The notes under the pieces are model-generated. The model saw nothing but the letters and a program-made list of their open reading frames with translations, had not been told where the DNA came from and ran no database searches. Below, piece after piece: positions 1 to 64,000 of a stretch of DNA of 64,000 bases; position 1 is the stretch's first letter, and every line of letters begins with the position of its first letter. Origin of the DNA: an uncultured Paracoccaceae bacterium. GTDB taxonomy: Bacteria > Pseudomonadota > Alphaproteobacteria > Rhodobacterales > Rhodobacteraceae. Made by a program: the position numbers and the translations under genes. Location of the stretch: NCBI GenBank assembly GCA_937146765.1, contig CAKZRP010000038.1, forward strand, positions 29,879 to 93,878, read 5' to 3'.

Positions 1-934
1 AGGTCGCAATCACATGGCGCACCATATCCGCCTGTACATGTCGGATATCGTGCCGCCAGGCCTTCTCTTGAGGAGAGTTGGTGACAAGCTCATAACTCGG
101 GAAGTAATCGACAAAATCATACTCGCTCTGGATTTCCTGTGCCACTGTCCGCAGGGTCGACTTCGAATAGCTGTTGGCGACGATAATGTCCTGGTCTGTG
201 AAGGTGCGGTTCAGAGGCACCGGTGAGACCGTCAGGATTATCTTGACATCCTTGCGGCTCTTGGCACGGATTAATTCGATCAGTGTTTTGACCGATTTCA
301 GGTTCTCTGCATAATCGGTGTTCTCGAAGCGGAAACGGTTCCCCTCCCGGGCAAACTTCCAGTGAATGGGAGCGACGTTCATGGGGACGTGCAATTCATC
401 ATCCCACCAGACCTCGGTCAGGCCCAGGGTGATGAAAACCACATCAGCATCCTGGATCCGCTTGACGCTGGAGCGGACAACCTCCTGAACAGCGACGGCG
501 TCCTCGTACCCCAGGGTGCGCAGGCGGTGGAGTTGCGGATTGAAAAACTGCCCCGGGGCGGCTTCGATCAGCCCCTTACCCGGCAACTCGACGTCGTTGA
601 GACATTGTTCCAGCTCCACCAGCATGGAATGCGTGGTGAATTTTGTCATGATGGATGAATTGTCACCGTTGAGCTGCGCATCGCAGGCGGCCGGAAGGTC
701 TTCGATCTGAGAAAGAACACGCCTGTTCTCCCGTAAGAAGGCTTTCTCGATCTCCCGGGCAAAGCATGAGCCAATCATGTAAAAGCCCATGTCTTTGGAA
801 AGTTGGAACTTCGGTGTGTGGTTGACTTCCAGGTAATCTCCCGTCGTCAGCCGGGTTGCGGCATCATGGGGGGCATGTCCTTCCGTCTCGTATTTGCTTT
901 CCAGGCCCCGCGCCCATGTATTCATCTTACGCAT
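1..934 (-). CDS. GSCFA-domain protein (3' end cut by window)
   Basis: The reading frame is open from 934 down to base 1, giving about 311 residues without the C-terminus. The family-naming GSCFA motif is at residues 55-59 (MIGSCFAREIE). It is followed by SGNH-like blocks: TLGLTEVW at 169-176, TVSPVPLNRTF near 234-244 and a late D-x-RHV. GSCFA proteins are SGNH/GDSL-like putative hydrolases or acyl-esterases often found with surface-glycan genes; the substrate is unknown. The ATG at 934 has an AGGAA ribosome site about 6 bases upstream; an in-frame ATG at 925 is the alternative. It is the last visible member of the minus-strand glycan set, 214 bases downstream of the next gene, and has the lower GC of the first 5.9 kb. 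Confidence 0.85.
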   Translation of the reverse strand, partial: MRKMNTWARGLESKYETEGHAPHDAATRLTTGDYLEVNHTPKFQLSKDMGFYMIGSCFAREIEKAFLRENRRVLSQIEDLPAACDAQLNGDNSSIMTKFTTHSMLVELEQCLNDVELPGKGLIEAAPGQFFNPQLHRLRTLGYEDAVAVQEVVRSSVKRIQDADVVFITLGLTEVWWDDELHVPMNVAPIHWKFAREGNRFRFENTDYAENLKSVKTLIELIRAKSRKDVKIILTVSPVPLNRTFTDQDIIVANSYSKSTLRTVAQEIQSEYDFVDYFPSYELVTNSPQEKAWRHDIRHVQADMVRHVIAT

Positions 935-1148
935 CTTGTGTTCCTGCCTTTATGAACAGCGAGTGCTGCGCCCGCGTGTGATATGTTGTGGTGCTATACC
1001 TTGCATCTTCAGGGGTGAGCGGTGCGCAGTATTTTTTGAGCAATCTTAGTGTCTTTGAGTCTTAAGTTTCAATGATCCTGGGGCAGCGTTTTCGGTGCAG
1101 GGATCAGTTGGCGGCTTTGGAGACCAAGAGTGTGAGGGCTTGTCGAGG

Positions 1149-2411
1149 TCATGCGTTCAGGCGCTTCTTGGAGGCAACATCTTGCAGGATCGTTCTCGCA
1201 ATCTCTGAGGTATCATAGCGGAACAGGTCCGGTTGTCCGTATTCGGGGGATATCAGGTAATACTTCATCAGTCGGGCGACATGATCGCGGAGAACCCCCC
1301 GGCGTTCTTCGCGTTCGTCGTCTGCCAAAGCCCTCTGCACGGCCTGTTCCAGCTGATTGCGGTAAGGGGCTTCCTGAACCAACCCGGAGCCGGTGAGCTG
1401 CATTCGCCCCATGAGCACGACAGGGCAGTCGTACAGCAGAGCCATGTATGCACTTTGAGATACGATGGTGGCCAAGGCATCTGCGACTTTGAGAAGTTCA
1501 ATGAGGTCTATGCTTTTATCAATAACGGTCAGGCAGTCCGAATAAGATTCCTGTTCCGTACTGACGTGTTTGATCGAGGGATGGGCTTTGTAAAGGATAT
1601 GCCAGTTGTTCTTTCTGGCGAGATGCAACAGAGTCTCGAGACCGATCTCAGTGCTCACGAAGTCGGCTGTATGTTTCAGGGACCGGCGCCGGGTAAAGGG
1701 TTGGAGACCGGTTTTGAAATCATTCACTCCCGCGTAGAGAATTTTCGGGCGTGTGTCGGCAGCCAATCTCCCCTCAATTCCTGCTTCTTGCAGGCTTGCC
1801 CCTCGGCCCTTGCGGTTCAGGCCATGATCAACGGCATATTGCAGATAGGCTGCTGCATGGCGTTTGTCAGCTTTACTGATTGGCAGATCTTTGAACCGTT
1901 CCGGAGCTCGGGCAATCCAGCTTTCGGCCATTTGCCCTTGGAATTCAAAGCACCAAGAGCCAGGGAGGACTCCGTTCTCACCAAACATAACGGGAATATC
2001 ATTCCGTTCACACCAATCTGCAATTGCATAGTGATAGGCATTGAATTGATGCCAGAGGATCACAAGGTCCGGTTTGAACTGTTCCAGTTCCTGTTCGATA
2101 TACTGGCGGTACATATAGAGTGAGGTGTAGCAGTCTCGAACCGATTTCTTGGGATGGTCATACTGGTAAGTGGCGGCCTGAATGCGCAAAGAGCGATCAG
2201 TCAGGCGGATGTCGGGATGCAGGGCGATGCCAGCGCTTTTCAGCGGGCGTTCTATCAGGTTCGGCAGCACAAGATTGCGAGCCACCGTGTCCAGAGGTCT
2301 CCGGCTGGTGCGGCAGACGTCGGCGCCGCGCGCCTTAAAGTCCTTCAGGACAGCCTCGATACGTGCCATCCGGACTGGATCATCACCATAGTCACTGTAA
2401 AAGACACGCAT
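1149..2411 (-). CDS. Capsule/GT-B-type glycosyltransferase-like protein
   Basis: This 420-residue soluble protein has no signal peptide or membrane helix. A second half containing YKAHPSIKH (near residue 275), a serine-rich ADALATIVSQSAYMALL segment and PVVLMG resembles the nucleotide-sugar-binding half of GT-B capsule polysaccharide transferases and Kdo-transferase-like proteins. Those families use a conserved H-P and a late S-x-x-x-x-E/A-L. The first half (MRVFYSDYGDDP) is not recognisable. Its ATG overlaps the stop of the upstream gene by one base, so the two are translationally coupled and probably act on the same glycan. The assignment to a specific transferase family is inference from fold-like motifs only. 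Confidence 0.65.
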   Translation of the reverse strand: MRVFYSDYGDDPVRMARIEAVLKDFKARGADVCRTSRRPLDTVARNLVLPNLIERPLKSAGIALHPDIRLTDRSLRIQAATYQYDHPKKSVRDCYTSLYMYRQYIEQELEQFKPDLVILWHQFNAYHYAIADWCERNDIPVMFGENGVLPGSWCFEFQGQMAESWIARAPERFKDLPISKADKRHAAAYLQYAVDHGLNRKGRGASLQEAGIEGRLAADTRPKILYAGVNDFKTGLQPFTRRRSLKHTADFVSTEIGLETLLHLARKNNWHILYKAHPSIKHVSTEQESYSDCLTVIDKSIDLIELLKVADALATIVSQSAYMALLYDCPVVLMGRMQLTGSGLVQEAPYRNQLEQAVQRALADDEREERRGVLRDHVARLMKYYLISPEYGQPDLFRYDTSEIARTILQDVASKKRLNA

Positions 2412-5400
2412 CAGACCGCTGCCCTCTTCCTGCCCTGGCGGGCTTGGAGTTTTTCCCGAGCCTCTGTTGCCAGCTGTTCGTAGCGTGCGGCAATGCTGTA
2501 CAATTCCTGTTCACTCACAAGCCCATAGGTCAGTTCAGCTTCCCGGCAGCCATCCAGGTACACTTTGCGGGCGAGTTCAAAAAGATCCGGGCTGAATTTG
2601 AGCGCTGCAGGTGTCTCACCGGCCGTGGCGAACGCATGCTGCAGGGTTTGGCTGAAGGCGCTGAGCCCCGCTGTTGTCAGGACCTGCGGGGTCTGGGTCC
2701 GCGAACGACCGCTCTGGGGCGCTTGCAGCACTTCGGAGATTTTCGCCCGGAGGGCGGCATGGTCGCCCCAAGGTACAAAATGGCCGTGATCCTCGCTGAA
2801 TTCCGTCAGGACAGGCAAATCATAGGCGATGCAGGGGGTGCCCATATAGCCAGCTTCGACCGGGGGATATCCGAACCCTTCAAACAAGGAGGGGAAGATC
2901 ATCAGTTCTGACTTGGCGATCTCCTCGTATTTCTCCCGGTCCGAGATCATGTAAAGCAGCTTTAGGGAGAGACCGAGGGAGGCCAGTCGTGCTGTAAATG
3001 CGCTCAGAGTCTCGTCATCCGGCAAATCAGAGGTGCCGGCGATGAGCGCCAGAGTATAGCCTTCCATCTCTGGGGTGATGCAGTCGAAAATTGCGTTTAT
3101 GTTCTTGTGAGCACTCACATTTCCGAACCGGCTGATCAGGATGATCTGTTTCTCTCGAACGATGTCCTGTTTTTTCACCAGGTCCGCAATCGGACTGTTG
3201 ATCGCAGGAGGAGCCACTGCGAATGAAGGCGTGTGATAGAGGGTCTGATAGAAGCTTTCCGCAAAAGGTACGGCGGTCTGGGCCGACGAAAGTATGATGT
3301 CCGAGAAGCAGGCAGCTGCGAACCAGTTGTCGGCATCGCTCATCTTTTTGGGAGTCGGGGAGAGGGCGTTGAACCAGTTCGGGCTTTCAAAGTTCAGAAA
3401 AGCCGTCTTGGCGTTGCAGGATTTCGCCTTCTCAAACACTTGGTAGTACATACTGGGGTTGCTGGAACCGTCAGGTAGAACAACGACATAGTTGAAATCT
3501 CCTGCCGGAGCTTGCAGGAAATCGTCGATCCAGTAGCTAACTTTGTGGTGATTGGGGCTGTAGGCAAGATCCCCGGACCACGGAGGCATGTTGTTGCTCC
3601 AGACAACAACCTCATCACAGAAATCAGCCATTGCTTCGGCCAGAATGGTGCCATGATAGCGGCCACCGGAGAAATGGCGGCGGTTCATACGCATGACAAC
3701 CAGCGCCCGTGAGCGCGGTGCCGTTTCGGCTGGCGCGGTTTGTTCCGTGCGGGAGCGGGGCGCGCGCAGGCGGCGCGCAGGGTTCGTCGGGTCTCCTTCG
3801 AAACAGCCTTCGGGCGCGGGGCGGGCATGGACTGCCGGGGTGAAAGACGGGGCTAGGGCAAAAAACGATTTGCCCAGAGCCTCTCCGGCGAGAAAGCTTT
3901 CATGGACCGAAGACAGATAACGGTCTTCCGTGGCCTGTGCTCGATTGATAGCAAATGTCGGGTGTGCTTGATGACCACTGTCCACCAGATCATGGTACTG
4001 GGCTGCTTTCGAATGCGCCCAGAAGTCTTCATTGTTGGAAGGATTGGGGTCACGCCCATCAAGACCCAACATAAAGACCGTGTCGCTGAATGTCGCTGCG
4101 ATCGGAAGCATGTGGATGTTGAGCGTGCTGTCGAAACGGGGCAGAGACCATATGTTTTCCAGATCGCAGTTCAGCCCTGTGAAACCCTGTTCGCACAGGA
4201 TGACCCTATCTCGGATTTCCGGATGTTTCTGTACGAGAAGGAACCCGATGGCGGCTGATGTAAAAAGATAAACGTTGCGTTCTGTGAGTGCTTTGATGAG
4301 ATCTGCGCGGAAGGTCTCTGCATATTTTGAGACGCCGAAGTGGCTGACGGCATCGCCTGCGCAAATAAAGGCGGGGCGAATATGGTCGAGCAATGCGTCA
4401 TTTGCGACTATCGAATTACAGGCCACGGTCATGCAGGCGCTGAAGTCAAAGTCGAAGGCCTTGTCGATGGATGGCCCGGTCCCAAAGACCGCGCTGCAGC
4501 TCTTGCCCGCCTCGCGTTGCTCTCGAAGGGCACCGCGGAACCGCTCCTGACTCTCCTGAAGCCAAAGCGCCTTATCCTCTTCGGGCAGGAGCATCCAAGG
4601 ACCCCGGCAATAGTTCCCGTATTCTACGGAGGCTGGGTCATGGGTCGCTACGGTGATGATTGTGGGCTTCTTGCCCAGAATTTTTGCGAGATACTTCTGC
4701 AAATCGGGAGCCAAGGGGCGCCAAACATAGATGGTCTGGGCGCGCAGCAGGGCATCTAAATAGGTCGCGTTGGGGGGGAGGCATTCCAATGTCGTGGTGT
4801 CGAGGTTACGTGTTGCAAAACACTCAGGTACCGGACCCGGGGTGTTCTGCCCCTCAGGTGCGGCAAAGGTTACACGCGTCACAGGTGATCCCGTGCCGGT
4901 CAGGTACCAACTTGCCCGGTGAAAATGATCGGAAAGCGTTGCTTGATTGTCGAAAGGGGGGAAATAGCAAATTTCGCCCTTAGCCCGCTCGGGTCTGGGA
5001 TAGTCCGCCAGAGACTGTTTCAGCGCGAACAGATCTTCCAGATCTAGCGTATCTTCGAGGCGTGTCACATCCCGGAAGACGGACGGGGTGGTTGCTGTGA
5101 CCCTGCGAGGTGAATCATTCAATGAAACTATTGTGGACGTGGCACTGAGAGAGGGGTTACCCCGCTCCATAAGCGTTATTTGCTCTCTGTCACGCAGTCC
5201 TGCGACCGGAACGCTTATCCTCACAGGGCGCCGACCGCGGCTGTTCAGGGGGAGGACGTTGCTATGAACGACGCCAAGAGCGACGTTGTCCTTGGCGGTG
5301 ACTGTGAAGTCCAATGCGTCCCGATCCGTCTGAATCTCAGCGTCGATAAAACATTGGCTGCGAAGCGGGCTGTACACACACTTCTGAATGGTCAGAGTTT

Positions 5401-5881
5401 CGTTCGCCTGTGTTTCGACCGCCAAATTCGTAATGATCTTGTCAAATGCGTGCTGTCTGTTCTCCGATACATAAACGATACGTGCACGACTCCCGGCAGG
5501 GAGGAGTTCCACATCGACATGTGCCCGCCAACCACTTTTCTTGTTGCCATATTGTGGCAGTCTTTCGAAAACGTCGAGCCGGTCCTCTGTCCCTGGCTTC
5601 ACGGCAGAGATGATGTTTGTGTCGACGACCTGAAGAAACAAATCGAACCGCGGCTCTGGCGACAAGCACCATCCATTGACTGCCACTTGTTTGGTTTTCG
5701 GGTTGTACTCAGCTTTCGAAATACGAATTTCAGCTTGCAGTCCGGCATAGAAGCTTTCGTCATTCTCGGCTGGAGTTTGAGAAAGGGATAATACTTGCTG
5801 AAAAGAGGGAGAGCTGCCGTCGACTGTTGGATTGCTGTTGTCGGACGAGGGGGCTCGGGTGGTCTTGCGTTTGAAAATCAT
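2411..5881 (-). CDS. Fusion of unknown N-domain, MptE-like/DUF115 domain and GT4 glycosyltransferase
   Basis: This 1156-residue multidomain protein has three regions. Residues 1 to about 450 are unrecognised and start with a low-complexity Ser/Thr-rich segment. Around 465-690 is an MptE-like/DUF115 (Maf-type) module beginning CSAVFGTGPSIDKA near 469, with a later MLGLDGRDPNP stretch. From about 740 to the end is a GT4-type glycosyltransferase, with VVVLPDGSSNPSM, ILISRFGNVSAHKNI near 914 and the E-x7-E signature SLFEGFGYPPVEAGYMGTP near 1000. DUF115 proteins include flagellin-glycosylating Maf enzymes, so a role in glycosylating a protein or lipid carrier is plausible. The start ATG overlaps the upstream stop (ATGA) and the stop overlaps the downstream start. 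GC is lower than in the gene before it. Confidence 0.8.
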   Translation of the reverse strand: MIFKRKTTRAPSSDNSNPTVDGSSPSFQQVLSLSQTPAENDESFYAGLQAEIRISKAEYNPKTKQVAVNGWCLSPEPRFDLFLQVVDTNIISAVKPGTEDRLDVFERLPQYGNKKSGWRAHVDVELLPAGSRARIVYVSENRQHAFDKIITNLAVETQANETLTIQKCVYSPLRSQCFIDAEIQTDRDALDFTVTAKDNVALGVVHSNVLPLNSRGRRPVRISVPVAGLRDREQITLMERGNPSLSATSTIVSLNDSPRRVTATTPSVFRDVTRLEDTLDLEDLFALKQSLADYPRPERAKGEICYFPPFDNQATLSDHFHRASWYLTGTGSPVTRVTFAAPEGQNTPGPVPECFATRNLDTTTLECLPPNATYLDALLRAQTIYVWRPLAPDLQKYLAKILGKKPTIITVATHDPASVEYGNYCRGPWMLLPEEDKALWLQESQERFRGALREQREAGKSCSAVFGTGPSIDKAFDFDFSACMTVACNSIVANDALLDHIRPAFICAGDAVSHFGVSKYAETFRADLIKALTERNVYLFTSAAIGFLLVQKHPEIRDRVILCEQGFTGLNCDLENIWSLPRFDSTLNIHMLPIAATFSDTVFMLGLDGRDPNPSNNEDFWAHSKAAQYHDLVDSGHQAHPTFAINRAQATEDRYLSSVHESFLAGEALGKSFFALAPSFTPAVHARPAPEGCFEGDPTNPARRLRAPRSRTEQTAPAETAPRSRALVVMRMNRRHFSGGRYHGTILAEAMADFCDEVVVWSNNMPPWSGDLAYSPNHHKVSYWIDDFLQAPAGDFNYVVVLPDGSSNPSMYYQVFEKAKSCNAKTAFLNFESPNWFNALSPTPKKMSDADNWFAAACFSDIILSSAQTAVPFAESFYQTLYHTPSFAVAPPAINSPIADLVKKQDIVREKQIILISRFGNVSAHKNINAIFDCITPEMEGYTLALIAGTSDLPDDETLSAFTARLASLGLSLKLLYMISDREKYEEIAKSELMIFPSLFEGFGYPPVEAGYMGTPCIAYDLPVLTEFSEDHGHFVPWGDHAALRAKISEVLQAPQSGRSRTQTPQVLTTAGLSAFSQTLQHAFATAGETPAALKFSPDLFELARKVYLDGCREAELTYGLVSEQELYSIAARYEQLATEAREKLQARQGRKRAAV

Positions 5882-8562
5882 AACAGTTCCTGCGAATTTT
5901 GGTCCGGACAGAGGGCGGAGTGTTCGGTTGAGACGGGAGCGACCTTTAGCACGTCATCCAGATCGACGCGGGGGAAAATCTCGAGCTTGCTGGTGCGGCT
6001 GGCATTGTAGATGCGCACCCCGAGGGCGTCGCAGTAATCCTTGGCGAACTGGTAGGAGTGTTCGAGCCGGTCGAGCACCGGGTAGTGCCAGCGTTCGCCG
6101 GGCTTGCGGTAGTCGGGGTGGAAGTGGTTCACCTCGCCTTCCGAGACCAAAGCGCCGCCCTCTTTGGTCTTGGGCTCCACATAGGAATGGTCGAGGCCGA
6201 GGATGTAGATTTCCTCGAACCCCATGTGCACGGCCATCTGCAGCATCGAATAGGTGATGGTCGAGCCCCAGCAGATGCCCTTGGTCAGGTCGGTGGAAAA
6301 CTCCCGGAAGGGCGAGCGGTTGTCCTGTGGTGGCAGCCAGCGGGCATAGTGGTGATTGGCCTGGCGCGGCAGGTAGGGCAGCATGTGGTCGGCAAAGATC
6401 TTGGTGCAGCGGTCCACCGCCAGGATCTCGGCGCGGCAGGTCTGCGCCACCAGGAGGTCCTCGACCGAATAGAAGGTCGGCCGCCAGTCGGTCTCGTCGA
6501 AACAGAGGTAGATCTTGTTGGCGGCAAAAGTCACCTCACCCTTCAGCAGCTCCAGATCGCTGACGCGCAGGCTGGGGCCATTGCCGAGCACGAAGCAGCG
6601 CTGACCCCGGTAGCGGTTGCGCAGCCCGTTGAAGAAGGCGAGGTCGCCTTCGGTGACCTGCGGCGGGCGGTTGCGGGGACCGGCCTCGGCGACCAGGCGA
6701 GCCACCGTGTGCTGCAGCGCCAGCAGGCCCTGGTCCTGCGGCTGCGGGCTCAGCGGCGCGCGGGCCCCGTGCTTGCCATAGGTGGCCCAGAACACCGGCG
6801 AGGTGAAATGCGTCGCAGCCTGGCGATAGCGCGCCAGCAGCGCCGGGATCTCCTGTCGGATGCGTCGGCGCAGACGCCGCAGGGTCAGCATCTGGCGCAG
6901 GGCCAGGGGCGAGTTGCGTCGGACCGTATAGCCGACCTGCTTCTGGGCATTCCAGTAGCTGACCTCGCGGGCGCGGCGCACGTCGGTTTCGCCGTGCCGC
7001 CGGGTGGTGTCGAGGGTGACCCGGTCCCGGAGCGGCAGGAAATGGTTGTTCCAGGTGCGCTCGGTCAGGCGCTGGTTGCGCGGGCTGCTGGGCGGGGCCA
7101 GCCCGTTCACCACCGGCGCGCCTTCCGGCGCCTGGGCCATGGGGCGGTTCTTCTCGTGCCGGACCCGGCCAAAGACCCCGGCGAGGATCTCCTGTTCGCG
7201 GGCCACCAGATGCTCCGGACCCTGCAGGAAATCCCGCATCCCGTCCAGCAGCAGCTGGGCATGTTCGTAGCGCCGCCCGGAGACGAAATCGCGCACGATG
7301 GCGTCAAAACCGTACATGAAGAAGTCGCTGTCCTCGACCTCGCCGCGCAGGGCCAGCAAGAGCCAGCGGTTGCGGTGGCGGAAATACTGCATGGCGGCGG
7401 AGTATTTCTCCTCGAAGTCGTCATGCAGCACCCAGAAGGAGAAGGGGATCACCAGCTTCACCCCGGCCGCCTGCAGGCGCAGGGAATATTCCACGTCATC
7501 CATCTTGATGAAGAAGGGATAGGGCAGGCCGATGCGGTGCACATCCTTGACCGCAAAGCAGCTCCACCACCAGCCGGTGCTGTCGGGGTCGCGGTCCATG
7601 CCGAGGAAGGCGGGAATGTCGCCGGTGTCGAGCCCGGCCCCCAGCGCGCTGTCGCGGGGATGCACGGTGCCGGTGAACCTGTGGCCGAAACAGGCGCTCC
7701 GGCGCGGGATCTTCTGCGCCTCGGAGGTGGGATACATCGGCGCGCCGACGTGATAGCCCGGCTTCAGATAGCGCAGGAAGGCGGTGTTGCGGGCAAACAT
7801 CTCCGGGTGCAGGTAGATGTCGTCATCGAGCAGGCAGACATGGCTGAACCCCTGTGGGGCCAGCGCCCCGTAGCAGCTTTCGTAAATGCCGCGGCCAAAG
7901 CCGCCGGCGCCGCCGGTGTTGGTATTGGCCAGGACGGTGACATCCGCATCCGGCGTGACGCCACAGGCCCCGGCGCCGCCCCCGGCGCTGCCGTCATGGC
8001 CATTGTCCACGACCGTCAGATGCGCCTCATGGGCGGCGCGGTGGCGCTGCAGGTAGTCGCGGAAGACCTGGGCATTGTGCTGCACATACTCCGCCCGCCG
8101 GAAGGTGCAGAAGATGTAGTTGATGCGCAAGGCCGCAGTGACGGGTTGATCGTCGGTCACGAACAGCAGGTCGTAATTCGCCTTGCGAGTCGCGGCCTCT
8201 TCCGTGGTTTCCTGGATCTCCTCCACCTCGGGCAGCAGGGCGCCGTCCAGATCGGCGATCCGCAGGGCCGGCAGGACCTGGGTGCCGGGCCCGTCCTGCT
8301 CCAGCACGCCGAGCAGGTGCCTGCTGCCATCCGCGGCCACATGCTGCAGGCTGACCCGCACCCGGCCCGCCCGCACCACCAGCCGCACCCCGACCCAGGC
8401 CAGGGCGGTGGCGCGGCTCCAGGCCGGGATGTCGAAGCAGTTGACCACCGAGCCGCCGAATTCAGGCAGGTAGCGCTGCAGCTGGTAGAGCCCGTGCTGG
8501 GGCATGAACCGGCCGCTGCGGGCCTGATCGGGGAGCGAGGGGAAGGCGAGAGGAGAGGTCAT
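5878..8562 (-). CDS. Fusion of GlfT2-like GT2 glycosyltransferase and MptE-like/DUF115 domain
   Basis: This protein has 894 residues. After an N-terminal beta-rich domain (about 1-130) there is a GT2 core resembling mycobacterial galactofuranosyltransferase GlfT2: INYIFCTFRRAEYV near 150, ANTNTGGAGGFGRG, the acidic triad LLDDDIYLHPEMF near 244, then GWWWSCFAVKD near 329 followed by FIKMDDVEYSLR and a catalytic-type HDDF. The C-terminal third is an MptE-like/DUF115 module with CFVLGNGPSLRVSD near 659, WGSTITYSMLQMAVHMG and GLDHSYVEPK. That module is homologous to the C-terminal half of the 9447-11291 product. The protein probably transfers a furanose or similar sugar. It is coupled by ATGA overlap to the next gene and is high-GC, unlike that neighbour. 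Confidence 0.85.
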   Translation of the reverse strand: MTSPLAFPSLPDQARSGRFMPQHGLYQLQRYLPEFGGSVVNCFDIPAWSRATALAWVGVRLVVRAGRVRVSLQHVAADGSRHLLGVLEQDGPGTQVLPALRIADLDGALLPEVEEIQETTEEAATRKANYDLLFVTDDQPVTAALRINYIFCTFRRAEYVQHNAQVFRDYLQRHRAAHEAHLTVVDNGHDGSAGGGAGACGVTPDADVTVLANTNTGGAGGFGRGIYESCYGALAPQGFSHVCLLDDDIYLHPEMFARNTAFLRYLKPGYHVGAPMYPTSEAQKIPRRSACFGHRFTGTVHPRDSALGAGLDTGDIPAFLGMDRDPDSTGWWWSCFAVKDVHRIGLPYPFFIKMDDVEYSLRLQAAGVKLVIPFSFWVLHDDFEEKYSAAMQYFRHRNRWLLLALRGEVEDSDFFMYGFDAIVRDFVSGRRYEHAQLLLDGMRDFLQGPEHLVAREQEILAGVFGRVRHEKNRPMAQAPEGAPVVNGLAPPSSPRNQRLTERTWNNHFLPLRDRVTLDTTRRHGETDVRRAREVSYWNAQKQVGYTVRRNSPLALRQMLTLRRLRRRIRQEIPALLARYRQAATHFTSPVFWATYGKHGARAPLSPQPQDQGLLALQHTVARLVAEAGPRNRPPQVTEGDLAFFNGLRNRYRGQRCFVLGNGPSLRVSDLELLKGEVTFAANKIYLCFDETDWRPTFYSVEDLLVAQTCRAEILAVDRCTKIFADHMLPYLPRQANHHYARWLPPQDNRSPFREFSTDLTKGICWGSTITYSMLQMAVHMGFEEIYILGLDHSYVEPKTKEGGALVSEGEVNHFHPDYRKPGERWHYPVLDRLEHSYQFAKDYCDALGVRIYNASRTSKLEIFPRVDLDDVLKVAPVSTEHSALCPDQNSQELL

Positions 8563-8590
8563 GAAAAAGGTCTGTCCGGGGCGGTTTCTG

Positions 8591-9472
8591 TCACAGCGGG
8601 AAGCGCGGCTCGGCCCGGCCGGCGACCGGCAGGGTCAGGGCGAAGACCTGCCCGGCGGTGGCCTGCCATTCGGGCCGTTCTGCGGGCAGTTTCTGGCGGG
8701 CGGTGGTCACGAAGAGGGTCTTGAGATCCGCCCCGCCGAAGGCCGGGCAGGAGCTATGGCCGGTGGGCAGCGCGATGGCCGAGAGGAACTGTCCCTCGGG
8801 GCTGTAGCGCGCCACCCGGGCGGAACCCCATTGGGCGCTCCAGAGGCAGCCAGTAGCATCCACCACCGCGCCGTCGGGCTTGTGCTCGGGGCTGGAAGAC
8901 GTGGCGCGAAGATCCACAAAAATCTGTTTTTCACCTTCCGGCCAACCGGTTGCGGGATCGACGGGCTGGCGCCAGATGATCCGGGTCCTGGTATCGGCGA
9001 AATAGGCGCAGGCGCGGCCGTGGTCGAAACAGATGGCATTGGGCGTGCTCATGCCGGTTTCGATCACCCGCACCGCGCCCCCGGCCCAGCGGTAGAGCGT
9101 GCCGGCATCGGGATCGCCGGCCTTGCTCATGGTGCCGACCCAGAAGCCGCCCCAGGGATCGGCGCGGCCGTCGTTGGAGCGGGTCAGCGGATTGTCCGCC
9201 TCGATCTCGCAGAGCATCTCCTCCGCCCCGGTCTCGAGGTTGAAGCGGCTGAGGCCGGTCTCGCTGGCGAGGAGCAGGTTGTCCCGGTCGATCCAGCCCG
9301 CCGCGCTGGCCATGCGGTCGAGGGTCCAGTGCAGCGGCTGGTCACCCTGCCGCGACAGCAGGCGGCAGTTGACGATGTCGAACCAGAACAGCTGTTGGCG
9401 CTCGGGGTGCCAGAGCGGGCCTTCGCCCAGGGTGCAGGCGCGGTCGTCAAAGATCTGCGGTATGGCGGTCAT
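8591..9472 (-). CDS. SMP-30/gluconolactonase/LRE family protein
   Basis: This 293-residue beta-propeller enzyme of the SMP-30/regucalcin/gluconolactonase family shows the metal-ligand Glu in TLGEGPLWH at the N-terminus, ASAAGWIDRDN, NDGRADPWGGFWVGTMS (Asn/Asp ligands) and TPNAICFDHG. Family members hydrolyse sugar lactones such as gluconolactone with a divalent metal. The ATG at 9472 is chosen over the longer frame because AGGAGT lies about 6 bases upstream and family similarity begins there. The start lies inside the 3' end of the upstream gene (about 26 bases of overlap). Its presence in a glycan operon suggests sugar-acid metabolism, but the actual substrate cannot be seen. Confidence 0.85.
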   Translation of the reverse strand: MTAIPQIFDDRACTLGEGPLWHPERQQLFWFDIVNCRLLSRQGDQPLHWTLDRMASAAGWIDRDNLLLASETGLSRFNLETGAEEMLCEIEADNPLTRSNDGRADPWGGFWVGTMSKAGDPDAGTLYRWAGGAVRVIETGMSTPNAICFDHGRACAYFADTRTRIIWRQPVDPATGWPEGEKQIFVDLRATSSSPEHKPDGAVVDATGCLWSAQWGSARVARYSPEGQFLSAIALPTGHSSCPAFGGADLKTLFVTTARQKLPAERPEWQATAGQVFALTLPVAGRAEPRFPL

Positions 9473-11291
9473 GAAGGACTCCTGTCTGGGGAAAAAGCTG
9501 GTCGAAATCCACCCGTTCCAGCACGTCGAGGGCGCTGTCGCGCGAGGCATTCAGCAGCCGGACCCCCGCGGCGGCGCAGGCATCGCGGGCCTTGGCATAG
9601 GAGACTTCCAGCACCTCGAGGTTGGGCTCGTGCCAGGTCTCGCCAGGCTGGCGGTACTCCGGGTGGAAATGGTTCTGCTCACCCTCGTGCAGATATTGGT
9701 TGCCCTGTTTGCGCCCGGGCAGGGTGTAGCGGTGGTCCACCCCGATCAGCACGATCTCGCGGCAGCCCATGTGGAGCGCCATCTGGATCTGGCTGTAGAC
9801 GATGGTGGAGCCCCAGGCGAGCCCCTGGCTGAGGTCGCGGCTGAAGGCGGGAAAGTCCGGATCGCTGAGCGGATCGGTGAAGGAGGTCGGCGGCAGGAAG
9901 GGGACAAAGACCGTATCCGCCGCGTGATAGCCGAAATCCCGGGTATTGGCGGGAAAGATCTTCAGGCTGCCGTTCAGCGCCTCGATCTCGGCCCGGTTGT
10001 TGAGCAGGATCAGGTGATCCTCCACCGAGTAGTAATCGGGCCGCCAGGGGGTTTCGGGATAGGCGAGGTAGATCTTGTTGGAGGCAAAGGTGACCGTGTC
10101 CCGCAGCCGCTCCAGGTCGCCGATGCGCAGGCTCGGGCCATTGCCGACAACCACCGCCCGCTGGCCGCGATGGCGGTCGCGCAGCAGGCTGAGCAGGGTG
10201 CGGTTGGCCCGGTCGAGATCGGCGCGGGCCTGGTCCGGCTCCCAGAGGCCGGCGGCCTCGAGGCGGCGCTGCAGCCGGTCCCGCTCCACCGCCGCGGCAT
10301 GGTCGCGCTGGCGCAGCTGGGTGGCGGTCTGCAGCCGCAGCCGGGTCAGTGCGGCATCGGGATTGGCCGGGCGCGGGGCCGCCAGCCGCTGGCCGATCTG
10401 CGCCAGGCGGCTCAGGGGCGGCAGCGCCGGCGGCGCGCCCGCCGGGCGGTGACGGCTGAGGCCGCCCCGCTCCAGCCGGGTCAGATAGCCCAGGAAACTG
10501 GCCCGCGGCAGCCCGTGGCGCAGCAGCTGGCGCAGGTCGATCAGGCTCTCGGCCCAGGAGGGGGTCTCGGCCGCGCCGTGCAGCAGGGCGTCTTCGCGCA
10601 GGTAGAGCGCCAGGGCGGCCGCCCGTTCCAGCATCTCCGGCGTGGGCAGCTGGGCGGGGGAGAGGGTCGCCAGATGGGTGGGATCTGCCACCGCATGGGC
10701 CCCATGGGCCAGCGCGTGACAGGCCCGGCGCAGCCAGGACCGGTTGGCAGGTCCGGCAGAGATGACCCCGGCGGGCAGGGCGGTAGCCAGGGCTCTGGCG
10801 GTCTGATCCGAGATCAGCAACAGGGCCGAGGCGCTGCCGGAGGCGGCGCGCCATTGGGCAAAGACCTCGACCAGGGCGCGTGCCTGCGCCGCCGACAGCG
10901 CGCCCGGCATCAGGAAGGCCAGCCGCGGCTGCGGCGTGGCGGGGGGATCATTGGTGGCAAAGCAGAGGTCGTAGTGCGCCTCTTCGGAGGCGGCACGCAG
11001 GACCGGGCGGATCAGCCCGCCCGCAGCGGCCAGTTCCGGCAGCGACAGCGCCGGGCTGAACTGGCTGCCCGGGAAGGGGCAGTCGAGCCGGGCCAGCAGC
11101 GCCGGTTCCGCCCCGGGACGCTCCTGCAGCAGATCCACCGAGACCGCGCCCCGGCTGACGCAGAGCTCGACGCCGAAGACGGCGAGATGGCTTGCGCGGG
11201 CCCAGAAGCCGGGGTCGAACCCGTCATCCTGCGGGGCCGACCCGCAGGCCAGGCCCGTTTGCAGGCGATATGTCATACCCCGGCCGCGCAT
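9447..11291 (-). CDS. MptE-like/DUF115-domain protein
   Basis: This protein has 614 residues. The first ~350 are Ala/Leu/Arg-rich with no recognised family. The N-terminal ~130 residues resemble the same part of the 5878-8562 product (for example AHYDLCFATNDPP against ANYDLLFVTDDQP), but the GT2 core is missing or degenerate here. The C-terminal ~250 residues form an MptE-like/DUF115 module, with AVVVGNGPSLRIGD near 384, FASNKIYLAYPETPWRPDYYSVED, WGSTIVYSQIQMALHMG and LIGVDHRYTLPG. The two proteins look like paralogues, one of which lost or never had an active GT2. An ATG at 11276 is an alternative start. The 7-base gap to the upstream gene supports one transcript. Confidence 0.8.
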   Translation of the reverse strand: MRGRGMTYRLQTGLACGSAPQDDGFDPGFWARASHLAVFGVELCVSRGAVSVDLLQERPGAEPALLARLDCPFPGSQFSPALSLPELAAAGGLIRPVLRAASEEAHYDLCFATNDPPATPQPRLAFLMPGALSAAQARALVEVFAQWRAASGSASALLLISDQTARALATALPAGVISAGPANRSWLRRACHALAHGAHAVADPTHLATLSPAQLPTPEMLERAAALALYLREDALLHGAAETPSWAESLIDLRQLLRHGLPRASFLGYLTRLERGGLSRHRPAGAPPALPPLSRLAQIGQRLAAPRPANPDAALTRLRLQTATQLRQRDHAAAVERDRLQRRLEAAGLWEPDQARADLDRANRTLLSLLRDRHRGQRAVVVGNGPSLRIGDLERLRDTVTFASNKIYLAYPETPWRPDYYSVEDHLILLNNRAEIEALNGSLKIFPANTRDFGYHAADTVFVPFLPPTSFTDPLSDPDFPAFSRDLSQGLAWGSTIVYSQIQMALHMGCREIVLIGVDHRYTLPGRKQGNQYLHEGEQNHFHPEYRQPGETWHEPNLEVLEVSYAKARDACAAAGVRLLNASRDSALDVLERVDFDQLFPQTGVLHDRHTADL

Positions 11292-11298
11292 GAGGGGA

Positions 11299-12219
11299 TC
11301 AGGCGGAAAGATGATTGAACAGATTGTCGAGCGTATTGCCGTGAACGTATTCGATGGCCTGAACCGTGCTGTTGGCGTTGTGGCTGGAAAGCGCCACGTT
11401 CTCGAACTCCATCAGCGGATGATCCATCGGCAGGGGTTCCACCTCGAACACATCGAGCGCCGCCGCCGCCACCTTGCCGGAGCGCAGCGCCGCAACCAGC
11501 GCCGCCTCGTCCACCAGGCCGCCGCGCGCCACGTTGCACAGGATCACCCCGTCGCGGGCCCGCGCCAGGGTGTCGGCATTGATCAGGTGGTAATTCTCCG
11601 CCGTCTGGTTGCAGCAGAGGCAGATCACATCGGCCTGCTCGAGGAGCTGATCGAAGCTGACGACGGGGGCGCCGTCCGGGGCCTCGGTCATATAGGGATC
11701 ATGGGCGATCACCTCCATGCCCAGACCGCGGGCGCGCTGGCCGACGCCCTGACCGATCGCGCCATAGCCGACCACGCCCATGGTCTTGCCGGTCATGCCG
11801 GGGAAGCGCCCCTTGGGCCAGTCCCCCTGGCGGATCATCCGGTCGGTGCGCGCCAGCCGCCGGGTCGCCGCCAGCAGGAGGCCGATGGCATATTCGCTGA
11901 CCGCATCGCGGAAGGCGCCGGGAGAGTTGCAGACCGGCACCCCAAGGGATTTGGCGGCGGCCAGATCGATGCTGTCGATGCCGGTGCCCCATTTGGAGAT
12001 CACCTTGAGCCGGGGCAAAAAGGCCTTGAGCACGGTCTCGGTGATCTTGTCGTCGCCTGCGAGCCAGCCGTCGATCTCGCCGGCATATTCCAGGCATTGC
12101 GCCTCGCCCATGAACTGGTTCACCTCGGGCCAGATCGGGGTGAGACCGCGCTCGCGCAGGATCGCGTCAAAGCGGTCGCGCTCGTTGATCATCATGATGT
12201 TGGATACAAGAACCTGCAT
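11299..12219 (-). CDS. D-isomer 2-hydroxyacid dehydrogenase (phosphoglycerate-dehydrogenase-like)
   Basis: This NAD-dependent dehydrogenase of 306 residues has a Rossmann GxGxxG motif in GVVGYGAIGQGVGQ followed by an acidic residue (AHDPY), SKWGTGIDSIDL, and the catalytic Arg/Glu/His region around NVARGGLVDEAAL and a late SSHNA. It belongs to the SerA/GyaR-type family that interconverts 2-hydroxy and 2-keto acids. The ATG at 12219 is favoured because GAGGAGA sits 7 bases upstream; a GTG at 12234 would contain that ribosome site. It lies between a cytidylyltransferase and a DUF115 protein, so it probably modifies a keto-acid or sugar-acid precursor rather than making serine. That last point is inference. 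Confidence 0.85.
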   Translation of the reverse strand: MQVLVSNIMMINERDRFDAILRERGLTPIWPEVNQFMGEAQCLEYAGEIDGWLAGDDKITETVLKAFLPRLKVISKWGTGIDSIDLAAAKSLGVPVCNSPGAFRDAVSEYAIGLLLAATRRLARTDRMIRQGDWPKGRFPGMTGKTMGVVGYGAIGQGVGQRARGLGMEVIAHDPYMTEAPDGAPVVSFDQLLEQADVICLCCNQTAENYHLINADTLARARDGVILCNVARGGLVDEAALVAALRSGKVAAAALDVFEVEPLPMDHPLMEFENVALSSHNANSTVQAIEYVHGNTLDNLFNHLSA

Positions 12220-12230
12220 CAGTGCTCTCC

Positions 12231-12908
12231 TCACGCGGTCTTGGCTTTGCCGAGCACGCTCAGGAGCGCCTCGGCGATGTCCAGGTCTTCCTGGGTCTTG
12301 ATCACATGGCCCGAGATGGCGCCCACCGGGTAAAAGGCGATCCTGCCATTATAGGTGCCGATGGAGCCCGCCTCGACCGCTGCGACATAGGATTTGGCGC
12401 GCCAGCCGGTGATCGACCAGGTGACCCGCTGGGTCGGCTTCAGATCCTGCGAGTTGGTCTTCTCGGCAAAAGTGAAATTGACCGGCTGATCCTGATAGGC
12501 GACCTCGATCTGGTCTTCGATGCAGGACAGCATCACATCCGCATCCGAGGCGATGAAGGCTTGGGTGAAGGCTTTGACTTCCTCGGCGGTCAGCAGGGGC
12601 GCGATGGAATGCACCTGGATCAGGAGGTCGCAGTCGACGTTCTTCAGGAAGTCGTAGACGAATTGCTCCGAGGTGGCGACGGAATTACCGAGCTCTTCGG
12701 GGCGCTGGTAGAATTTGATGCCGTATTGCTCGGCGAATTGGCCGAACTCGGCGTTTTCCGAGTTGATGTAGATCTCGTCAAACAGGCCAGAGGCCTGACA
12801 TTTCTCGATCGCATGGGTGATCAGCGGCTGGCCGGCGAGGGGCGCGAGGTTCTTCTTCTTCAGGCGCTGGCTGCCCATGCGGGCGGGGATCATGGCAACG
12901 GTCTTCAT
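12231..12908 (-). CDS. Acylneuraminate/Kdo-type cytidylyltransferase family protein
   Basis: This 225-residue nucleotidyltransferase shows the CMP-sugar synthetase signature at the N-terminus (MIPARMGSQRLKKKN, close to the P-A-R-x-G-S-x-x-L/I-x-x-K-N pattern), PLITHAIEKC, SDADVMLSC and LIQVHSIAPLL. The family activates nonulosonic acids or Kdo, and some members other sugars, with CTP. The ATG at 12908 is chosen because AAGGA lies about 9 bases upstream and similarity begins at that Met. No NeuB, KdsA or sialate-synthase-like gene is present in the window, so the activated sugar is unknown. It is 11 bases from the next gene and 4 from the previous one, clearly in one operon. Confidence 0.8.
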   Translation of the reverse strand: MKTVAMIPARMGSQRLKKKNLAPLAGQPLITHAIEKCQASGLFDEIYINSENAEFGQFAEQYGIKFYQRPEELGNSVATSEQFVYDFLKNVDCDLLIQVHSIAPLLTAEEVKAFTQAFIASDADVMLSCIEDQIEVAYQDQPVNFTFAEKTNSQDLKPTQRVTWSITGWRAKSYVAAVEAGSIGTYNGRIAFYPVGAISGHVIKTQEDLDIAEALLSVLGKAKTA

Positions 12909-12912
12909 CTCG

Positions 12913-13746
12913 TCATCCTTGCGGGTTGAGCGGCGCGGCCTGCGGGGCGGCGGCGCGGGCAAAAACAGATGTGGTGCGATCAAACAGATCGGCGGGGGCG
13001 CAGAGGCTCAGCTGGTCCTGATCCATCGGGCGCGGGCTGCGGTCCGCCGGGGGGGCATAGCTGCCATAGAGGAGGCCGGCCTCCTGCGCAATGAGGGCGC
13101 CGGCCAGATCGTCCCAGCCCTTGGCCTCGCGGCTGGCCACCAGACAGACGCGCCCGGCGGCGGCGTAACACAGATGCAGCGCCTGGCTGCCGAAGTTGCG
13201 CAGCTTGAACTGCTCCAGCAGCTCCGCCAGCGCCTCGGGGGCGCGGGTGGCGAGATCCTTCAAGAGGCCGGAGGAGACCACCGCGAGGCGGGCCTTGTGG
13301 CTGCGGCGCCGGAGGGGGGCGCCATTGAGGCGGGCGCCGCGCCCGGCCTCGGCGGAATAAAGATCGCCCTGCGGCACGTCATAGACCGCCGCCAGCACCG
13401 GTCGACCCGCGACCAGCAGCACCACGGCGACGCCGTAAGCGGGCAGGTCGGCGACGAAATTCACCGTGCCATCCAGAGGATCCACCAGCCAGATGGGCGC
13501 GTCCCCCTCCTGGGCGGCATAGTCTTCCTCGCCCACCACCACCGAGCCGGGCCAGAGCGCGGCCAGCTCCGTCACCAGCCGGGCCTGCATCGCGAGGTCG
13601 ATGGAGGTGACCAGATCAAGGCCATCGCTGCCCTTGTCTTCGGTGATCACATCCTGGGCGAAGACCTCTGCGACCAGACCGGGCAGCAGGGCGCAAAGGC
13701 GGTCATGCAGATCTGCGGGCAGCTCTGCGGGCAGATCTGCACTCAT
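12913..13746 (-). CDS. Inositol-monophosphatase-family phosphatase
   Basis: This 277-residue Mg-dependent phosphatase of the IMPase/CysQ superfamily carries metal-binding motif 1 as VVGEEDYA with IWLVDPLDGTVNF, and motif 2 as GWDDLAGALIAQEAG. These match the E..WxVDPLDGTxNF and WDxAAG signatures, although the second has Leu in place of the usual Ala. The substrate could be inositol phosphate, PAP or a sugar phosphate. Between a SIS isomerase and a cytidylyltransferase, a sugar-phosphate phosphatase step is the most natural reading, but this is inference. The gene starts 2 bases after the stop of the SIS gene. Confidence 0.85.
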   Translation of the reverse strand: MSADLPAELPADLHDRLCALLPGLVAEVFAQDVITEDKGSDGLDLVTSIDLAMQARLVTELAALWPGSVVVGEEDYAAQEGDAPIWLVDPLDGTVNFVADLPAYGVAVVLLVAGRPVLAAVYDVPQGDLYSAEAGRGARLNGAPLRRRSHKARLAVVSSGLLKDLATRAPEALAELLEQFKLRNFGSQALHLCYAAAGRVCLVASREAKGWDDLAGALIAQEAGLLYGSYAPPADRSPRPMDQDQLSLCAPADLFDRTTSVFARAAAPQAAPLNPQG

Positions 13747-13748
13747 GC

Positions 13749-14375
13749 TCAGAACTTCCGGTCGGCGATCAGCGACGCGTCCATATGGGTCATGCGCAGG
13801 TATTGGGTCAGGATGTGGATGAAGGCCATGTGGATGTCCTCGACCACGCCGTAGTTCTGCGCGTTCACATGGGCGTTCACATCCGCGAGATCCTTGGAGC
13901 GACCGCCGGAAAAGCCGGTGAAGGAGATCGACTTCAGACCCATTTCGCGGGCCACCTCGAGGGCGCGCACCACGTTCTGGCTGTCGCCGGAGGAGCTGAC
14001 GGTCCAGACCAGATCGCCGGGACGGGCCATGGATTGCAGCTGATAGGCGAAGACCTCGTCATAGGAGATGTCATTGGCCAGGGCCGAGTTCATTTCCGTA
14101 TGGGCTGAGAGCGACATGAAGCGGGGCTTCAGTTCGGTATCGGTGCGCACGCATTTGAGGAAATCGCAGAGCGAATGGTTGGCGATCCCGGCGGAGCCGC
14201 CATTGCCGCAGATATAGATGAAATTGCCGGCCGCGATGGTCTCGCGCAGCAGGGCCGCCACGCGGTCGAGGGCGGAGAGATCGCTGACCTGGGTCGCCTT
14301 GGCGAGGGTCGCGAAATAGTCGCCGGCAAAGTCCTGGCAGCTGTCATAGGGGGTGGAGGGGAAAAACTCGGACAT
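13749..14375 (-). CDS. SIS-domain sugar-phosphate isomerase (GmhA-like)
   Basis: This 208-residue protein is a single SIS domain with YICGNGGSAGIANH, the classic G-N-G-G-S-A loop of GmhA/DiaA proteins, and VSSSGDSQNVVRAL as the second phosphosugar loop. GmhA converts sedoheptulose 7-phosphate to D-glycero-heptose 7-phosphate at the head of heptose synthesis. A GNGGSAG loop with SSSGxSxN favours that subclass over KdsD. The start at 14375 has TAGGAA 9 bases upstream. Together with the phosphatase and cytidylyltransferase next to it, this could form a nucleotide-activated sugar branch, but a heptose kinase (HddA/HldE) is not seen. Confidence 0.85.
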   Translation of the reverse strand: MSEFFPSTPYDSCQDFAGDYFATLAKATQVSDLSALDRVAALLRETIAAGNFIYICGNGGSAGIANHSLCDFLKCVRTDTELKPRFMSLSAHTEMNSALANDISYDEVFAYQLQSMARPGDLVWTVSSSGDSQNVVRALEVAREMGLKSISFTGFSGGRSKDLADVNAHVNAQNYGVVEDIHMAFIHILTQYLRMTHMDASLIADRKF

Positions 14376-14410
14376 CGGGGTATTCCTAATCGCTGGAGGC
14401 GGAGAGAGGG

Positions 14411-15385
14411 TCAGGTTTCCAGAATGAAACGCAGCACACCGGATTTCAGGCTGCGCTGCAGAAGGATCTGCAGGTCGCGCAGGCGGTTCTTGTCGGCCTC
14501 GCGGAAGAAGCTGGACCAGAAGGGGATGGAGCGGTTCTCGGCGCTCTTGAAGTAGCGGTCGAGGATCACCGCGTCGAGCCGGCCCGGGGTGGAAACCTCC
14601 AGTACCTTGAGGCCGAGCCGGGCGCTCAGGGTCTCAAAGCCCTTGATCGAGAAGACCGTCAGCCGGTCCAGCGGCACGAAGCTCGGGGATTCCGCGCCGA
14701 GGATCTCGTATTCGAGCCCGTCGGCGCAGGAGCTGGCGGCAAAAATCACGGTGCCGGGGGCGGCGGCGTCCTTCAGGGCGGCCAGCAGGGCCGCGGGATC
14801 GGCGGCGCGGTCCAGTTCGGCGGGCATAAGGATCGCGCGTGGGGCCGCCTGGGCGATTGCCGCGCGCAGGCCGGCAAAATCCGGGCTGTCGGGCTCCAGG
14901 TGCAGAAAGTCCCAGGCGCGGTTGTGGCTCAGCCGCTCGGTGGCATCCGGCCAGGCCGGGGCCTGGCTGGCAAAGCGGATGTCGAGCACCCGGTCGAGCC
15001 GGCGTTCCAGCCGGGCCTCGGTGAGGCTGATCCAGTTCAGCAGCGAGGTGAATTCGAACTCGCGATCGCCCTGGGGTTCGGCGGCGGTGGCGGCGATCTG
15101 CTCGAGGCGCAGCCGGTCCAGCGTGGCCTGATCCGGGGTCCGGGCGGCATAGATGGAGTTGCAGCCCGAGCAGCGGCGGAATTCCATCAGCGCCTGCGAG
15201 AAGATCGGGTTCTTGTCGCTGGCCTGACCGCAGGCGGGGCAGCACTTGCGCTCCTGCCAGGGGTCGGTCGGATCCAGCAGCAGCGCACCCAGCGCCTGGT
15301 TGCGGCGCAGCCGGTATTTCGCGGGCTTCTGGCCTGCCACCGCGTCGATGTCGGGCAGGTGGTCGAGGAAAACAGGGGTTTGCAT
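14411..15385 (-). CDS. Zinc-ribbon, methyltransferase-like protein (degenerate)
   Basis: This 324-residue protein has two CxxC pairs near the N-terminus (CCPACG and RCSGC), which look like a zinc ribbon. They are followed by a region laid out like a class I SAM methyltransferase (RVLDIRFASQ, DFLHLEPDS, LMPAELDRAADPAALLAALKDAA, FSIKGFETLSARLGLKVLEV). The glycine-rich SAM loop is not intact (DIRFAS instead of DxGxGxG), so activity is doubtful. The architecture resembles sugar C-methyltransferases with an N-terminal Zn module. The ATG at 15385 lies 4 bases after the upstream stop, which argues for this start over the longer frame. Function is uncertain. Confidence 0.6.
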   Translation of the reverse strand: MQTPVFLDHLPDIDAVAGQKPAKYRLRRNQALGALLLDPTDPWQERKCCPACGQASDKNPIFSQALMEFRRCSGCNSIYAARTPDQATLDRLRLEQIAATAAEPQGDREFEFTSLLNWISLTEARLERRLDRVLDIRFASQAPAWPDATERLSHNRAWDFLHLEPDSPDFAGLRAAIAQAAPRAILMPAELDRAADPAALLAALKDAAAPGTVIFAASSCADGLEYEILGAESPSFVPLDRLTVFSIKGFETLSARLGLKVLEVSTPGRLDAVILDRYFKSAENRSIPFWSSFFREADKNRLRDLQILLQRSLKSGVLRFILET

Positions 15386-15389
15386 GATC

Positions 15390-16442
15390 TTATTCCGTTG
15401 CCGTCTGCGGGGTCTGCTGGCGGGTGGTGCTCCACTCCGGGTCGGCGGCATAGATCGCCTCGACCAGCTCCATCACATCGAGCGCCTGCTGCGAGGTGCC
15501 GCATCTGAGGGCGGCCCCCTCCACCACGGCGGCATGGAACTCGGCGATTTCCTTGTCCCAGGACCTGTCCTCGGTGAAGCGCAGTTCCTGGCTCTCGGGG
15601 TTGGGGATCGGGCTGCCGGTGGCATCCAGACGGTTGAGCGCCACAGTCAGCACCTCGGTGCCATAGCTGCCGGAGGCCGACAGGATCCCGTCCACCGAGA
15701 TGAAGCCGTTGCGCAGGTAGAGTTCAAGCCGGAAAGTGTGCTGCCACTGGGTCGCCGAGGAATGCACCGAGGCGACGATGCCTTGGGCGTTCTTCATCAG
15801 GGCAAAGGCATTGTCCTCGACCGGCACATCGGTCCAGAACTTGCGCTGCACGAAGCTCTGCACATCGGTGAAGCGGCCGGCAAACATCTGGAACAGGTCG
15901 AGCATGTGGATGCCCTGGTCGATCAGGATGCCGCCGCCGGAAAGGGCGGGGTCGTTGCGCCAGTTCTGGGCATAGTTCGGCCCGCCGGCCTTGCCGTAGA
16001 CGCCGCGCATGAAATAGAGATCGCCCATGGTGCCGGCATCGATGAGCTTCTTGGCTTCCTCGATGGCGTCATGGACCCGGTGGTTGAAGCCGAATTTCAG
16101 CACCCGTCCGCCATGGGCGGCCTGCGCGGCAGCCTCGGCCTCCATCATCCGGCGCACATCGGCGGAGTTGCGCCCCGGGGGCTTTTCCGAAAACACATGC
16201 TTGCCGCGCTCCAGCGCGGTGCAGACCACATCCGGGATCATCATGTTCGGCACGCTGCAGACGATCACATCGGGGGCATAGTCATAGACCGCCATCGGGT
16301 CGGTGACCATCGGGACGGAGGCGGTGGGATCGAGTGCGGTGTCGCAGGCAACGACCACTTCGAATCCTCCGTGGCGATCCATGGCGTCGTGGCGGATACG
16401 GCCCATTTTCCCGTATCCAATGATCGCAGCGCGTAATGTCAT
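15390..16442 (-). CDS. Gfo/Idh/MocA-family oxidoreductase
   Basis: This 350-residue NAD(P)-dependent sugar oxidoreductase has the N-terminal Rossmann motif AAIIGYGKMGRIRHDA, CSVPNMMIPDVV, and the family signature HVFSEKPPGRNSADV (EKP). These are followed by a GFNHR motif and a beta-sheet C-terminal domain (GGGILIDQGIHMLDL). Family members oxidise or reduce sugars or sugar nucleotides, for example the 3-position of UDP-GlcNAcA or inositol. It is the first gene of the minus-strand glycan transcript, facing away from the plus-strand gene at 16771 across a 328-base promoter region. The exact substrate is unknown. Confidence 0.9.
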   Translation of the reverse strand: MTLRAAIIGYGKMGRIRHDAMDRHGGFEVVVACDTALDPTASVPMVTDPMAVYDYAPDVIVCSVPNMMIPDVVCTALERGKHVFSEKPPGRNSADVRRMMEAEAAAQAAHGGRVLKFGFNHRVHDAIEEAKKLIDAGTMGDLYFMRGVYGKAGGPNYAQNWRNDPALSGGGILIDQGIHMLDLFQMFAGRFTDVQSFVQRKFWTDVPVEDNAFALMKNAQGIVASVHSSATQWQHTFRLELYLRNGFISVDGILSASGSYGTEVLTVALNRLDATGSPIPNPESQELRFTEDRSWDKEIAEFHAAVVEGAALRCGTSQQALDVMELVEAIYAADPEWSTTRQQTPQTATE

Positions 16443-16770
16443 ATGTCTATTAGGTTCTCTTTACTTGCCCCGGCAGATCCTTGCGCGGGGGGGTTCCTGT
16501 TCCACTCTACCGGCCCGCGGCGCAGATTAGTGATCCGGGTTGCGGGGTCAACCCGCAAGCCGGTCGCCGCTGCCGCTTATGCCGGTTTGTGCTCTTTGTC
16601 ACGGCATCCCGCCGCCACCGCTTGACGGGCTGCGACCCGGGATGACAACAGAGGGCCATGGGGCGTCTGTCGGAGTGCCCGGCGGCGTGCCGGTCGCGGG
16701 GCTCCCCGAGGCTGTCGCGATAGCCGCCAAAAGTAACAGAGTGATGATGCATGCAAGGGACAGGATCACC
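16443..16770. other. Divergent intergenic region, 328 bases
   Basis: This region separates the divergent 15390-16442 and 16771-17499 genes and must hold both promoters. The part next to the minus-strand gene is locally AT-richer (around 16441-16470). I could not identify convincing -35/-10 pairs or an operator. The longer open frame that reaches back into it from the FAH gene has no family similarity and is judged non-coding. Confidence 0.5.
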
Positions 16771-17499
16771 ATGACAGAGGTTGCAGAGAGGCTTTCCGAG
16801 GCCCGCAGGGCGGGGCGGGCTGCGGCGCTTGTCGCCGCGGATATTCCCGCAACGCAGAGTGCGGCCTATGGCCAGAGCCTGGCACAGATGCAGGAGATCG
16901 CCGCCTGGAAGATCGGTGGCGCCAACCCCTGGTCGCGCCGGGTGTTCAACAACAGCGAGGTCTTCGTCGGCCCGCTGCACCCGCGCGAGGTGGCCCTGGG
17001 CGGCGACAGCCTGTCGCTGGCGGGGCTGAACCGGCCGCTGGCCGAGCCGGAAGTCATGCTGCAGATCGCGGATCCGGCGGCCACCACCCCGGCCGGGCAG
17101 TTCTCGCATATGGCGCTTGGGTTCGAGATCCCGGCGGCGGTGCTGCCGGAGGAGCTGAAGCCGCTGCTGAACGCGCAGATCTGCGATCGCGCCGGGGCGG
17201 GGCTGCTGTGGATCACCGCGGTGGAACGGTTCGAGGCGGCGCGCTTTGCCGCCCCCTTCGACATTACCCTGCGCCACAATGACGACGCCTCGGCGGCCGG
17301 CGGCAGTGCCAATATCATTGGCGGCCCGCTGGGGGCGGCGGCAGAGCTGCTGGCGCTGGCATCACGCCATGGCCTGCCGCTGCTGCCCGGCCAGTGGATC
17401 GCCAGCGGCGGCCTCTGCCCGGCAGTGGCGGTGGCGGCGGGGGACCGCCTGGAGCTGGCGGCCTGGGATCAGGTGATCTCGCTGCGCTTTGATGGCTGA
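16771..17499 (+). CDS. FAH-family / 2-keto-4-pentenoate hydratase-like enzyme
   Basis: This 242-residue protein is laid out like the 2-keto-4-pentenoate hydratase (MhpD) branch of the fumarylacetoacetate-hydrolase superfamily: AWKIGGANPWSRRVF, a metal-binding-type segment AEPEVMLQI, MALGFEIP, and the closing region LPLLPGQWIASGGLCPAVAVAAGD. The E-x-E metal motif typical of active hydratases is only partly present (EPEVML), so catalysis is uncertain. The ATG at 16771 has AGGA 5 bases before it; the upstream in-frame ATG at 16540 gives about 77 extra residues without family character. The stop overlaps the next start by 8 bases, so it belongs with the epimerase and sugar transferase. Confidence 0.7.
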   Translation: MTEVAERLSEARRAGRAAALVAADIPATQSAAYGQSLAQMQEIAAWKIGGANPWSRRVFNNSEVFVGPLHPREVALGGDSLSLAGLNRPLAEPEVMLQIADPAATTPAGQFSHMALGFEIPAAVLPEELKPLLNAQICDRAGAGLLWITAVERFEAARFAAPFDITLRHNDDASAAGGSANIIGGPLGAAAELLALASRHGLPLLPGQWIASGGLCPAVAVAAGDRLELAAWDQVISLRFDG

Positions 17500-18328
17500 G
17501 ACGCTGGTCCTCGGCGCCTCCGGGCGCATCGGGCGCGCCCTGCGCTATCGCTGGGGGGGGGAGGCCGCCCTCTGGCAGGCGCGGCGGGCGCAGACGGGGA
17601 CGGGCTGGGCGATCTTCGATCCCCTGGCCGAGCCCGACGCCCTGCGCGCCGTCGCGGCGCAGGTGCGCCAGATCCTCTGCCTCGCCGGGCCGGTGCCGGG
17701 GCGGGGCGGCGATCTGCGCGACAGCATCGCCCTTGGCGCGGCGGCGGTGCGCGCGGGGGCCGCCACCGGGGCCCGGGTGCTGCTGGCCTCCTCGGCGGCG
17801 GTCTACGGCAGCCAGCCCGGCCTCCTGGGTGAGGATCTGCCGCCCGCCCCAAGCCATCCCTACGGGGTGGCCAAGGCGGAGATGGAGGTGCAGGCCCTCG
17901 CGCTCGGACGCGAGCTGGGCTGCGCGGTCTGCTGCCTGCGGATCGGCAATATCGCCGGTTTCGATGCCATTCTCGGCGGCTGGCGTCCCGGCTTCCGGCT
18001 CGACCGGTTCGCCGACGGGCGCAGTCCCCGGCGCAGCTATATCGGCCCGCTCAGCCTGGCGGATGTGCTGGCGGAGCTCTGCGCGCGGCCCGATCTGCCG
18101 GAGCGGCTGAACATCGCCCAGCCCGGGCCGGTCGAAATGGGCGCCCTGCTCGCGGCGGCGGGGCGCGCCTATGCAACAGCTCCGGCGCCGGATACGGCGA
18201 TTGCCGAAGTGGCGCTTGACCTGGGCCGCCTCAAGGCGCTTCTGGCTCCACAGAGGCTCCTGCCCGCAGCCGATCCCGCCCAGATGGTCGCGGAAATGGC
18301 CCTGTTAGAGCCGCATATGAAGGATTGA
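17492..18328 (+). CDS. NAD-dependent epimerase/dehydratase family protein
   Basis: This 278-residue short-chain epimerase/dehydratase has the N-terminal nucleotide loop LVLGASGRIGRAL (GxxGxxG), LLASSAAVYGS (catalytic Ser region) and the YxxxK dyad in HPYGVAKAEMEV. It is short for the family (usually 300-350 residues), and the substrate-binding lobe is compact. The ATG at 17492 sits inside the end of the preceding gene, giving an 8-base overlap. It probably makes or reduces a nucleotide sugar used by the sugar transferase immediately downstream; the substrate is not readable from sequence. Confidence 0.85.
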   Translation: MAETLVLGASGRIGRALRYRWGGEAALWQARRAQTGTGWAIFDPLAEPDALRAVAAQVRQILCLAGPVPGRGGDLRDSIALGAAAVRAGAATGARVLLASSAAVYGSQPGLLGEDLPPAPSHPYGVAKAEMEVQALALGRELGCAVCCLRIGNIAGFDAILGGWRPGFRLDRFADGRSPRRSYIGPLSLADVLAELCARPDLPERLNIAQPGPVEMGALLAAAGRAYATAPAPDTAIAEVALDLGRLKALLAPQRLLPAADPAQMVAEMALLEPHMKD

Positions 18329-18336
18329 TCCGCCCG

Positions 18337-18951
18337 ATGACCTGGGACAAGCGCCTGTTCGACCTCTTTTTTGTCACCCTGCTGATCGTCCTGCTCGGCC
18401 CGATCCTGCTGGCGCTCCTGCTCTGGCTCCTGCTGAAGGAGGGGCGGCCGATCTTCTACGTGGCCGAGCGGATGAAGGGCGTCGACCAGCCCTTCCTCCT
18501 GTGGAAGCTCAGGACCATGACCGTGGTGGAGGAGGACAGCGGCGTCTCCGGCGGCGACAAGGCGGCGCGGGTCACCCGGACCGGGGCCTGGCTGCGCTCC
18601 AAGCGGCTCGACGAGTTTCCCCAGCTCTGGAACATCCTGAAGGGCGATCTGTCCTTTGTCGGGCCGCGCCCGCCCCTGCGGCAATATGTGGAGGCGCATC
18701 CGGAGATCTATGCCGAGGTGCTGAAATCGCGCCCCGGCGTCACCGGCCTGGCCTCGATCGCCTATCACCGGCATGAGGCGCTGCTGCTGGCGCGCTGCAC
18801 CACCAAGGAAGAGACCCATGCGGTCTATTCCCGCATCTGCGTGCCGGCCAAGGCGCGGCTCGACCTGATCTACCAGCGCCACCAGACCATGTGCTACGAT
18901 TTCGACCTGGTGTTCCAGACCATCGGCAACCTGTTCCGGCGCCGGGGCTGA
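18337..18951 (+). CDS. Priming sugar-phosphate transferase (bacterial sugar transferase family)
   Basis: This is a 204-residue short (monotopic) polyprenyl-phosphate phosphoglycosyl transferase. An N-terminal hydrophobic helix (LFDLFFVTLLIVLLGPILLALLL) is followed by WKLRTMTV, SKRLDEFPQLWNILKGDLSFVGPRPPL and a late RPGVTGLASI. The conserved Asp-Glu pair is in LDEFPQ, and the PxP motif is in VGPRPP. Such enzymes move a sugar-1-phosphate from a UDP-sugar onto undecaprenyl phosphate to start a repeat unit. It is one of two such enzymes in the window (the other at 33065-33742). The ATG at 18337 is preferred over a TTG at 18325, which would sit directly on the AAGGA. Confidence 0.9.
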   Translation: MTWDKRLFDLFFVTLLIVLLGPILLALLLWLLLKEGRPIFYVAERMKGVDQPFLLWKLRTMTVVEEDSGVSGGDKAARVTRTGAWLRSKRLDEFPQLWNILKGDLSFVGPRPPLRQYVEAHPEIYAEVLKSRPGVTGLASIAYHRHEALLLARCTTKEETHAVYSRICVPAKARLDLIYQRHQTMCYDFDLVFQTIGNLFRRRG

Positions 18952-18955
18952 CCGC

Positions 18956-19900
18956 TCACATCCGCCGCAGCGCTGCCGCGATCCAGAGCGTCATCTGGTT
19001 GGACCAGCCCTTGCGGTGCAGCGGCGTCTGCGCCAGCAGCCGCATCCGGGTGAGAAAACCGCCGTCGCGATCCTGTCGCAGCCGGGTCAGCAGGGCGCGG
19101 GCCTCGGGAGTCAGCAGGTCCTCATGGGCAGCGAGGGTGGCGAGGTTGCGGTCCATCCAGGACCGGTAGGTGCCGCGCAGCATCAGCCAGAAGCGGTGCA
19201 GCTTGGAGGGCAGGCCGGAATTGGCGCCGATCTGGTTGCCGGGATGCTGACGGTAGAGCAGCCGCGGTTCGGGATCGAGGATCACCCGGCCGCCGGCACC
19301 GGAGATCAGCTGGTAGAGCCACCAGTCATGTACCGCCGGGCAGGGGCCGCCGCGGGCCAGTGCGGCCTGCACCAGCTGCAGCGCGGCGCGGTTCAGCACC
19401 ATCGTATTGCCGCCGGCATAGTTCTGCATCAGCGCATGGGAGAAATCCCAGGGCTCGGGCACCGGGCGCGACAGCTGGCGGCGGTTGCCGGTGGCATGCC
19501 ACTCCCAGCTGCGGGTGCCGAGCAGCACCGGACCCGCGCCCTCGGGTGCGATCAGCGCCACTGCACTTTGCAGCTTGTCCGGCAGCCAGATGTCGTCCTG
19601 GTCGGAGAGGGCGACATAATCGGTCTCCGCCGCCTCCACGCAGGCCAGCAGATGCAGGAAATTGGCGGTGGGGCCGGCGCCCGGGCCCGGGATCAGCTGC
19701 CAGCGGCAGGGGCTGGTGGCGGCGACATGGTCGGCAAAGGCGCGGAACCGTGCCCCGGTGCCATCGCCGGGCCGGTCGTCTGAGGCCAGCACCCGGACCG
19801 GCGGCAGGCTCTGGTCGAGGTAGCTCTGCAACTGGTCGTCGAGATGCCGGCTGCCGTCGAACAGCGCCAGAAGGACCGTGATCCGCGGGGGCTGGCTCAC
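18956..19900 (-). CDS. GT2-family glycosyltransferase
   Basis: This 314-residue cytosolic GT-A enzyme has ITVLLALFDGSRHLDDQLQS at the N-terminus, VLASDDRPGDGT, and the DxD-equivalent in YVALSDQDDIWLPDKL (SDQDDIW is characteristic of rhamnosyl/RfbF-like GT2 proteins). A later VHDWWLYQL matches the D-W-W acceptor-side motif. The GTG at 19900 forms a GTGA overlap with the upstream stop and has a GGGGGA site upstream; the longer frame from 20041 lies wholly inside the upstream gene. It probably adds a sugar such as rhamnose to the growing repeat unit together with the RgpF/WbsX protein. Confidence 0.9.
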   Translation of the reverse strand: MSQPPRITVLLALFDGSRHLDDQLQSYLDQSLPPVRVLASDDRPGDGTGARFRAFADHVAATSPCRWQLIPGPGAGPTANFLHLLACVEAAETDYVALSDQDDIWLPDKLQSAVALIAPEGAGPVLLGTRSWEWHATGNRRQLSRPVPEPWDFSHALMQNYAGGNTMVLNRAALQLVQAALARGGPCPAVHDWWLYQLISGAGGRVILDPEPRLLYRQHPGNQIGANSGLPSKLHRFWLMLRGTYRSWMDRNLATLAAHEDLLTPEARALLTRLRQDRDGGFLTRMRLLAQTPLHRKGWSNQMTLWIAAALRRM

Positions 19901-22164
19901 CGGAGATCCCCCGTACTGATCTCTGGGCCGACTTCTGTGCTGATCTCTGTCGGCGAGGTCCCGGCCAGCGCCCGGCGCAGGGCGTTGAGAGAGCCATGGC
20001 CATAACGGGCAGAGGGTTCCAGCATCGCCTTTTCCGCCCATTCGTTCCAGGCATTGATCATGATCTCGCCCCGGTAGGCGCCGGCGAGCCGCCCCTGGCG
20101 CAGCTCGCGCAGCCAGCGTTCGAACCGGGCCGGATTGGCCCCCCAGGCCAGATGCGCGGCGCTGCCGCGCCGGGCGGTATTGTCCCAGCTGGGCATCACC
20201 CCGGCAATGGTGTTTGCCGGCAAAGCGGAGACATAATCGGCGGACTGGCTGCCGGCGCGGACGCGGTCATAGTCATAGATCACCCCGCCAAAGCCGGGGG
20301 TCACCCCGACCGGCATGCGATTGCCGAGCGGGCCGCCAAAGAGATAGTCCTCATCCGCGCGCACCAGCCCATGCGGCGGCATCTCGATCCAGAAGTCAAA
20401 GAGATCTTCGGCCACCGGGCTGTCGCCGTCGAGATGGAAGAGCACCGCGCCAAGCTCCACCTCGCCGATGCCCTCGTGGCGCCAGGTGGCGCGCATTTCG
20501 GAAACCGCGGCGGCGGGGTCGGGCATGTCCTCGGGGCGGTAGATCACGAAGCGCGGCCGGCGGCCGTCGGGGCGCTGGTAGCGCGGATCGCGGAAATAGG
20601 GGATCAGGCTGCGGGCCAGGTCGGCGGCAAAGCCCGGCGCGTAGCTCTGCGCCATCAGCACCTCGCCCGAGAGCCCGTCCCAGTTGCGCCGCCAGCTCTC
20701 GTTGGCCCAGCAGAGATAGAAGGGGAAATCCACATCGATCCGGTTCAAAAGCCGCTCCATCGGCTCCTCCAGCAGGCGGTTGCCGTCGAACCAGTAGTGA
20801 TAGACACAGAAGGCATCGATGCCGGCGCTGCGCGCCAGGGCCGCCTGCTCGCCCATCACCGTGGTGAGCCGCAGGTCGTAAAAGCCGAGATCCGCGGGCA
20901 GGGCGGGCTGGGCGTGGCTGGCAAACTGCGGTTTGGCCCGGCTGACCGAGGTCCATTCGGTGAACCCCTTGCCCCACCAGGCGTCATTCTGCGCCACCGG
21001 GTGGAACTGCGGCAGGTAGAAGGCGGATACGAATCCGGGCGCGGGCGCAGGGGCGGCCGGGTGGGGCGTGGCGGCCGCGGTGCGCAGTTCCGCGGTCTGG
21101 CGGATCCGCAGCCCGCCGGCAGCGCAGATCATCCCGAGGGCGCGTTCCACCGCATGGGCGACGGTGCCATCGGTCTGGCCCCGCTCGATGTCGAAATCGC
21201 CAAAGCCCAGGGCGAGGCCGCGCAGCATGTCGAGCACCGCAGGCTTCAGCCAGTAGATCGAGCCGGCCGGGAAATCGAGCTGGTCGGGATCCGGGGCGAT
21301 CTCCACCCGCGCCAGCAGCTGGCGGCAGCGGGCGAGGTTGCTGCCCCACCATTGGGTGCCCTCGTAATGCTGGCCGTCGGCCACCCAGATGGCGCTGTCG
21401 GCCTCGGCGAGGAACTGCGCCAGAAGCGGCGCGGTCTCTTCTTCTGGCAGGATGCCCCGGGTCAGGTGATCGCGCCAGAGGTCGCCGTCCTGGCGATGCG
21501 GCGAGCGCTTGGAATGCAGCTTGCAGACCGCCGCGTAGTGGTCGAGCCAGCCGGCGTTCAGCAGATGCAGGAACGGGTAGATGTCGCGGCCGCGGTTGGG
21601 CAGGATCACCACCCGGGCCCCGGGCCAGTCGGCCTCGATCCGGCTCTTGACCTCGGCGGTCTCGGGCCCGCGATGGGTCAGGGTCACATAGAGGTCGAAG
21701 GCGAGTTCCGCCGCCCGCAGGTGGTCGCGGAACTCGCTCCAGAGCTCGGGGTAGTAGAGATGGAGCACCGCCGCCTGACGCGCCTGGTTGATCCCGGGGC
21801 CGCGCAGCAGCGGCAGGCTGGCGCTGCCCTCCGCATCGCTGGCGGGCAGATCCTTGGTCAGCCGGTGCTCGCTGTGGCCGATCTGGATGTAATGCTCGAG
21901 CGGACGGGCGCCGCTGGCCGCCACGTCGGGATTGTGGCGCAGATAGGCCAGCGGCGCGAACTCCGGATTGGGATAAAGCCCCGCGCTCTCGCCGAGGAGG
22001 ATGTAGTGACGCTCGGGAAACAGGCGAAAGAGCGGATGGATCATCGGGTTGCTCGACAGGTAGAACTGGCGGTCGAACAACCGGCTGCGCCTGATCCGCA
22101 ACAGGTAGCGCATCCGGGCCGGAGTGAGCAGGAGCAGGGAAAACAGGAGCTTCAGTCGGGCCAC
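19897..22164 (-). CDS. RgpF-like / WbsX-like bifunctional glycan assembly protein
   Basis: This large protein (about 755 residues from a GTG at 22164) has an N-terminal segment with LFDRQFYLSSNP and YLRHNPDVAASGARPLEHYIQIG, as found in many polysaccharide enzymes. Next is a rhamnan-synthesis RgpF domain (LHLYYPELWSEFRDHL, LPNRGRDIYPFLHLL, LHSKRSPHR, DFPAGSIYWLKP). The C-terminal ~370 residues form a WbsX-type domain (FYLPQFHPVAQNDAWWGKGFTEW, YHYWFDGNRLLEEPMERLL, WANESWRRNWDG, INAWNEWAE). Both domains occur in O-antigen and rhamnan clusters. The start is uncertain: the frame stays open to an ATG at 22293 but without a good ribosome site, and the extra residues look non-coding. An ATG at 22113 is another option. 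Confidence 0.85.
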   Translation of the reverse strand: MARLKLLFSLLLLTPARMRYLLRIRRSRLFDRQFYLSSNPMIHPLFRLFPERHYILLGESAGLYPNPEFAPLAYLRHNPDVAASGARPLEHYIQIGHSEHRLTKDLPASDAEGSASLPLLRGPGINQARQAAVLHLYYPELWSEFRDHLRAAELAFDLYVTLTHRGPETAEVKSRIEADWPGARVVILPNRGRDIYPFLHLLNAGWLDHYAAVCKLHSKRSPHRQDGDLWRDHLTRGILPEEETAPLLAQFLAEADSAIWVADGQHYEGTQWWGSNLARCRQLLARVEIAPDPDQLDFPAGSIYWLKPAVLDMLRGLALGFGDFDIERGQTDGTVAHAVERALGMICAAGGLRIRQTAELRTAAATPHPAAPAPAPGFVSAFYLPQFHPVAQNDAWWGKGFTEWTSVSRAKPQFASHAQPALPADLGFYDLRLTTVMGEQAALARSAGIDAFCVYHYWFDGNRLLEEPMERLLNRIDVDFPFYLCWANESWRRNWDGLSGEVLMAQSYAPGFAADLARSLIPYFRDPRYQRPDGRRPRFVIYRPEDMPDPAAAVSEMRATWRHEGIGEVELGAVLFHLDGDSPVAEDLFDFWIEMPPHGLVRADEDYLFGGPLGNRMPVGVTPGFGGVIYDYDRVRAGSQSADYVSALPANTIAGVMPSWDNTARRGSAAHLAWGANPARFERWLRELRQGRLAGAYRGEIMINAWNEWAEKAMLEPSARYGHGSLNALRRALAGTSPTEISTEVGPEISTGDLR

Positions 22165-22366
22165 GGGGGAAATCGGTCTTGCTGTGTCGGTGTTCGCAAG
22201 CAGGTAGCAGGCGGGCCGGGTGCGGTCAAATGCTCTGGCAGCCGGGCAAAAGGGCTGGTCAAGCCGGGGCCGCAGAGGCACAAGGGGGCGCATCGGGACC
22301 GCAGGGGCAGGCGCAGGGCATGTGTCGGGGCCATTTCAGGACAGGTTTCAGGACAGCGAGACAGAC

Positions 22367-23383
22367 ATGAGCCGCCGTATCATCTTCCACATCGGACCGG
22401 CCAAGACCGGCACCAGCAGCCTGCAGGATTCGCTTTATGCGGCGCAGGACCATCTGATGGCGCAGGGTGTCGCCTATCCGACGCTGGGCCGCTACGACCG
22501 GATGCCGAAGCTGCCGGGCCATCACGGCTTGCCCGCGGCGCTGCAGGCGGGGCTTGCGTTGCCGGTGCCGCTGATGGAGTGGATCGGCGATCTGCCGCGG
22601 GACCACGTGGTGGTCTTCTCGTCGGAGGATTTCTCCAACCTCGCGGTCGAGCAGGTGGCGGCGCTGGCGGCGCAGATTCCCGGCGCCGAGGTGGAGGTGG
22701 TCTATTATGCCCGTCGCTGGGATCGGCTGATGCCCTCGGTCTGGCAGGAGCTGGTGAAACATGGCTCCAGCCGCAGCTATCCGGAGTTCCTCAACCAGCA
22801 GACCGCGGCGCCGCGGGCCAGTTTCTACCTGAACTATGCCATGGTGCTCGACCGCTGGGCGCAGGTCTTCGGGACCGGCTCGATCCGGCTCTGGTCCTTT
22901 GACAATGCGATCGAGGAGACCGGCGATATCGTCGCCCATTTCTGCCGCCGGGTGCTGGAAGTGACGCCGCCGCCGCCGCAGGCGCAGGAGCGCAACAGCA
23001 GTTGGCCGGCCAGCTCGACCGAGATCCTGCGGCTCCTGAACCGGCTCAGCTTCGGCACCGGGGCAGGCACGCCCAGCGTGCGCCAGCGGCTGTGGCAGGC
23101 GCTGCCGCTGCTGGCGGCGGAGATGGCGGAGCTGGAGGCCGAGCTTGCCCCCTTCCTGCGCCGCTGCCGCCCCTGTGCGCCGCTGGTGCTGCATGCGCTG
23201 GAGCATGAGCTGCTGCAGCGCTATGGCGGCCAGCTGGGCAATCCGACCGCGGCGGGGGGGCTGTTTCCCCTGGGCGATTTTGCCGAGGCCGGTTATTACG
23301 ACAGCGATCATCTGCTGATCAGCCGCAGCGCCGCCCTGATCCGCGACCTGCACCAGAAGCTGGAGCTCCCCCTGGCGGAGTGA
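22367..23383 (+). CDS. Sulfotransferase-like protein
   Basis: This 338-residue protein has the PAPS-binding loop at the very N-terminus (RRIIFHIGPAKTGTSSLQDSL), matching the P-K-x-G-T-S/T pattern of sulfotransferases. It also has VVVFSSEDFSN and VVYYARRWDRLMPSVWQE, where the 3'-phosphate-binding R-x-x-x-x-x-x-S/W element is expected. The C-terminal half is less conserved. A role in sulfating a surface sugar fits the cluster. The ATG at 22367 is chosen because the PAPS loop then starts near residue 10, as in the family. It is divergent from the RgpF/WbsX gene. A second sulfotransferase of a different subfamily lies at 36995. Confidence 0.8.
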   Translation: MSRRIIFHIGPAKTGTSSLQDSLYAAQDHLMAQGVAYPTLGRYDRMPKLPGHHGLPAALQAGLALPVPLMEWIGDLPRDHVVVFSSEDFSNLAVEQVAALAAQIPGAEVEVVYYARRWDRLMPSVWQELVKHGSSRSYPEFLNQQTAAPRASFYLNYAMVLDRWAQVFGTGSIRLWSFDNAIEETGDIVAHFCRRVLEVTPPPPQAQERNSSWPASSTEILRLLNRLSFGTGAGTPSVRQRLWQALPLLAAEMAELEAELAPFLRRCRPCAPLVLHALEHELLQRYGGQLGNPTAAGGLFPLGDFAEAGYYDSDHLLISRSAALIRDLHQKLELPLAE

Positions 23384-23389
23384 GGCCCA

Positions 23390-23428
23390 GGGGCCCCGAT
23401 CGGGCCCCGGCCTGAACCGGACCGGGGC
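23390..23428. terminator. GC-rich hairpins between convergent genes
   Basis: Two mutually exclusive stems fit here: GGGGCCC/GGGCCCC (23390-23396 with 23402-23408, 5-base loop) and GCCCCGG/CCGGGGC (23404-23410 with 23422-23428). They lie exactly between the convergent genes ending at 23383 and 23429. There is no T-run, so intrinsic termination is plausible but not certain. Confidence 0.5.
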
Positions 23429-25660
23429 TCAGAGCAGGTCATAAACCACATCGGAGCCCGCCACCCGCAGCAGGATCTCGTCCTGGGCGGCGCCATCCAC
23501 CAGCGCCCAGATGATCTGGCCGGTGGGGCGGTAGATCACGAAGGCCTCGGCCAGGTCATCGTCGCCGGAGCGCTCGCCCTGGGCATCGGTGGTATGGGCA
23601 TAGTTGATCTGGAACTGGCCGGGCAGGGCGCCGGGCTGGCCGAACAGCAGCACATCGCCCTCGGCGGCGCTATAGTCCTGGATCCAGTCGGAGCCATGGT
23701 CGGCAATGCCGAGGTGATAGAAGACATCCGCGCCGCTGCCGCCATTGATGCGGTCATGGCCAAAGCCGCCATTGACGAAGTCACGCCCGGCGCCACCGAA
23801 GACCAGATCGGAATAGACGCCGCCGTTCAGCACGTCATCGCCGTCCTGGCCGATCACCTCATCGGCGCCCCAGCCGCCCTCGAGGGTGTCATTGCCCTCC
23901 TGGCCGTAGATCAGATCGTTGCCGTAGCCGCCGTCGATCACGTCATTGCCGGCGCCGCCATAGATCACGTCGCGCAGGTCCAGCTGGTCATCGCCGCCGA
24001 TGAGCGTGTCGTCGCCGGCGCCGCCGTTCAGCGTGTCGGCGCCGCGGCCGCCCTCCAGCCGGTCGTTGCCACCATGGCCGAGCAACCGGTCGTTGCCATC
24101 GTCGCCGATCAGCACCCCGTCGCTGTCGTCATCCTCCAGCAGGTCATCGCCGGCGGTGCCGTAGAGCGTGGTCTCCTCGGGCAGGGGGAACTGGCTGACC
24201 GGGGTACGCAGGACCTCCAGCATCAGGTCGCGGTCGACATCGAAATCCCGCAGCCGCACCCCGGTGAGGGTCAGGCTGAAGCCCTCGTAGTGCAGCAGCA
24301 GGTCGCTGCCGCTCTGCACCAGCCGGACCTGGGTGCCGTCGCGCAGCAGCGGCAGGCCGGAGAGGTCGAGCCGGTCGCTGCCGGGGGCGAAATCCGACAC
24401 CCGGCCGAGATGGCCCTGGGCATTGGCCACCGCATCGGTGAAGACAAAGACATCCGCCCCGGCGCCGCCGGTCAGCACCTGATTGACATTGCCGGCGGTC
24501 AGCACGTCGTCGCGACCGCCGCCGCTGACCTGCGCCCCGGCGGCGCTGGCACTGCGCAAGAGGCCGAGCCCGGAGAGATCCACCGCCAGGTGCTGCAGGC
24601 CGAGGCCGCCTTCGGGGCTGGCGTAGATATGCAGGGTGCTGTTCGCCACATGCAGGGCGAGGCCGGAGACCGCGCGGATCGGCCGGTCGCCATCGGCGCT
24701 CCAGGGCAGATCCGCCAGCGGCGTCAACAGCCCGCCGGGCAGGAGTGCGAAGATCGAACAGCCGCCATCGCTGCCCGCCGCCACCACCAGCGTCCAGTCG
24801 TCGCTGCGGGTGACGGCGATCTCGCTGACATTGGCAAAATAGCTGCTGCTGCTGTCGTTGACATGATCCACCGCGGTGAGGCTGCCATCGCTGCCCACCG
24901 CCACGACGGTGAGGCTGTCGCTGCCGGCCGCGCCGAGCAGCGCATAGCTGCGCCCGCCCTCGGTGACACTGGCCAGCACCGTCGGCGTGTCAATGCCCGC
25001 TCCCTCGGCGGCGCCGAAGGCGTCCAGCGCCTGCAGTCTGCCATTGGCCAGCAGCCGGAAGCTGCGCAGGCTGTCGCTGTCGGCATGGGCGGAGAGCACG
25101 ATGTCGCCCTGCGCCAGCGTCAGCGCGGTGACGTGATCGCCGCTGGCGGGCAGGGTGACCCGGTCCTGCCGGGTGAGGCTGCCTGCCTGCATCTGCCAGC
25201 TGATCAGCCCGGTGGTGCCGGCGGTGATCAGCTGGGCGGCGCTGCCTTCCTGCACCACCAGACTTGCGGTGATCCGGCCGCTGCTGCCGGCCAGAAGCTG
25301 GCTGGCGGGATCGAGGCTCTGGCGGGCGGCAAGGCCGCCGTCGGCCTCCAGGCTGTAGCCCCAGCCGCCGCCGCTGGCCGGCCCCAGCGGCATCACGCTG
25401 GAGCGGCCCGCGAGGGTGACCAGGTGGAGATCCATGCCGGACATGCCGCTCGGCGAGGGCGCATAGGGGCGATAGTCCTCGAAGCGGGCGCTGCCGCTGC
25501 CGGAGAGGGCAAAGGAGACCAGCCCGCCCCCCGCTGCCGAGGCCGCCACGAGCCTGGCACCGCCCGCGCTGGCAAAGACCGCCAGTTCCGTCACCGGCGC
25601 CATCTCCGGCAGGGCCGAAATCCCGATCCAGTTGCTGCCTGTTGCGCTCAGCCTTGCCAT
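23429..25660 (-). CDS. RTX exoprotein with N-terminal beta-propeller-like region
   Basis: This is a 743-residue secreted-type protein without an N-terminal signal peptide. Residues 1 to about 400 contain repeats of the kind SVTEGGRSYALLGAAGSDSL and LTVVAVGSDGSLTAVDHV, resembling a lactonase/YVTN-like beta-propeller. From about 410 there are RTX calcium-binding nonapeptides (LTGGAGADVFVF, then LEGGRGADTLNGGAGDDTLIGG and further). The last ~110 residues (FYHLGIADHGSDWIQDY...IYRPTGQIIWALVDGAAQDEI) form a module shared with the three RTX proteins at 57.6-64 kb, suggesting a common type I secretion signal. The ATG at 25660 has AGGAG 9 bases upstream. No HlyB/HlyD/TolC genes are in the window. The function of the propeller is unknown. 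Confidence 0.85.
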   Translation of the reverse strand: MARLSATGSNWIGISALPEMAPVTELAVFASAGGARLVAASAAGGGLVSFALSGSGSARFEDYRPYAPSPSGMSGMDLHLVTLAGRSSVMPLGPASGGGWGYSLEADGGLAARQSLDPASQLLAGSSGRITASLVVQEGSAAQLITAGTTGLISWQMQAGSLTRQDRVTLPASGDHVTALTLAQGDIVLSAHADSDSLRSFRLLANGRLQALDAFGAAEGAGIDTPTVLASVTEGGRSYALLGAAGSDSLTVVAVGSDGSLTAVDHVNDSSSSYFANVSEIAVTRSDDWTLVVAAGSDGGCSIFALLPGGLLTPLADLPWSADGDRPIRAVSGLALHVANSTLHIYASPEGGLGLQHLAVDLSGLGLLRSASAAGAQVSGGGRDDVLTAGNVNQVLTGGAGADVFVFTDAVANAQGHLGRVSDFAPGSDRLDLSGLPLLRDGTQVRLVQSGSDLLLHYEGFSLTLTGVRLRDFDVDRDLMLEVLRTPVSQFPLPEETTLYGTAGDDLLEDDDSDGVLIGDDGNDRLLGHGGNDRLEGGRGADTLNGGAGDDTLIGGDDQLDLRDVIYGGAGNDVIDGGYGNDLIYGQEGNDTLEGGWGADEVIGQDGDDVLNGGVYSDLVFGGAGRDFVNGGFGHDRINGGSGADVFYHLGIADHGSDWIQDYSAAEGDVLLFGQPGALPGQFQINYAHTTDAQGERSGDDDLAEAFVIYRPTGQIIWALVDGAAQDEILLRVAGSDVVYDLL

Positions 25661-25948
25661 GCGACCCGCTCCTACCTTTGACCACCACGGCGGCGAAGAT
25701 CACGGGGGCGGCGGGCGAGACAGGGGGCGGAAATATGGCGACGGGGCGGCGCTTGTGTAGCATTTTCCCCATCTCGGGGTCAGTTGGGGCAAAGGGGTAG
25801 GATTGCCCTCGGGATAGGGACAATCCGGCGGGGAGGGGCTTCGGCCAAACTCCATTGATTTCACACCCTTGGCATGTTTCAACAGCAAGAGGGTATCGGC
25901 TCCAGCCCGGAGGCGGCCTCTTCCGGACCTCTGCGCAGGGATCAGAAC

Positions 25949-27115
25949 ATGAAAATCGCGGTTGCCGGTCTCGGCTATGTGGGCCTGTCCAATGCGGTCC
26001 TGCTGGCGCAGCACAATGAGGTGGTGGCGGTCGATATCTCCGAGGCCCGGGTCGATCAGGTCAATGCCCGCCACTGCCCGATCGTCGATGCGGAGCTGGA
26101 GGACTTCCTCGCCCATCGCCCGCTGCGCCTCACCGCCACCTGCGATGGCGATGCGGCCTATGCCGGGGCCGATTACGTGATCGTCGCCACCCCGACCAAT
26201 TACGACCCCAAGCACAATTACTTTGACACCTCCAGCGTCGAGGCGGTGATCGCCCGGGTCATCGCGGTCAATCCGGAGGCCACTGTGGTCATCAAATCGA
26301 CCATTCCGGTGGGCTTCGTGCGCGATCTGAGGGCGCGGCTCGGGACCGACCAGGTGATCTTTTCCCCGGAGTTCCTGCGCGAGGGACGGGCGCTTTACGA
26401 CAACCTGCACCCCTCCCGCATCATCGTCGGCGAACGCAGCGCGCGCGCCCGGATCTTTGCCGATCTGCTGCTCGGGGGTGCCGAGAAGCAGGATGTGGCG
26501 GTGCTCTTCACCGATCCCGACGAGGCGGAGGCGATCAAGCTCTTTGCCAATACCTATCTCGCCATGCGGGTGGCCTTCTTCAACGAGCTCGACAGCTATG
26601 CCATGGCCGGGGGCATGGACACGCGGCAGATCATCGACGGCATCAGCCTCGATCCGCGCATCGGCGGCCATTACAACAACCCCTCCTTCGGCTATGGCGG
26701 CTATTGCCTGCCCAAGGACACCAAGCAGCTCCTGGCCAATTACAACCACGTGCCGCAGAACCTGATCCGCGCCATCGTGGATGCCAACCGCACCCGCAAG
26801 GATTTCCTCAGCGACCAGATCCTGATGCGCGGCCCCAGGGTGGTGGGCATCTACCGGCTGGTGATGAAGGCGGGGTCGGACAATTACCGCCAGTCCTCCA
26901 TCCAGGGCATCATGAAACGGTTGAAGGCCAAGGGCGTCGAGGTCATCGTCTACGAGCCGGTGCTGGAGACGGAGGAGTTCTTCCGCAGCCGGGTGCTGCG
27001 GGATCTCGCCGCCTTCAAGGAGGAGGCCGACCTGATCGTGGCCAACCGGATGACCGGGGAGATTGCGGATGTGGCCGACAAGGTCTTCACCCGCGACCTC
27101 TTTGGCGGTGACTGA
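25949..27115 (+). CDS. ugd: UDP-glucose 6-dehydrogenase
   Basis: This 388-residue enzyme oxidises UDP-glucose to UDP-glucuronate using two NAD. It closely resembles enterobacterial Ugd along its whole length: [16 protein letters not shown] (NAD loop), [75 protein letters not shown] and the catalytic-cysteine motif [15 protein letters not shown]. The C-terminal half carries [26 protein letters not shown] and VYEPVL. The ATG at 25949 has AGGGA 7 bases upstream. It is 19 bases before the UDP-glucuronate epimerase gene, so the two supply UDP-GlcA and UDP-GalA for the exopolysaccharide. Confidence 0.95.
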
Positions 27116-27134
27116 CAGCAGAAGGATCCCCGGG

Positions 27135-28196
27135 ATGCAGACCGTCCTGATCACCGGCTCGGCCGGTTTCATCGGCTTTCACCTCGCCCGGCTGCTCCTG
27201 GAGCGGGGCCTGCGGGTGGTGGGGCTCGATGCGCTCAGCGACTATTACGATGTCGCCCTGAAGGAAAAGCGCCACGCGATGCTGGCGGAGCTGGGCGGGG
27301 AGAATTTCCTGCCGGTCATCGGCCGGGTGGAAGAACCGGGGCTCTTGCTGCGGCTCTTTGCGGCGCACCGACCCGATCAGGTGGTGCATCTGGCGGCCCA
27401 GGCGGGGGTGCGCTACTCGATCGAGAACCCGCGCTCCTATCTCGAGAGCAATCTGATCGGCACCTTCGAGCTGCTCGAGGCCGCCCGCGCCCATCCGCCG
27501 GCGCATATGCTCCTGGCCTCCACCTCCTCGGCCTATGGGGCCAATACGCAGATGCCCTACGGCGAGACCCAGAAGGCCGATCACCAGATGTCCTTTTACG
27601 CGGCGACCAAGAAATCGACCGAGAACATGGCGCATTCCTATGCCCATCTCTTTGACCTGCCGGTCACCATGTTCCGCTTCTTCACCGTCTACGGCCCCTG
27701 GGGGCGGCCCGACATGGCGCTGTTCAAATTCACCCGCGCAATCCTCGCGGGGGAGCCGATCGAGGTCTATAATCACGGCGAGATGCGGCGGGACTTCACC
27801 TATGTGAGCGACCTGGTGGAGGCGATCCGCCTTCTGCTCGCAGCGGTGCCCGAGCGCCCGCGGGACGGGGCGGTGCCCGCGGGCGACAGCCTGTCGCCGG
27901 TGGCCCCCTTCCGGGTGGTCAATATCGGCAATTCCGAAAGCGTCGCCCTCAGCCGCTTCATCGCCGCCATCGAGGCCGCCACCGGGCTTGAAGCCCGGCG
28001 CCATCTGCTGCCGATGCAGCCCGGCGACGTGCCGGCGACCTGGGCCGAGACCGGGCTTTTGACCCGGCTCACCGGCTATGCGCCGCAGACCCCGGTGGAG
28101 GAGGGGGTGCGCCGCTTCGTCGAGTGGTACCGGGCCTATTACCGGCCCAATATGGCCGGGAAGAACGCAGGTCTGGACACGGGGCAGGCGGGCTGA
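27135..28196 (+). CDS. UDP-glucuronate 4-epimerase-like enzyme
   Basis: This 353-residue extended SDR epimerase has TVLITGSAGFIGFHLARLL (GxxGxxG), VVGLDALSDYYDVALKEKR, VHLAAQAGVRYSIENPRSY, LLASTSSAYGANTQMPY (catalytic Ser/Thr) and FYAATKKSTENM (YxxxK). LDALSDYYDVxLKxxR and the QAGVRYSIENP motif are typical of UDP-glucuronate 4-epimerases (CapI/LspL), which convert UDP-GlcA to UDP-GalA. The ATG at 27135 has AAGGA 8 bases upstream and lies 19 bases after ugd, a natural two-step pathway. The C-terminus ends with PYYRPN-like residues usual for the family. Confidence 0.92.
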   Translation: MQTVLITGSAGFIGFHLARLLLERGLRVVGLDALSDYYDVALKEKRHAMLAELGGENFLPVIGRVEEPGLLLRLFAAHRPDQVVHLAAQAGVRYSIENPRSYLESNLIGTFELLEAARAHPPAHMLLASTSSAYGANTQMPYGETQKADHQMSFYAATKKSTENMAHSYAHLFDLPVTMFRFFTVYGPWGRPDMALFKFTRAILAGEPIEVYNHGEMRRDFTYVSDLVEAIRLLLAAVPERPRDGAVPAGDSLSPVAPFRVVNIGNSESVALSRFIAAIEAATGLEARRHLLPMQPGDVPATWAETGLLTRLTGYAPQTPVEEGVRRFVEWYRAYYRPNMAGKNAGLDTGQAG

Positions 28197-28198
28197 CC

Positions 28199-28254
28199 GC
28201 GGCGCGCTTGCGCCGCGCAGGGCACAGGCACAGCCGGGCCTCCCCCGGCCCGGC
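28199..28254. terminator. Two GC-rich hairpins after the UDP-sugar genes
   Basis: Just after the stop at 28196 there is an inverted repeat (GCGGCGC-GCTT-GCGCCGC, about 28199-28216). A second one (CCGGGCC/GGCCCGG, about 28235-28254) follows. Neither has a T-run; together they may separate the ugd-epimerase transcript from manC. Confidence 0.4.
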
Positions 28255-28327
28255 CCCCAGCCTTGTCAGGGGGGCGTCAGTTGACTAGGACAGTGGGGAA
28301 CCCCGGTTTTCCTTTAGAGCGTGTCCC

Positions 28328-29761
28328 ATGCCCCTTATTCCAGTTCTTCTCTGCGGTGGCTCCGGCACCCGGCTGTGGCCCCTGTCCCGCAAGAGCTATC
28401 CCAAGCAATTTGTGCAGCTGATGGGGGAAGAGACCCTGTTCCAGGCCTCGGCCCGGCGGCTCAGCGGCACGGTGGCGGGCCAGGCGTTTTCCGCCCCGAT
28501 GGTGCTGACCAATGCCGATTTCCGCTTCATCGTGACCGAGCAGTTGCAGGCGGCGGGCATCGACCCCGGCGCCATCCTGATCGAGCCGGAGGGGCGCAAT
28601 ACCGCCCCGGCGGTGCTGGCGGCGGCGCTGCGGGCCGAGGCCGAGGATCCCGAGGCGGTGCTGCTGGTGGCACCCTCGGACCATGTGGTGCCCGATGTGG
28701 CCGCCTTTCACGCGGCGGTGGCGCGCGGCCTTGCGGCGGTGGCCGAGGGACAGCTGGTGACCTTCGGCATCACCCCGAGCCATGCGGAGACCGCCTATGG
28801 CTATCTCGAACTGGCCGAGGCCCCCGGCGCCGAGGGCGCCCCGGTGGCGCTGAAGCAATTCGTCGAGAAGCCCGATGCCGCCCGCGCCGCCGCCATGCTG
28901 GCGGCCGGCAATTTCAAATGGAACGCCGGCATCTTCCTCTTTGCCGCCAAGGACATCATCGCCGCTTTCGAGGCCCATGCGCCGGCGCTGATCGCCCCGG
29001 TGCGCGCCGCCCTCGACCAGGCCCAGGCGGATCTGGGCTTCCTGCGGCTGGCGCCGGAGCCCTGGGGACAGGCGGAGGAGATCTCCATCGACTACGCGGT
29101 GATGGAGAAGGCCAGGAACCTCTCCGTGGTGCCCTTTGACGCCGCCTGGTCCGATCTCGGTGGCTGGGATGCGGTCTGGCGCGAGAGCGGCCCGGATGCG
29201 GATGGCGTGGTCGCCAGTGGCGGCGCCACCGCCATCGAGTGCCGTGACACGCTTCTGCGCTCGGACAGCGACCGGCTGGAGGTGGTCGGTATCGGCCTGG
29301 AGGGCATTATCGCGGTGGCGATGAATGACGCGGTGCTGGTGGCGGACAAGTCCCGTGCCCAGGATGTCAAGCGCGCGGTGGCGGCGCTGAAGGAGAAGGG
29401 CGCGGCCCAGGCGGTGCAATTTCCCAAGGATCACCGGCCCTGGGGCTGGTTCGAAAGCCTCGCGGTGGGCAGCCGCTTCCAAGTGAAGCGCATCCTGGTG
29501 CACCCGGGGGCCAGCCTGTCCCTGCAGAGCCATTTCCACCGCTCCGAACATTGGATCGTGGTGGAGGGCACCGCGCGGGTCACCGTCGACGAGGAGGTGC
29601 GCCTGGTGACCGAGAACCAGTCCGTTTATATCCCGCTCGGCTCCCGGCACCGGATGGAGAACCCGGGCAAGGTGCCGATGGTGCTGATCGAGGTGCAGAC
29701 CGGCGCCTATGTGGGCGAGGATGACATCGTGCGCTACGAGGATGTCTACGCCCGCCACTAG
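28328..29761 (+). CDS. manC: Mannose-1-phosphate guanylyltransferase / mannose-6-phosphate isomerase
   Basis: This 477-residue two-domain enzyme has an N-terminal nucleotidyltransferase domain with PVLLCGGSGTRLWPLSRKSYPKQF (GGSGTRLWP-x-SR-x-x-x-PKQF is diagnostic), LLVAPSDHVV and QFVEKPD, which makes GDP-mannose. The C-terminal cupin domain (GWFESLAVGSRFQVKRI, LSLQSHFHRSEHWIVVEGTARVTV) corresponds to the type II phosphomannose isomerase. The length equals the ManC/AlgA/CpsB family. It follows 131 bases of non-coding DNA containing a TGACTAGG element and is probably separately transcribed from the ugd pair. GDP-mannose is a precursor of mannosyl, fucosyl or rhamnosyl residues. Confidence 0.95.
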   Translation: MPLIPVLLCGGSGTRLWPLSRKSYPKQFVQLMGEETLFQASARRLSGTVAGQAFSAPMVLTNADFRFIVTEQLQAAGIDPGAILIEPEGRNTAPAVLAAALRAEAEDPEAVLLVAPSDHVVPDVAAFHAAVARGLAAVAEGQLVTFGITPSHAETAYGYLELAEAPGAEGAPVALKQFVEKPDAARAAAMLAAGNFKWNAGIFLFAAKDIIAAFEAHAPALIAPVRAALDQAQADLGFLRLAPEPWGQAEEISIDYAVMEKARNLSVVPFDAAWSDLGGWDAVWRESGPDADGVVASGGATAIECRDTLLRSDSDRLEVVGIGLEGIIAVAMNDAVLVADKSRAQDVKRAVAALKEKGAAQAVQFPKDHRPWGWFESLAVGSRFQVKRILVHPGASLSLQSHFHRSEHWIVVEGTARVTVDEEVRLVTENQSVYIPLGSRHRMENPGKVPMVLIEVQTGAYVGEDDIVRYEDVYARH

Positions 29762-31053
29762 GTCGGCAAGTCGGTCGGCTTGGGTTCTAAAAGGCGCGGG
29801 GCCGGATCACAGAGCGGATCACAGGCCGAATCCCGGTGCGGATCTTTGGCCCGCGGCCTCCTTCGGGGCTGCGGGTCACCTCTGCATGAATAGTTTTACC
29901 ATAAGATAGATTACAGGATTCAATACTCCCCAAGGGTGCGCGCTACCCCCAACTGCGACTCCTATTAGAAGCCAAAGGGTTATCTAATGAGGCGAACTGG
30001 AGCCGACAAAGAATGAACTATGAGCAGTGCGTGCGAGCCACATTCTTAGACTGGGAAAGCTGGCTGATAGCAGTGATCGCCTTGGCAGCGTTTCTCATTC
30101 TGCGCCGCTTCAGACGAACAATTCTAGCGATTGGTTCTGGCGTTGTCGGCGTCTGCCTGGCGTTGTCGTGGGCCTATTTGTTCCATGAGCTGAACTGTGT
30201 CGAACTGATCGGTTTGTAAAACACAGCAGCGCAAAGTTACTTTGGTCTGGCTTGTATCCCGCAAGGCTTTTCAGCCCTGCGATATTTGAGGTCTCCGGGC
30301 TGCTAAGCCTTGCTACCGTCAGCGCTATTGGTGACACGTCTGCTTTGCAAACCGAGTGACATTTCTACTTGGTTGCAACACGTCTGCGCAGCCCTGCTCT
30401 GTCATACTCTTTTGGGGAGAGTGACAGTGCTGAATGGCGCATCGGGTCTGTCCGGCTGTGCAAGCCCCGGGACAGTCTCCTTGGCTACAACATGATCCGA
30501 GAAGGGGCCAGTGGGTGACCGGGTGCCTTCCTGTACTTCCTTTATTTCATTATTTGAAATCTGCAAAAAAACGGACCTGCCCCCGCAGAATCCAAACCCC
30601 TTGCACCTCCAGAGATCCGGCCGCCGGATCCGTCGTATTTTAGCAATCACGACCAGGCTTTCCCCTTCCGGTGCGGCCGTCGCCTGGAAACACTTTGGCC
30701 TTTCATAATTCTCATTGAAAACAAAGATATGCCACAGTTTCGCCACAGGTTTGCACCGCTTGCGTGCTGCCGGACCGATGGGGAAGAGCCCTGTATTCCT
30801 TGGTCTTTGCCGTGAAACACGCCAATATTTTATGGCAAAACGGTGCAGGCAGCCCCCATTGGCGGGCTCTTGCCGAGCACCGGCGGACCCTCGCTTGTTT
30901 CCGAAGTTTTAAATACAACCGTAAAGGTTCCGCTAACTTCTCCCATGGTTCCGCCGCTTTTTGACCACACTGCCTAAGCATTTCTGGCTCCAGACGCCAG
31001 CTGAACGGGCTGGCAGAGAATTTCACATCCCCGAGTGAACAGGAGCGTGCACG
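29762..31053. other. Long AT-richer, mostly gene-free region (1.29 kb)
   Basis: GC drops from about 68 percent to roughly half between about 29.88 and 31.0 kb. The start has degenerate GGATCACAG-type repeats near 29804-29850. One small membrane-type ORF (30013-30219) is listed separately. Other open frames here have no family character. The last ~150 bases lead to the M10 protease gene, whose ATG at 31054 has AGGAG 8 bases upstream, so its promoter must lie here. I see no tRNA, IS end or clear attachment site, but the composition suggests acquired or regulatory DNA. Confidence 0.5.
30013..30219 (+). CDS. Possible small membrane protein
   Basis: This 68-residue ORF has two hydrophobic segments (WLIAVIALAAFLILRRF and ILAIGSGVVGVCLALSWAYLF) separated by a short Arg-rich loop, as in a two-helix hairpin. 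GGAG lies about 10 bases before the ATG. It lies alone in the AT-richer region. No family is recognised and codon evidence is thin, so it may be spurious. Confidence 0.3.
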   Translation: MNYEQCVRATFLDWESWLIAVIALAAFLILRRFRRTILAIGSGVVGVCLALSWAYLFHELNCVELIGL

Positions 31054-32928
31054 ATGTGTGAATTTTGCGCGGCAACCACAGTCTTTGATCCGGCGCGTCA
31101 TGCGGACAGCGAAGGATTGCGCATCAATGGAGCGAACTTCTTTGAAGGGAGTGACGCCTCCGCCAACCGGAATACCACCTACAGCCTGCCGGTGGGTGGC
31201 AGTTTCTATGGTGAGCTGGAAACCGTCGGCGACCGCGACTGGATCGCGGTGACCCTCGAGGCGGGCGTCACCTATCAGATCTCCCAATCCGGCTACTGGG
31301 GCGGCGGCGGCACCCTGAATGATGGCTTCCTGCGCATCTACAACAGCAGCGGCAACCAGGTGGCCGCCAATGACGATGGCCGCCATGGCTATGATTCCGA
31401 AGTCAATTTCACCCCGACATCAGGCGGTACCTTCTATGTCTCCGTCGGCTCCTACCGCGACGGGCTGACCGGCACCTACCGGCTCGACATCGACAGCAAT
31501 GCCCCCAGCCTCAACGCCACCGATGTGGCCTCGGTGCAGGTGCTGGCGGATTACCTCGTCGATGGATACTGGGAGGCCACCGGCCGCGACGAGCGCTCCT
31601 TCAACCTGCGCGGCGGCAATGAGATCACCGTCAACCTCACCGGCTTGACCGCCGAAGGTCAGCAGCTTGCCCGCTGGGCGCTGGAAGCCTGGGAAACGGT
31701 GGCCGACCTCGAATTCGTCGAGGTGCGCAGCGGTGGCCAGATCACCTTTGACGATGAGGCCTCCGGCGCCTATGCGACCTCGACCACCTGGGGCACCACC
31801 ATCACCGGCGCCCAGATCAATATCTCCCGCGACTGGCTCACCCGCTATGGCACCGAGCTCAACAGCTACAGCATGGTCGCCTATGTGCATGAGATCGGCC
31901 ATGCGCTCGGCCTCGGCCACCAGGGCAACTACAATGGCGGCGCCGCCTATGGTACCAACCAGACCTTCGTCAACGACAGTTGGCAGATGTCGGTGATGTC
32001 CTATTTCAGCCAGCAGGAGAACACCACCGTCAACGCCAGCTACGGGCTGCCGATCACCGCGATGATGGCGGATATCATGGCGATCCAGTCGATCTACGGG
32101 GCGGCGACCGATGGGGTCACCGCCGGGAACTCGGTCTGGGGGCATGGATCCAACTTCGGCACCTATCTCGATGATGCCTTCGACAGCTTCCTTCTGGGCA
32201 GCGATGCGGCCCTGGGCAGCAACCGCAACTTTGTCTTCACCATCTATGATGCCGGCGGCATCGATACGCTCGACCTGTCGCCGCTGACCTCGCATAACAC
32301 TGTTGACCTCAACGACGGGGCCTTTTCGGACATCCGCGGCCGCACCGGCGCCATGGCGATCGCCCAGGGCACCGAGATCGAGAACCTGGTCATGGGCAGC
32401 GGCAATGACACCGTGACCGGCAACGAGCTCGACAATATCATCGAGTTGGGCGCGGGCAATGACATCGCCCGCGGCGGGGCGGGCACCGACCAGATCTGGG
32501 GCGGCGCCGGGCTCGACACCATCTATGGCGGCGATGATCGCGACATCCTCTACGGCAATGCCGGCAATGACCTGCTGTTCGGCGAGGGCGGCAATGACCT
32601 GCTGGTGGGGCAGAACGACAATGACACGCTGAACGGCGGCCTTGGCGATGACGTGCTCTGCGGCGGCGTCGGTGCGGATCTGTTCTGCTTTGACGCCGGG
32701 TCCGGGTCCGATCGGATCAAGGATTTCGACCTGCGCGAACGCGACCTGCTGCAGCTCGACCTGGATCTGGTGGGCGGCGAGGAGATGTCGCTGGGGGAGT
32801 TGGTCGACACCTATGGCAGCGTTGTGCGCGGGGCGTTGGTGCTGACCTTCGACACCGGCGACCGGCTGGAGTTCACCGGCCTGAGCAATTTCAACTCCGC
32901 CAGCTACGACATCCTGAGCTGGGTCTGA
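31054..32928 (+). CDS. Serralysin-like M10 metalloprotease with PPC domain and RTX repeats
   Basis: This 624-residue protein starts MCEFCAATTVFDPARH. A PPC-type beta-sandwich covers about 45-155 (PVGGSFYGELETVGDRDWIAV, ending FYVSVGSYRDGLTGTYRLDI). The zinc protease domain follows, with HEIGHALGLGH at 279-289 and a Met-turn SVMSYF near 314, together defining a metzincin of the M10 serralysin type. RTX repeats begin near 450 (GSGNDTVTGNELDNIIELGAGNDIARGG). The C-terminus (LTFDTGDRLEFTGLSNFNSASYDILSWV) differs from the module in the other RTX proteins. It is likely exported by a type I system and calcium-activated outside the cell. AGGAG lies 8 bases before the ATG. Confidence 0.93.
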   Translation: MCEFCAATTVFDPARHADSEGLRINGANFFEGSDASANRNTTYSLPVGGSFYGELETVGDRDWIAVTLEAGVTYQISQSGYWGGGGTLNDGFLRIYNSSGNQVAANDDGRHGYDSEVNFTPTSGGTFYVSVGSYRDGLTGTYRLDIDSNAPSLNATDVASVQVLADYLVDGYWEATGRDERSFNLRGGNEITVNLTGLTAEGQQLARWALEAWETVADLEFVEVRSGGQITFDDEASGAYATSTTWGTTITGAQINISRDWLTRYGTELNSYSMVAYVHEIGHALGLGHQGNYNGGAAYGTNQTFVNDSWQMSVMSYFSQQENTTVNASYGLPITAMMADIMAIQSIYGAATDGVTAGNSVWGHGSNFGTYLDDAFDSFLLGSDAALGSNRNFVFTIYDAGGIDTLDLSPLTSHNTVDLNDGAFSDIRGRTGAMAIAQGTEIENLVMGSGNDTVTGNELDNIIELGAGNDIARGGAGTDQIWGGAGLDTIYGGDDRDILYGNAGNDLLFGEGGNDLLVGQNDNDTLNGGLGDDVLCGGVGADLFCFDAGSGSDRIKDFDLRERDLLQLDLDLVGGEEMSLGELVDTYGSVVRGALVLTFDTGDRLEFTGLSNFNSASYDILSWV

Positions 32929-32961
32929 CCCGGTCGCGCGGCCCCGCGCCCGCGGGACAGG

Positions 32962-32994
32962 AAAAAGCCCCCCGGCCGGGATCGGTCGGGGGGC
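32962..32994 (-). terminator. Rho-independent terminator of the ExoY-type gene
   Basis: Read on the minus strand, a strong stem GCCCCCCGACCG / CGGCCGGGGGGC with an ATCC loop (one central mismatch) is followed directly by TTTTT. It lies 71 bases past the stop at 33065, so it terminates the minus-strand sugar transferase gene. The M10 gene converges on it from the other side. Confidence 0.85.
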
Positions 32995-33064
32995 GTGATG
33001 CTCTGTGCGGGTCCTGCCGCTTCAGGGGCCGCAATATGGCCCGGAGCGGCGGGGACCTCCGGCC

Positions 33065-33742
33065 TCAGCGGCCGGTCTTGCCGACCACGGCCAGGGCGGT
33101 GCGGGCGATGATGCTGACATCAAGCATCAGGCTGCGGCGCTCCAGATAGGCGACATCCATGTCGACGCGCTCGTCATAGCTGACGTCGTTGCGCCCGGAG
33201 ACCTGCCACAGGCCGGTGATGCCGGGCTTCTGCGCCAGATAGTGCTGCACCTTGGTGCCGTATTTGGCCAGTTCATCGGTGATGATCGGGCGCGGACCGA
33301 CAAAGGTCATCTCGCCTTTCAGCACGTTGAGCAGCTGCGGCAGCTCGTCGAGGCTGGTCTTGCGGATGAAATTGCCAAAGCGGGTGATCCGCGGATCATG
33401 GGTCAGCTTGTGGTCGCGTTCCCATTCGGCGGCCGCTTCCGGATTCTCGGCGAGGTATTTCTTCAGGCGCTCCTGCGCATCGGGCACCATCGAGCGGATC
33501 TTCCAGCAACGGAAGGCGACGCCATCCTGGCCCACACGCTCATGGCCGAAAAAGGCCTTGCCCCCGTCGCGCCGTGCCAGCACCGCCAGAATGGCGATCA
33601 TCGGCAGGACCAGGGGGGCGATCAGTAAAGCTAGCATCAAATCGAATAGGCGCTTGCCCGCTTGAGCGTAAAAACCGCTCTGCCCCTCAACCTGTTGCTG
33701 AAGCACCTCTCTTGAATGCAATCCCTGAACAATATTCTGCAT
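33065..33742 (-). CDS. ExoY-type undecaprenyl-phosphate sugar-phosphate transferase
   Basis: This 225-residue protein is the closest thing in the window to rhizobial ExoY, the galactosyl-P priming enzyme of succinoglycan. It has an N-terminal GKRLFDLMLALLIAPLVLPMIAIL helix, HERVGQDGVAFRCWKIRSMV, ITRFGNFIRKTSLDELPQLLNVLKGEMTFVGPRPII (DELPQL with the Asp-Glu pair, then PRP) and KPGITGLWQVSGRNDVSYDERV. ATG at 33742 has AAGGG 7 bases upstream. It stands alone with its own promoter region and a terminator, so it is probably independently controlled. It would start the repeat unit flipped by the Wzx protein next door. Confidence 0.92.
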   Translation of the reverse strand: MQNIVQGLHSREVLQQQVEGQSGFYAQAGKRLFDLMLALLIAPLVLPMIAILAVLARRDGGKAFFGHERVGQDGVAFRCWKIRSMVPDAQERLKKYLAENPEAAAEWERDHKLTHDPRITRFGNFIRKTSLDELPQLLNVLKGEMTFVGPRPIITDELAKYGTKVQHYLAQKPGITGLWQVSGRNDVSYDERVDMDVAYLERRSLMLDVSIIARTALAVVGKTGR

Positions 33743-34064
33743 CAACTACCCTTCCACTCAAAAGACGATCGGAGATTCTCCGAACAATTATGTCCGATTT
33801 AGCTCAAATTCTATCCATCAGCATAGATAGATTTAGATGATTCGGCACAGGTTAATATGACGCACTGCAGCAAAACCGACAGGCTTTGCCGTGAAACTAG
33901 TCACTTCGGGCAGGATGAGGGGGGTGGTGCGGATCGTGAATTCCGCATCGCCGGAGATTTAGCCACGATCTAGTCCTGCGGCAGGGGAAGGTCGCAAGAT
34001 CTGGCCCCCGGGATCAGGGCCAGAAATATCGGCCAGAAATATTGGCCAGAGATCAAGTCAGAGA
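33743..34064. other. Intergenic region with ExoY-type promoter and short repeats
   Basis: These 322 bases are AT-richer near the ExoY-type start (33745-33860), where a promoter is expected. A 14-base inverted motif GTGAAACTAGTCAC lies at 33891-33904, and a 13-base tandem repeat is listed separately. No gene is seen. The Wzx gene ends at 34065, so its terminator should be here, but no T-run hairpin was found. Confidence 0.5.
34018..34054. repeat. 13-base imperfect tandem repeat (3 copies)
   Basis: GGCCAGAAATATC (34018-34030), GGCCAGAAATATT (34031-34043) and a decayed GGCCAGAGATC copy (34044-34054) stand in tandem just past the stop of the flippase gene. Their function is unknown. Confidence 0.75.
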
Positions 34065-35381
34065 TCAGGCCTGCGAGTCCGGTGTTGCGGGCGGAGGCCG
34101 CAGAAACACCAGCAGCGAGGGATCGATGCCCAGTTCGCGACGGCACCAGCGCACCGCGGCGATGTTCCAGCCGATCTTGCCCAGCAGCAGGCCGAGGGCC
34201 GCCCCCTCCAGCCCCAGAAGCGGCAGCAGCGGCACGATCAGCACAATGCCGAGCCCGTCGAACAGCCCCTGGTACCAGACGAAGGTGCGCTCGCCCCTGG
34301 ACATCAGCATCAGGATGGTGGGGATGCCGCAGAAAGCGGCGACCAGATAGCCGGCGGTCAGCAGCAGCAGCGCCGGCCCGGCAAAGGCGAAATCCGGGTT
34401 CAGCAGCGACAGCACCCAGCCCGGCGAGAGGCAGATCGCCAGGGCACCGCCCAGGGCGCTGGCAGCCAGGATCACCACCAGCCCGCGGCTGAAGACCTGC
34501 AGCTCCGCCATCGCCCGCCGCTCTATGAGCCGCGCCACCGTCGGCGTTGCCACCACGCTCACCGCCATGGTCGGCAGATGCAGCAATTGGCTGATCTTGG
34601 AGGCGGCGAAGAAGGCCCCGGAATCCGTCGGGCTGAGGAACAGGCCGACCACCACCACCGAGAGGTTGGCGCCGATCACCCCCACCAGCGAGGCGGCCCA
34701 GAGCCAGGCGGATTCGGTCCAGATCGCCCGCTCGGGCCGCGGCCCCTGACGCTGGCGCAGGGCCGTGGGCAGGGCCTTTCCGATCCGCAGCATCTGGCCC
34801 AGCACAAAGACCATCAGCATGCCGGAGATCACCGCCATCACCTCCATCGCGCCGAGCCCGGCGATCAGGCCGCCGCTGATCGCCAGCGCCAGCAGCACCA
34901 CCGCGCCGCGCCACAGGATGTCGCGCGGCACCAGCGCCCAGAGCAGGGCCCCGACCACCCGCAGGCAGGAGGCGGCCAGTTCGGCAAAGGCGAAGGGCAG
35001 GATGAAACAGGCGGCCCCGATCAGGATCCAGATGTCGAACCCCGGCACCAGCGCCGCCAGCAGCGGTGCCGCCGCCACCAACGCGGCCGAGACCAGGGCG
35101 CCAAACAGCACCACCACCCACCAGGATTGCCAGAAGACCGTGCGCGCCGCCTCGAGGTTCTCCATCTCCAGCGCCGCCGAGAGCCGCTTCAGCACCCGCG
35201 TGTGCTGGCCGAGCAGCGCCACCAGGGCACAGAAATTGCCGATCGAGAACATCTGCGCGAACCGGCCGTATTCCTCTGCCGACATCGCCCGCGCCAGGCA
35301 CATGAACATCAGGAAGGTGAGGCCGGCCCCCAGCACCTTGATGCCGCCGGAAAAGGCGGTCTGGAAGATCACGCGGCGCAT
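34065..35381 (-). CDS. Oligosaccharide flippase (Wzx-like, MATE/MOP superfamily)
   Basis: This 438-residue integral membrane protein has about 12 predicted hydrophobic helices (for example VLGAGLTFLMFMCLARAMSAEEYGRFAQMFSIGNFCALVALLG). The start layout, FQTAFSGGIKVLGAGLTFLMF followed by SAEEYGRFAQ, is typical of polysaccharide_synt/Wzx proteins. These flip undecaprenyl-linked repeat units across the inner membrane. It has a TGACTAGGTCA element upstream (35447-35457) and no obvious ribosome site at 35381. It fits as the flippase for the unit started by the ExoY-type enzyme 322 bases away. Confidence 0.85.
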   Translation of the reverse strand: MRRVIFQTAFSGGIKVLGAGLTFLMFMCLARAMSAEEYGRFAQMFSIGNFCALVALLGQHTRVLKRLSAALEMENLEAARTVFWQSWWVVVLFGALVSAALVAAAPLLAALVPGFDIWILIGAACFILPFAFAELAASCLRVVGALLWALVPRDILWRGAVVLLALAISGGLIAGLGAMEVMAVISGMLMVFVLGQMLRIGKALPTALRQRQGPRPERAIWTESAWLWAASLVGVIGANLSVVVVGLFLSPTDSGAFFAASKISQLLHLPTMAVSVVATPTVARLIERRAMAELQVFSRGLVVILAASALGGALAICLSPGWVLSLLNPDFAFAGPALLLLTAGYLVAAFCGIPTILMLMSRGERTFVWYQGLFDGLGIVLIVPLLPLLGLEGAALGLLLGKIGWNIAAVRWCRRELGIDPSLLVFLRPPPATPDSQA

Positions 35382-35446
35382 GGCAGAACCGGCGGGCGGG
35401 AACAGGACGGGGACAGGACGAGAGAGAGCATCTGGGCGCGTTTCTT

Positions 35447-35457
35447 TGACTAGGTCA
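35447..35457. promoter_or_regulatory. TGACTAGGTCA palindrome upstream of flippase gene
   Basis: An 11-base inverted repeat lies 66 bases before the flippase start. Related CTAG-containing elements occur at 28282 (TGACTAGGACA, before manC), 33891 (GTGAAACTAGTCAC, before the ExoY-type gene) and 38243 (TTACTAGG, before the co-polymerase). It is a possible operator for exopolysaccharide genes; the evidence is similarity and position only. Confidence 0.3.
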
Positions 35458-35493
35458 TGCGGGGCTGAGGGGCGGTGGCGTCAGGCGAATGGA

Positions 35494-36939
35494 TCAGGGC
35501 GAGAGCGGTGCCAGCGCCCGCGGGTCGGCGGCCTTCAGAAGCGGCTGGTCCGGTTCGCCGATATTGTCGCGGATGATATTGCCGCGGCCCCGGTCGACCA
35601 GCACCGCCGGGCCGGACTTGTTGCGGAACACGCAGTCGGAGATGAGATTGCCGCGGGTGTCGCCGATCAGCTCGACCCCGTTCACGAAGCTGCAGGCCAT
35701 GATGCGGTTGTGCGAGGGAATGTAATCGGTGTTCTCGATCACCAGGTCGCGCTGCAGCTGGTCGCTGCCCATGCTATGGGCGAGCGAACAGCCGAAGAAC
35801 AGGTTGGAGGTGGCGCCCTGCAGATGCACGCCGGGCACCTGGTAGTCGCGGCCGATCCAGCCATGCACCTTGCCGAGGAAGCGGCAGCGCCGGGTGCTGC
35901 GCCCCCAGCGCATCGCCTGCCAGCGATAGGCCTCGATCTGGCAGGTCTCGGGAAAGACGATATTGTTGCAGGCGCTGTCGGTCAGCCGCTCCTCGAAGAC
36001 GAAATCGAGATCGACCACCGGGGTCTCGCGGCCGGGATCGGAATCGCCGCCCTTGACGAAGCGGATGTCGCAGAGACTGTCCCACCATTGCCGCCCCCGG
36101 ATCCCGGTGCCGACAAAGTCATAGGCATGGATGTTGCGCAGGTTGGTGCGGTCGGCACAGGTGAGCGAGAACAGGTTCTGCCGGTCGCGGCCATTGCCGA
36201 GGATGCCGAAATTCTCGAAGTCGACAAAGCGCACGTGGCGCTTGCCATAGGCGCTGGTGTCGCCCTGCACCCGGAAGAGGAACTCCTCGAAGGGACCATC
36301 GAGGACAAAGCGGGTCAGCTCGGGCCCGTCGCCGAGGATGCGGATATTGCCCAGATCCTCGGGCTGGTCGTAATGCAGCACCGGCTGGCGCAGCCGGTAG
36401 TCGCCGGCGGGAAAATAGAGCACCGCCGCCCGCAGCCGTCGAAAGCAGCGCACCGCGGTCTCGATCGCCGCGCTGTCATCGCGGCGGCCATCGCCGGCGG
36501 CGCCGAACTGGCGCACGTTGAGATGGCTGCTGGTCGGCACCAGGCTCCACCAGTCACCGGCGGCACTCTGGAAACTGTCCTTGAAGAGCTGGCTGGCATG
36601 GCGCCGGTAGAGGCCGCCGCCGCCATCGCCCAGATGGTGAAAGCCGAGGCTCTGCACCAGGTCGCCGGTGACCCGCTGCTCGCCGCGCAGCAGGCTCTGG
36701 AAGGTCAGGATGGTGTCCAGCCCGCCGGGATTGGGGGCCGGTTGCGGCCCCGTCGAAGTCCCCGTCGAGGTCCCGGTCGCGGCGCTGGCGCGCGCCGCCG
36801 CCGCACCGCCCAGAAGCAGCGTGGCAAGCGAGGCCGCGCGCAGGAAACGGCGCTTGCTGCGGAACTCCGGCGAGGAGGGGGTTGCTGGCGATGATGTGTC
36901 GGACACCCGTCTTGCTCCGTGGCGATTGGGTTCAGTCAT
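35494..36939 (-). CDS. Tat-exported right-handed beta-helix protein (pectate-lyase-3-like)
   Basis: This protein has 481 residues. The N-terminus carries a twin-arginine signal, SKRRFLRAASLATLLLGGAAAARASA, near residues 28-53, so folding before export is likely. The mature part opens like the pectate_lyase_3 family (NVRQFGAAGDGRRDDSAAIETAV), followed by a beta-helix with many N-x-I/F rungs (NISDCVFRNKSG, IENTDYIPSHNRIMACSFVNG). Such proteins are polysaccharide lyases or epimerases in many EPS clusters, often trimming the polymer in the periplasm. The ATG at 36939 is chosen because the longer frame adds only an Arg/Pro-rich tract. It lies 54 bases after a sulfotransferase gene in the same direction. 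Confidence 0.85.
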   Translation of the reverse strand: MTEPNRHGARRVSDTSSPATPSSPEFRSKRRFLRAASLATLLLGGAAAARASAATGTSTGTSTGPQPAPNPGGLDTILTFQSLLRGEQRVTGDLVQSLGFHHLGDGGGGLYRRHASQLFKDSFQSAAGDWWSLVPTSSHLNVRQFGAAGDGRRDDSAAIETAVRCFRRLRAAVLYFPAGDYRLRQPVLHYDQPEDLGNIRILGDGPELTRFVLDGPFEEFLFRVQGDTSAYGKRHVRFVDFENFGILGNGRDRQNLFSLTCADRTNLRNIHAYDFVGTGIRGRQWWDSLCDIRFVKGGDSDPGRETPVVDLDFVFEERLTDSACNNIVFPETCQIEAYRWQAMRWGRSTRRCRFLGKVHGWIGRDYQVPGVHLQGATSNLFFGCSLAHSMGSDQLQRDLVIENTDYIPSHNRIMACSFVNGVELIGDTRGNLISDCVFRNKSGPAVLVDRGRGNIIRDNIGEPDQPLLKAADPRALAPLSP

Positions 36940-36994
36940 CGAAGAGGCCCGCACCCGGGGACTGTGCCGCAGGGGCCGGCGCCGTCCCCGGGGC

Positions 36995-37654
36995 TCAGCG
37001 CGGCACGTAATTGGCCTCGCGGTCATAGGAGAGTTTCACAAAATCCTCCGCATAGGCGCGGCGCACGAAGTCATTGCCGAGGGCGATGTCGCGGGCGCCG
37101 GGGGCCGGGCGCTTGTGCGACTTGTTCGCCCTGGGCAGGCCGGTGTCGGGCAGGTCCCAGTCGCGGCAGAGCTGGGAGAACTCCTCCTGGATGTTCTCAA
37201 AGCGCAGGATCCGCAGCCGGTCGCGCGACTGGCCTTCCACATAGGTATATTGCGGGCGCATGTGCGAATTGAGGTCCTTGAGCTTGGCGATCGGGTTCTC
37301 GCTCAGATAGACCAGCGCGCGCACCGACAGCAGGGTGCTGAAGGGAAACCGCGAGGGTGGCGGCAGGCGGCGGTATTTCCACTCGCTCCAGAACCGCGCA
37401 TAGGGGTCGCGCACCACGGTGAAGGCGCGCCAGTCCTCGGGCAGCGGACCGCCGAAATAGTATTTCTCGTACATCTCCAGCGTGCAGTGCTGGTTGCCGC
37501 GCTCCAGATGCGAGGCCTTGTCGTTCTTGAAGATGCCGAGGGCCGGAATGTCGCATTCCTCCAATCCGCGCAGCTGGCGGAAATATTCTTCCACCGACGT
37601 GCCGGCGGCCTTGGGAATATGAACGAAGAGAATGCGGTTCTTCAGGTCGATCAT
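36995..37654 (-). CDS. Sulfotransferase (family 2 type)
   Basis: This 219-residue cytosolic sulfotransferase has the PAPS 5'-phosphosulfate loop at residues 9-19 (LFVHIPKAAGTSVEE) and the 3'-phosphate-binding element in TVVRDPYARFWSEWKY near 96-111. These are the two motifs of the carbohydrate sulfotransferase family (PF03567 type). GAGG lies 7 bases before the ATG at 37654. It sits directly upstream of the beta-helix gene and so probably decorates the same polymer. With the sulfotransferase-like gene at 22367, it argues for a sulfated exopolysaccharide. No PAPS-synthesis (cysDN/cysC) gene is in the window. Confidence 0.9.
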   Translation of the reverse strand: MIDLKNRILFVHIPKAAGTSVEEYFRQLRGLEECDIPALGIFKNDKASHLERGNQHCTLEMYEKYYFGGPLPEDWRAFTVVRDPYARFWSEWKYRRLPPPSRFPFSTLLSVRALVYLSENPIAKLKDLNSHMRPQYTYVEGQSRDRLRILRFENIQEEFSQLCRDWDLPDTGLPRANKSHKRPAPGARDIALGNDFVRRAYAEDFVKLSYDREANYVPR

Positions 37655-38284
37655 GACAATACCTCAAAAAATCTGCTTTGGCGGGGTCGGGATGGTAAGA
37701 TCATGATTCTTCAATGACTCTTGCACGGTATGGCGGCGGAACCAGGCGGTGCAAAGGAAAATACAAGCCCGTCCCAGCTTTCGGCCGCGCCGGATCCGCT
37801 GGTCTGCCCCCTTGCCCCCGGCTGTCTCCGAAAGGTGTTTTCTGCAGCCGCAACTTGGCAGAACTGAAGGGTTAACGTCAACATGCCACATGGTTTGTCC
37901 GGGCCCCGAAGGGGGCTGCGCGGCTGATTGGTGCCGGTTTTGCCGGGAATTTCGCCGCAATGCAGCAATGGCGGGCGCCGAAGGGCCGGGTCAGGCGCGA
38001 CAGCTCCGGCGAATCCATACGGTTTCGCCTCTGATTCCAAAGGCTCAGCCGACGGCAGGCGGCAGGTGCCGGGCGGCGGATTGCGCAACAATCCGGCTGA
38101 TCCGGGCACTCTGTTCACGGGTTTTTTGCCGCCCCGGCGCGGTCAGCCTTGATTTTAGGCAAATGCCATCAGGCTTTGCGGGGCACCGGCGGGGGGCACC
38201 GCAGGTGACCGTAAAACCTACCACCGGCCAGATAAGCATGTTACTAGGGGGCAGACTTTTTTAGTTATCAACCTGGTGTCAACA
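37655..38284. other. Divergent intergenic region (630 bases)
   Basis: This region separates the sulfotransferase gene (minus) from the chain-length/co-polymerase gene (plus) and must hold both promoters. Several short open frames cross it but lack a ribosome site and family character. A CTAG-containing TTACTAGGGG lies at 38241-38250, with an AT-rich run around 38257-38270 close to the downstream start. I cannot call exact promoters. Confidence 0.5.
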
Positions 38285-40390
38285 ATGCGATATTTCGACC
38301 CGGCGGCCATTGTTTCTTCGGGCGCCTCCACCCCTTCCGCAACCGGATCCTTCAGCCTCATGTCGCTTTGGCGGATCCTGTGGAGCTGCAAATGGCGCAT
38401 CGCTCTGACCATGTTCTGCTTCATGCTGCTGGGCTTTGTGATGACCGGCGCGGGCGAGCGGACCTATACCGCCGAGAGCCTGCTGATCCTCGAAGACAAT
38501 TCCGCCTCGCTCAGCACCGCGCTCACCCGCGATGACAGCGCCTATGCCAACCCCACCACCGCGGTGGAGGTCTTCGGCTCCCGCCCGGTAATCGAGGAAG
38601 TGGTGGAGCGGCTGGCGCTGGACCAGGATCCGGAGTTCAACCCCTTCCTGCCCGGCGCCCAGGTCGAACCCTCGCCGATGGCCAAGCTGATGGATGCGAT
38701 CTGGACCCGCCTCTTCGGCCCGCGCAAGGATGAGGCGCCGGTGACCGAACTGCCGGCCGGCTACATGCAGCAGGAAGTGGTGGCCCGGGTGCAGGACAGC
38801 CTGCGTTTCCTGGTGATGCCGCAGACCTCGCTGATCCATGTGCAGGCGACCACCTTCGATCCCGACAAATCCGCCCAGCTCGCCAATGCGGTGGCCGAGG
38901 CCTTCCTCAATGACGCGCTGCGCTCGCGGCTGGATTCCGTGGACCGGGTGGTGGCCCAGCTTGGCGACCGTCTGGTGAACCTGCGGCAGGATTTCCGCGA
39001 GAAGGAACAGGCGCTGCAGGCCTTCAAGAATGAATCCGAGATCGTCGATCCGGCGGCGCTGCGCTCGATGGCGGCCGAGGTGACCCGGCTGCGCGACCGT
39101 CGCGAGATGCTGGCACAGGATCTCGAGGCGGCGATGCAACTGGAAAACGACGTGAAGGCGCTGGACTCCCTCGGGGCCGAGGCGCGGGCCGCCCGCATCG
39201 CCCAGACCCCGGAGCTGCAGGCGCTGCGCGCCGCCGTTGGCCCCGCCACCGGCAGCATGCTGGCCGAGGCGCGGATGCGGCGGCAGCGGGTGGAGGAACA
39301 ATCCGCCAAGCTCTCCGCCTCGATCACCGCGCTTGAGGACCGGGTGGCGCTGCACAGCGAGCGGCTGCTGCATTTCGGCCAGCTGGAACGGGAAATGGAA
39401 GCCAGCGGCGAGATCTACGAATTCTCCCAGCGCCGCCTCAACGAGCTCTCGGTGCAGGCGGATGTGGAAACCGGCGGCGGCCGCATCGTCTTCTCGGCGC
39501 ATCCGCCGCAGACCGGCAACAGCCGGGGCCGGCTGCGCACCATGCTGATCCTGGGCTTTCTGGGGCTGATCGTCTCGGTGACCTGGATCCTGATCCGGGA
39601 GGCCAACAACCAGACCCTGCGCAGTGCCGCCGATCTCAAGGCGCTGCTGCCCAAGACCCGCATCGTGGCGCTGCCGCGGGTACCGGTCAAGGGCCTGCCC
39701 TGGAAGCGGCAGGTCGATCTGGGTCAGCTGCTGACCACCCGTCCCACCGAGTTTTCCAAGGGCATCCGTCGGCTGCGCACCACGCTTTTGACCGGGGCGG
39801 CGGAGAAGCCGATCGCGGTGCATGTGGCCTCCGACCTGGTGGGACCGGGCAAGAGCCTGGTCACCCTGGCGCTGGCCCGCAGCCTCTCCTTCGTCGACAA
39901 GAAGGTGCTGATCATCATCGCCGACGAGCGGTCGGCGGCGGTGATGCGCCTGCTGCAGGGCTCGCCGGTGCAGAACGGGCTCGAGAATGTGCTGATCGGC
40001 GGCGAGGATCTGGACAGCACCATCATCCGCCAGCAGCAGCTGGGCGTCGACCTCCTGGTCAATACCCAGGACAGCCGGACCCCGGCGGACCTGCTGGAGC
40101 TCGACAGTTTCCCGCTGCTGCTGCAGGCGGCGCTGGAGCGCTATGACATCGTGCTGATCGACACCGCGCCGCTGCTGGCGGCCCCGGACGGGCTGCAGGT
40201 GGCGCGCCATGTGGACAAGACGCTGTTTGTCGCCGGCTGCAACCTCTCCAGCTCCGGCAGCCTCGAGACCAGCCTCGGCGACCTGCTGCCCAAGGGCCCC
40301 GGCGCCCAGGATGTGGTGGTGTTCTACGGGGCCGAAGCCGATCCGCAGCAGAAGGCGGAGCGCTACAGCCAGAAGCTCGGGGTGATGTGA
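38285..40390 (+). CDS. Wzc/ExoP-like polysaccharide co-polymerase with degenerate kinase domain
   Basis: This ~701-residue inner-membrane protein has an N-terminal Wzz domain with a transmembrane helix (IALTMFCFMLLGFVMTGAG), a long periplasmic coiled-coil region (about 220-360; QDFREKEQALQAFKNESE, LRDRREMLAQDLEAAMQLEND), and a second helix (LRTMLILGFLGLIVSVTWIL). The C-terminal P-loop domain differs from the BY-kinase norm. The Walker A loop reads SDLVGPGKSL, the A' box IIIADERSAAV lacks the usual D-x-D, only Walker B (IVLIDTAPLL) is standard, and the tail has no tyrosine cluster. It probably controls chain length without phosphorylation-based regulation. A GTG at 38276 is an alternative start. 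Confidence 0.88.
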   Translation: MRYFDPAAIVSSGASTPSATGSFSLMSLWRILWSCKWRIALTMFCFMLLGFVMTGAGERTYTAESLLILEDNSASLSTALTRDDSAYANPTTAVEVFGSRPVIEEVVERLALDQDPEFNPFLPGAQVEPSPMAKLMDAIWTRLFGPRKDEAPVTELPAGYMQQEVVARVQDSLRFLVMPQTSLIHVQATTFDPDKSAQLANAVAEAFLNDALRSRLDSVDRVVAQLGDRLVNLRQDFREKEQALQAFKNESEIVDPAALRSMAAEVTRLRDRREMLAQDLEAAMQLENDVKALDSLGAEARAARIAQTPELQALRAAVGPATGSMLAEARMRRQRVEEQSAKLSASITALEDRVALHSERLLHFGQLEREMEASGEIYEFSQRRLNELSVQADVETGGGRIVFSAHPPQTGNSRGRLRTMLILGFLGLIVSVTWILIREANNQTLRSAADLKALLPKTRIVALPRVPVKGLPWKRQVDLGQLLTTRPTEFSKGIRRLRTTLLTGAAEKPIAVHVASDLVGPGKSLVTLALARSLSFVDKKVLIIIADERSAAVMRLLQGSPVQNGLENVLIGGEDLDSTIIRQQQLGVDLLVNTQDSRTPADLLELDSFPLLLQAALERYDIVLIDTAPLLAAPDGLQVARHVDKTLFVAGCNLSSSGSLETSLGDLLPKGPGAQDVVVFYGAEADPQQKAERYSQKLGVM

Positions 40391-40394
40391 TCCC

Positions 40395-40430
40395 GGGCGC
40401 GGACCCGGGGCACTGCCCGGGTCCGCGCCC
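40395..40430. terminator. 15-bp perfect inverted repeat between convergent genes
   Basis: GGGCGCGGACCCGGG at 40395-40409 pairs perfectly with CCCGGGTCCGCGCCC at 40416-40430 around a 6-base loop. It lies between the co-polymerase stop (40390) and the stop of the minus-strand gene at 40446. The stem is very stable and position-symmetric, so a bidirectional terminator is likely even without a T-run. Confidence 0.75.
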
Positions 40431-40445
40431 CCTATCCGACCCGGC

Positions 40446-41654
40446 TCATCCGGTCTTGCCGCTGAGGGCGAGGCGGCTGGCGGTTTCCTGCATCAGCTGG
40501 AAGAACCGCGGGATGTAATAGATCCATTGCCGGTTCCTCGGCAGCGGCATCTGCACATATTGCTTCAACGTCGGCCGGAAGATGCTGCGCCACCAATTGC
40601 GCCGGGCGCGGGCAATCAGCTCCGGCCGCGCCTGCCAGTCGAACATGAATTCGCCGCCCTTCAGGGGCAGGCTGATCTTCTTTTCCAGCCGCAGATCACC
40701 CGGCAGGTTGCGGATGGCGAGGTCGAGAAAGGCCTTGCCGCGCGCCCGTTCAGGCCCGTTGTCCCAGGGCGCGGATGCCGACATCAGCGCCCTGAGTTCC
40801 AGCCCCGCCTCCACCGTGCCGCGCTGGCCCAGCCGGTCGGCGAGGGCGAGGGTGGCCTCGGGATCAAAGCGCGGTGCGGCGCAGATCGCGTCGAGATCGC
40901 TCAGCCAGTGCAGCCGCGACCAGGTGTGGCGCGCGTGATGGTGGCAGAGGTAGTTGAACAGGAAGGCCGGCGCCATGGTCTGGAAGCTCTCGCCGCCCAG
41001 GGCAAAGGTCTCGGCCTCGGCAAAGACATCCGCCACCGGGAAGATGCCGGAATGCTTGTCGAGCTTCTGTTGCAGGTCAAAGACCGTGCCCTCGGGCGCC
41101 AGCAGCGAGACGTCGCCGCTCAGCCGCAGCACCGCATCGATGTCCTGCGGGCTGGTCATCGCCCGCATCCGGGTGTCGGGGGAAATCAGCTGGTAGCCCT
41201 CGGCCAGAGCCTGGTCCACCACCCGGCGCAGGCTGCCGGGGGGCACCAGCACGTCGATGTCGCGGCTCGGGCGCAGGCCGAGGTCAGGGTAATACTGCGC
41301 GGCAAGGTTGATCCCCTTGAAGAAGATCGCCGGCACCCCGGCAGGACGCAGGCAGCGGCTCAGGAACTGGCGCTGGCTGGCCACCAGCTTCATGTTGCGC
41401 AGCGCCGTCTGGGTGGCGGCCTGATGCATCATCATCCGGATCTCCGGCGCGATCTCGGGCGGGTCGAGCCGCGCCACATGGCGCTGCATCAGCGGCAGGG
41501 AAAAATTGCGTTGCGCGCTGCGGGCAAAGCCCTCCCAATCGCCGATACGGGCGATCAGCTGCCGGGCCAGGGCGGTATCCTCGTCGCCGAGCGTGGTCTG
41601 GGCCAGAAGGATCTGCAGCCGCACCTCTGCGGTCTGGGCGGTCAAATCGACCAT
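40446..41654 (-). CDS. Nucleotidyltransferase-family protein (NTP_transf_5/PF14907 type)
   Basis: This 402-residue protein has the pol-beta-type nucleotidyltransferase signature in IFFKGINLAAQYYPDLGLRPSRDIDVLVPPGSL (K-G-x-x-L, then S-R-D-I-D as the metal-binding Asp pair). Later it has LFNYLCHHHARHTWSRLHWLSDLDAI, a histidine-rich helix seen in the family. Members are common in exopolysaccharide and lasso/other RiPP clusters; their substrate is mostly unknown. The ATG at 41654 has AGGA 7 bases upstream. It lies just past the convergent terminator and 80 bases downstream of the GT4 gene in the same direction. Confidence 0.8.
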   Translation of the reverse strand: MVDLTAQTAEVRLQILLAQTTLGDEDTALARQLIARIGDWEGFARSAQRNFSLPLMQRHVARLDPPEIAPEIRMMMHQAATQTALRNMKLVASQRQFLSRCLRPAGVPAIFFKGINLAAQYYPDLGLRPSRDIDVLVPPGSLRRVVDQALAEGYQLISPDTRMRAMTSPQDIDAVLRLSGDVSLLAPEGTVFDLQQKLDKHSGIFPVADVFAEAETFALGGESFQTMAPAFLFNYLCHHHARHTWSRLHWLSDLDAICAAPRFDPEATLALADRLGQRGTVEAGLELRALMSASAPWDNGPERARGKAFLDLAIRNLPGDLRLEKKISLPLKGGEFMFDWQARPELIARARRNWWRSIFRPTLKQYVQMPLPRNRQWIYYIPRFFQLMQETASRLALSGKTG

Positions 41655-41734
41655 GGGAACATCCTGAATTCGCGTGGGTCTGACCCGGATCCCCAAGGGA
41701 CCGCGGGCCGGTCAGCCGGCACTCCTGCGCCTGC

Positions 41735-42925
41735 CTAGCCCCCTTTGGCGGGATAGGCGGTGTGCGACGGCAGCGCTTCGGCCTGCGTCAATGAACGATG
41801 GTAGAGGTCGAGGGTCGCGGCGACCATCGCGCCGATGGAGCGCTGTCGCGCCAGATCGGCGGTGGCGGCGCAGAAGGCACGATGCAGCTCCGGCGCCCCG
41901 GCCAGCCGGGCCAGCGCCGCGCCATAGGCCTCGGCCGGTGCCTCGGCCGGCAGCACATATCCGGTGCGCCCCTCCTCCACGGTCTCCTCCGCGCCGCCCA
42001 CCGGGGCGGTCACCAGCGGCACATGCGCCTGCAGCGCCTCGAGGAAACTATAGGCCAGCGCCTCGTAGCGGCTGGTGATGCAGAGCGTGTCGAGCCCGTA
42101 GACCAGCGCCGGCGCATCGCACCAGCCGAGAAAGCGGATCGGCAGCCCCTCGGCCTGGGCGCGCACCGCCTCCATCAGCGGGCCGTCCCCCATCATCACC
42201 CCCCGGATATTGGGGGCCTGGCGGGCGGCGGCGCGGAGGGCCTCGACAAAGAGCTGCGGGTTCTTCTGATCCACCATGCGGCCGACAAAGCCGACCGCAA
42301 ACTCCTCGGGGCCGAGGCCGATCTCCGCCCGCGCCCGCGCCCGGTCGGCACCGGGCACCGGATCGGCGCCATTGGGGATGCAGGTGACCTGCCCGGGCCG
42401 CAGGCCGAGGGCGATCGCATGGGCGCGTTCGGCCTGGCTGACCGCGATGATCGGATCGCCGCGCAGCGCCAGCAGCCGCTCGATGCCGCCGTAGATCCGG
42501 TAGCCGCGGCGCGAGATCGCCGGATCCATCGTGCGCAGCGCATGGGGCGTATAGAGCCGCGCGCCGGGCAGGCGGCGCGGCAGCAGCCGGGTCAGCGCCC
42601 CGGCCTTGGAACTATGGGCATGCAGGATGTCGAAGGGCCCCCCCGCCTGCAGCAGCCGGCTCAGCGCCCTGAGCCCGGCCCAATCGTGCAGCCCGACGCT
42701 GCGCTGCAGATCGACGGTGACCTGGCGCACCCCTTCGAGCCCGAAGAGACGGGCCTTGAAACTCTCGTCCGCCCGCACCGGCGACCAGACCACGGTCACC
42801 GCATGACCGCGCGCCACAAGCCCCTCGGCCAGATCCAGCACATGGCGTCCCGAGCCGCCGCCCGAAGTCTCCAGGATCAGCGCAATCTTCAATATCCGCC
42901 CCATGGAAGCCTCTGAAAATGACAT
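41735..42925 (-). CDS. GT4-family glycosyltransferase
   Basis: This 396-residue GT-B enzyme has an N-terminal acceptor domain opening LILETSGGGSGRHVLDLAEGL (the glycine-rich loop) with DILHAHSSKAGALTRL, and a C-terminal donor domain with FVGRMVDQKNPQLFVEAL, VMMGDGPL, RFLGWCD and the E-x7-E motif in ITSRYEALAYSFLEALQAHVPLV. Family members use nucleotide sugars with retention, typically to build repeat units. Both 42925 and 42904 are credible ATG starts with purine-rich sites (GGAGAG and AGAGG). It is a cytosolic or membrane-associated enzyme with no signal peptide, oriented like the nucleotidyltransferase. Confidence 0.92.
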   Translation of the reverse strand: MSFSEASMGRILKIALILETSGGGSGRHVLDLAEGLVARGHAVTVVWSPVRADESFKARLFGLEGVRQVTVDLQRSVGLHDWAGLRALSRLLQAGGPFDILHAHSSKAGALTRLLPRRLPGARLYTPHALRTMDPAISRRGYRIYGGIERLLALRGDPIIAVSQAERAHAIALGLRPGQVTCIPNGADPVPGADRARARAEIGLGPEEFAVGFVGRMVDQKNPQLFVEALRAAARQAPNIRGVMMGDGPLMEAVRAQAEGLPIRFLGWCDAPALVYGLDTLCITSRYEALAYSFLEALQAHVPLVTAPVGGAEETVEEGRTGYVLPAEAPAEAYGAALARLAGAPELHRAFCAATADLARQRSIGAMVAATLDLYHRSLTQAEALPSHTAYPAKGG

Positions 42926-42995
42926 AAAAACAACTCTCCGGCAGGCTAGCACAGCAGCGCCCCGCCGCAAACCCTTTCCCGGCGCACCGGGGGTG

Positions 42996-43017
42996 CCGGA
43001 GCCCCTGGGGGCTCCGG
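42996..43017. terminator. 10-bp inverted repeat after the sugar-dehydrogenase/RTX gene
   Basis: CCGGAGCCCC at 42996-43005 and GGGGCTCCGG at 43008-43017 form a stem with a tiny loop (effectively 4 bases if the inner pair opens). It lies between the stop of the 43066 gene and the start region of the GT4 gene, both on the minus strand. There is no T-run. Confidence 0.5.
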
Positions 43018-43065
43018 TCGCATGACGAATGGGCAGGCAAGCGGGCCCGCGCCCCGGGGCTGCCC

Positions 43066-46000
43066 TCAGACCAGCAGGAAGTCGTCCACCGTGAGGGTGA
43101 CGGTGGCGGAGAACTCCTCCTCGCCATTGCTGGCGGTATAGGTGAAGGAGGTGCTTTCCCCGGCTTCCAGCAGGTCGCCCTGGTTGCGGAAATCGACCAC
43201 GCCGCTGGAGAAGACCCGGAATTCGCCGCCGTTGGAGCCGGCGAAGAACTGCCCGTCGATATCGCCGGGGCCGCTGATCGAGACGATCTCCTCCATGCCG
43301 GGGTCATTGGCCAGCACGAAGGTGCCGTCATTGAGCCGGGCCAGGCGGAACCAGCTGCTGCCGGCTTCGGCCAGCGTATCGGCGCCGACGTGGAAGCTGT
43401 CGTCCTCCGCCCCCGGCGGCAGCGCCTGCTCCTCGACGGTGACGCTGATGGTGGAGGTGAGCGGGCCGCCCTCGACCCCGGGCACCGTGACGGTATATTC
43501 GATCGAGGTGGTCTCGCCGCCCTCGACGCCGCCGTTCAGGTTGCGGAACTGCACCACGCCGCTGGCGAAGACCCGGAACTGGCCGCCATTGTCGCCATTG
43601 ACCCAGGTCCCGAGCGCCGCGGTGCTGCCGTTGATCGCCGCCACCGAGGCACCGGCAAAGTCGTTTTCCAGCGCATCGGTGTCATTGCCGATGCCGCCGA
43701 CCACGATGAGCCCGGTTCCGGCGGCGGCCAGATCCGCCTCGGCGAGCGTATAGCTGTCGGCATTGGCATAACCGCCGAGCCAGACCTCGACCGTGGCGGT
43801 GCTGCTCAGCTCGCCCTCGTCGGCGATCGTGTAGGTGAAGCTGGTGGTGGTGCCCGCCACCGCCTCTTCCGCGTCGAAGCGGAAGTCGATGACGCCGGTG
43901 TCAAAGACCCGGAACTCGCCGCCGTTGCTGCCCTCGAACCAGACCGGGAAATCGGCGACGCTGACGTTGAAGCCATTGTCGTTGATGGTGATGAGGCGCA
44001 GCGGATCCCCGTTGGGATCGCTGTCATTGGCCAGGAGCGTGGTATTGTTGGAGAGCGCCCCGAGCCGGGTGTAGCTGCCATGGCTTTCCACCGGCACGAA
44101 GAAGAAGTCATCCGCCGCCACCGGGGCGAGGTTCTCCTCCAGCACCAGATCCACCGCCGCGGTGGTGCTGGCGGTGAAACCGTCGGCATCTGTGATCTCG
44201 TAGGTGACGGTGCTGCGCACCCCCTCGCCCACCTCGCCCTCGGGGTCGGAGAAGCGGATCTGGCCATCGGCCTCGATCAGGAAGAACCCACCGGCGGAGC
44301 CGGGCACCCAAGTGCCGACAAGGGCGGCGGAGCCGTTCACGCGGCTCACCACCAGCACATCGCCGTCATAGTCGCCGTCATTGGTCAGCACCGAGCCGGC
44401 GCCAAGCACCAGGCCCTCGCTGCCGGCCGCATCCACATCGAGGCGGGCGGCGTAGAAATGGTCCTGCATCGCCAGCGGACCGGCGGGACCGGCGGTGGCC
44501 GCGCCCAGGAGCCGGGCCACGGTCTCGCCGGTGTCGCCGCGGATCAGCAGGATGTCGTCGCCCGAGACCTGGGACTGGATCGCCACCCCGATGGCATCGA
44601 AGGCCGAGGTGTCGATCTGGTCAAAGCCGCTGTAGAAATCGGTGATCGTGTCGATGCCGCCGGCGGTGCTGAGCACGAAGGTATCGGCGCCGGTGCCGCC
44701 GGAGACCGTATCGGCCCCCTCCGACAGGATCAGCACGTCATCGCCCTGATCGCCGAACAGCAGATCGTCGCCGCCATAGCCGTAGAGCGTGTCGTCGCCG
44801 AGGGTGCCGAACAGCACGTCGTCGAAATCGGCAGTGGCGTTCATCACCTGATACATGGTGCCGTCACGCTTGGTGGTGATGTACATCTCGCCATTGGGCC
44901 CTTCGGCAAAGCGGATGTCGGAGCGGGTGCGGTCGATCATCTCCAGGATGTCGGCATAGACCAGCGGTGTGGTGGTCGGATCATTGTCGTGATCGAACAG
45001 GATCGGCATATGCGCCGGGGTGATCCAGGACACATCGGCGATGCTGCCGCCCTCGGGGATCACCGAGGTGGTGTTCAGCATCGCCTCCAGATCGGTGGTG
45101 TAAAAGCGCCCGCCCTTGGCGAAATCGCCGAAGATGAACATGCCGTTGAGCACGGAATCGGTGCGAATCGCATGGCCGCTGGCGATCGCCTGGCCGCCGC
45201 CGACCTGGCCGGAGACCGGGTTGCCCTCCTGATCGTATTCGATAAAGCCGAAATGGCCGACGAAGGCGGCCGGGAAGATCAGCTGGTTGGCGATGGCAAA
45301 ATCGATTTCCTCGTCGCTGAGCGGCTGCACCCCGATCAGGGTGCCGGGGTTGGTATTGAGCGAGAAGATCCCCTCGGCCACCGACCAGCCGTAATTGCCG
45401 CCGGCGATCACATGGTTGATCTCCTCGGCATTGTCGCGGCCCACATCGGCCACGAAGAGATGTACATCGCCGTTCTCATCCTGCGAGAAGGACAGGGTAT
45501 GCGGGTTGCGGAAGCCGAGCGCATAGACCTCGTCCAGCATCGTATCGTCGCCGACGAAGGGATTGCTGGCGGGCACGCTGTAGGGGCCGTCCTCGCTCTC
45601 CAGCGGGTCGATGCGCAGGATTTTCCCCAGCGCGTCGTTGCGCTGGCCGCCGCCGGAGGTGGCGGACTGGATGGAGCCGTCGCCCTGGGCGATATAGAGC
45701 AGCCCGTAATCCTCGTCGCCGGGTTCGGCGTAATGGTTGAACTCGATCTGGCGGATCGGGTGGTCATCCACCGGCACCGAGACCCGCAGCACCTCGCGGT
45801 AGCTGCCGGCAATCACATCCCCGGTGACCGGATCGACGGTGAATTCCACGATGACGCTGTCGCCATGCTGCTCGCCGTCATAGACCGGGCCGATGTAGGT
45901 ATGGCCGGAGCCATCCTCGGGGATCTGTTCCATCATCGAGACGTAGAATTTGCCATTGGTCTCGAAATCGGGATGGAAGGCGATCCCGCGCAGGCCGCCG

Positions 46001-46578
46001 AAGACATAGTTGCTGTTGTCGATATCGCGCCCGGTGACGGAGAAGACCTCGGCGCCCACATCGAACCACAATTCGGTTTCAAAGCTGCCGTCGCCATTGG
46101 GGATCAGCTCGTAGATCAGCCCCTCGCCATCCTCGGTGCCGTCGGTGCTGGCGAAATAGCGGCCGGTCTCGGTATAGTCGAAACTGTTGAACCGCTGGTT
46201 GGCGCCGGCGCTGTTGGTGGGGAAATGCGCCACTTCCGCCAGCACGATGGCCTGGCCGGAGGTGGGCAGGGTCTCGGCAATGCGATCGTCGTAATAGGAT
46301 TGCGCCTGCCCCTCGGGCAGCGCCACTTCGATGGAGACGGTGGCGGTCTGTTCGACCCCGTCAATGGTCACGGTATATTCAAATGTATCCTGACCGGTGA
46401 ATCCCTCGAAGGGTTTATAATAGGGCACCCCATCAATAATCCGGATATCCCCATTCAGGGCGGCGGAAAATTCAATTGTGCCCGCATTCAGATCCGCGGC
46501 ATCGTCATTTGCATCAAATGCAATTGGGACCCAATTGGAATTTGTCGGAACGGTGAAATTATCGTTTTGAATAGCCAA
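43066..46578 (-). CDS. PQQ-type sugar dehydrogenase fused to RTX and cadherin-like repeats
   Basis: This protein has about 1170 residues. After a short Ig-like domain (YYKPFEGFTGQDTFEYTVTI near 65), residues about 110-590 look like a soluble PQQ-dependent glucose/sorbosone dehydrogenase (GGLRGIAFHPDFETNGKFYV, LLYIAQGDGS, GKILRIDPL, VYALGFRNPHTLSF, VADVGRDNAEEIN, GGNYGWSVAEG). A short RTX stretch follows near 600-660 (DDTLYGYGGDDLLFGDQGDDVLILSEGADTVSGGTGADTF), then about four repeated Ig/cadherin-like units with the phrase SNGGEFRVFSSGVVDFRN. It is secreted, probably by type I export, without a signal peptide. A TTG at 46578 is proposed as start because GGGGGATTTTACC precedes it, like the site of the 62043 gene. 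GTG codons at 46593 and 46605 are alternatives. Confidence 0.82.
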   Translation of the reverse strand: MAIQNDNFTVPTNSNWVPIAFDANDDAADLNAGTIEFSAALNGDIRIIDGVPYYKPFEGFTGQDTFEYTVTIDGVEQTATVSIEVALPEGQAQSYYDDRIAETLPTSGQAIVLAEVAHFPTNSAGANQRFNSFDYTETGRYFASTDGTEDGEGLIYELIPNGDGSFETELWFDVGAEVFSVTGRDIDNSNYVFGGLRGIAFHPDFETNGKFYVSMMEQIPEDGSGHTYIGPVYDGEQHGDSVIVEFTVDPVTGDVIAGSYREVLRVSVPVDDHPIRQIEFNHYAEPGDEDYGLLYIAQGDGSIQSATSGGGQRNDALGKILRIDPLESEDGPYSVPASNPFVGDDTMLDEVYALGFRNPHTLSFSQDENGDVHLFVADVGRDNAEEINHVIAGGNYGWSVAEGIFSLNTNPGTLIGVQPLSDEEIDFAIANQLIFPAAFVGHFGFIEYDQEGNPVSGQVGGGQAIASGHAIRTDSVLNGMFIFGDFAKGGRFYTTDLEAMLNTTSVIPEGGSIADVSWITPAHMPILFDHDNDPTTTPLVYADILEMIDRTRSDIRFAEGPNGEMYITTKRDGTMYQVMNATADFDDVLFGTLGDDTLYGYGGDDLLFGDQGDDVLILSEGADTVSGGTGADTFVLSTAGGIDTITDFYSGFDQIDTSAFDAIGVAIQSQVSGDDILLIRGDTGETVARLLGAATAGPAGPLAMQDHFYAARLDVDAAGSEGLVLGAGSVLTNDGDYDGDVLVVSRVNGSAALVGTWVPGSAGGFFLIEADGQIRFSDPEGEVGEGVRSTVTYEITDADGFTASTTAAVDLVLEENLAPVAADDFFFVPVESHGSYTRLGALSNNTTLLANDSDPNGDPLRLITINDNGFNVSVADFPVWFEGSNGGEFRVFDTGVIDFRFDAEEAVAGTTTSFTYTIADEGELSSTATVEVWLGGYANADSYTLAEADLAAAGTGLIVVGGIGNDTDALENDFAGASVAAINGSTAALGTWVNGDNGGQFRVFASGVVQFRNLNGGVEGGETTSIEYTVTVPGVEGGPLTSTISVTVEEQALPPGAEDDSFHVGADTLAEAGSSWFRLARLNDGTFVLANDPGMEEIVSISGPGDIDGQFFAGSNGGEFRVFSSGVVDFRNQGDLLEAGESTSFTYTASNGEEEFSATVTLTVDDFLLV

Positions 46579-46615
46579 GGTAAAATCCCCCACTGAAATA
46601 AGCACAGACGGGATG

Positions 46616-46646
46616 ATCTATGGCATTTTACGTTAATTTTTGTCAA
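46616..46646 (-). promoter_or_regulatory. Possible promoter of the sugar-dehydrogenase/RTX gene
   Basis: On the minus strand TTGACA (complement of 46641-46646) matches the -35 consensus exactly. It is followed at 17-18 bases by CATAGA-like sequence, a weak -10. It lies about 40-70 bases before the candidate starts. The -10 match is poor, so this is tentative. Confidence 0.35.
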
Positions 46647-46882
46647 CGCTCTTGCCCCCGCGGGGGTCCGCCCGGCCATCCGATGCCGGGAAACTGGTGC
46701 GATGGCAGGCAGGAGGCCCGGCAACAGGACCCTGCGGCGCCGCCTCCTGCCCGCTCTGGTTGCGCTCTCCGAAGGGAAGCAGCGGGAAGATCACCGGCAA
46801 TATCGTGGGGGATTCTGCTGGAAATTCACGGTGGTCAGCCTTGGTGCGGCCCCCGTTCCTCGGCCTGTGCCAGGCGCCCGGA

Positions 46883-48121
46883 TCAGGCGGCGGGTTTTGC
46901 GCCCGGCTCTTCCAGCCCCATCAGCCCATTCTGGGTGTAATTGCCATAGGCCAGGCCGAGGGTGACAAAAAGATGCCGCCAGTGAATGGAGCCGACCACG
47001 TTCATCAGAATGAAAAGCCCGCACATGATCGCAAGGATAAAGGCGTATTTCAGCCAGCCGTCGCGGCGCTCCAATGTTTTCACCAGACAGCGATAGGCGG
47101 CGGCGAAATACAGAATGGCAAAACCGAGACAGGCAAAAATGCCATTATTGAGGGCGAATACAACAAAAGTATTATGCGGCTCGATACCGAAGCGGAAGAC
47201 CACCTGGTTGGGACCAACCCCGAAGGGGTAGTCGAAGATCAGGAACAGGGCGGTGAAGATATTGTCGAAGCGCTCGCTGTCATAGGACTGCAGCGACAGC
47301 CGCTTGCTGAAGTAGCTCCCGGTCATCGCCCCGAAGATCTCATCGGCGAAGATGAACATCACCAGCCCGGCGCAGCACATCACAAGGCAGCCGGCCAGCA
47401 GGGTCGGATAGGCGGTCTTGCGGTGGTTGAGCAGCGCCATGAAGAAGATGAAGATGGTGACGATGGCGTGGATCCAGGCCCCGCGCGAGAAGGTCAGCAG
47501 CAGCCCCAGCGCGATGATCCCGGTCGCCACCAGGAACAGCATGCGCCGCCGCTCGCGCTCCACCACCGCCCAGAGCCCGCCAAGCAGCGGCAGGATCAGA
47601 TAGGGCCCCAGCACATTGGGATCCTTGAAGGTGGATTTGATCCGCGAGCGGAATTCGTCGCGAAAGAAGATGTCGCTGTTGGGAATGAGGTCGAGCCAGG
47701 CCAAAAGGCCGATCAGCGAGGTGCAGATGCCGCCGAAGATCAGCAGCAGGACCACCGCGCGAAAGGCCTGGTCGCCGTAGTGGCGCACCCAATAGGCGGT
47801 CATCAGGAAGATGATCAGCATATAGACTTCGATCACCGCCGCCCGCGCCGAGACGATGAAATACTGCTCCACCATCACCAGCGACAGGAAGGTGAACCAG
47901 ATGAACATGATGATGCCGGTCAGCTCCACCCCGCCGACCAGCCGCACCGGCTTCAGCCCGGCCAGCGCCAGGCAGGGCACCGCCAGCAGCAGCAGCAGAT
48001 CGGTGAGCGCCGGTTCGATCATCACGAAGAAGCTGGTGGCCAGCGCCAGGGTATAAAGCCGCCAGGCCAGGGCTTGCCAGCCGAGGGTGTCACGGCTGCG
48101 GGTGTAATAGGTCTCAATCAT
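46883..48121 (-). CDS. O-antigen ligase/polymerase-family membrane protein (Wzy/WaaL type)
   Basis: This 412-residue protein has about 11-12 hydrophobic helices (ALATSFFVMIEPALTDLLLLLAVPCLALAG, VLLLIFGGICTSLIGLLAWLDLIP and others). The Wzy_C signature appears as ALGLLLTFSRGAWIHAIVTIFIFFMALLN preceded by KSTFKDPNVLGPYLILPLLGGL. A large loop with FRFGIEPHNTF carries the conserved periplasmic His/Arg. It could be the polymerase for the Wzx/Wzy exopolysaccharide or a ligase; the polymerase fits the neighbouring Wzx, co-polymerase and export genes. The ATG at 48121 is chosen because hydrophobic similarity starts soon after. It is divergent from the ABC transporter gene. Confidence 0.85.
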   Translation of the reverse strand: MIETYYTRSRDTLGWQALAWRLYTLALATSFFVMIEPALTDLLLLLAVPCLALAGLKPVRLVGGVELTGIIMFIWFTFLSLVMVEQYFIVSARAAVIEVYMLIIFLMTAYWVRHYGDQAFRAVVLLLIFGGICTSLIGLLAWLDLIPNSDIFFRDEFRSRIKSTFKDPNVLGPYLILPLLGGLWAVVERERRRMLFLVATGIIALGLLLTFSRGAWIHAIVTIFIFFMALLNHRKTAYPTLLAGCLVMCCAGLVMFIFADEIFGAMTGSYFSKRLSLQSYDSERFDNIFTALFLIFDYPFGVGPNQVVFRFGIEPHNTFVVFALNNGIFACLGFAILYFAAAYRCLVKTLERRDGWLKYAFILAIMCGLFILMNVVGSIHWRHLFVTLGLAYGNYTQNGLMGLEEPGAKPAA

Positions 48122-48574
48122 AATATGTACTTCAGCAAGGGTCCGGGCGCGGCGCGTCGCGGCGACTATGCAACAGGCAGGAGGGCTGCGCACGCAAAAA
48201 CCTCACCGGCCGGGCGACAGGGCACCGGGGCGGGCCGGGCTGCCGCCTTGCTGGGCGCCCGCCGCCCCGCCGCGGCGGGCCGGGTCCCGATTTTGCCTCC
48301 CCCCTGCCCCCCCGGGCTTGCCTGTGCGACGGCAATAGGACATGGTCGGCGCAGATTTTGCGACCCGCTCACGCCCGCCCAGCTTCGGTTTCCCGGCGGG
48401 ACCCTCATTTCGCTTCACCCTGTTTAGATCTGTTTCGCCTTTGCCAATGCCCTCCCTGCCCGGTCCCTTCCCGTCTGCATCCCGCCCGTCTGAATCCCGC
48501 CTGTCCGCGTCTTGCCTGTGCACCGCCGCCCGGCGGGGCCGACAGATCGGCCCTTTCCGGATCCTGCTCCCGTC
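48122..48574. other. Divergent intergenic region (453 bases)
   Basis: It separates the Wzy-like gene (minus) and the ABC exporter (plus). The right half has degenerate ~15-base tandem units (CCCGTCTGCAT, CCCGCCCGTCTGAAT, CCCGCCTGTCCGCGT) at about 48470-48515. No gene or clear promoter box was identified. Confidence 0.45.
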
Positions 48575-50368
48575 ATGAAAAAGAAGATCACCAGTTACCT
48601 CACCTTCTGGACGGATGTGCTGACGCTGCTGCGCTATGCGGAGGGGCGGCTGACGCTCCTGGTCTTCATCGTGGCAGTGCTGGAGGCGATTTTCGGCATC
48701 GCGATGCTGTTCGCGATCAAGGTGCTGGTGGGCTCCATCGCCCAGAACGGCAGCGCCGAGGCCGATCCCTTCAACCAGCAGACGATGTTCGCGCTGGGGC
48801 TGACCCTGGCGACGCTGACCCTGGGCAAGCTGCTGGCCTCCTGCGGCAATTACCTGCGCGCCAAGCAGAGCCTCTTAGTGGCCGATGTGGTCAACGAGGA
48901 GATCCAGCGCCGCACCGTGGCCGCCGATCTCAGCTTCTTTGACAGCGCCCTCTATTATGATGCGCTGGAGCGCGCCCGCGAGGTGGGGGCGCAGCGTCCG
49001 GCCGAGGTGATCTCCAATGCGCTGACCTTCCTGCGCAGCCTGATCCTGCTGCTCGGCGCCGGGGTGGTGATCGTCGGCCTTGATTGGCGCATCCTGCCCG
49101 GGGTGGCGGTGGCGCTGGTGCTGACGCTGATCGTGCAATTGCAGACCACCAGCATGCGGTTCCAGTGGATCACCCAGCGCATCCAGCTGGAGCGCAAGGC
49201 CGCCTATCTGGACTGGCTGGTGACCTCGCAGCAATATGCCAAGGAGATCCGCCTGTTCCATCTCGGCGATACCCTGCGGCGGCAGTTCCGCGGGCTGCGC
49301 GACACCATCCGCGCCGCCCAGGTGCGCATCGAATGGGTGCGCGCCACCCGCGAGGCGATGATCGCGCTGATCGCCGGCCTCGTCTTCATCGCCTCCGCCT
49401 ATCTGGTCGCCACCTCCGCCCCCGACAATGCCAGCGCCCTCAGCGCCCTGGTGCTGCTGGTGGTGGCCTTCCAGCGGGCCGAGGCGGCGGGGCGGGCGGC
49501 GGTGCAGAGCCTGTCGCGCCTTTATGACGACCGGCTGTTCCTCGGCCAGCTGTTCCAGTTCCTGGCCATCGAGCCCAGCATCAAGGTGCCCGCCAAGGCC
49601 AGCCCCCTGCCCGAGACCCTGCGCGAGGGGCTGCGGCTGGAGAACATCCATTTCTCCTATCCGCGCAGCCATGACGCGGCGCTGAAGGGCGTGTCGCTGC
49701 ATCTGCCGCCGGGCAAGTTCGTGGCGCTGGTGGGCGGCAATGGCTCCGGCAAATCCTCGCTGATCAAGGTCATGTGCCGACTCTATGACGCCCAGGAGGG
49801 GCAGATCTCCCTCGATGGCGAGGATATCCGCAATTTCGATCCCGTCGCCTATCGCCGCCAGTTCGGGGTGGTGTTCCAGGACTTCGGCCAATATGCCTTC
49901 ACCGCCCGCGAGAACATCCACTTCGGCGATCTGGCGCAGCCTGCCGACGGGCCGCGGATGGAGGAGGCGGCAAGGCTGGCCGGGGCGCATGACATTCTCG
50001 AGGCGCTGCCGCGCGGCTATGACACCATGCTGGTGCGCCTGTTCGACGAGGGTCAGGAGCTGAGCGGCGGCCAGTGGCAGCGGGTGGCGCTGGCCCGCGC
50101 CTTTTTCCCCCAGTCGCGCTTCCTGATCCTCGACGAGCCCACCAGCGCCACCGACCCCAGCGCGGAATCCGCCCTCTTCGACCACTTCCGCGACAAGCTC
50201 GGCGACCGCTCCGCCCTGGTGATCAGCCACCGGCTCTCCACCATCCGGTTCGCGGACTATACCTATGTTCTGGACGGCGGGCGAATCGTGGAAGAAGGGC
50301 GACACGAGGATCTGGTGGCCGCCCGGGGCAGGTACTACACCATGTTTAGAGCGCAAATGCCGAATTAA
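48575..50368 (+). CDS. ABC exporter (fused TMD-NBD), likely lasso-peptide transporter
   Basis: This 597-residue half transporter has an N-terminal six-helix ABC-exporter transmembrane domain (LTLLVFIVAVLEAIFGIAMLFAIKVLVGS, LILLLGAGVVIVGLDWRI). The ATPase has a Walker A loop LVGGNGSGKSSLIKV near 385, Q-loop FGVVFQDFGQYAF, signature ELSGGQWQRVALARAF near 495 and Walker B FLILDEPTSATDP near 517. It has no C39 peptidase. In lasso clusters such an exporter (often called D) exports the mature peptide and gives self-immunity. Here it directly precedes three lasso-type precursors and the B1, B2, C and kinase genes in the same direction, which supports that role. A polysaccharide-related or other export role cannot be excluded. 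Confidence 0.85.
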   Translation: MKKKITSYLTFWTDVLTLLRYAEGRLTLLVFIVAVLEAIFGIAMLFAIKVLVGSIAQNGSAEADPFNQQTMFALGLTLATLTLGKLLASCGNYLRAKQSLLVADVVNEEIQRRTVAADLSFFDSALYYDALERAREVGAQRPAEVISNALTFLRSLILLLGAGVVIVGLDWRILPGVAVALVLTLIVQLQTTSMRFQWITQRIQLERKAAYLDWLVTSQQYAKEIRLFHLGDTLRRQFRGLRDTIRAAQVRIEWVRATREAMIALIAGLVFIASAYLVATSAPDNASALSALVLLVVAFQRAEAAGRAAVQSLSRLYDDRLFLGQLFQFLAIEPSIKVPAKASPLPETLREGLRLENIHFSYPRSHDAALKGVSLHLPPGKFVALVGGNGSGKSSLIKVMCRLYDAQEGQISLDGEDIRNFDPVAYRRQFGVVFQDFGQYAFTARENIHFGDLAQPADGPRMEEAARLAGAHDILEALPRGYDTMLVRLFDEGQELSGGQWQRVALARAFFPQSRFLILDEPTSATDPSAESALFDHFRDKLGDRSALVISHRLSTIRFADYTYVLDGGRIVEEGRHEDLVAARGRYYTMFRAQMPN

Positions 50369-50692
50369 CGGCTCTTTTCCCCCTTGATCCATCACCAATC
50401 CTTCGCCGTGAGAGCGGTGTGACGTCCAGACCACAGGCGCAGCCCCCCTCGCCCCGATCTCCGGAAGGTCTAAAATTTTCATCTAATTATTTGTTTTTAA
50501 AGGGTAATTTGATTCAACCACAGGCTGTGCCCGGAGGGTGCCAAAAAACCATTCACATGCCTGCGAGAAAATGAATTTTTCACAGAGTTTGCGTTGGAGC
50601 GAGGTTAAGTTTGTGTTAATCCTTTTGGGACCCCGTGCTTCCAATGTCACTAAAGCACGTCGGTTTCATATTTCTCGGAGGTGTGTTTACCA
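50369..50692 (+). promoter_or_regulatory. AT-rich leader region before the first lasso precursor
   Basis: These 324 bases, markedly AT-richer than the neighbours (AATTTTCATCTAATTATTTG near 50473), separate the exporter and the precursor operon. A promoter for the precursors is expected here. The ribosome site GGAGG lies 10 bases before the first precursor ATG. I cannot assign exact boxes. Confidence 0.5.
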
Positions 50693-50845
50693 ATGACTGA
50701 CAATACCGCAAAGATCGCTTACGTTGCTCCCAGCCTGTGCAAGATGGGCCGTGTCGAAACCCTCACCGCAGGCACCAGCAAAGGCGACAATACCGATGCC
50801 GTCTTCCCTGTCGGCACGCCGTTTGGGGACATCACCTTCTCCTGA
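50693..50845 (+). CDS. Lasso peptide precursor 1
   Basis: This 50-residue peptide is too short for most gene callers. The leader carries the YxxP RRE-binding motif (Y10-V-A-P13), then L15 and G19, and ends LTA, with Thr at -2 of the cleavage site as in lasso precursors. The predicted core starts Gly27 and reads GTSKGDNTD then AVFPVGTPFGDITFS (24 residues). Gly1 and Asp9 can form a nine-residue macrolactam ring; the 15-residue tail contains F-P and ends Phe-Ser. The final Ser is the expected site for the HPr-kinase-like enzyme at 54093. The ribosome site GGAGG is 10 bases upstream of the ATG. The core sequence resembles families I recall as lasso RiPP leader proteins, but that needs a search. 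Confidence 0.88.
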   Translation: MTDNTAKIAYVAPSLCKMGRVETLTAGTSKGDNTDAVFPVGTPFGDITFS

Positions 50846-50902
50846 AGGTGAGCTCCTCACGCCTATTACAGAGTAACAGAACGTAACAGAGAGGCTTATC
50901 CT

Positions 50903-51067
50903 ATGGAAAAGCAGAACTACATTACCCCTCGCCTGATCCTGCAGGGGTCTGCTGAGCAACTGACCCACGCAGCAAGCTGCCCTGGCCCGTCCCTCGACGC
51001 GACTTTCCCGAGCCGGACCCCCCGCAGCAGCCTGACCTGCACCACGGACTCCTCGTCCTTTTCCTAA
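50903..51067 (+). CDS. Lasso peptide precursor 2 (possible ring-tail disulfide)
   Basis: This 54-residue peptide has leader motif Y6-I-T-P9, L11, G15 and LTH at 20-22, giving Thr at -2 if the core starts at Ala23. The core then reads AASCPGPSLD followed by ATFPSRTPRSSLTCTTDSSSFS. With Ala23 as residue 1 the acceptor Asp32 would be at position 10; with Ala24 as residue 1 it is the usual position 9 but Thr moves to -3. Cys26 lies in the ring and Cys46 in the tail, which would allow one ring-tail disulfide (class III-like). It ends Phe-Ser. AGAGG lies about 10 bases before the ATG. Core region DATFP aligns with DAVFP of precursor 1. Confidence 0.85.
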   Translation: MEKQNYITPRLILQGSAEQLTHAASCPGPSLDATFPSRTPRSSLTCTTDSSSFS

Positions 51068-51072
51068 AAGAC

Positions 51073-51102
51073 ATGAGGAGGCTGAGCTCTCGGCCTTCTC
51101 AT
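51073..51102 (+). promoter_or_regulatory. Hairpin between precursors 2 and 3
   Basis: ATGAGGAGGCTGAG at 51073-51086 pairs with CTCGGCCTTCTCAT (51089-51102) in a ~13-bp stem with two G-T pairs, followed by TTTCC. It could stabilise or attenuate the message so that precursors exceed the enzymes. This is inference. Confidence 0.5.
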
Positions 51103-51180
51103 TTCCAGAAATGGATTAAACCAAGTCCGGCGTGTGCGGCTCTTGTCTCATGCGCATTTTAGCATTGTGAGTATACTTAA

Positions 51181-51381
51181 ATGACTGACCAGAAACCCTA
51201 TGTGTCTCCGCAACTTCTCTGCGTCGGTCGTGTTGAAGAATTGACACAGACTGGCGGCCGCAAGTCCAAACATGGTTGGGGCTGGGGCTACGGCCACGGC
51301 TGGGGCTGGGGCCACGGCGGCAAATTCGGCAAATCCAAAGGCACTGATACCAGTACGGACAGTGGCGACGCCTTTTCGTAA
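51181..51381 (+). CDS. RiPP precursor 3 with Gly/Trp/His-rich core
   Basis: This 66-residue peptide has the same leader type as its two neighbours: Y7-V-S-P10, L12/L13, G16, and ELTQ with Thr22. The following sequence has no Asp or Glu at ring positions 7-9: after TGGRKSKHG comes a run of alternating Gly with Trp, Tyr and His (residues 31-47), then KFGKSKG and an acidic tail TDTSTDSGDAFS. The first acidic residue is at 56. So a standard lasso ring is not possible, yet leader and the final Phe-Ser are conserved. It may be phosphorylated or processed as a linear or metal-binding peptide. The upstream ribosome site is weak. Confidence 0.8.
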   Translation: MTDQKPYVSPQLLCVGRVEELTQTGGRKSKHGWGWGYGHGWGWGHGGKFGKSKGTDTSTDSGDAFS

Positions 51382-51399
51382 CCCATCCATTTGTTTTGA

Positions 51400-51774
51400 A
51401 TGATCATGCCACATTCTTCTTCGGAACTTTCCTCGGCAGACAGCACCACCGCAGCGGGCATGGCCCCCGGCGGCGCTGAGCCGCACTATCTGGCCCGGGC
51501 GGATGTCGTGGCCTCCGATATCGGGGGTCACTGGGCGCTGCTCGATCTGGAAACCAGCCTCTACTACACCCTGAACGCCACCGGCGCGGAGGTCTGGAAT
51601 GCGATGCAGTCCCCGGCGCCGCTGTCGCGGCTGATCTCTGCGGTGACCACCACCTTCTCGGTGTCCGAGGACCTCTGCCGCCCCGATGTCGAGGCGCTGC
51701 TGCAGGACCTGGTCTCGGCCGGGCTGGTCACCCGGACCTCTCAGGCGGCCTCCCAGGGCAATGCGCAGGGTTAA
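51400..51774 (+). CDS. Lasso biosynthesis B1 / PqqD-like RiPP recognition protein
   Basis: This 124-residue protein has a 25-30-residue flexible N-terminus followed by a PqqD-type winged helix-turn-helix: ARADVVASDIGGHWALLDLETSLYYTLNATGAEVWNAM and then PDVEALLQDLVSAGLV. These are the canonical D-x-x-x-x-x-Y-x-L-N-x-T/x-A-x-x-(I/V)-W signatures of the PqqD superfamily. In lasso pathways B1 binds the YxxP-containing leader and delivers the precursor to the B2 protease. It lies 18 bases after precursor 3 and overlaps the start of B2 by 14 bases. Adjacent ATG codons at 51400 and 51406 are both possible starts. Confidence 0.9.
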   Translation: MIMPHSSSELSSADSTTAAGMAPGGAEPHYLARADVVASDIGGHWALLDLETSLYYTLNATGAEVWNAMQSPAPLSRLISAVTTTFSVSEDLCRPDVEALLQDLVSAGLVTRTSQAASQGNAQG

Positions 51775-52195
51775 AGCCGGGCTCCGGCGCGGCCTGTTGT
51801 TCCTGCTCTGCCTTCTGGTGGTGATCTTTGTGCGGGTGGCGCTCTACCTGACCAAATTCGCCCGCATCCGCAAATGGCTGGTGCGCCCGAATGCGCGCAA
51901 CCGCAGCAATGCGGCGCGGGCCCATGTGGTGGCGCGCAGCGTGGCGCGGGCCGCCCGTTTCGTGCCCAGGGCCACCTGCATGACACAGGCGATCTCCGGC
52001 CAGGCGGTGCTGAGCTGGTTCGGCGTGCCCACCGACCTGGTGATCGGCGCCGCCAGCGCCGCCACGCCCGAGGCCACCGAGGCCACCGATTTCCATGCCT
52101 GGCTGATCTGGCAGGACCATATCATCCTCGGCGGCGAGGAGCTGACCCGCCGCAATTTCGCCCCGCTCTCGCGGCTCTCCTCGCAGCAGACATGA
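51761..52195 (+). CDS. Lasso biosynthesis B2 transglutaminase-like leader protease
   Basis: This 144-residue protein has an N-terminal membrane-like helix (GLLFLLCLLVVIFVRVALYL, residues 11-30), and then the transglutaminase-like cysteine protease core: catalytic Cys73 in RATCMTQAISGQAVLSWFG, His112 in TDFHAWLIWQD and probably Asp119. The pattern C...H-A-W matches McjB/B2 proteins, which cut the leader after the -2 Thr region. The start at 51761 overlaps B1 by 14 bases and its stop overlaps the cyclase start as ATGA, so the three genes are translationally coupled. A longer frame runs back inside B1 and is not used. Confidence 0.9.
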   Translation: MRRVKAGLRRGLLFLLCLLVVIFVRVALYLTKFARIRKWLVRPNARNRSNAARAHVVARSVARAARFVPRATCMTQAISGQAVLSWFGVPTDLVIGAASAATPEATEATDFHAWLIWQDHIILGGEELTRRNFAPLSRLSSQQT

Positions 52196-54096
52196 CGGTG
52201 GATTTTGCCCTCCTGACCCTGCCCGACCCGGCGGATGCGGGCGAGAGCCTGCGCCGTTTCGAGCAGCTGCAGGGGCCTGCACCCCAGGCGCCGGATCCGC
52301 AGCTGCGGCTCTGGGCCAGCGACCCGGCAGCGCTGCGGCAGGCCGGATCGCTGAGCCTCTGCGGCCATGTCCGCCTCGACAATCGCGCCGATCTGCTGGC
52401 GGAACTGGCCCTGCCGCCGGAAACCCCGCTCCCGGATCTGGACCTGGTGCTGCAGCTCTGCCGCGCGCAGGGCGCCTCGGCGCTGACCCGGCTTTCGGGC
52501 AGTTTCGCCCTGGCGCTCTGGCAGGGCGACAGCCGCCAGCTGCGCGTCATCCGCGACCATTTCGGCATCCAGCCCCTCTATCTGGCGCAGCAGGGCGCGC
52601 AGATGGTGATCGCCAGCGACCTGCGCCTGGCCGCCCATCTCGACGCCCGCCCGCTGGAGCCGCGCGCCGATACGGTCTCCGCCTATCTCGCCGGTTTTGA
52701 GGAAAGCGAGACCCGCACCGCCTTTGCCGGGCTCGACCGGCTGCCGCGGGCACATCTGCTGGACTGGCAGCCCGGCGCCGATGCCGAGACCGCACGCTAC
52801 TGGCAGCTCACCCTGCCCGCGCCGATGCCGCTGGCCGAGGCCACCCCGGCGCTGCGCAGCGCCCTGCGCCGGGCCGTCGCCCTGCGCCGCGGCACCACGG
52901 CCGAGACCGGCTGCATGCTGAGCGGCGGGCTTGACTCCTCCTCCATCGCGGTGCTGGCGGCACAGGCCGATCCCGCTTCCGGAGCCCAGTCGCCCGCCGC
53001 GCCGCTGTGCACCTTCTCCTTCGTCTACCGCGAGAGCGACAGCTACGACGAGAGCCCCTTCATCGCCGAGATCAACCGCCAGATCGGCGCCGAGCCGGTG
53101 CTGATCCGGGTCGAGGGCGCCCCCGACCCGGAGGATCTGCCGCTGCTCCTGGACGAGCAGTTCGACCTCTGCCCGGCGCCTGGCCTGCTGAAGAGCCGCC
53201 GGATCTATGCCGAGGCCCGCGCCCGGGGCATGACCGCGCTGCTTGATGGCCATGGCGGCGATGAGGTGATCTCGCATGGCTACCTGCGGCTGGCGGAACT
53301 GGCGAGCCGGGGGGCCTATCTGCGGCTCTGGCACGAGATGCGCGGCGCCTCCCGCGTCTATGACCAGCCGGTGCTGGAACCCTATCTCGCCTATCTCTAC
53401 CGCCATGCGCCGCTGCACCGTCGCAGCCTGCTGCGGCGCGCGATCGGCTGGATCGGCCGTCGCATCGAGAACCGCCGCAACCTGCCCAGCCATGCGCTGG
53501 CGCTGCTCGATGCCGATTACCGCGCCGCCCAGGATCTGGACGGGCGCGAGCTGCGCGCCGCCGAGGCCTTTGCCCCCGCCTATGGAAAGCCGGACGAACG
53601 CCAGGCGCATCTGCGCACCATCGCCGCCCCGGTGATGGCCCGGGCCTTCGAGGTGCTGCACCGCAGTGCCGCCGCCCAGGGGATCGAACCGCTCTATCCC
53701 TTCTTCGACCGGGCGCTGGTCGAGCTCTGCCTGCGGGTGCCGCCCGAGGGCAAGCTGCGCGGCGGCTGGAGCCGTCGGGTGCTGCGCGAGGCGATGGAGG
53801 GCCTGCTGCCCCGGCGCATCCAGTGGCGCCCGGACAAGGCCAATTTCAACACCGAGGTCGCCAGCTTCCTGCTGGCCTATCTCGACGATCCCGCCCGCGC
53901 CCGGATGCTGGAACAGCGCCTCGCCGGCCGCGTCGACCTGGCGGTGTTCCGGGACTGGAGCGACCTGGTGCGCAACGGGCCGCCGGAGGAAAGCGCCTCC
54001 GTCGTGCAGCTTTTGTGGCAGGCCCTCTATCTTGCCGCCTGGCTGGAGCGGTTGGAGCTTTGGAACCGCCGTCAACAAGAAGGAACCCTGTGGTGA
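52192..54096 (+). CDS. Lasso cyclase (asparagine-synthetase-B-like, C protein)
   Basis: This 634-residue enzyme resembles asparagine synthetase B. It has an N-terminal Ntn-like domain (residues 1 to about 210; LCGHVRLDNRADLLAEL, LRVIRDHFGIQPLYLAQQG) that does not begin with the catalytic Cys2 (MTVDF), so it has no glutaminase activity. The synthetase domain carries the PP-loop CMLSGGLDSSSIAVL near 244, DGHGGDEVISHG near 352 and RPDKANFNTE late. In lasso biosynthesis this protein adenylates the side-chain carboxylate of Asp/Glu and forms the isopeptide ring with the new N-terminus. ATGA overlap with B2 and GTGA overlap with the kinase place it firmly in the cluster. Confidence 0.92.
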   Translation: MTVDFALLTLPDPADAGESLRRFEQLQGPAPQAPDPQLRLWASDPAALRQAGSLSLCGHVRLDNRADLLAELALPPETPLPDLDLVLQLCRAQGASALTRLSGSFALALWQGDSRQLRVIRDHFGIQPLYLAQQGAQMVIASDLRLAAHLDARPLEPRADTVSAYLAGFEESETRTAFAGLDRLPRAHLLDWQPGADAETARYWQLTLPAPMPLAEATPALRSALRRAVALRRGTTAETGCMLSGGLDSSSIAVLAAQADPASGAQSPAAPLCTFSFVYRESDSYDESPFIAEINRQIGAEPVLIRVEGAPDPEDLPLLLDEQFDLCPAPGLLKSRRIYAEARARGMTALLDGHGGDEVISHGYLRLAELASRGAYLRLWHEMRGASRVYDQPVLEPYLAYLYRHAPLHRRSLLRRAIGWIGRRIENRRNLPSHALALLDADYRAAQDLDGRELRAAEAFAPAYGKPDERQAHLRTIAAPVMARAFEVLHRSAAAQGIEPLYPFFDRALVELCLRVPPEGKLRGGWSRRVLREAMEGLLPRRIQWRPDKANFNTEVASFLLAYLDDPARARMLEQRLAGRVDLAVFRDWSDLVRNGPPEESASVVQLLWQALYLAAWLERLELWNRRQQEGTLW

Positions 54097-55019
54097 GCCA
54101 CTTCAAGTATCACGCCTTCGGCCAGGTGATCGCCTCCGAGTTTCCCATTGACGTGCTGGAGACCGCCCCGGCAGAGGCCCGGCCCACCATCCGGGTCGAA
54201 CTGGCCCAGGGCCTGCGGCAGGGCGAGCGGGCGGAGGATCCGTTCTTCGAGATCACCGAGACCCGGCAGGTCTTTGAGTGGCGCGCGGTCGGCGCCTTCG
54301 AGATCACCGATCCTGCCTGCATCCGCGTCGATCCGCGCCCCGACATCCCCTGGCGGCTGGTCAGCCAGCCACTCCTCGGCATCGTCATCTCGGTGGCGCT
54401 GGAACGGCTGGGCCTGTTCTGCCTGCATGGCGGCAGCGTCGATGTGGAGGGCGGCGCGGTGATCGTCCTCGGCGACAAGGGCGCGGGCAAGTCCACCACC
54501 GTCTCCAGCCTGCTGCGCGCCGGTCACCGGCTGCTGACCGATGATCTGGTGGCGCTCGACTGCGGCGACCACAGCGCCGCCGCCGAGGTGCAAACCGGCT
54601 TTCCCGCGGTCAAGCTCTGGCCCGATTCCGCCGGCGCCCTGGCGGGGGAGAGCGACCTCGGCACCGAGCTGATCCACCCTTCGATCACCAAGATCCAGAA
54701 GCAGATCGACCCGGCGGTGATGGCGCGCCCGACCCCGGCGCGGGCGATTTTCCTTCTGGCGCCAACCGAAGAGGGCGAGACCCGGGCCGAGCGGCTGCCG
54801 GAGACCAGGGCGCTGGAGGCGCTGCTCTATTTCGCCTTCATCGCCCGCTTCGGCAATACCTCCCTCGGGCGGGCGCATCTGGCCCTGTTCATGAAGCGCT
54901 GCTGCCATGTGGTGAAGACGACACCGGTCTATGTGCTGCACATCCGCCGCGATCTCGACCGGCTCGACGATCTCGCCGCCGTCATCCGCGCCGAAGCGCT
55001 CGCGGCCGCCCGCGCCTGA
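54093..55019 (+). CDS. HPr-kinase-like protein, likely lasso C-terminal serine kinase
   Basis: This 308-residue protein has a C-terminal HPrK/P-type fold: GLFCLHGGSVDVEGGAVIVLGDKGAGKSTTVSSLL with Walker A near 126, then RLLTDDLVALD (Asp pair near 149-150) and GFPAVKLWPDS. It lacks the N-terminal HPr-binding domain of true HPrK. Homologues in lasso clusters such as paeninodin phosphorylate the C-terminal serine of the precursor. Here all three precursors end Phe-Ser, making the assignment attractive. GTG start at 54093 overlaps the cyclase stop as GTGA, with AAGGA 8 bases upstream. That the enzyme acts on these peptides is inference until tested. Confidence 0.85.
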   Translation: MSHFKYHAFGQVIASEFPIDVLETAPAEARPTIRVELAQGLRQGERAEDPFFEITETRQVFEWRAVGAFEITDPACIRVDPRPDIPWRLVSQPLLGIVISVALERLGLFCLHGGSVDVEGGAVIVLGDKGAGKSTTVSSLLRAGHRLLTDDLVALDCGDHSAAAEVQTGFPAVKLWPDSAGALAGESDLGTELIHPSITKIQKQIDPAVMARPTPARAIFLLAPTEEGETRAERLPETRALEALLYFAFIARFGNTSLGRAHLALFMKRCCHVVKTTPVYVLHIRRDLDRLDDLAAVIRAEALAAARA

Positions 55020-55020
55020 G

Positions 55021-55044
55021 ATCCTGGGCCTGATCCTGGGCCTG
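55021..55044. repeat. 12-base direct tandem repeat (2 copies)
   Basis: ATCCTGGGCCTG occurs twice in perfect tandem immediately after the kinase gene stop. It is a short degenerate-type intergenic repeat with no known function. Confidence 0.8.
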
Positions 55045-55280
55045 ACCCCGGATCGGCACCCGGCCCCGGACCGCCGGGCCGCGGGATTTGCATCCCCTTG
55101 CAGCAGCCCGCCCCCCTGCAAGGGCAAAGCCGGGGGCGCGGGCCGGATTCTATGCTGCCCCAAAGGGCGATTGTCTCTATAGTGAGGGCAGGCGGCCCGT
55201 GTCGCGCCCCGGGGCACCGGCCCCCGGAAGCGGTGCGGGGCGTGTTCAGCCCTATTGGTTTGTGCTTTACTGGATCCGAC

Positions 55281-56564
55281 ATGACACTGAAGACCTTTTG
55301 CCGCCCCGCGTTCCTCCTGCCCGGGTCCCTGCTCGCCGCGCTGATCGGGGCCTGCCTCTGCCTCGTCTCTCCTCCCGCCGTTTCGGCGCAAACCGCCCAG
55401 CCCGGCTCCGAGGTGCGCGACTACCTGCTGCAGCCGGGCGACGAGCTGCGCCTCTCCATGCCCGGCATCTCCAGCCAGACCTGGGAGGCGGTGATCGACA
55501 TCACCGGCGATGTCCGTTTTCCCTTCCTCGGCCAGCAGAGGGCGGCCGGCCTCACCCTGTCGGAGCTGAACACCCAGATGGAGATCGCCGCCACCGGGCT
55601 TGAGGTGCAGGTCTTTGATGGCGGCGAGAAGAGCGCCGTGGTGCTCTCGGGCGAGGAGATCTACATGCAGGTCACCCGCTACCGGCCGGTCACCGTGATC
55701 GGCGATATCTCGCAGCCCGGCAGCATCGAATTTGTCCCCGGCATGACGGTGCGGGCGCTGCTCGGCCAGGCCGGCGGGGCCCAATTGGCAGAGCTGGCCG
55801 ATGTGCGCATCCCCGCCGATGCCACCGTGCGCCTGCAATCCGCCCTGCAGACCCAGAAATGGATGCGGGCGCAGATCCTGCGCAGCGACATCCTGCTCGA
55901 GGCCCCGCTCGAAGAGGCGGCCGTGGCGGCGGAGGCGGCCGCCCAGCTGCGCGACTACCTCGGCGAGACCGAGGGCAAGGCGGTGATCGCCGAGATCGAG
56001 ATCGCCCTGCGCGAGCGGCAATACCAGCGCGCCGACCTCAACGAGCGCATCAATCTGACCACCAACCGGGTCGACAGCCTCGACCGCGCCTATGAGAATT
56101 ACGAGGAGGCCTCGGTCTCCGAGGAAGACCGGCTGCAGCGGATGCTGGTGATGGGCGACAAGGGGCTGGTGACCGCCGACCGGGTCAGCGAGGCGCGCAA
56201 TTCGGCGCTCGCCGCCTCCACCCGACTGCTCACCGTCGGCTCCGACATCTACGAGGCCAAGGCCGAGCTGCAGCGCCTGAAGGAAGAGCTGGCGCGGCTG
56301 GATGACAGTTTCCACTCCGGGGTGCTGAACGACAAGCGGCGGTTCTCGCAGGAACTGTCGGAGGTGACCGCCCAGGTCGACAGCCTGCGGCTGCTGCTGC
56401 TGTCGGAAGGCAGCAGCCAGGAGGAGGCCCCGGTGACCCGCACCGAGATCCTCGTGCACCGCGGCATCGGCGACCGGGAGGTCACCGCCCCGGTGCGCCC
56501 TGGCGATCTGGTCTATCCCGGCGATGTGGTGGAAGTGATCCTGCGCATCCCGGATTCGAACTGA
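55281..56564 (+). CDS. Polysaccharide export protein (ExoF/Wza-like)
   Basis: This 427-residue protein has a signal peptide (CRPAFLLPGSLLAALIGACLCLVSPPAVSAQT, residues 7-38). Next comes a Poly_export domain (YLLQPGDELRLSMPGI, ITGDVRFPFLGQQRAAGLTLSEL) and an SLBB-like segment (VTVIGDISQPGSIEFVPGMTVRALLGQAGG). A long central coiled coil follows (about 205-370; LREQYQ-type heptads such as ERQYQRADLNERINLTTNRVDSLDRAYENYEE), then a C-terminal VTAPVRPGDLVYPGDVVEVIL. This layout is that of rhizobial ExoF, the outer-membrane-associated partner of the ExoP co-polymerase. It is the natural export partner of the protein at 38285. A frame extended upstream to 55098 is not supported. Confidence 0.88.
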   Translation: MTLKTFCRPAFLLPGSLLAALIGACLCLVSPPAVSAQTAQPGSEVRDYLLQPGDELRLSMPGISSQTWEAVIDITGDVRFPFLGQQRAAGLTLSELNTQMEIAATGLEVQVFDGGEKSAVVLSGEEIYMQVTRYRPVTVIGDISQPGSIEFVPGMTVRALLGQAGGAQLAELADVRIPADATVRLQSALQTQKWMRAQILRSDILLEAPLEEAAVAAEAAAQLRDYLGETEGKAVIAEIEIALRERQYQRADLNERINLTTNRVDSLDRAYENYEEASVSEEDRLQRMLVMGDKGLVTADRVSEARNSALAASTRLLTVGSDIYEAKAELQRLKEELARLDDSFHSGVLNDKRRFSQELSEVTAQVDSLRLLLLSEGSSQEEAPVTRTEILVHRGIGDREVTAPVRPGDLVYPGDVVEVILRIPDSN

Positions 56565-57030
56565 TCGCCCTTCTCAACCGCCAGCTCCACCGCCCGCCCC
56601 CTTATGACCTTCCGGCAGAAGCTTGCGCAGACTGCACGGCAGGGCTTCCCAGCCCGGCCCGCGCCGTGTAAAAGCAAATTGACCGAAAAATGCCGCCGCA
56701 GAACGCGGGGCGCGCGCGGTATTTGAACACGCTGCGACCCGGGTCAAGGACTGTGGCGGCCATTGTCAGGCCGTCCGGGCGGCAGGCCGGTCAGGCCCGC
56801 CCCCTTGTGGATTTCCGCCCCGTGCTCCGCTCGTTCCGAGGCAGCACGCCGGATCCCGCAGCCCTTGTGCAGGCCAGTCCCGATATCGTCTGCGGCGATA
56901 TCCATGGCCCCATCCCCGGGACAGCAGGCGGATCTCCCACTGGCCTCGCCGGTTGGGGCTCCGGGCAGTCGCCTTCAAAAAACCGCATTGAACTGTAGCA
57001 TTGTCTCCGATCGGGGAGCGGGAATGGCGC
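56565..57030. other. Intergenic region without recognised gene (466 bases)
   Basis: The stretch between the export protein and a small secreted protein gene contains several short open frames (for example 56690-56998) with no family character or good ribosome site. No strong terminator or promoter was recognised. Confidence 0.5.
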
Positions 57031-57519
57031 ATGCAAGGACGACATCTCTTCAGCGGTCTCTCAGCCGCCCTGAACCGGCTGGCGCTGACGGCGGCGGCCA
57101 CGGTCGGCCTTGCCGCCCTGCCGCTGCTGTTGGCGGAGGCCCAGGCCATGGGAGCTGATCCGGTCGAAGTGCTGCTGCACTGCCCCACCACCGTGCCGGA
57201 TCCGGAGGCGCTCTGCGCCGCACTCGGCAACGCCTTGCAGGACGGGCTCGACGGCACTCCGGTTGCCGGTCGGCAGAGCGACGCGCCGCTGCCCGCCACA
57301 GGGGCCGCCGTGCGCCTCGCCCTGACCGGGCTGCGCAGCGACCGGCTGAGCGGCTACCTGGAATGGCAGGGCGCCAAGGCTGGCACCCCGCTTGCCCGGG
57401 GACCCGAGATCGCACTGGACGTGATGGATGCCAACCTCGGCGCCGCCATCTATGCCGGATTTGCCCGCGCGCTGCTGGCCAGCAGCCCCGAGCTTCTAGC
57501 CACGCTACGCCAACCCTAG
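57031..57519 (+). CDS. Small putative secreted protein of unknown function
   Basis: This 162-residue protein begins with a signal-like stretch (LALTAAATVGLAALPLLLAEAQAMG, residues about 12-36). The mature region contains two cysteines (HCPTTVPDPEALCAAL), which may pair, and a DVMDANLGAAIYAGFARALL helix. I do not recognise the family. It lies between the ExoF-like and M10 genes in the same direction, 102 bases before the protease. An in-frame TTG at 57001 is possible, but the ATG at 57031 places the signal peptide correctly. It may be a periplasmic accessory protein. Confidence 0.6.
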   Translation: MQGRHLFSGLSAALNRLALTAAATVGLAALPLLLAEAQAMGADPVEVLLHCPTTVPDPEALCAALGNALQDGLDGTPVAGRQSDAPLPATGAAVRLALTGLRSDRLSGYLEWQGAKAGTPLARGPEIALDVMDANLGAAIYAGFARALLASSPELLATLRQP

Positions 57520-57621
57520 AACGCCAGACGAAGACGACCAGACGGCCCGCACCAGGGCTGGCGCAGAAGCGCTTCGCCGCATTGTCCCGACACTCCCATT
57601 TGACACCCGAAGAGCATCAGC

Positions 57622-59628
57622 ATGTGTTTTATCTGCAGCAGCACCCAGACCTTTGATCCCCAGCGCCATACCGCGGAGGAGGGGCGCAGCTTTGCCGCCC
57701 TCACCGAGACCACGGATGCCGCCGCCTCCCTTCTCACCACCTATGTGATGTCGGTGGGCGACAGTTTCAGCGGCACCATCAGCACCGATGGCGACCGCGA
57801 CTGGATCTCCATCACCCTCACCGCCGGCGAGACCTATCAGATCGCCCTCAACGGCAGCGATTCCGGCAGCGGCAGCCTCAGCGACCCTTTCCTGCGGCTC
57901 TATGACAGCACCGGCACCTTCATCACCCAGGATGACGACAGCGGCACCTCGCTCAATGCGGCGCTGACCTATACCGCCGCCACCACCGGCACCTATTACA
58001 TCTCGGCCGGTGCCTGGGCGGATTACGTCACCGGCACCTATCAGCTCTCGGTCAGCGAGGCCGCAGCCCCCACCCCCGGCAGCCAGGTGACCGGCACCCT
58101 GGACGAGCTGGCCGATTTCCTGATCTCGGGCTATTGGGAGGCCGATGGCGATGCGGCCCGCAGCTTTGACACCTCCGGCGACAATCAGATCACCGTCAAT
58201 CTCACCGGGCTCACCGCCGCCGGCCAGCAGCTGGCCCGCTGGGCCTTCGAGGCCTGGGAACGGGTCGCCGATCTGGTGTTTGTGGAGACCTCCTCGAGCG
58301 CGGCCGATATCGTCTTTGACGACAGCGACAGCGGTGCCTATGCCACCTCGGTGACCAGCGGCAACACCATCCTGTCCTCCACGGTGAATGTCTCCACCGA
58401 CTGGCTCAGCTCCTCCGGCACCGTGATCAACAGCTATTCGCTGCAGACCTATATCCACGAGATCGGCCATGCGCTGGGGCTCGGGCATCTCGGCGATTAC
58501 AATGGCGATGCCAGCTATGGCAGCGACGAGACCTTCACCAATGACAGCTGGCAGGTCTCGGTGATGTCCTATTTCGACCAGGAGGACAACACCAGCATCA
58601 CCGCCTCCTTCGCCTATGTGGCCTCAGCGATGATGGCGGATATCCTCGCCATCCAGGAGCTCTACGGCACCCCCGACGCCAATGGCAGCGAGACCGCCGG
58701 CGATACCGTCTGGGGCGCCAATACCACCCTCACCGACAGCTATCTCTACGATGTCTTTGCCGCGCTCGACGGGCGCAGCACCTCGAACATGAATGCCGAT
58801 GCCGCCATCACCCTCACCATCTATGATGTGGGCGGGACCGACATGCTCGACTTCAGCAACAACACCACCAATGACCGCATCGACCTCAATGATGCCAGCT
58901 ACTCCAATGTCTCGGGGCTGACCGGCAATGTGGCCATCGCCCGCGGCACGGTGATCGAGAATGTCATCGCCGGCAGCGGCAATGACACGCTGATCGGCAA
59001 TGAGGCCGACAACCTGATGCGCGGCGGCAATGGCGCCGATACCCTCAGCGGCGGCGACGGCAATGACACGCTCTCCGGCGGCGACAGCAGCAACGACCTG
59101 CGCGACGTGATCTACGGCGGCAATGGCGACGACCGGATCGACGGCGGCTATGGCAATGACGAGCTGCGCGGCGATGCGGGCAATGACACCATCGAGGGCG
59201 GCTTTGGCGTCGACACGGTGATCGGCGGGGTCGGCGATGACGTGCTGACCGGCTCGGCCTGGTCCGACGAGGTCTTCGGCGGCGAGGGCGAGGATTTCAT
59301 CAACGGCGGCTTTGGCAATGACCGGGTCAATGGCGGCGATGATGGCGACCGCTTCTACCACCTCGGCATCGCCGATCATGGCTCCGACTGGATCCAGGAC
59401 TATGACGCCGCCGAGGGCGACGTGCTGGTCTTTGGCCAGGCCGGCGCAACCATCGACCAGTTCCAGGTCAATTTCACCGAGACCACAAATGCCGGCACGG
59501 CCGGGGTGGAGGAGGCCTTTGTGATCTACCGTCCCACCGGCCAGATCATGTGGGCGCTGGTGGATGGCGGTGCGCAGGACGAGATCATCCTGCGCCTCGG
59601 CGGCGTCGACCACGACCTGCTGGCCTGA
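57622..59628 (+). CDS. Serralysin-like M10 metalloprotease with PPC domain and RTX module
   Basis: This 668-residue paralogue of the 31054 protease starts MCFICSSTQTFDPQRH (same MCxxC and FDP-x-RH pattern). A PPC-type domain runs to about 150 (VGDSFSGTISTDGDRDWISI). The zinc motif HEIGHALGLGH is at 279-289, the same position as in its paralogue, with the Met-turn SVMSYF following. RTX repeats start near 455 (GSGNDTLIGNEADNLMRGGNGADTLSGG). Unlike the paralogue, its last ~110 residues are the shared module (FYHLGIADHGSDWIQDY to the C-terminus). It is probably secreted by type I export. It lies in the same direction as the two RTX genes that follow. Confidence 0.93.
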   Translation: MCFICSSTQTFDPQRHTAEEGRSFAALTETTDAAASLLTTYVMSVGDSFSGTISTDGDRDWISITLTAGETYQIALNGSDSGSGSLSDPFLRLYDSTGTFITQDDDSGTSLNAALTYTAATTGTYYISAGAWADYVTGTYQLSVSEAAAPTPGSQVTGTLDELADFLISGYWEADGDAARSFDTSGDNQITVNLTGLTAAGQQLARWAFEAWERVADLVFVETSSSAADIVFDDSDSGAYATSVTSGNTILSSTVNVSTDWLSSSGTVINSYSLQTYIHEIGHALGLGHLGDYNGDASYGSDETFTNDSWQVSVMSYFDQEDNTSITASFAYVASAMMADILAIQELYGTPDANGSETAGDTVWGANTTLTDSYLYDVFAALDGRSTSNMNADAAITLTIYDVGGTDMLDFSNNTTNDRIDLNDASYSNVSGLTGNVAIARGTVIENVIAGSGNDTLIGNEADNLMRGGNGADTLSGGDGNDTLSGGDSSNDLRDVIYGGNGDDRIDGGYGNDELRGDAGNDTIEGGFGVDTVIGGVGDDVLTGSAWSDEVFGGEGEDFINGGFGNDRVNGGDDGDRFYHLGIADHGSDWIQDYDAAEGDVLVFGQAGATIDQFQVNFTETTNAGTAGVEEAFVIYRPTGQIMWALVDGGAQDEIILRLGGVDHDLLA

Positions 59629-59869
59629 GCTCAGGTCCGGGGTGCAAGATCGGGCTTCGGGCCTTCCTTCCCGCCAGGGAAGGGAGGTCCGACCCTGCCA
59701 CTTCCCCGGCCTTCCTGTTACGTCACCCTGGCACATCACCCTGGCATCAACATGGCTGTCGGTGGCGAAACAGGGTTAATTCTTCATTGACGGCAATTCC
59801 CGAAAACCAATAATTCCTTTTTGAGCCCGGCAATTTCTCTGCCTGCGGCATATGGCAAAGGATTTTTTG

Positions 59870-61767
59870 GTGACGACTTATTCTGTTACGGGATTTTCCA
59901 TTACAAATGCCGGCGACGGCGTTGCGGATTCCGTTTCTGCCAACACCATCATGCACGTCTATGTGCCTGAAGGCGCAGCGGGAAGCTTCAACTATTCCAT
60001 TGACGATTATCCCTATGTGGATTTCGACATGGCGGCGGAAATCAACCTGTCGGTCAATTATTACCCCTATCCCGAGTATTCCGAGCCGGCGATACTCACC
60101 TTCACCTGGAGCGAAAACGGCAGCCTGCGCTCCTCGGTGGTGCTGATCGTCGACGAATACGCGCCGGATGCCAATGGCGACTACTGGTCGCATCTGTTTA
60201 CGCTCTCCGGCGACCCGCTGCCCAATGTCACCACCCCGGCGGGCTGGCAATCCTTCTACAACAGCGTCCTCAATGTCAGCAGCCCCGGCGGCGCCCTCGG
60301 CCCGGGCGCGAGATCGCCTTCTCCAGCCTGGCCACCTCGGTCAGCGAGAATGACGTCGTCAACAGCAGCAGCGCGGACGAGGCCTTTGCGACCGGCGGCG
60401 GCAATGACTACCTCTTCGGCAATGGCGGCGACGACACGCTCTCCGGCGGCGATGGCACGGACTGGCTCGGGCTCACCGCGCAGGACGGCACCCTGGACGG
60501 CGGCGCCGGTGAGGATGTGGCCGCCATCTACGATTTCGACAATGACATCCACATCACCTTCACCCCCGGATCCGACGGCAGCCTCTTCGATCTCGCCGGC
60601 CTCGTCGACCTGACGGATGCCGCCAGCCGACAATACAGCGTCACCGCCCGCAACATCGAATACATCGTGCTGGACACGCTGGGGGTGCTGCGCATCGACG
60701 GCAATGCCGGCGACAACCACATCCGGGTGACCGAGCTGCCCCAGTACCTGCTGTTCAACGGCGGCGGCGGCAATGACCAGATCGACCTGCACCGCACCTG
60801 GATCAATACCGATGGCAATTGGGTCAATGGCATCACCCTCGACAGCTTTCTGGAGAGCAACCGCCTCGCCGGCACCGCCGACAGCCTGCGGATCTACGAC
60901 GCGGAGGACAACAGCCTGCGTGCCACGCTGAACGATGTCGAATACATCCGCTTTTACGACCAGACCCTTTCGGTGGCAGAGCTGCTGGAGCAGGCGACAG
61001 AGGTCATCGCGGACCTCACCCGCACCGGCACGCAGGCGCAGGACATATTGCGCGGCGAGGCCGGCAATGACACGCTCAGCGGCGGCGCGGGGGATGACAC
61101 GCTCGACGGGCAGGATGGCGACGACAGGCTCGAGGGCGGCGACGGCAATGACAGCCTCTCCGGCGGCGACGGCGCCGATACGCTGATCGGCGGCGAGGGC
61201 AATGACAAGCTCTCCGGCGGCGAGAGCGCCTATGACCTGCGCGACATCCTCTACGGCGGGCTCGGCAATGACTCCCTCGACGGCGGCTATGGCAATGACG
61301 AGCTGCGCGGCGACGAGGGCGATGACTCCATCGAGGGCGGCTTTGGCGTCGACACGGTGATCGGCGGGGTCGGCGATGACGTGCTGACCGGCTCGGCCTG
61401 GTCCGACGAGGTCTTCGGCGGCGAGGGCGAGGATTTCATCAACGGCGGCTTTGGCAGTGACCGGGTCAATGGCGGCGATGATGGCGACCGTTTCTACCAC
61501 CTCGGCATTTTCGACCATGGCTCCGACTGGATCCAGGACTATGACGCCTCCGAGGGCGACGTGCTGGTCTTTGGCCAGGCCGGCGCAACCATCGACCAGT
61601 TCCAGGTCAATTTCACCGAGACCACCAATGCCGGCACGGCCGGGGTGGAGGAGGCCTTTGTGATCTACCGTCCCACCGGCCAGATCATGTGGGCGCTGGT
61701 GGATGGCGGTGCGCAGGACGAGATCATCCTGCGCCTCGGCGGCGTCGACCACGACCTGCTGGCCTGA
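59870..61767 (+). pseudogene. RTX protein gene with frameshift near 60310
   Basis: The start is set at a GTG at 59870 by comparison with its paralogue at 62043: AAGGATTTTTTG precedes it just as TAAGGATTATTACC precedes that ATG, and VTTYSVTG aligns with MTTYSMTG. The frame runs with an Ig-like N-terminal domain to SSPGGALGPG, then breaks. One base is missing near 60305-60310, after which the +1 frame continues EIAFSSLATSVSENDVVNS, matching DIALSSFFSSSSENDEA of the paralogue, through RTX repeats and the shared C-terminal module to the stop at 61767. It is either a true pseudogene or a sequencing error in a GC run (CCCGGGCGCGAG). If repaired, the product would be about 632 residues. Confidence 0.82.
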
Positions 61768-61837
61768 GCTCAGGCTCAGGCAAACGCCCCGGACACAGAT
61801 CGGGCCCATGCCAGGCACAGGTCACGCATGGGCCAAA

Positions 61838-61881
61838 CATGCGTCGGGCATGGGGCGGGCATGGGTCGGGCATGGGTCGGG
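61838..61881. repeat. 11-base tandem repeat (4 copies)
   Basis: Four copies of CATGGGTCGGG-like units (CATGCGTCGGG, CATGGGGCGGG, CATGGGTCGGG, CATGGGTCGGG) stand in tandem between the frameshifted RTX gene and the next one. The last two copies are identical. Not CRISPR-like: no spacers. Confidence 0.85.
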
Positions 61882-62042
61882 CGCAGAGGCAAAAGCTCCG
61901 CCCCCCTCTGCGAGGCATTAACCTTAAAGATTAAATATATTCAGAAATCATTGACCATTTGATCAGGGGTTCGTTAGCCTCTGTCCCGTGAAGGCCTGTT
62001 ACAGCACATGTTAACCATGTTGGTTGAGTAAGGATTATTACC

Positions 62043-64000
62043 ATGACAACCTATTCGATGACCGGGATCACGGTTAATTTGACCGATGACGAGGATCCCG
62101 TTGCCAATCTGATCGAGACCGGCACCGAGCTTTATCTCTTTGTCCCGGACGGATCCGCCGGAACCTTGAGCTATACCGCCGATACCGGGCTCGACGGCGA
62201 GCCGACGGCGAATATCGACGTCCCCGAGGATGCGCTGCTGCTGTTTGACGGCGGTGCCTATCCGGACAATACCGAGGAATTCATCCTCGAGGTGACCTGG
62301 GACGACAATGGCACCAGCCGCACCACCACCGTCTTTGGCTTTGACGAGCTTTATGCCACCGGCAACGGTGACGAATACGCCAACCGTTTCCATGTCTTCG
62401 TGATCTCCGGCGATGCCATCCCCAGCATCACCACCGCCGCCCAATGGGAGGCCTTCGAGGACAGCATCACCAGCATGGGCTATCCCGGCGGCAGCCTTGC
62501 CCCCGGCCAGGACATTGCCCTGTCCAGCTTCTTTTCCTCCTCCAGCGAGAATGACGAGGCCTTCGGCACCTCCGGCAATGACCTGATCGAGACCGGTGCC
62601 GGCAATGACAATATCTACGGCAATGGCGGCGACGACACCATCAACGGCGGCGACGACGAGGACTGGATGGTGATCGAGGCCCATGACGCCACGCTCGACG
62701 GCGGCGAGGGCGGCTCGGACTTCGACGATGCGGTGATCATCGATTACAGCAGCAACGGCGTGCTGGTCGATTTCGACGATGGCAGCGACGGCGGTGCGGT
62801 GCATATCTACGGGCGCAGCGATCTCGACGATGACGCCACCAATCTCTATACGGTCGAGGCGGTCAACCTCGAGCGGGTGGTGCTGGAAGTCACCGGCGAG
62901 GCGCTGATCGAGGGCAACTCCGGCGACAACCGCATCCGCTTCAACGAGCTGCTGGATGTCTTCACTTTCAACGGCGGTGCCGGCACCGACCGGGTCGACC
63001 TCTATCGCACCTGGGTCGAGGACGACAATGACGACCGCATCCGCGGCATCACCCTCGACTTCTTCCTGGAGAACACCCGCCTCGAAGGCTCCGCCAGCAG
63101 CCTCACCATCTATGACGCCGATGATGACAGCCTGATCGGCACCCTCAACGATGTGGAACAGCTGGCCTTCCTGGTCGGAGACAACGGGCGCGAGATCCTG
63201 ACCGTGGCGGAAGTGCTGGAGCAGGCCGGCGGCGGCGGTGGCGGCACCTCCACCTCGGCGGGCAATGACACCATCTCCGGCGGCACCGGCAATGATACGC
63301 TCGAGGGCGGCGGCGGCGATGATACGCTCGACGGCGGCGAAGGCGCCGACACGCTCGACGGCGGTCAGGGCAGCGACCGGCTCGATGGGGGCGCCGGCAA
63401 TGACAACATGTCCGGCGGCGACGGCGCCGATACGCTGATCGGCGGCGAGGGCGATGACACGCTTTCCGGCGGCGACAGCGAGAACGACGTGCGCGACGTG
63501 ATCTACGGCGGGCTCGGCAATGACTCCATTGACGGCGGCTATGGCAATGACGAGCTGCGCGGCGACGAGGGCGATGACTCCATCGAAGGCGGCTTTGGCG
63601 TCGACACGGTGATCGGCGGGGTCGGCAATGACGTGCTGACCGGCTCGGCCTGGTCCGACGAGGTCTTCGGCGGCGAGGGCGAGGATTTCATCAACGGCGG
63701 CTTTGGCAGTGACCGGGTCAATGGCGGCGATGATGGCGACCGTTTCTACCACCTCGGCATTTTCGACCATGGCTCCGACTGGATCCAGGACTATGACGCC
63801 TCCGAGGGCGACGTGCTGGTCTTTGGCCAGGCCGGCGCAACCATCGACCAGTTCCAGGTCAATTTCACCGAGACCACCAATGCCGGCGCGGCCGGGGTGG
63901 AGGAGGCCTTTGTGATCTACCGTCCCACCGGCCAGATCATGTGGGCGCTGGTGGATGGCGGTGCGCAGGACGAGATCATCCTGCGCCTCGGCGGCGTCGA
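62043..64000 (+). CDS. RTX exoprotein, C-terminus cut by window end
   Basis: This protein is open for about 652 codons, running off the window only a few residues before the expected end. It has an N-terminal domain starting MTTYSMTGITVNLTDDED with LYLFVPDGSAGTLSYTAD, ITTAAQWEAFEDSITSMG and PGQDIALSSFF. A region with FGTSGNDLIETGAGNDNIYG begins the RTX repeats. A unique mid-domain follows (VLVDFDDGSDGGAVHIYGR; LDVFTFNGGAGTDRVDLYRTWVEDD; LTVAEVLEQAGGGGGGTSTSAG), then dense RTX repeats and the shared C-terminal module. The ATG has TAAGGA 8 bases upstream. The domain order equals its frameshifted neighbour, so they are tandem paralogues, and the module is nearly identical in DNA. Confidence 0.9.
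   Translation, partial: MTTYSMTGITVNLTDDEDPVANLIETGTELYLFVPDGSAGTLSYTADTGLDGEPTANIDVPEDALLLFDGGAYPDNTEEFILEVTWDDNGTSRTTTVFGFDELYATGNGDEYANRFHVFVISGDAIPSITTAAQWEAFEDSITSMGYPGGSLAPGQDIALSSFFSSSSENDEAFGTSGNDLIETGAGNDNIYGNGGDDTINGGDDEDWMVIEAHDATLDGGEGGSDFDDAVIIDYSSNGVLVDFDDGSDGGAVHIYGRSDLDDDATNLYTVEAVNLERVVLEVTGEALIEGNSGDNRIRFNELLDVFTFNGGAGTDRVDLYRTWVEDDNDDRIRGITLDFFLENTRLEGSASSLTIYDADDDSLIGTLNDVEQLAFLVGDNGREILTVAEVLEQAGGGGGGTSTSAGNDTISGGTGNDTLEGGGGDDTLDGGEGADTLDGGQGSDRLDGGAGNDNMSGGDGADTLIGGEGDDTLSGGDSENDVRDVIYGGLGNDSIDGGYGNDELRGDEGDDSIEGGFGVDTVIGGVGNDVLTGSAWSDEVFGGEGEDFINGGFGSDRVNGGDDGDRFYHLGIFDHGSDWIQDYDASEGDVLVFGQAGATIDQFQVNFTETTNAGAAGVEEAFVIYRPTGQIMWALVDGGAQDEIILRLGGV

Follow-up and report, generated by a model that had tools for sequence, protein, structure and literature searches.

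BI-32169 is a class III lasso peptide. In this class, as defined in the excerpted text of PMC12427821, a disulfide joins ring and tail, and according to the same passages no stable lasso ring of more than nine residues is known. Paeninodin-type clusters (PMC9266682, in part) encode separate B1 and B2 proteins, a macrolactam cyclase C, a His-Lys-Asp-Asp kinase and a precursor with a conserved C-terminal serine, and in the pseudomycoidin pathway described there PsmN adds one or two hexoses to the phosphoserine. The caulosegnins arise from three precursors and one enzyme set, with 8- and 9-residue rings (PMC13352647, in part). Finally, the LPPs of Bacilli (PMC13381572, 2026, in part) combine a YxxP leader, an RRE, an HprK-like kinase, an NTP transferase and an MsbA-like exporter, with a product thought to be linear and with capsular polysaccharide loci co-localized with the LPP genes.

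Here we analysed a DNA stretch of 64,000 nucleotides (hereafter the window, meaning the whole stretch), the host of which is likely a marine Tritonibacter. A split lasso-peptide cluster lies at 48575-55019; it encodes an ABC exporter, the precursors A1, A2 and A3, the proteins B1, B2 and C, and a kinase resembling HprK (K) (Table 1). There is a good chance, in our assessment, that this single B1-B2-C-kinase set, located within an exopolysaccharide locus, processes the three precursors into three kinds of product. As far as the excerpted descriptions allow comparison, the cluster resembles paeninodin (PadeA/B1/B2/C/K) and its ThcoK and SyanK relatives in its split B1/B2, cyclase, kinase motif and C-terminal serine, but differs in its three unlike precursors (A2 with Asp10 and a cysteine pair, A3 without a ring acid) and its alphaproteobacterial host. 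A kinase and a nucleotidyltransferase also occur together in pseudomycoidin (PsmK and PsmN in the partial text); here the nucleotidyltransferase, a possible relative of PsmN, is encoded on the other strand beside a GT4 glycosyltransferase, with approximately 7 kb between it and the exporter. Several precursors per enzyme set also characterize the caulosegnins, all of them lassos with 8- or 9-residue rings in the excerpted account, whereas here one ring of 10 and one product without a ring are predicted. The predicted A2 ring-to-tail disulfide recalls class III as excerpted, with the difference that A2 is predicted to have a 10-residue ring and a phosphorylated tail. With the LPPs, as partially described, the cluster shares the YxxP leader, RRE, kinase, NTP transferase, exporter, polysaccharide co-localization and, by prediction for A3, a linear product; In LPP clusters (PMC13381572, in part), however, there is a dedicated RRE, a peptidase of the SpI-like kind and another leader motif, whereas the leader of A3 is of the lasso type and the one RRE and the B2 of the lasso cluster are shared by A3. 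Neither this locus nor a ten-residue lasso ring is described in the titles and abstract openings listed for lasso rings larger than 9, links to polysaccharides and the genus (in one case 10 of 229 papers), most subscription journals being outside that scope.

Table 1. Features of the lasso-peptide locus and its flanks (positions in the window).
Feature	Coordinates	Strand	Evidence or description
Nucleotidyltransferase (NTP_transf_5), probable tail-tailoring enzyme	40446..41696	-	PF14907, 137 bits
GT4 glycosyltransferase, possible tail-tailoring enzyme	41735..42970	-	Glyco_transf_4, 90.4 bits
Wzy/WaaL-like polymerase or ligase, polysaccharide flank	46883..48193	-	Wzy_C, 36.6 bits
ABC exporter (D)	48575..50368	+	ABC_tran, 113 bits; 89% identity to the T. 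horizontis copy (locus L005)
Precursor A1, 50 aa	50693..50845	+	Predicted core GTSKGDNTDAVFPVGTPFGDITFS; predicted ring Gly1-Asp9
Precursor A2, 54 aa	50903..51067	+	Predicted core AASCPGPSLDATFPSRTPRSSLTCTTDSSSFS; acid at 10, Cys4/Cys24
RNA hairpin between A2 and A3	51073..51102	+	13-pair stem, without U-tract
Precursor A3, 66 aa	51181..51381	+	Lasso-type leader; Gly/Lys/His/Trp-rich core; ends DAFS
B1, PqqD-like leader-recognition protein (RRE)	51400..51774	+	PqqD PF05402, 59.6 bits (cut-off 23.4)
B2, leader peptidase	51761..52195	+	NF033537 lasso_biosyn_B2, 56.7 bits (cut-off 33)
C, AsnB-like lasso cyclase	52192..54096	+	Asn_synthase PF00733, 168.5 bits
K, HprK-like kinase	54093..55019	+	Hpr_kinase_C, 32.8 bits (cut-off 33.3)
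ExoF/Wza-like polysaccharide export protein, flank	55098..56564	+	Poly_export, 39.9 bits; SLBB, 29.1 bits

Each gene proposed in the first-pass annotation (an exporter, three short ORFs with YxxP leaders, B1, B2, a cyclase and an HPrK-like protein) was found in its place, and the overlapping starts and stops that it read are borne out by the sequence (14 bases for B1/B2, ATGA for B2/C and GTGA for C/K), as are its Wzy/WaaL and ExoF-like neighbours, with Wzy_C and Poly_export/SLBB matches on either side. Gene order from Wzy through the ABC exporter, A1, A2, A3, B1, B2, C and K to the export gene is retained in Tritonibacter horizontis (L005), with enzymes and flanks 62-89% identical. The annotation had staked its lasso reading on profile searches of the 51400, 51761 and 52192 products; these returned lasso-family matches, and the reading is supported for B1, B2, C and A1. 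An RRE (B1), a transglutaminase-like B2 and an AsnB-like C, the combination that marks a lasso cluster, are all present, C scoring 327 bits to its best NCBIfam model (NF033535, lasso cyclase), below the cut-off of 525. B1 is the sole PqqD match of the genome (E of 0.01 or better), and B2 matches Transglut_core3 (58 bits; cut-off 26) and has no match at E 0.1 among solved structures. In an alignment of 33 fetched loci plus the window, B2 retained Cys73 and His112 in 33 of 33 sequences, and SGGxDS of the cyclase was present in 34 of 34. The closest cyclase to C (P0002, from Salipiger sp. PrR002; 73%) is annotated as 'asparagine synthase-related protein'; we rejected a plain asparagine synthetase because C lacks Cys at position 2 and many named Mesorhizobium relatives, at 33-36% identity, are annotated as lasso cyclases.

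K scored under the cut-offs of all its models, matched HprK sequences at 6.5e-7 and had a predicted structure (pLDDT 88) resembling PEPCK and HprK structures. Its His112, Gly132-Lys133-Ser134 and Asp150-Asp151 were invariant in 34 of 34 aligned sequences, with a spacing (H-x14-G-x2-G-x-G-K-S-x15-D-D, counted by hand) equal to the BsfK positions printed in the available part of PMC10368454. The two marks of the paeninodin type, an HprK-like H...GxxGxGKS...DD motif and a C-terminal precursor serine, thus occur together, and K is predicted to phosphorylate that serine. Because A1, A2 and A3 all end in Phe-Ser (FS) and K bears the published kinase motif, the cluster is, judged from its sequence, of the phosphorylated (paeninodin/pseudomycoidin) type.

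The leaders of A1, A2 and A3 each carry YxxPxL and a threonine 12 residues after the proline, that is, the YxxP leader and conserved Thr expected of lasso precursors, and we counted core positions from two residues after this threonine (Thr at -2). NCBIfam precursor models matched below cut-off (lasso_cyano, 15.4 bits for A1 and 18 for A3 versus 33; lasso_leader_L3, 14.9 bits for A3 versus 19) and gave no match to A2. Conservation relative to T. horizontis (dN/dS of 0.09/0.75 for A1, 0.19/3.7 for A2, with dS saturated, and 0.39/1.6 for A3) led us to reject the small ORFs as chance ORFs. The expectation that ordinary gene calling would miss the two smallest precursors holds only in part, as the T. 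horizontis versions of A2 and A3 are deposited, each as a 'hypothetical protein'. A survey of precursor cores covered the window and 82 loci; the window and 76 of the loci gave hits, three of which were discarded by hand as due to chance, and 6 loci gave no hit. Among 72 unique cores of the fetched loci, 59 had an acid at positions 7-9 (first at 9 in 49 of these) and 59 ended in serine; nine further cores, from cyanobacterial, acidobacterial and Chloroflexi loci, had no acid at 7-9, so the 7-9 rule is loose in the wider group. Outside the survey hits, the precursors of L004, L007 and L078 had Asp9 and FS ends; no precursor was located for L068, L071 or L081. A1 follows the common form, with the leader YVAPSL...LTA (Thr at -2), Asp9 and relatives that share the Asp9...FS core. 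The three are not equivalent lasso precursors, a difference that the first pass overlooked: A2 has its ring acid at position 10, and A3 has no acid within reach.

A2 likely forms a ten-residue ring, with a predicted Cys4-Cys24 disulfide from ring to tail. Asp10 and the cysteine pair were conserved in 3 of 3 A2 family members found (like those of A3, from few, close genomes), and alignment with the Asp9 homologues of L045 and L052 revealed a one-residue insertion in the ring with the remainder in register. With Thr at -2, A2 has no acid at 7-9; were the leader cut one residue later, leaving Thr at -3, the core would begin ASCPGPSLD in the window and ASCPDTYLD in T. horizontis, giving Ala1...Asp9 and an ordinary nine-residue-ring lasso. 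This late cut would place at position 1 an alanine conserved in all three members and would bring A2 within the range of 7 to 9, outside which the excerpted lasso literature names no ring; moreover, Thr(-2) is not universal, the available part of PMC10368454 including an Ile(-2) exception. However, the same text calls Thr(-2) conserved, the threonine stands 12 residues after the proline in A1-A3, a distance also found in relatives' Asp9 precursors with their Thr at -2, and the cysteine of L045 and L052 is at core position 4, with which A2 agrees only under the -2 rule. We therefore regard the late cut as the less probable course, though one to be taken seriously, and favour the ten-residue ring. 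For A3, the leader (YVSPQLLCVGRVEELTQ) is of the lasso type, and the first acid falls at position 33 in the window, 23 in T. horizontis and 21 in P0123, so none lies at 7-9; the product is predicted from these features to stay linear, as a phosphopeptide. Three family members, recognized among eight candidates from the protein collection, all share the lasso leader and the DAFS end, with 63-69% of the core made up of Gly, Lys, Arg, His and Trp. It is improbable, in our view, that A3 yields no secreted product, as a decoy or regulator occupying B1 or as a decaying, acid-less lasso precursor: its missing ring acid and its rarity (two lineages only) would fit such a role, but it is kept in two species with a dN/dS of about 0.24, the conserved DAFS end would be superfluous for leader binding alone and the basic, Gly- and Trp-rich composition persists in three members. 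Far more doubtful still is closure by C of a much larger ring on a distant Asp, or a branched-cyclic product; acids exist close to the A3 C terminus, and some cyanobacterial and acidobacterial precursors have their first acid only at 12-15, but the position of the first acid in A3 is unconserved and the excerpted lasso literature contains no such ring. We also rejected A3 as an LPP proper on its leader, RRE and peptidase: the YxxPxVLxHQxIxFETxxS leader and a separate RRE are both lacking (the genome has one PqqD match), and a search of the genome for an LPP-type SpI-like peptidase with TIGR02228, the archaeal-type SpI model, gave no match (E of 0.1 or better). Across the 18 genomes of the genus, A3 had strong matches in two and partial ones in two more (E 0.01-0.04), and no relative was found in 12 viral-contig stretches.

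The polysaccharide setting bears on where the products might act. It had been flagged as unusual, but Poly_export lies within 25 kb in at least 21 of the 45 related loci (which are non-independent and include four Mesorhizobium), versus 1.5 expected from random placement, and such placement is published for Bacilli in the available part of PMC13381572; we thus rejected the view of it as an oddity of this genome. The count of 21 is a lower bound because the flanks of L031 and L080 show an export-protein relative that was left uncounted. The loci were drawn from a hand-chosen set of 46 fetched loci, each with a match to K (Mesorhizobium thinned to three plus M. microcysteis; L063, L068, L071, L079 and L081 omitted). 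The count leaves out G440 and G445 (no cyclase at 1e-60), the additional cyclase in G437 and in G439, NTP_transf_5 rows of weak score and a single Poly_export domain that was doubled; G221 and G418 are one genome, Marivita was counted twice (its second cluster by cyclase) and the genome of the window is outside the 45. Phyla follow record titles, and the genera counted as alphaproteobacterial are presumed by us to be so. On that basis, 20 of the neighbours are in alphaproteobacterial loci, which make up 29 of the 45, and none is listed for the 11 cyanobacterial or the 4 acidobacterial loci counted. The setting suggests, without proving, a role for the products within the exopolysaccharide matrix or at it. 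A substantial possibility, if somewhat short of an even chance, is that exopolysaccharide and lasso genes are neighbours merely by sharing a type of variable island, with no functional link; the patchy distribution of the cyclase (3 of 18 genomes of the genus) and the bare cyanobacterial and acidobacterial loci fit this, whereas the excess over random expectation and the independent report from Bacilli, as excerpted, speak against it. Islands are themselves non-randomly placed, which limits what the Poly_export excess can say about a functional link. Searches with C found no relative in 52 genome-contig stretches and no match reaching 60% in 178 plasmid records, and those with the export protein no match reaching 60% in 17 plasmid records; plasmid NZ_CP084955 of Sulfitobacter indolifex carries relatives of both (<60%), about 13 kb apart.

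Distance from the exporter means that membership of the nucleotidyltransferase in the cluster rests on co-occurrence: the 45 related loci include 42 that have NTP_transf_5 no more than 25 kb from the cyclase, versus 0.7 expected, and the gene probably belongs to the cluster. At the lasso locus L006, copies of the GT4 glycosyltransferase (57%) and of the nucleotidyltransferase (53%) lie side by side, some 3 kb beyond the kinase.

With the acid at position 9 in A1 and 10 in A2, and none early in A3, three product kinds are probable: a single enzyme set would probably yield a lasso of the standard form from A1, a lasso with a ten-residue ring from A2 and a phosphopeptide that stays linear from A3. 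In the pathway that we propose, B1 would bind the YxxP leader and present each precursor, K would phosphorylate the C-terminal serine, B2 would cut one residue past the conserved threonine, leaving it at -2, and C would activate the acid to close rings of 9 residues in A1 and 10 in A2, the A2 ring being further fastened by the Cys4-Cys24 disulfide. A3, offering no acid to C, would be released uncyclized, as a basic phosphopeptide; export of all three products would fall to the ABC protein, and the NTP_transf_5 protein, perhaps with the adjoining glycosyltransferase, would decorate the phosphoserine with a nucleotide or with sugars (compare PsmN). The neutral monoisotopic masses calculated for these predicted products are 2411.128 Da for the A1 lactam (2491.094 Da with one phosphate), 3215.450 Da for the A2 lactam (3213.434 Da with the disulfide; 3295.416 Da for the lactam with one phosphate) and 4481.050 Da for linear A3 (4561.016 Da with one phosphate). 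What is said here of threading and ring size, of the disulfide and the phosphorylation, and of linearity is prediction from the genes. If A2 does close a ten-residue ring, the range of 7-9 given in the excerpted lasso literature is too narrow and similar precursors may escape genome mining; if A3 is released uncyclized, a lasso pathway also yields linear phosphopeptides, linking lasso peptides to the LPPs of Bacilli. A more ambitious picture, which we think unlikely as a whole, has a nine-residue-ring lasso, a first ten-residue-ring lasso, locked by its ring-to-tail disulfide, and a linear, basic phosphopeptide rich in Gly, Lys, His and Trp, all tagged on the terminal Ser and glycosylated, anchored in or organizing the exopolysaccharide; if true, lasso peptides and linear peptides of the LPP-like kind would be united in one pathway served by one RRE. 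That lasso loci with a kinase recur next to genes for polysaccharide export in Alphaproteobacteria provides, together with the report from Bacilli, a testable lead on the role of this sub-type.

Two minor observations concern the annotation and the intergenic regions. The first pass did not draw the phosphorylated sub-type from the kinase, and the nucleotidyltransferase and glycosyltransferase fall outside the coordinates that it covered. A promoter and terminator scan of 50300-51450 gave no signal exceeding chance; the hairpin between A2 and A3 folds both in the window (z -4.3) and in L005 (z -3.3), with differing stem bases.

The window carries what is near certainly a lasso cluster of the phosphorylated type, a kind of cluster already known, here with a new combination of predicted products. 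The first-pass annotation had described overlaps of 14 bases, ATGA and GTGA between the enzyme genes, and these were seen in the ORFs and DNA. Across 33 related loci plus the window, catalytic motifs were invariant, with SGGxDS in all 34 aligned sequences of C (the AsnB-like cyclase) and Cys73 and His112 in all 33 of B2 (the leader peptidase). C scored 327 bits to the nearest lasso model (NCBIfam cut-off, 525) and lacks a Cys directly after the initial Met; AsnB glutaminase activity needs that residue, so the glutaminase half could not work as it does in AsnB. Between the window and the T. horizontis locus, C was 62% identical, with exporter, kinase, B1 (a PqqD-like RRE) and B2 higher (76-89%).

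Lasso genes and candidate tailoring genes in the window.
Feature	Position	Basis or family	Setting
ABC exporter	48575-50368	ORFs and DNA	
A1 (precursor)	50693-50845	ORFs and DNA	
A2 (precursor)	50903-51067	ORFs and DNA	
A3 (precursor)	51181-51381	ORFs and DNA	
B1	51400-51774	PqqD family (NCBIfam/Pfam)	
B2	51761-52195	lasso B2 family, over cut-off (NCBIfam/Pfam)	
C	52192-54096	asparagine synthase/lasso cyclase group (NCBIfam/Pfam)	
K (kinase)	54093-55019	HPr kinase group (NCBIfam/Pfam), slightly below Pfam cut-off	
NTP_transf_5 protein	40446-41696	nucleotidyltransferase family	opposite strand to lasso genes; ~7 kb from exporter
GT4 glycosyltransferase	41735-42970		opposite strand to lasso genes; beside NTP_transf_5 protein

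Using a simple leader pattern on 82 fetched loci and the window, we recovered 90 precursor hits with 72 unique cores (positions counted from two residues past the conserved Thr). From position 7 onward, the first acid fell at 7, 8 or 9 in 59 of the 72 (at position 9 in 49), and 59 of the 72 ended in Ser; A1 matches this pattern in full. Available text of published accounts gives the ring-acid range as 7-9 (PMC9266682; PMC10368454) and calls the nine-residue ring the largest among known stable lasso rings (PMC12427821). Thirteen cores had no acid at 7-9: four were Tritonibacter A2 or A3 peptides and nine, with an acid at 10-15 and no terminal Ser, came from acidobacterial, cyanobacterial and Chloroflexi loci (L062, L063, L064, L069, L074 and L083), so the departure is not confined to Tritonibacter. 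Near the cyclases of L062, L064, L069, L074 and L083, precursors have a YxxP leader and a C-terminus other than Ser, and their first acid past position 7, frequently within a GxGD motif, is at 12-15; the acidobacterial and cyanobacterial loci of this kind may be lasso-like but yield a different product.

A1 and A3 scored below the cut-off of the lasso-leader models and A2 had no score; pairwise codon comparison with T. horizontis showed all three precursors to be under selection. A2 carries Asp10: the acid is at position 10 in all three members found among four candidates (window, T. horizontis and the protein-collection sequence P0126), each with Cys4 and Cys24. This could reflect either a shifted leader cut or a ring larger by one residue. 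Homologues with Asp9 and the same Cys pair (L045, Porphyrobacter; L052, Aurantiacibacter) align with ring and loop in register, A2 having one extra residue between Cys-Pro and Asp, which supports, short of proof, the larger ring; a ten-residue ring is the somewhat favoured prediction. A3 lacks an early acid, its first falling at position 33 (window), 23 (T. horizontis) or 21 (P0123, almost identical to the T. horizontis peptide) in the three members among eight candidates scored from a profile search of a large protein collection. In A3, Gly, Lys, Arg, His and Trp make up 63-69% of the core (net charge +3 to +5), and we predict with moderate confidence that the A3 product is linear. Between A2 and A3, a 13-pair RNA stem without a U-tract (51073-51102, +) is kept in the window and T. 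horizontis with changed bases, and may control precursor mRNA levels relative to those of enzyme mRNA.

His112, Gly132, Lys133, Ser134, Asp150 and Asp151 were invariant across 34 aligned K sequences, and K aligned with 14 kinases of related loci at 29-80%. Its sequence matches HprK of solved structures at 6.5e-7, and its model (mean pLDDT 88) matched PEP carboxykinases of the PDB first, the superfamily of HprK, with HprK structures from rank 31. By hand count, K's spacing (H-x14-G-x2-G-x-G-K-S-x15-D-D) equals that of the positions printed for BsfK (H148, G163, G166, G168, K169, S170, D186 and D187), although BsfK's own target, in the available text, is Ser3 and not the C-terminal Ser (PMC10368454). 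PadeK, ThcoK, SyanK and PsmK target the C-terminal Ser, and hexoses there are attributed to PsmN, annotated as a nucleotidyltransferase (PMC9266682, available text). The window's NTP_transf_5 and GT4 proteins have 53-57% relatives ~3-6 kb past the kinase of another locus (L006).

Wzy_C, Wzz/AAA, flippase, sugar transferase and Poly_export (polysaccharide export) proteins surround the lasso genes. Within 25 kb, NTP_transf_5 accompanied the cyclase in 42 of 45 loci (0.7 expected under uniform placement) and Poly_export was found in at least 21 (1.5 expected; many of the remainder lie on short contigs or in a different contig), and related loci inherit neighbours from one another, so the 45 are not independent events. 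By group, Poly_export was found in 20 of 29 alphaproteobacterial, 0 of 11 cyanobacterial, 0 of 4 acidobacterial and 1 of 1 other loci, the taxa including Tritonibacter, Roseobacter, Marivita, Mesorhizobium, Caulobacter, Brevundimonas, Sphingomonas, Rhizorhabdus, Porphyrobacter, Aurantiacibacter, Salinarimonas and Thioclava. In Bacilli, paeninodin-like lasso clusters and those for linear polyphosphorylated peptides (LPP) often lie beside capsular polysaccharide loci, with roles called unknown in the available text (PMC13381572). The cyclase occurred in 3 of 18 genomes of the genus (E ≤1e-40) and 4 of 394 of the family (1e-60), counting the window's own 4.7-Mb source genome; the genus is probably Tritonibacter, as one of its 18 genomes carries the cyclase at contig coordinates identical to those in T. 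horizontis. On a 160 kb Sulfitobacter indolifex plasmid (NZ_CP084955.1), a cyclase relative (37%; 30913-32553) lies ~13 kb from a polysaccharide export gene (45142-46293).

Elsewhere in the window, a 1179-residue protein (43066-46605, -) between the GT4 glycosyltransferase and the Wzy gene had weak, sub-cut-off matches to glucose/sorbosone dehydrogenase, serralysin/RTX and tandem-95 repeats. A serralysin-like RTX metalloprotease (57622-59628, +; NF035945, 230 bits against a cut-off of 500) lies close to the locus; another protein, similar at its start, is encoded farther upstream (31054-32928, +).
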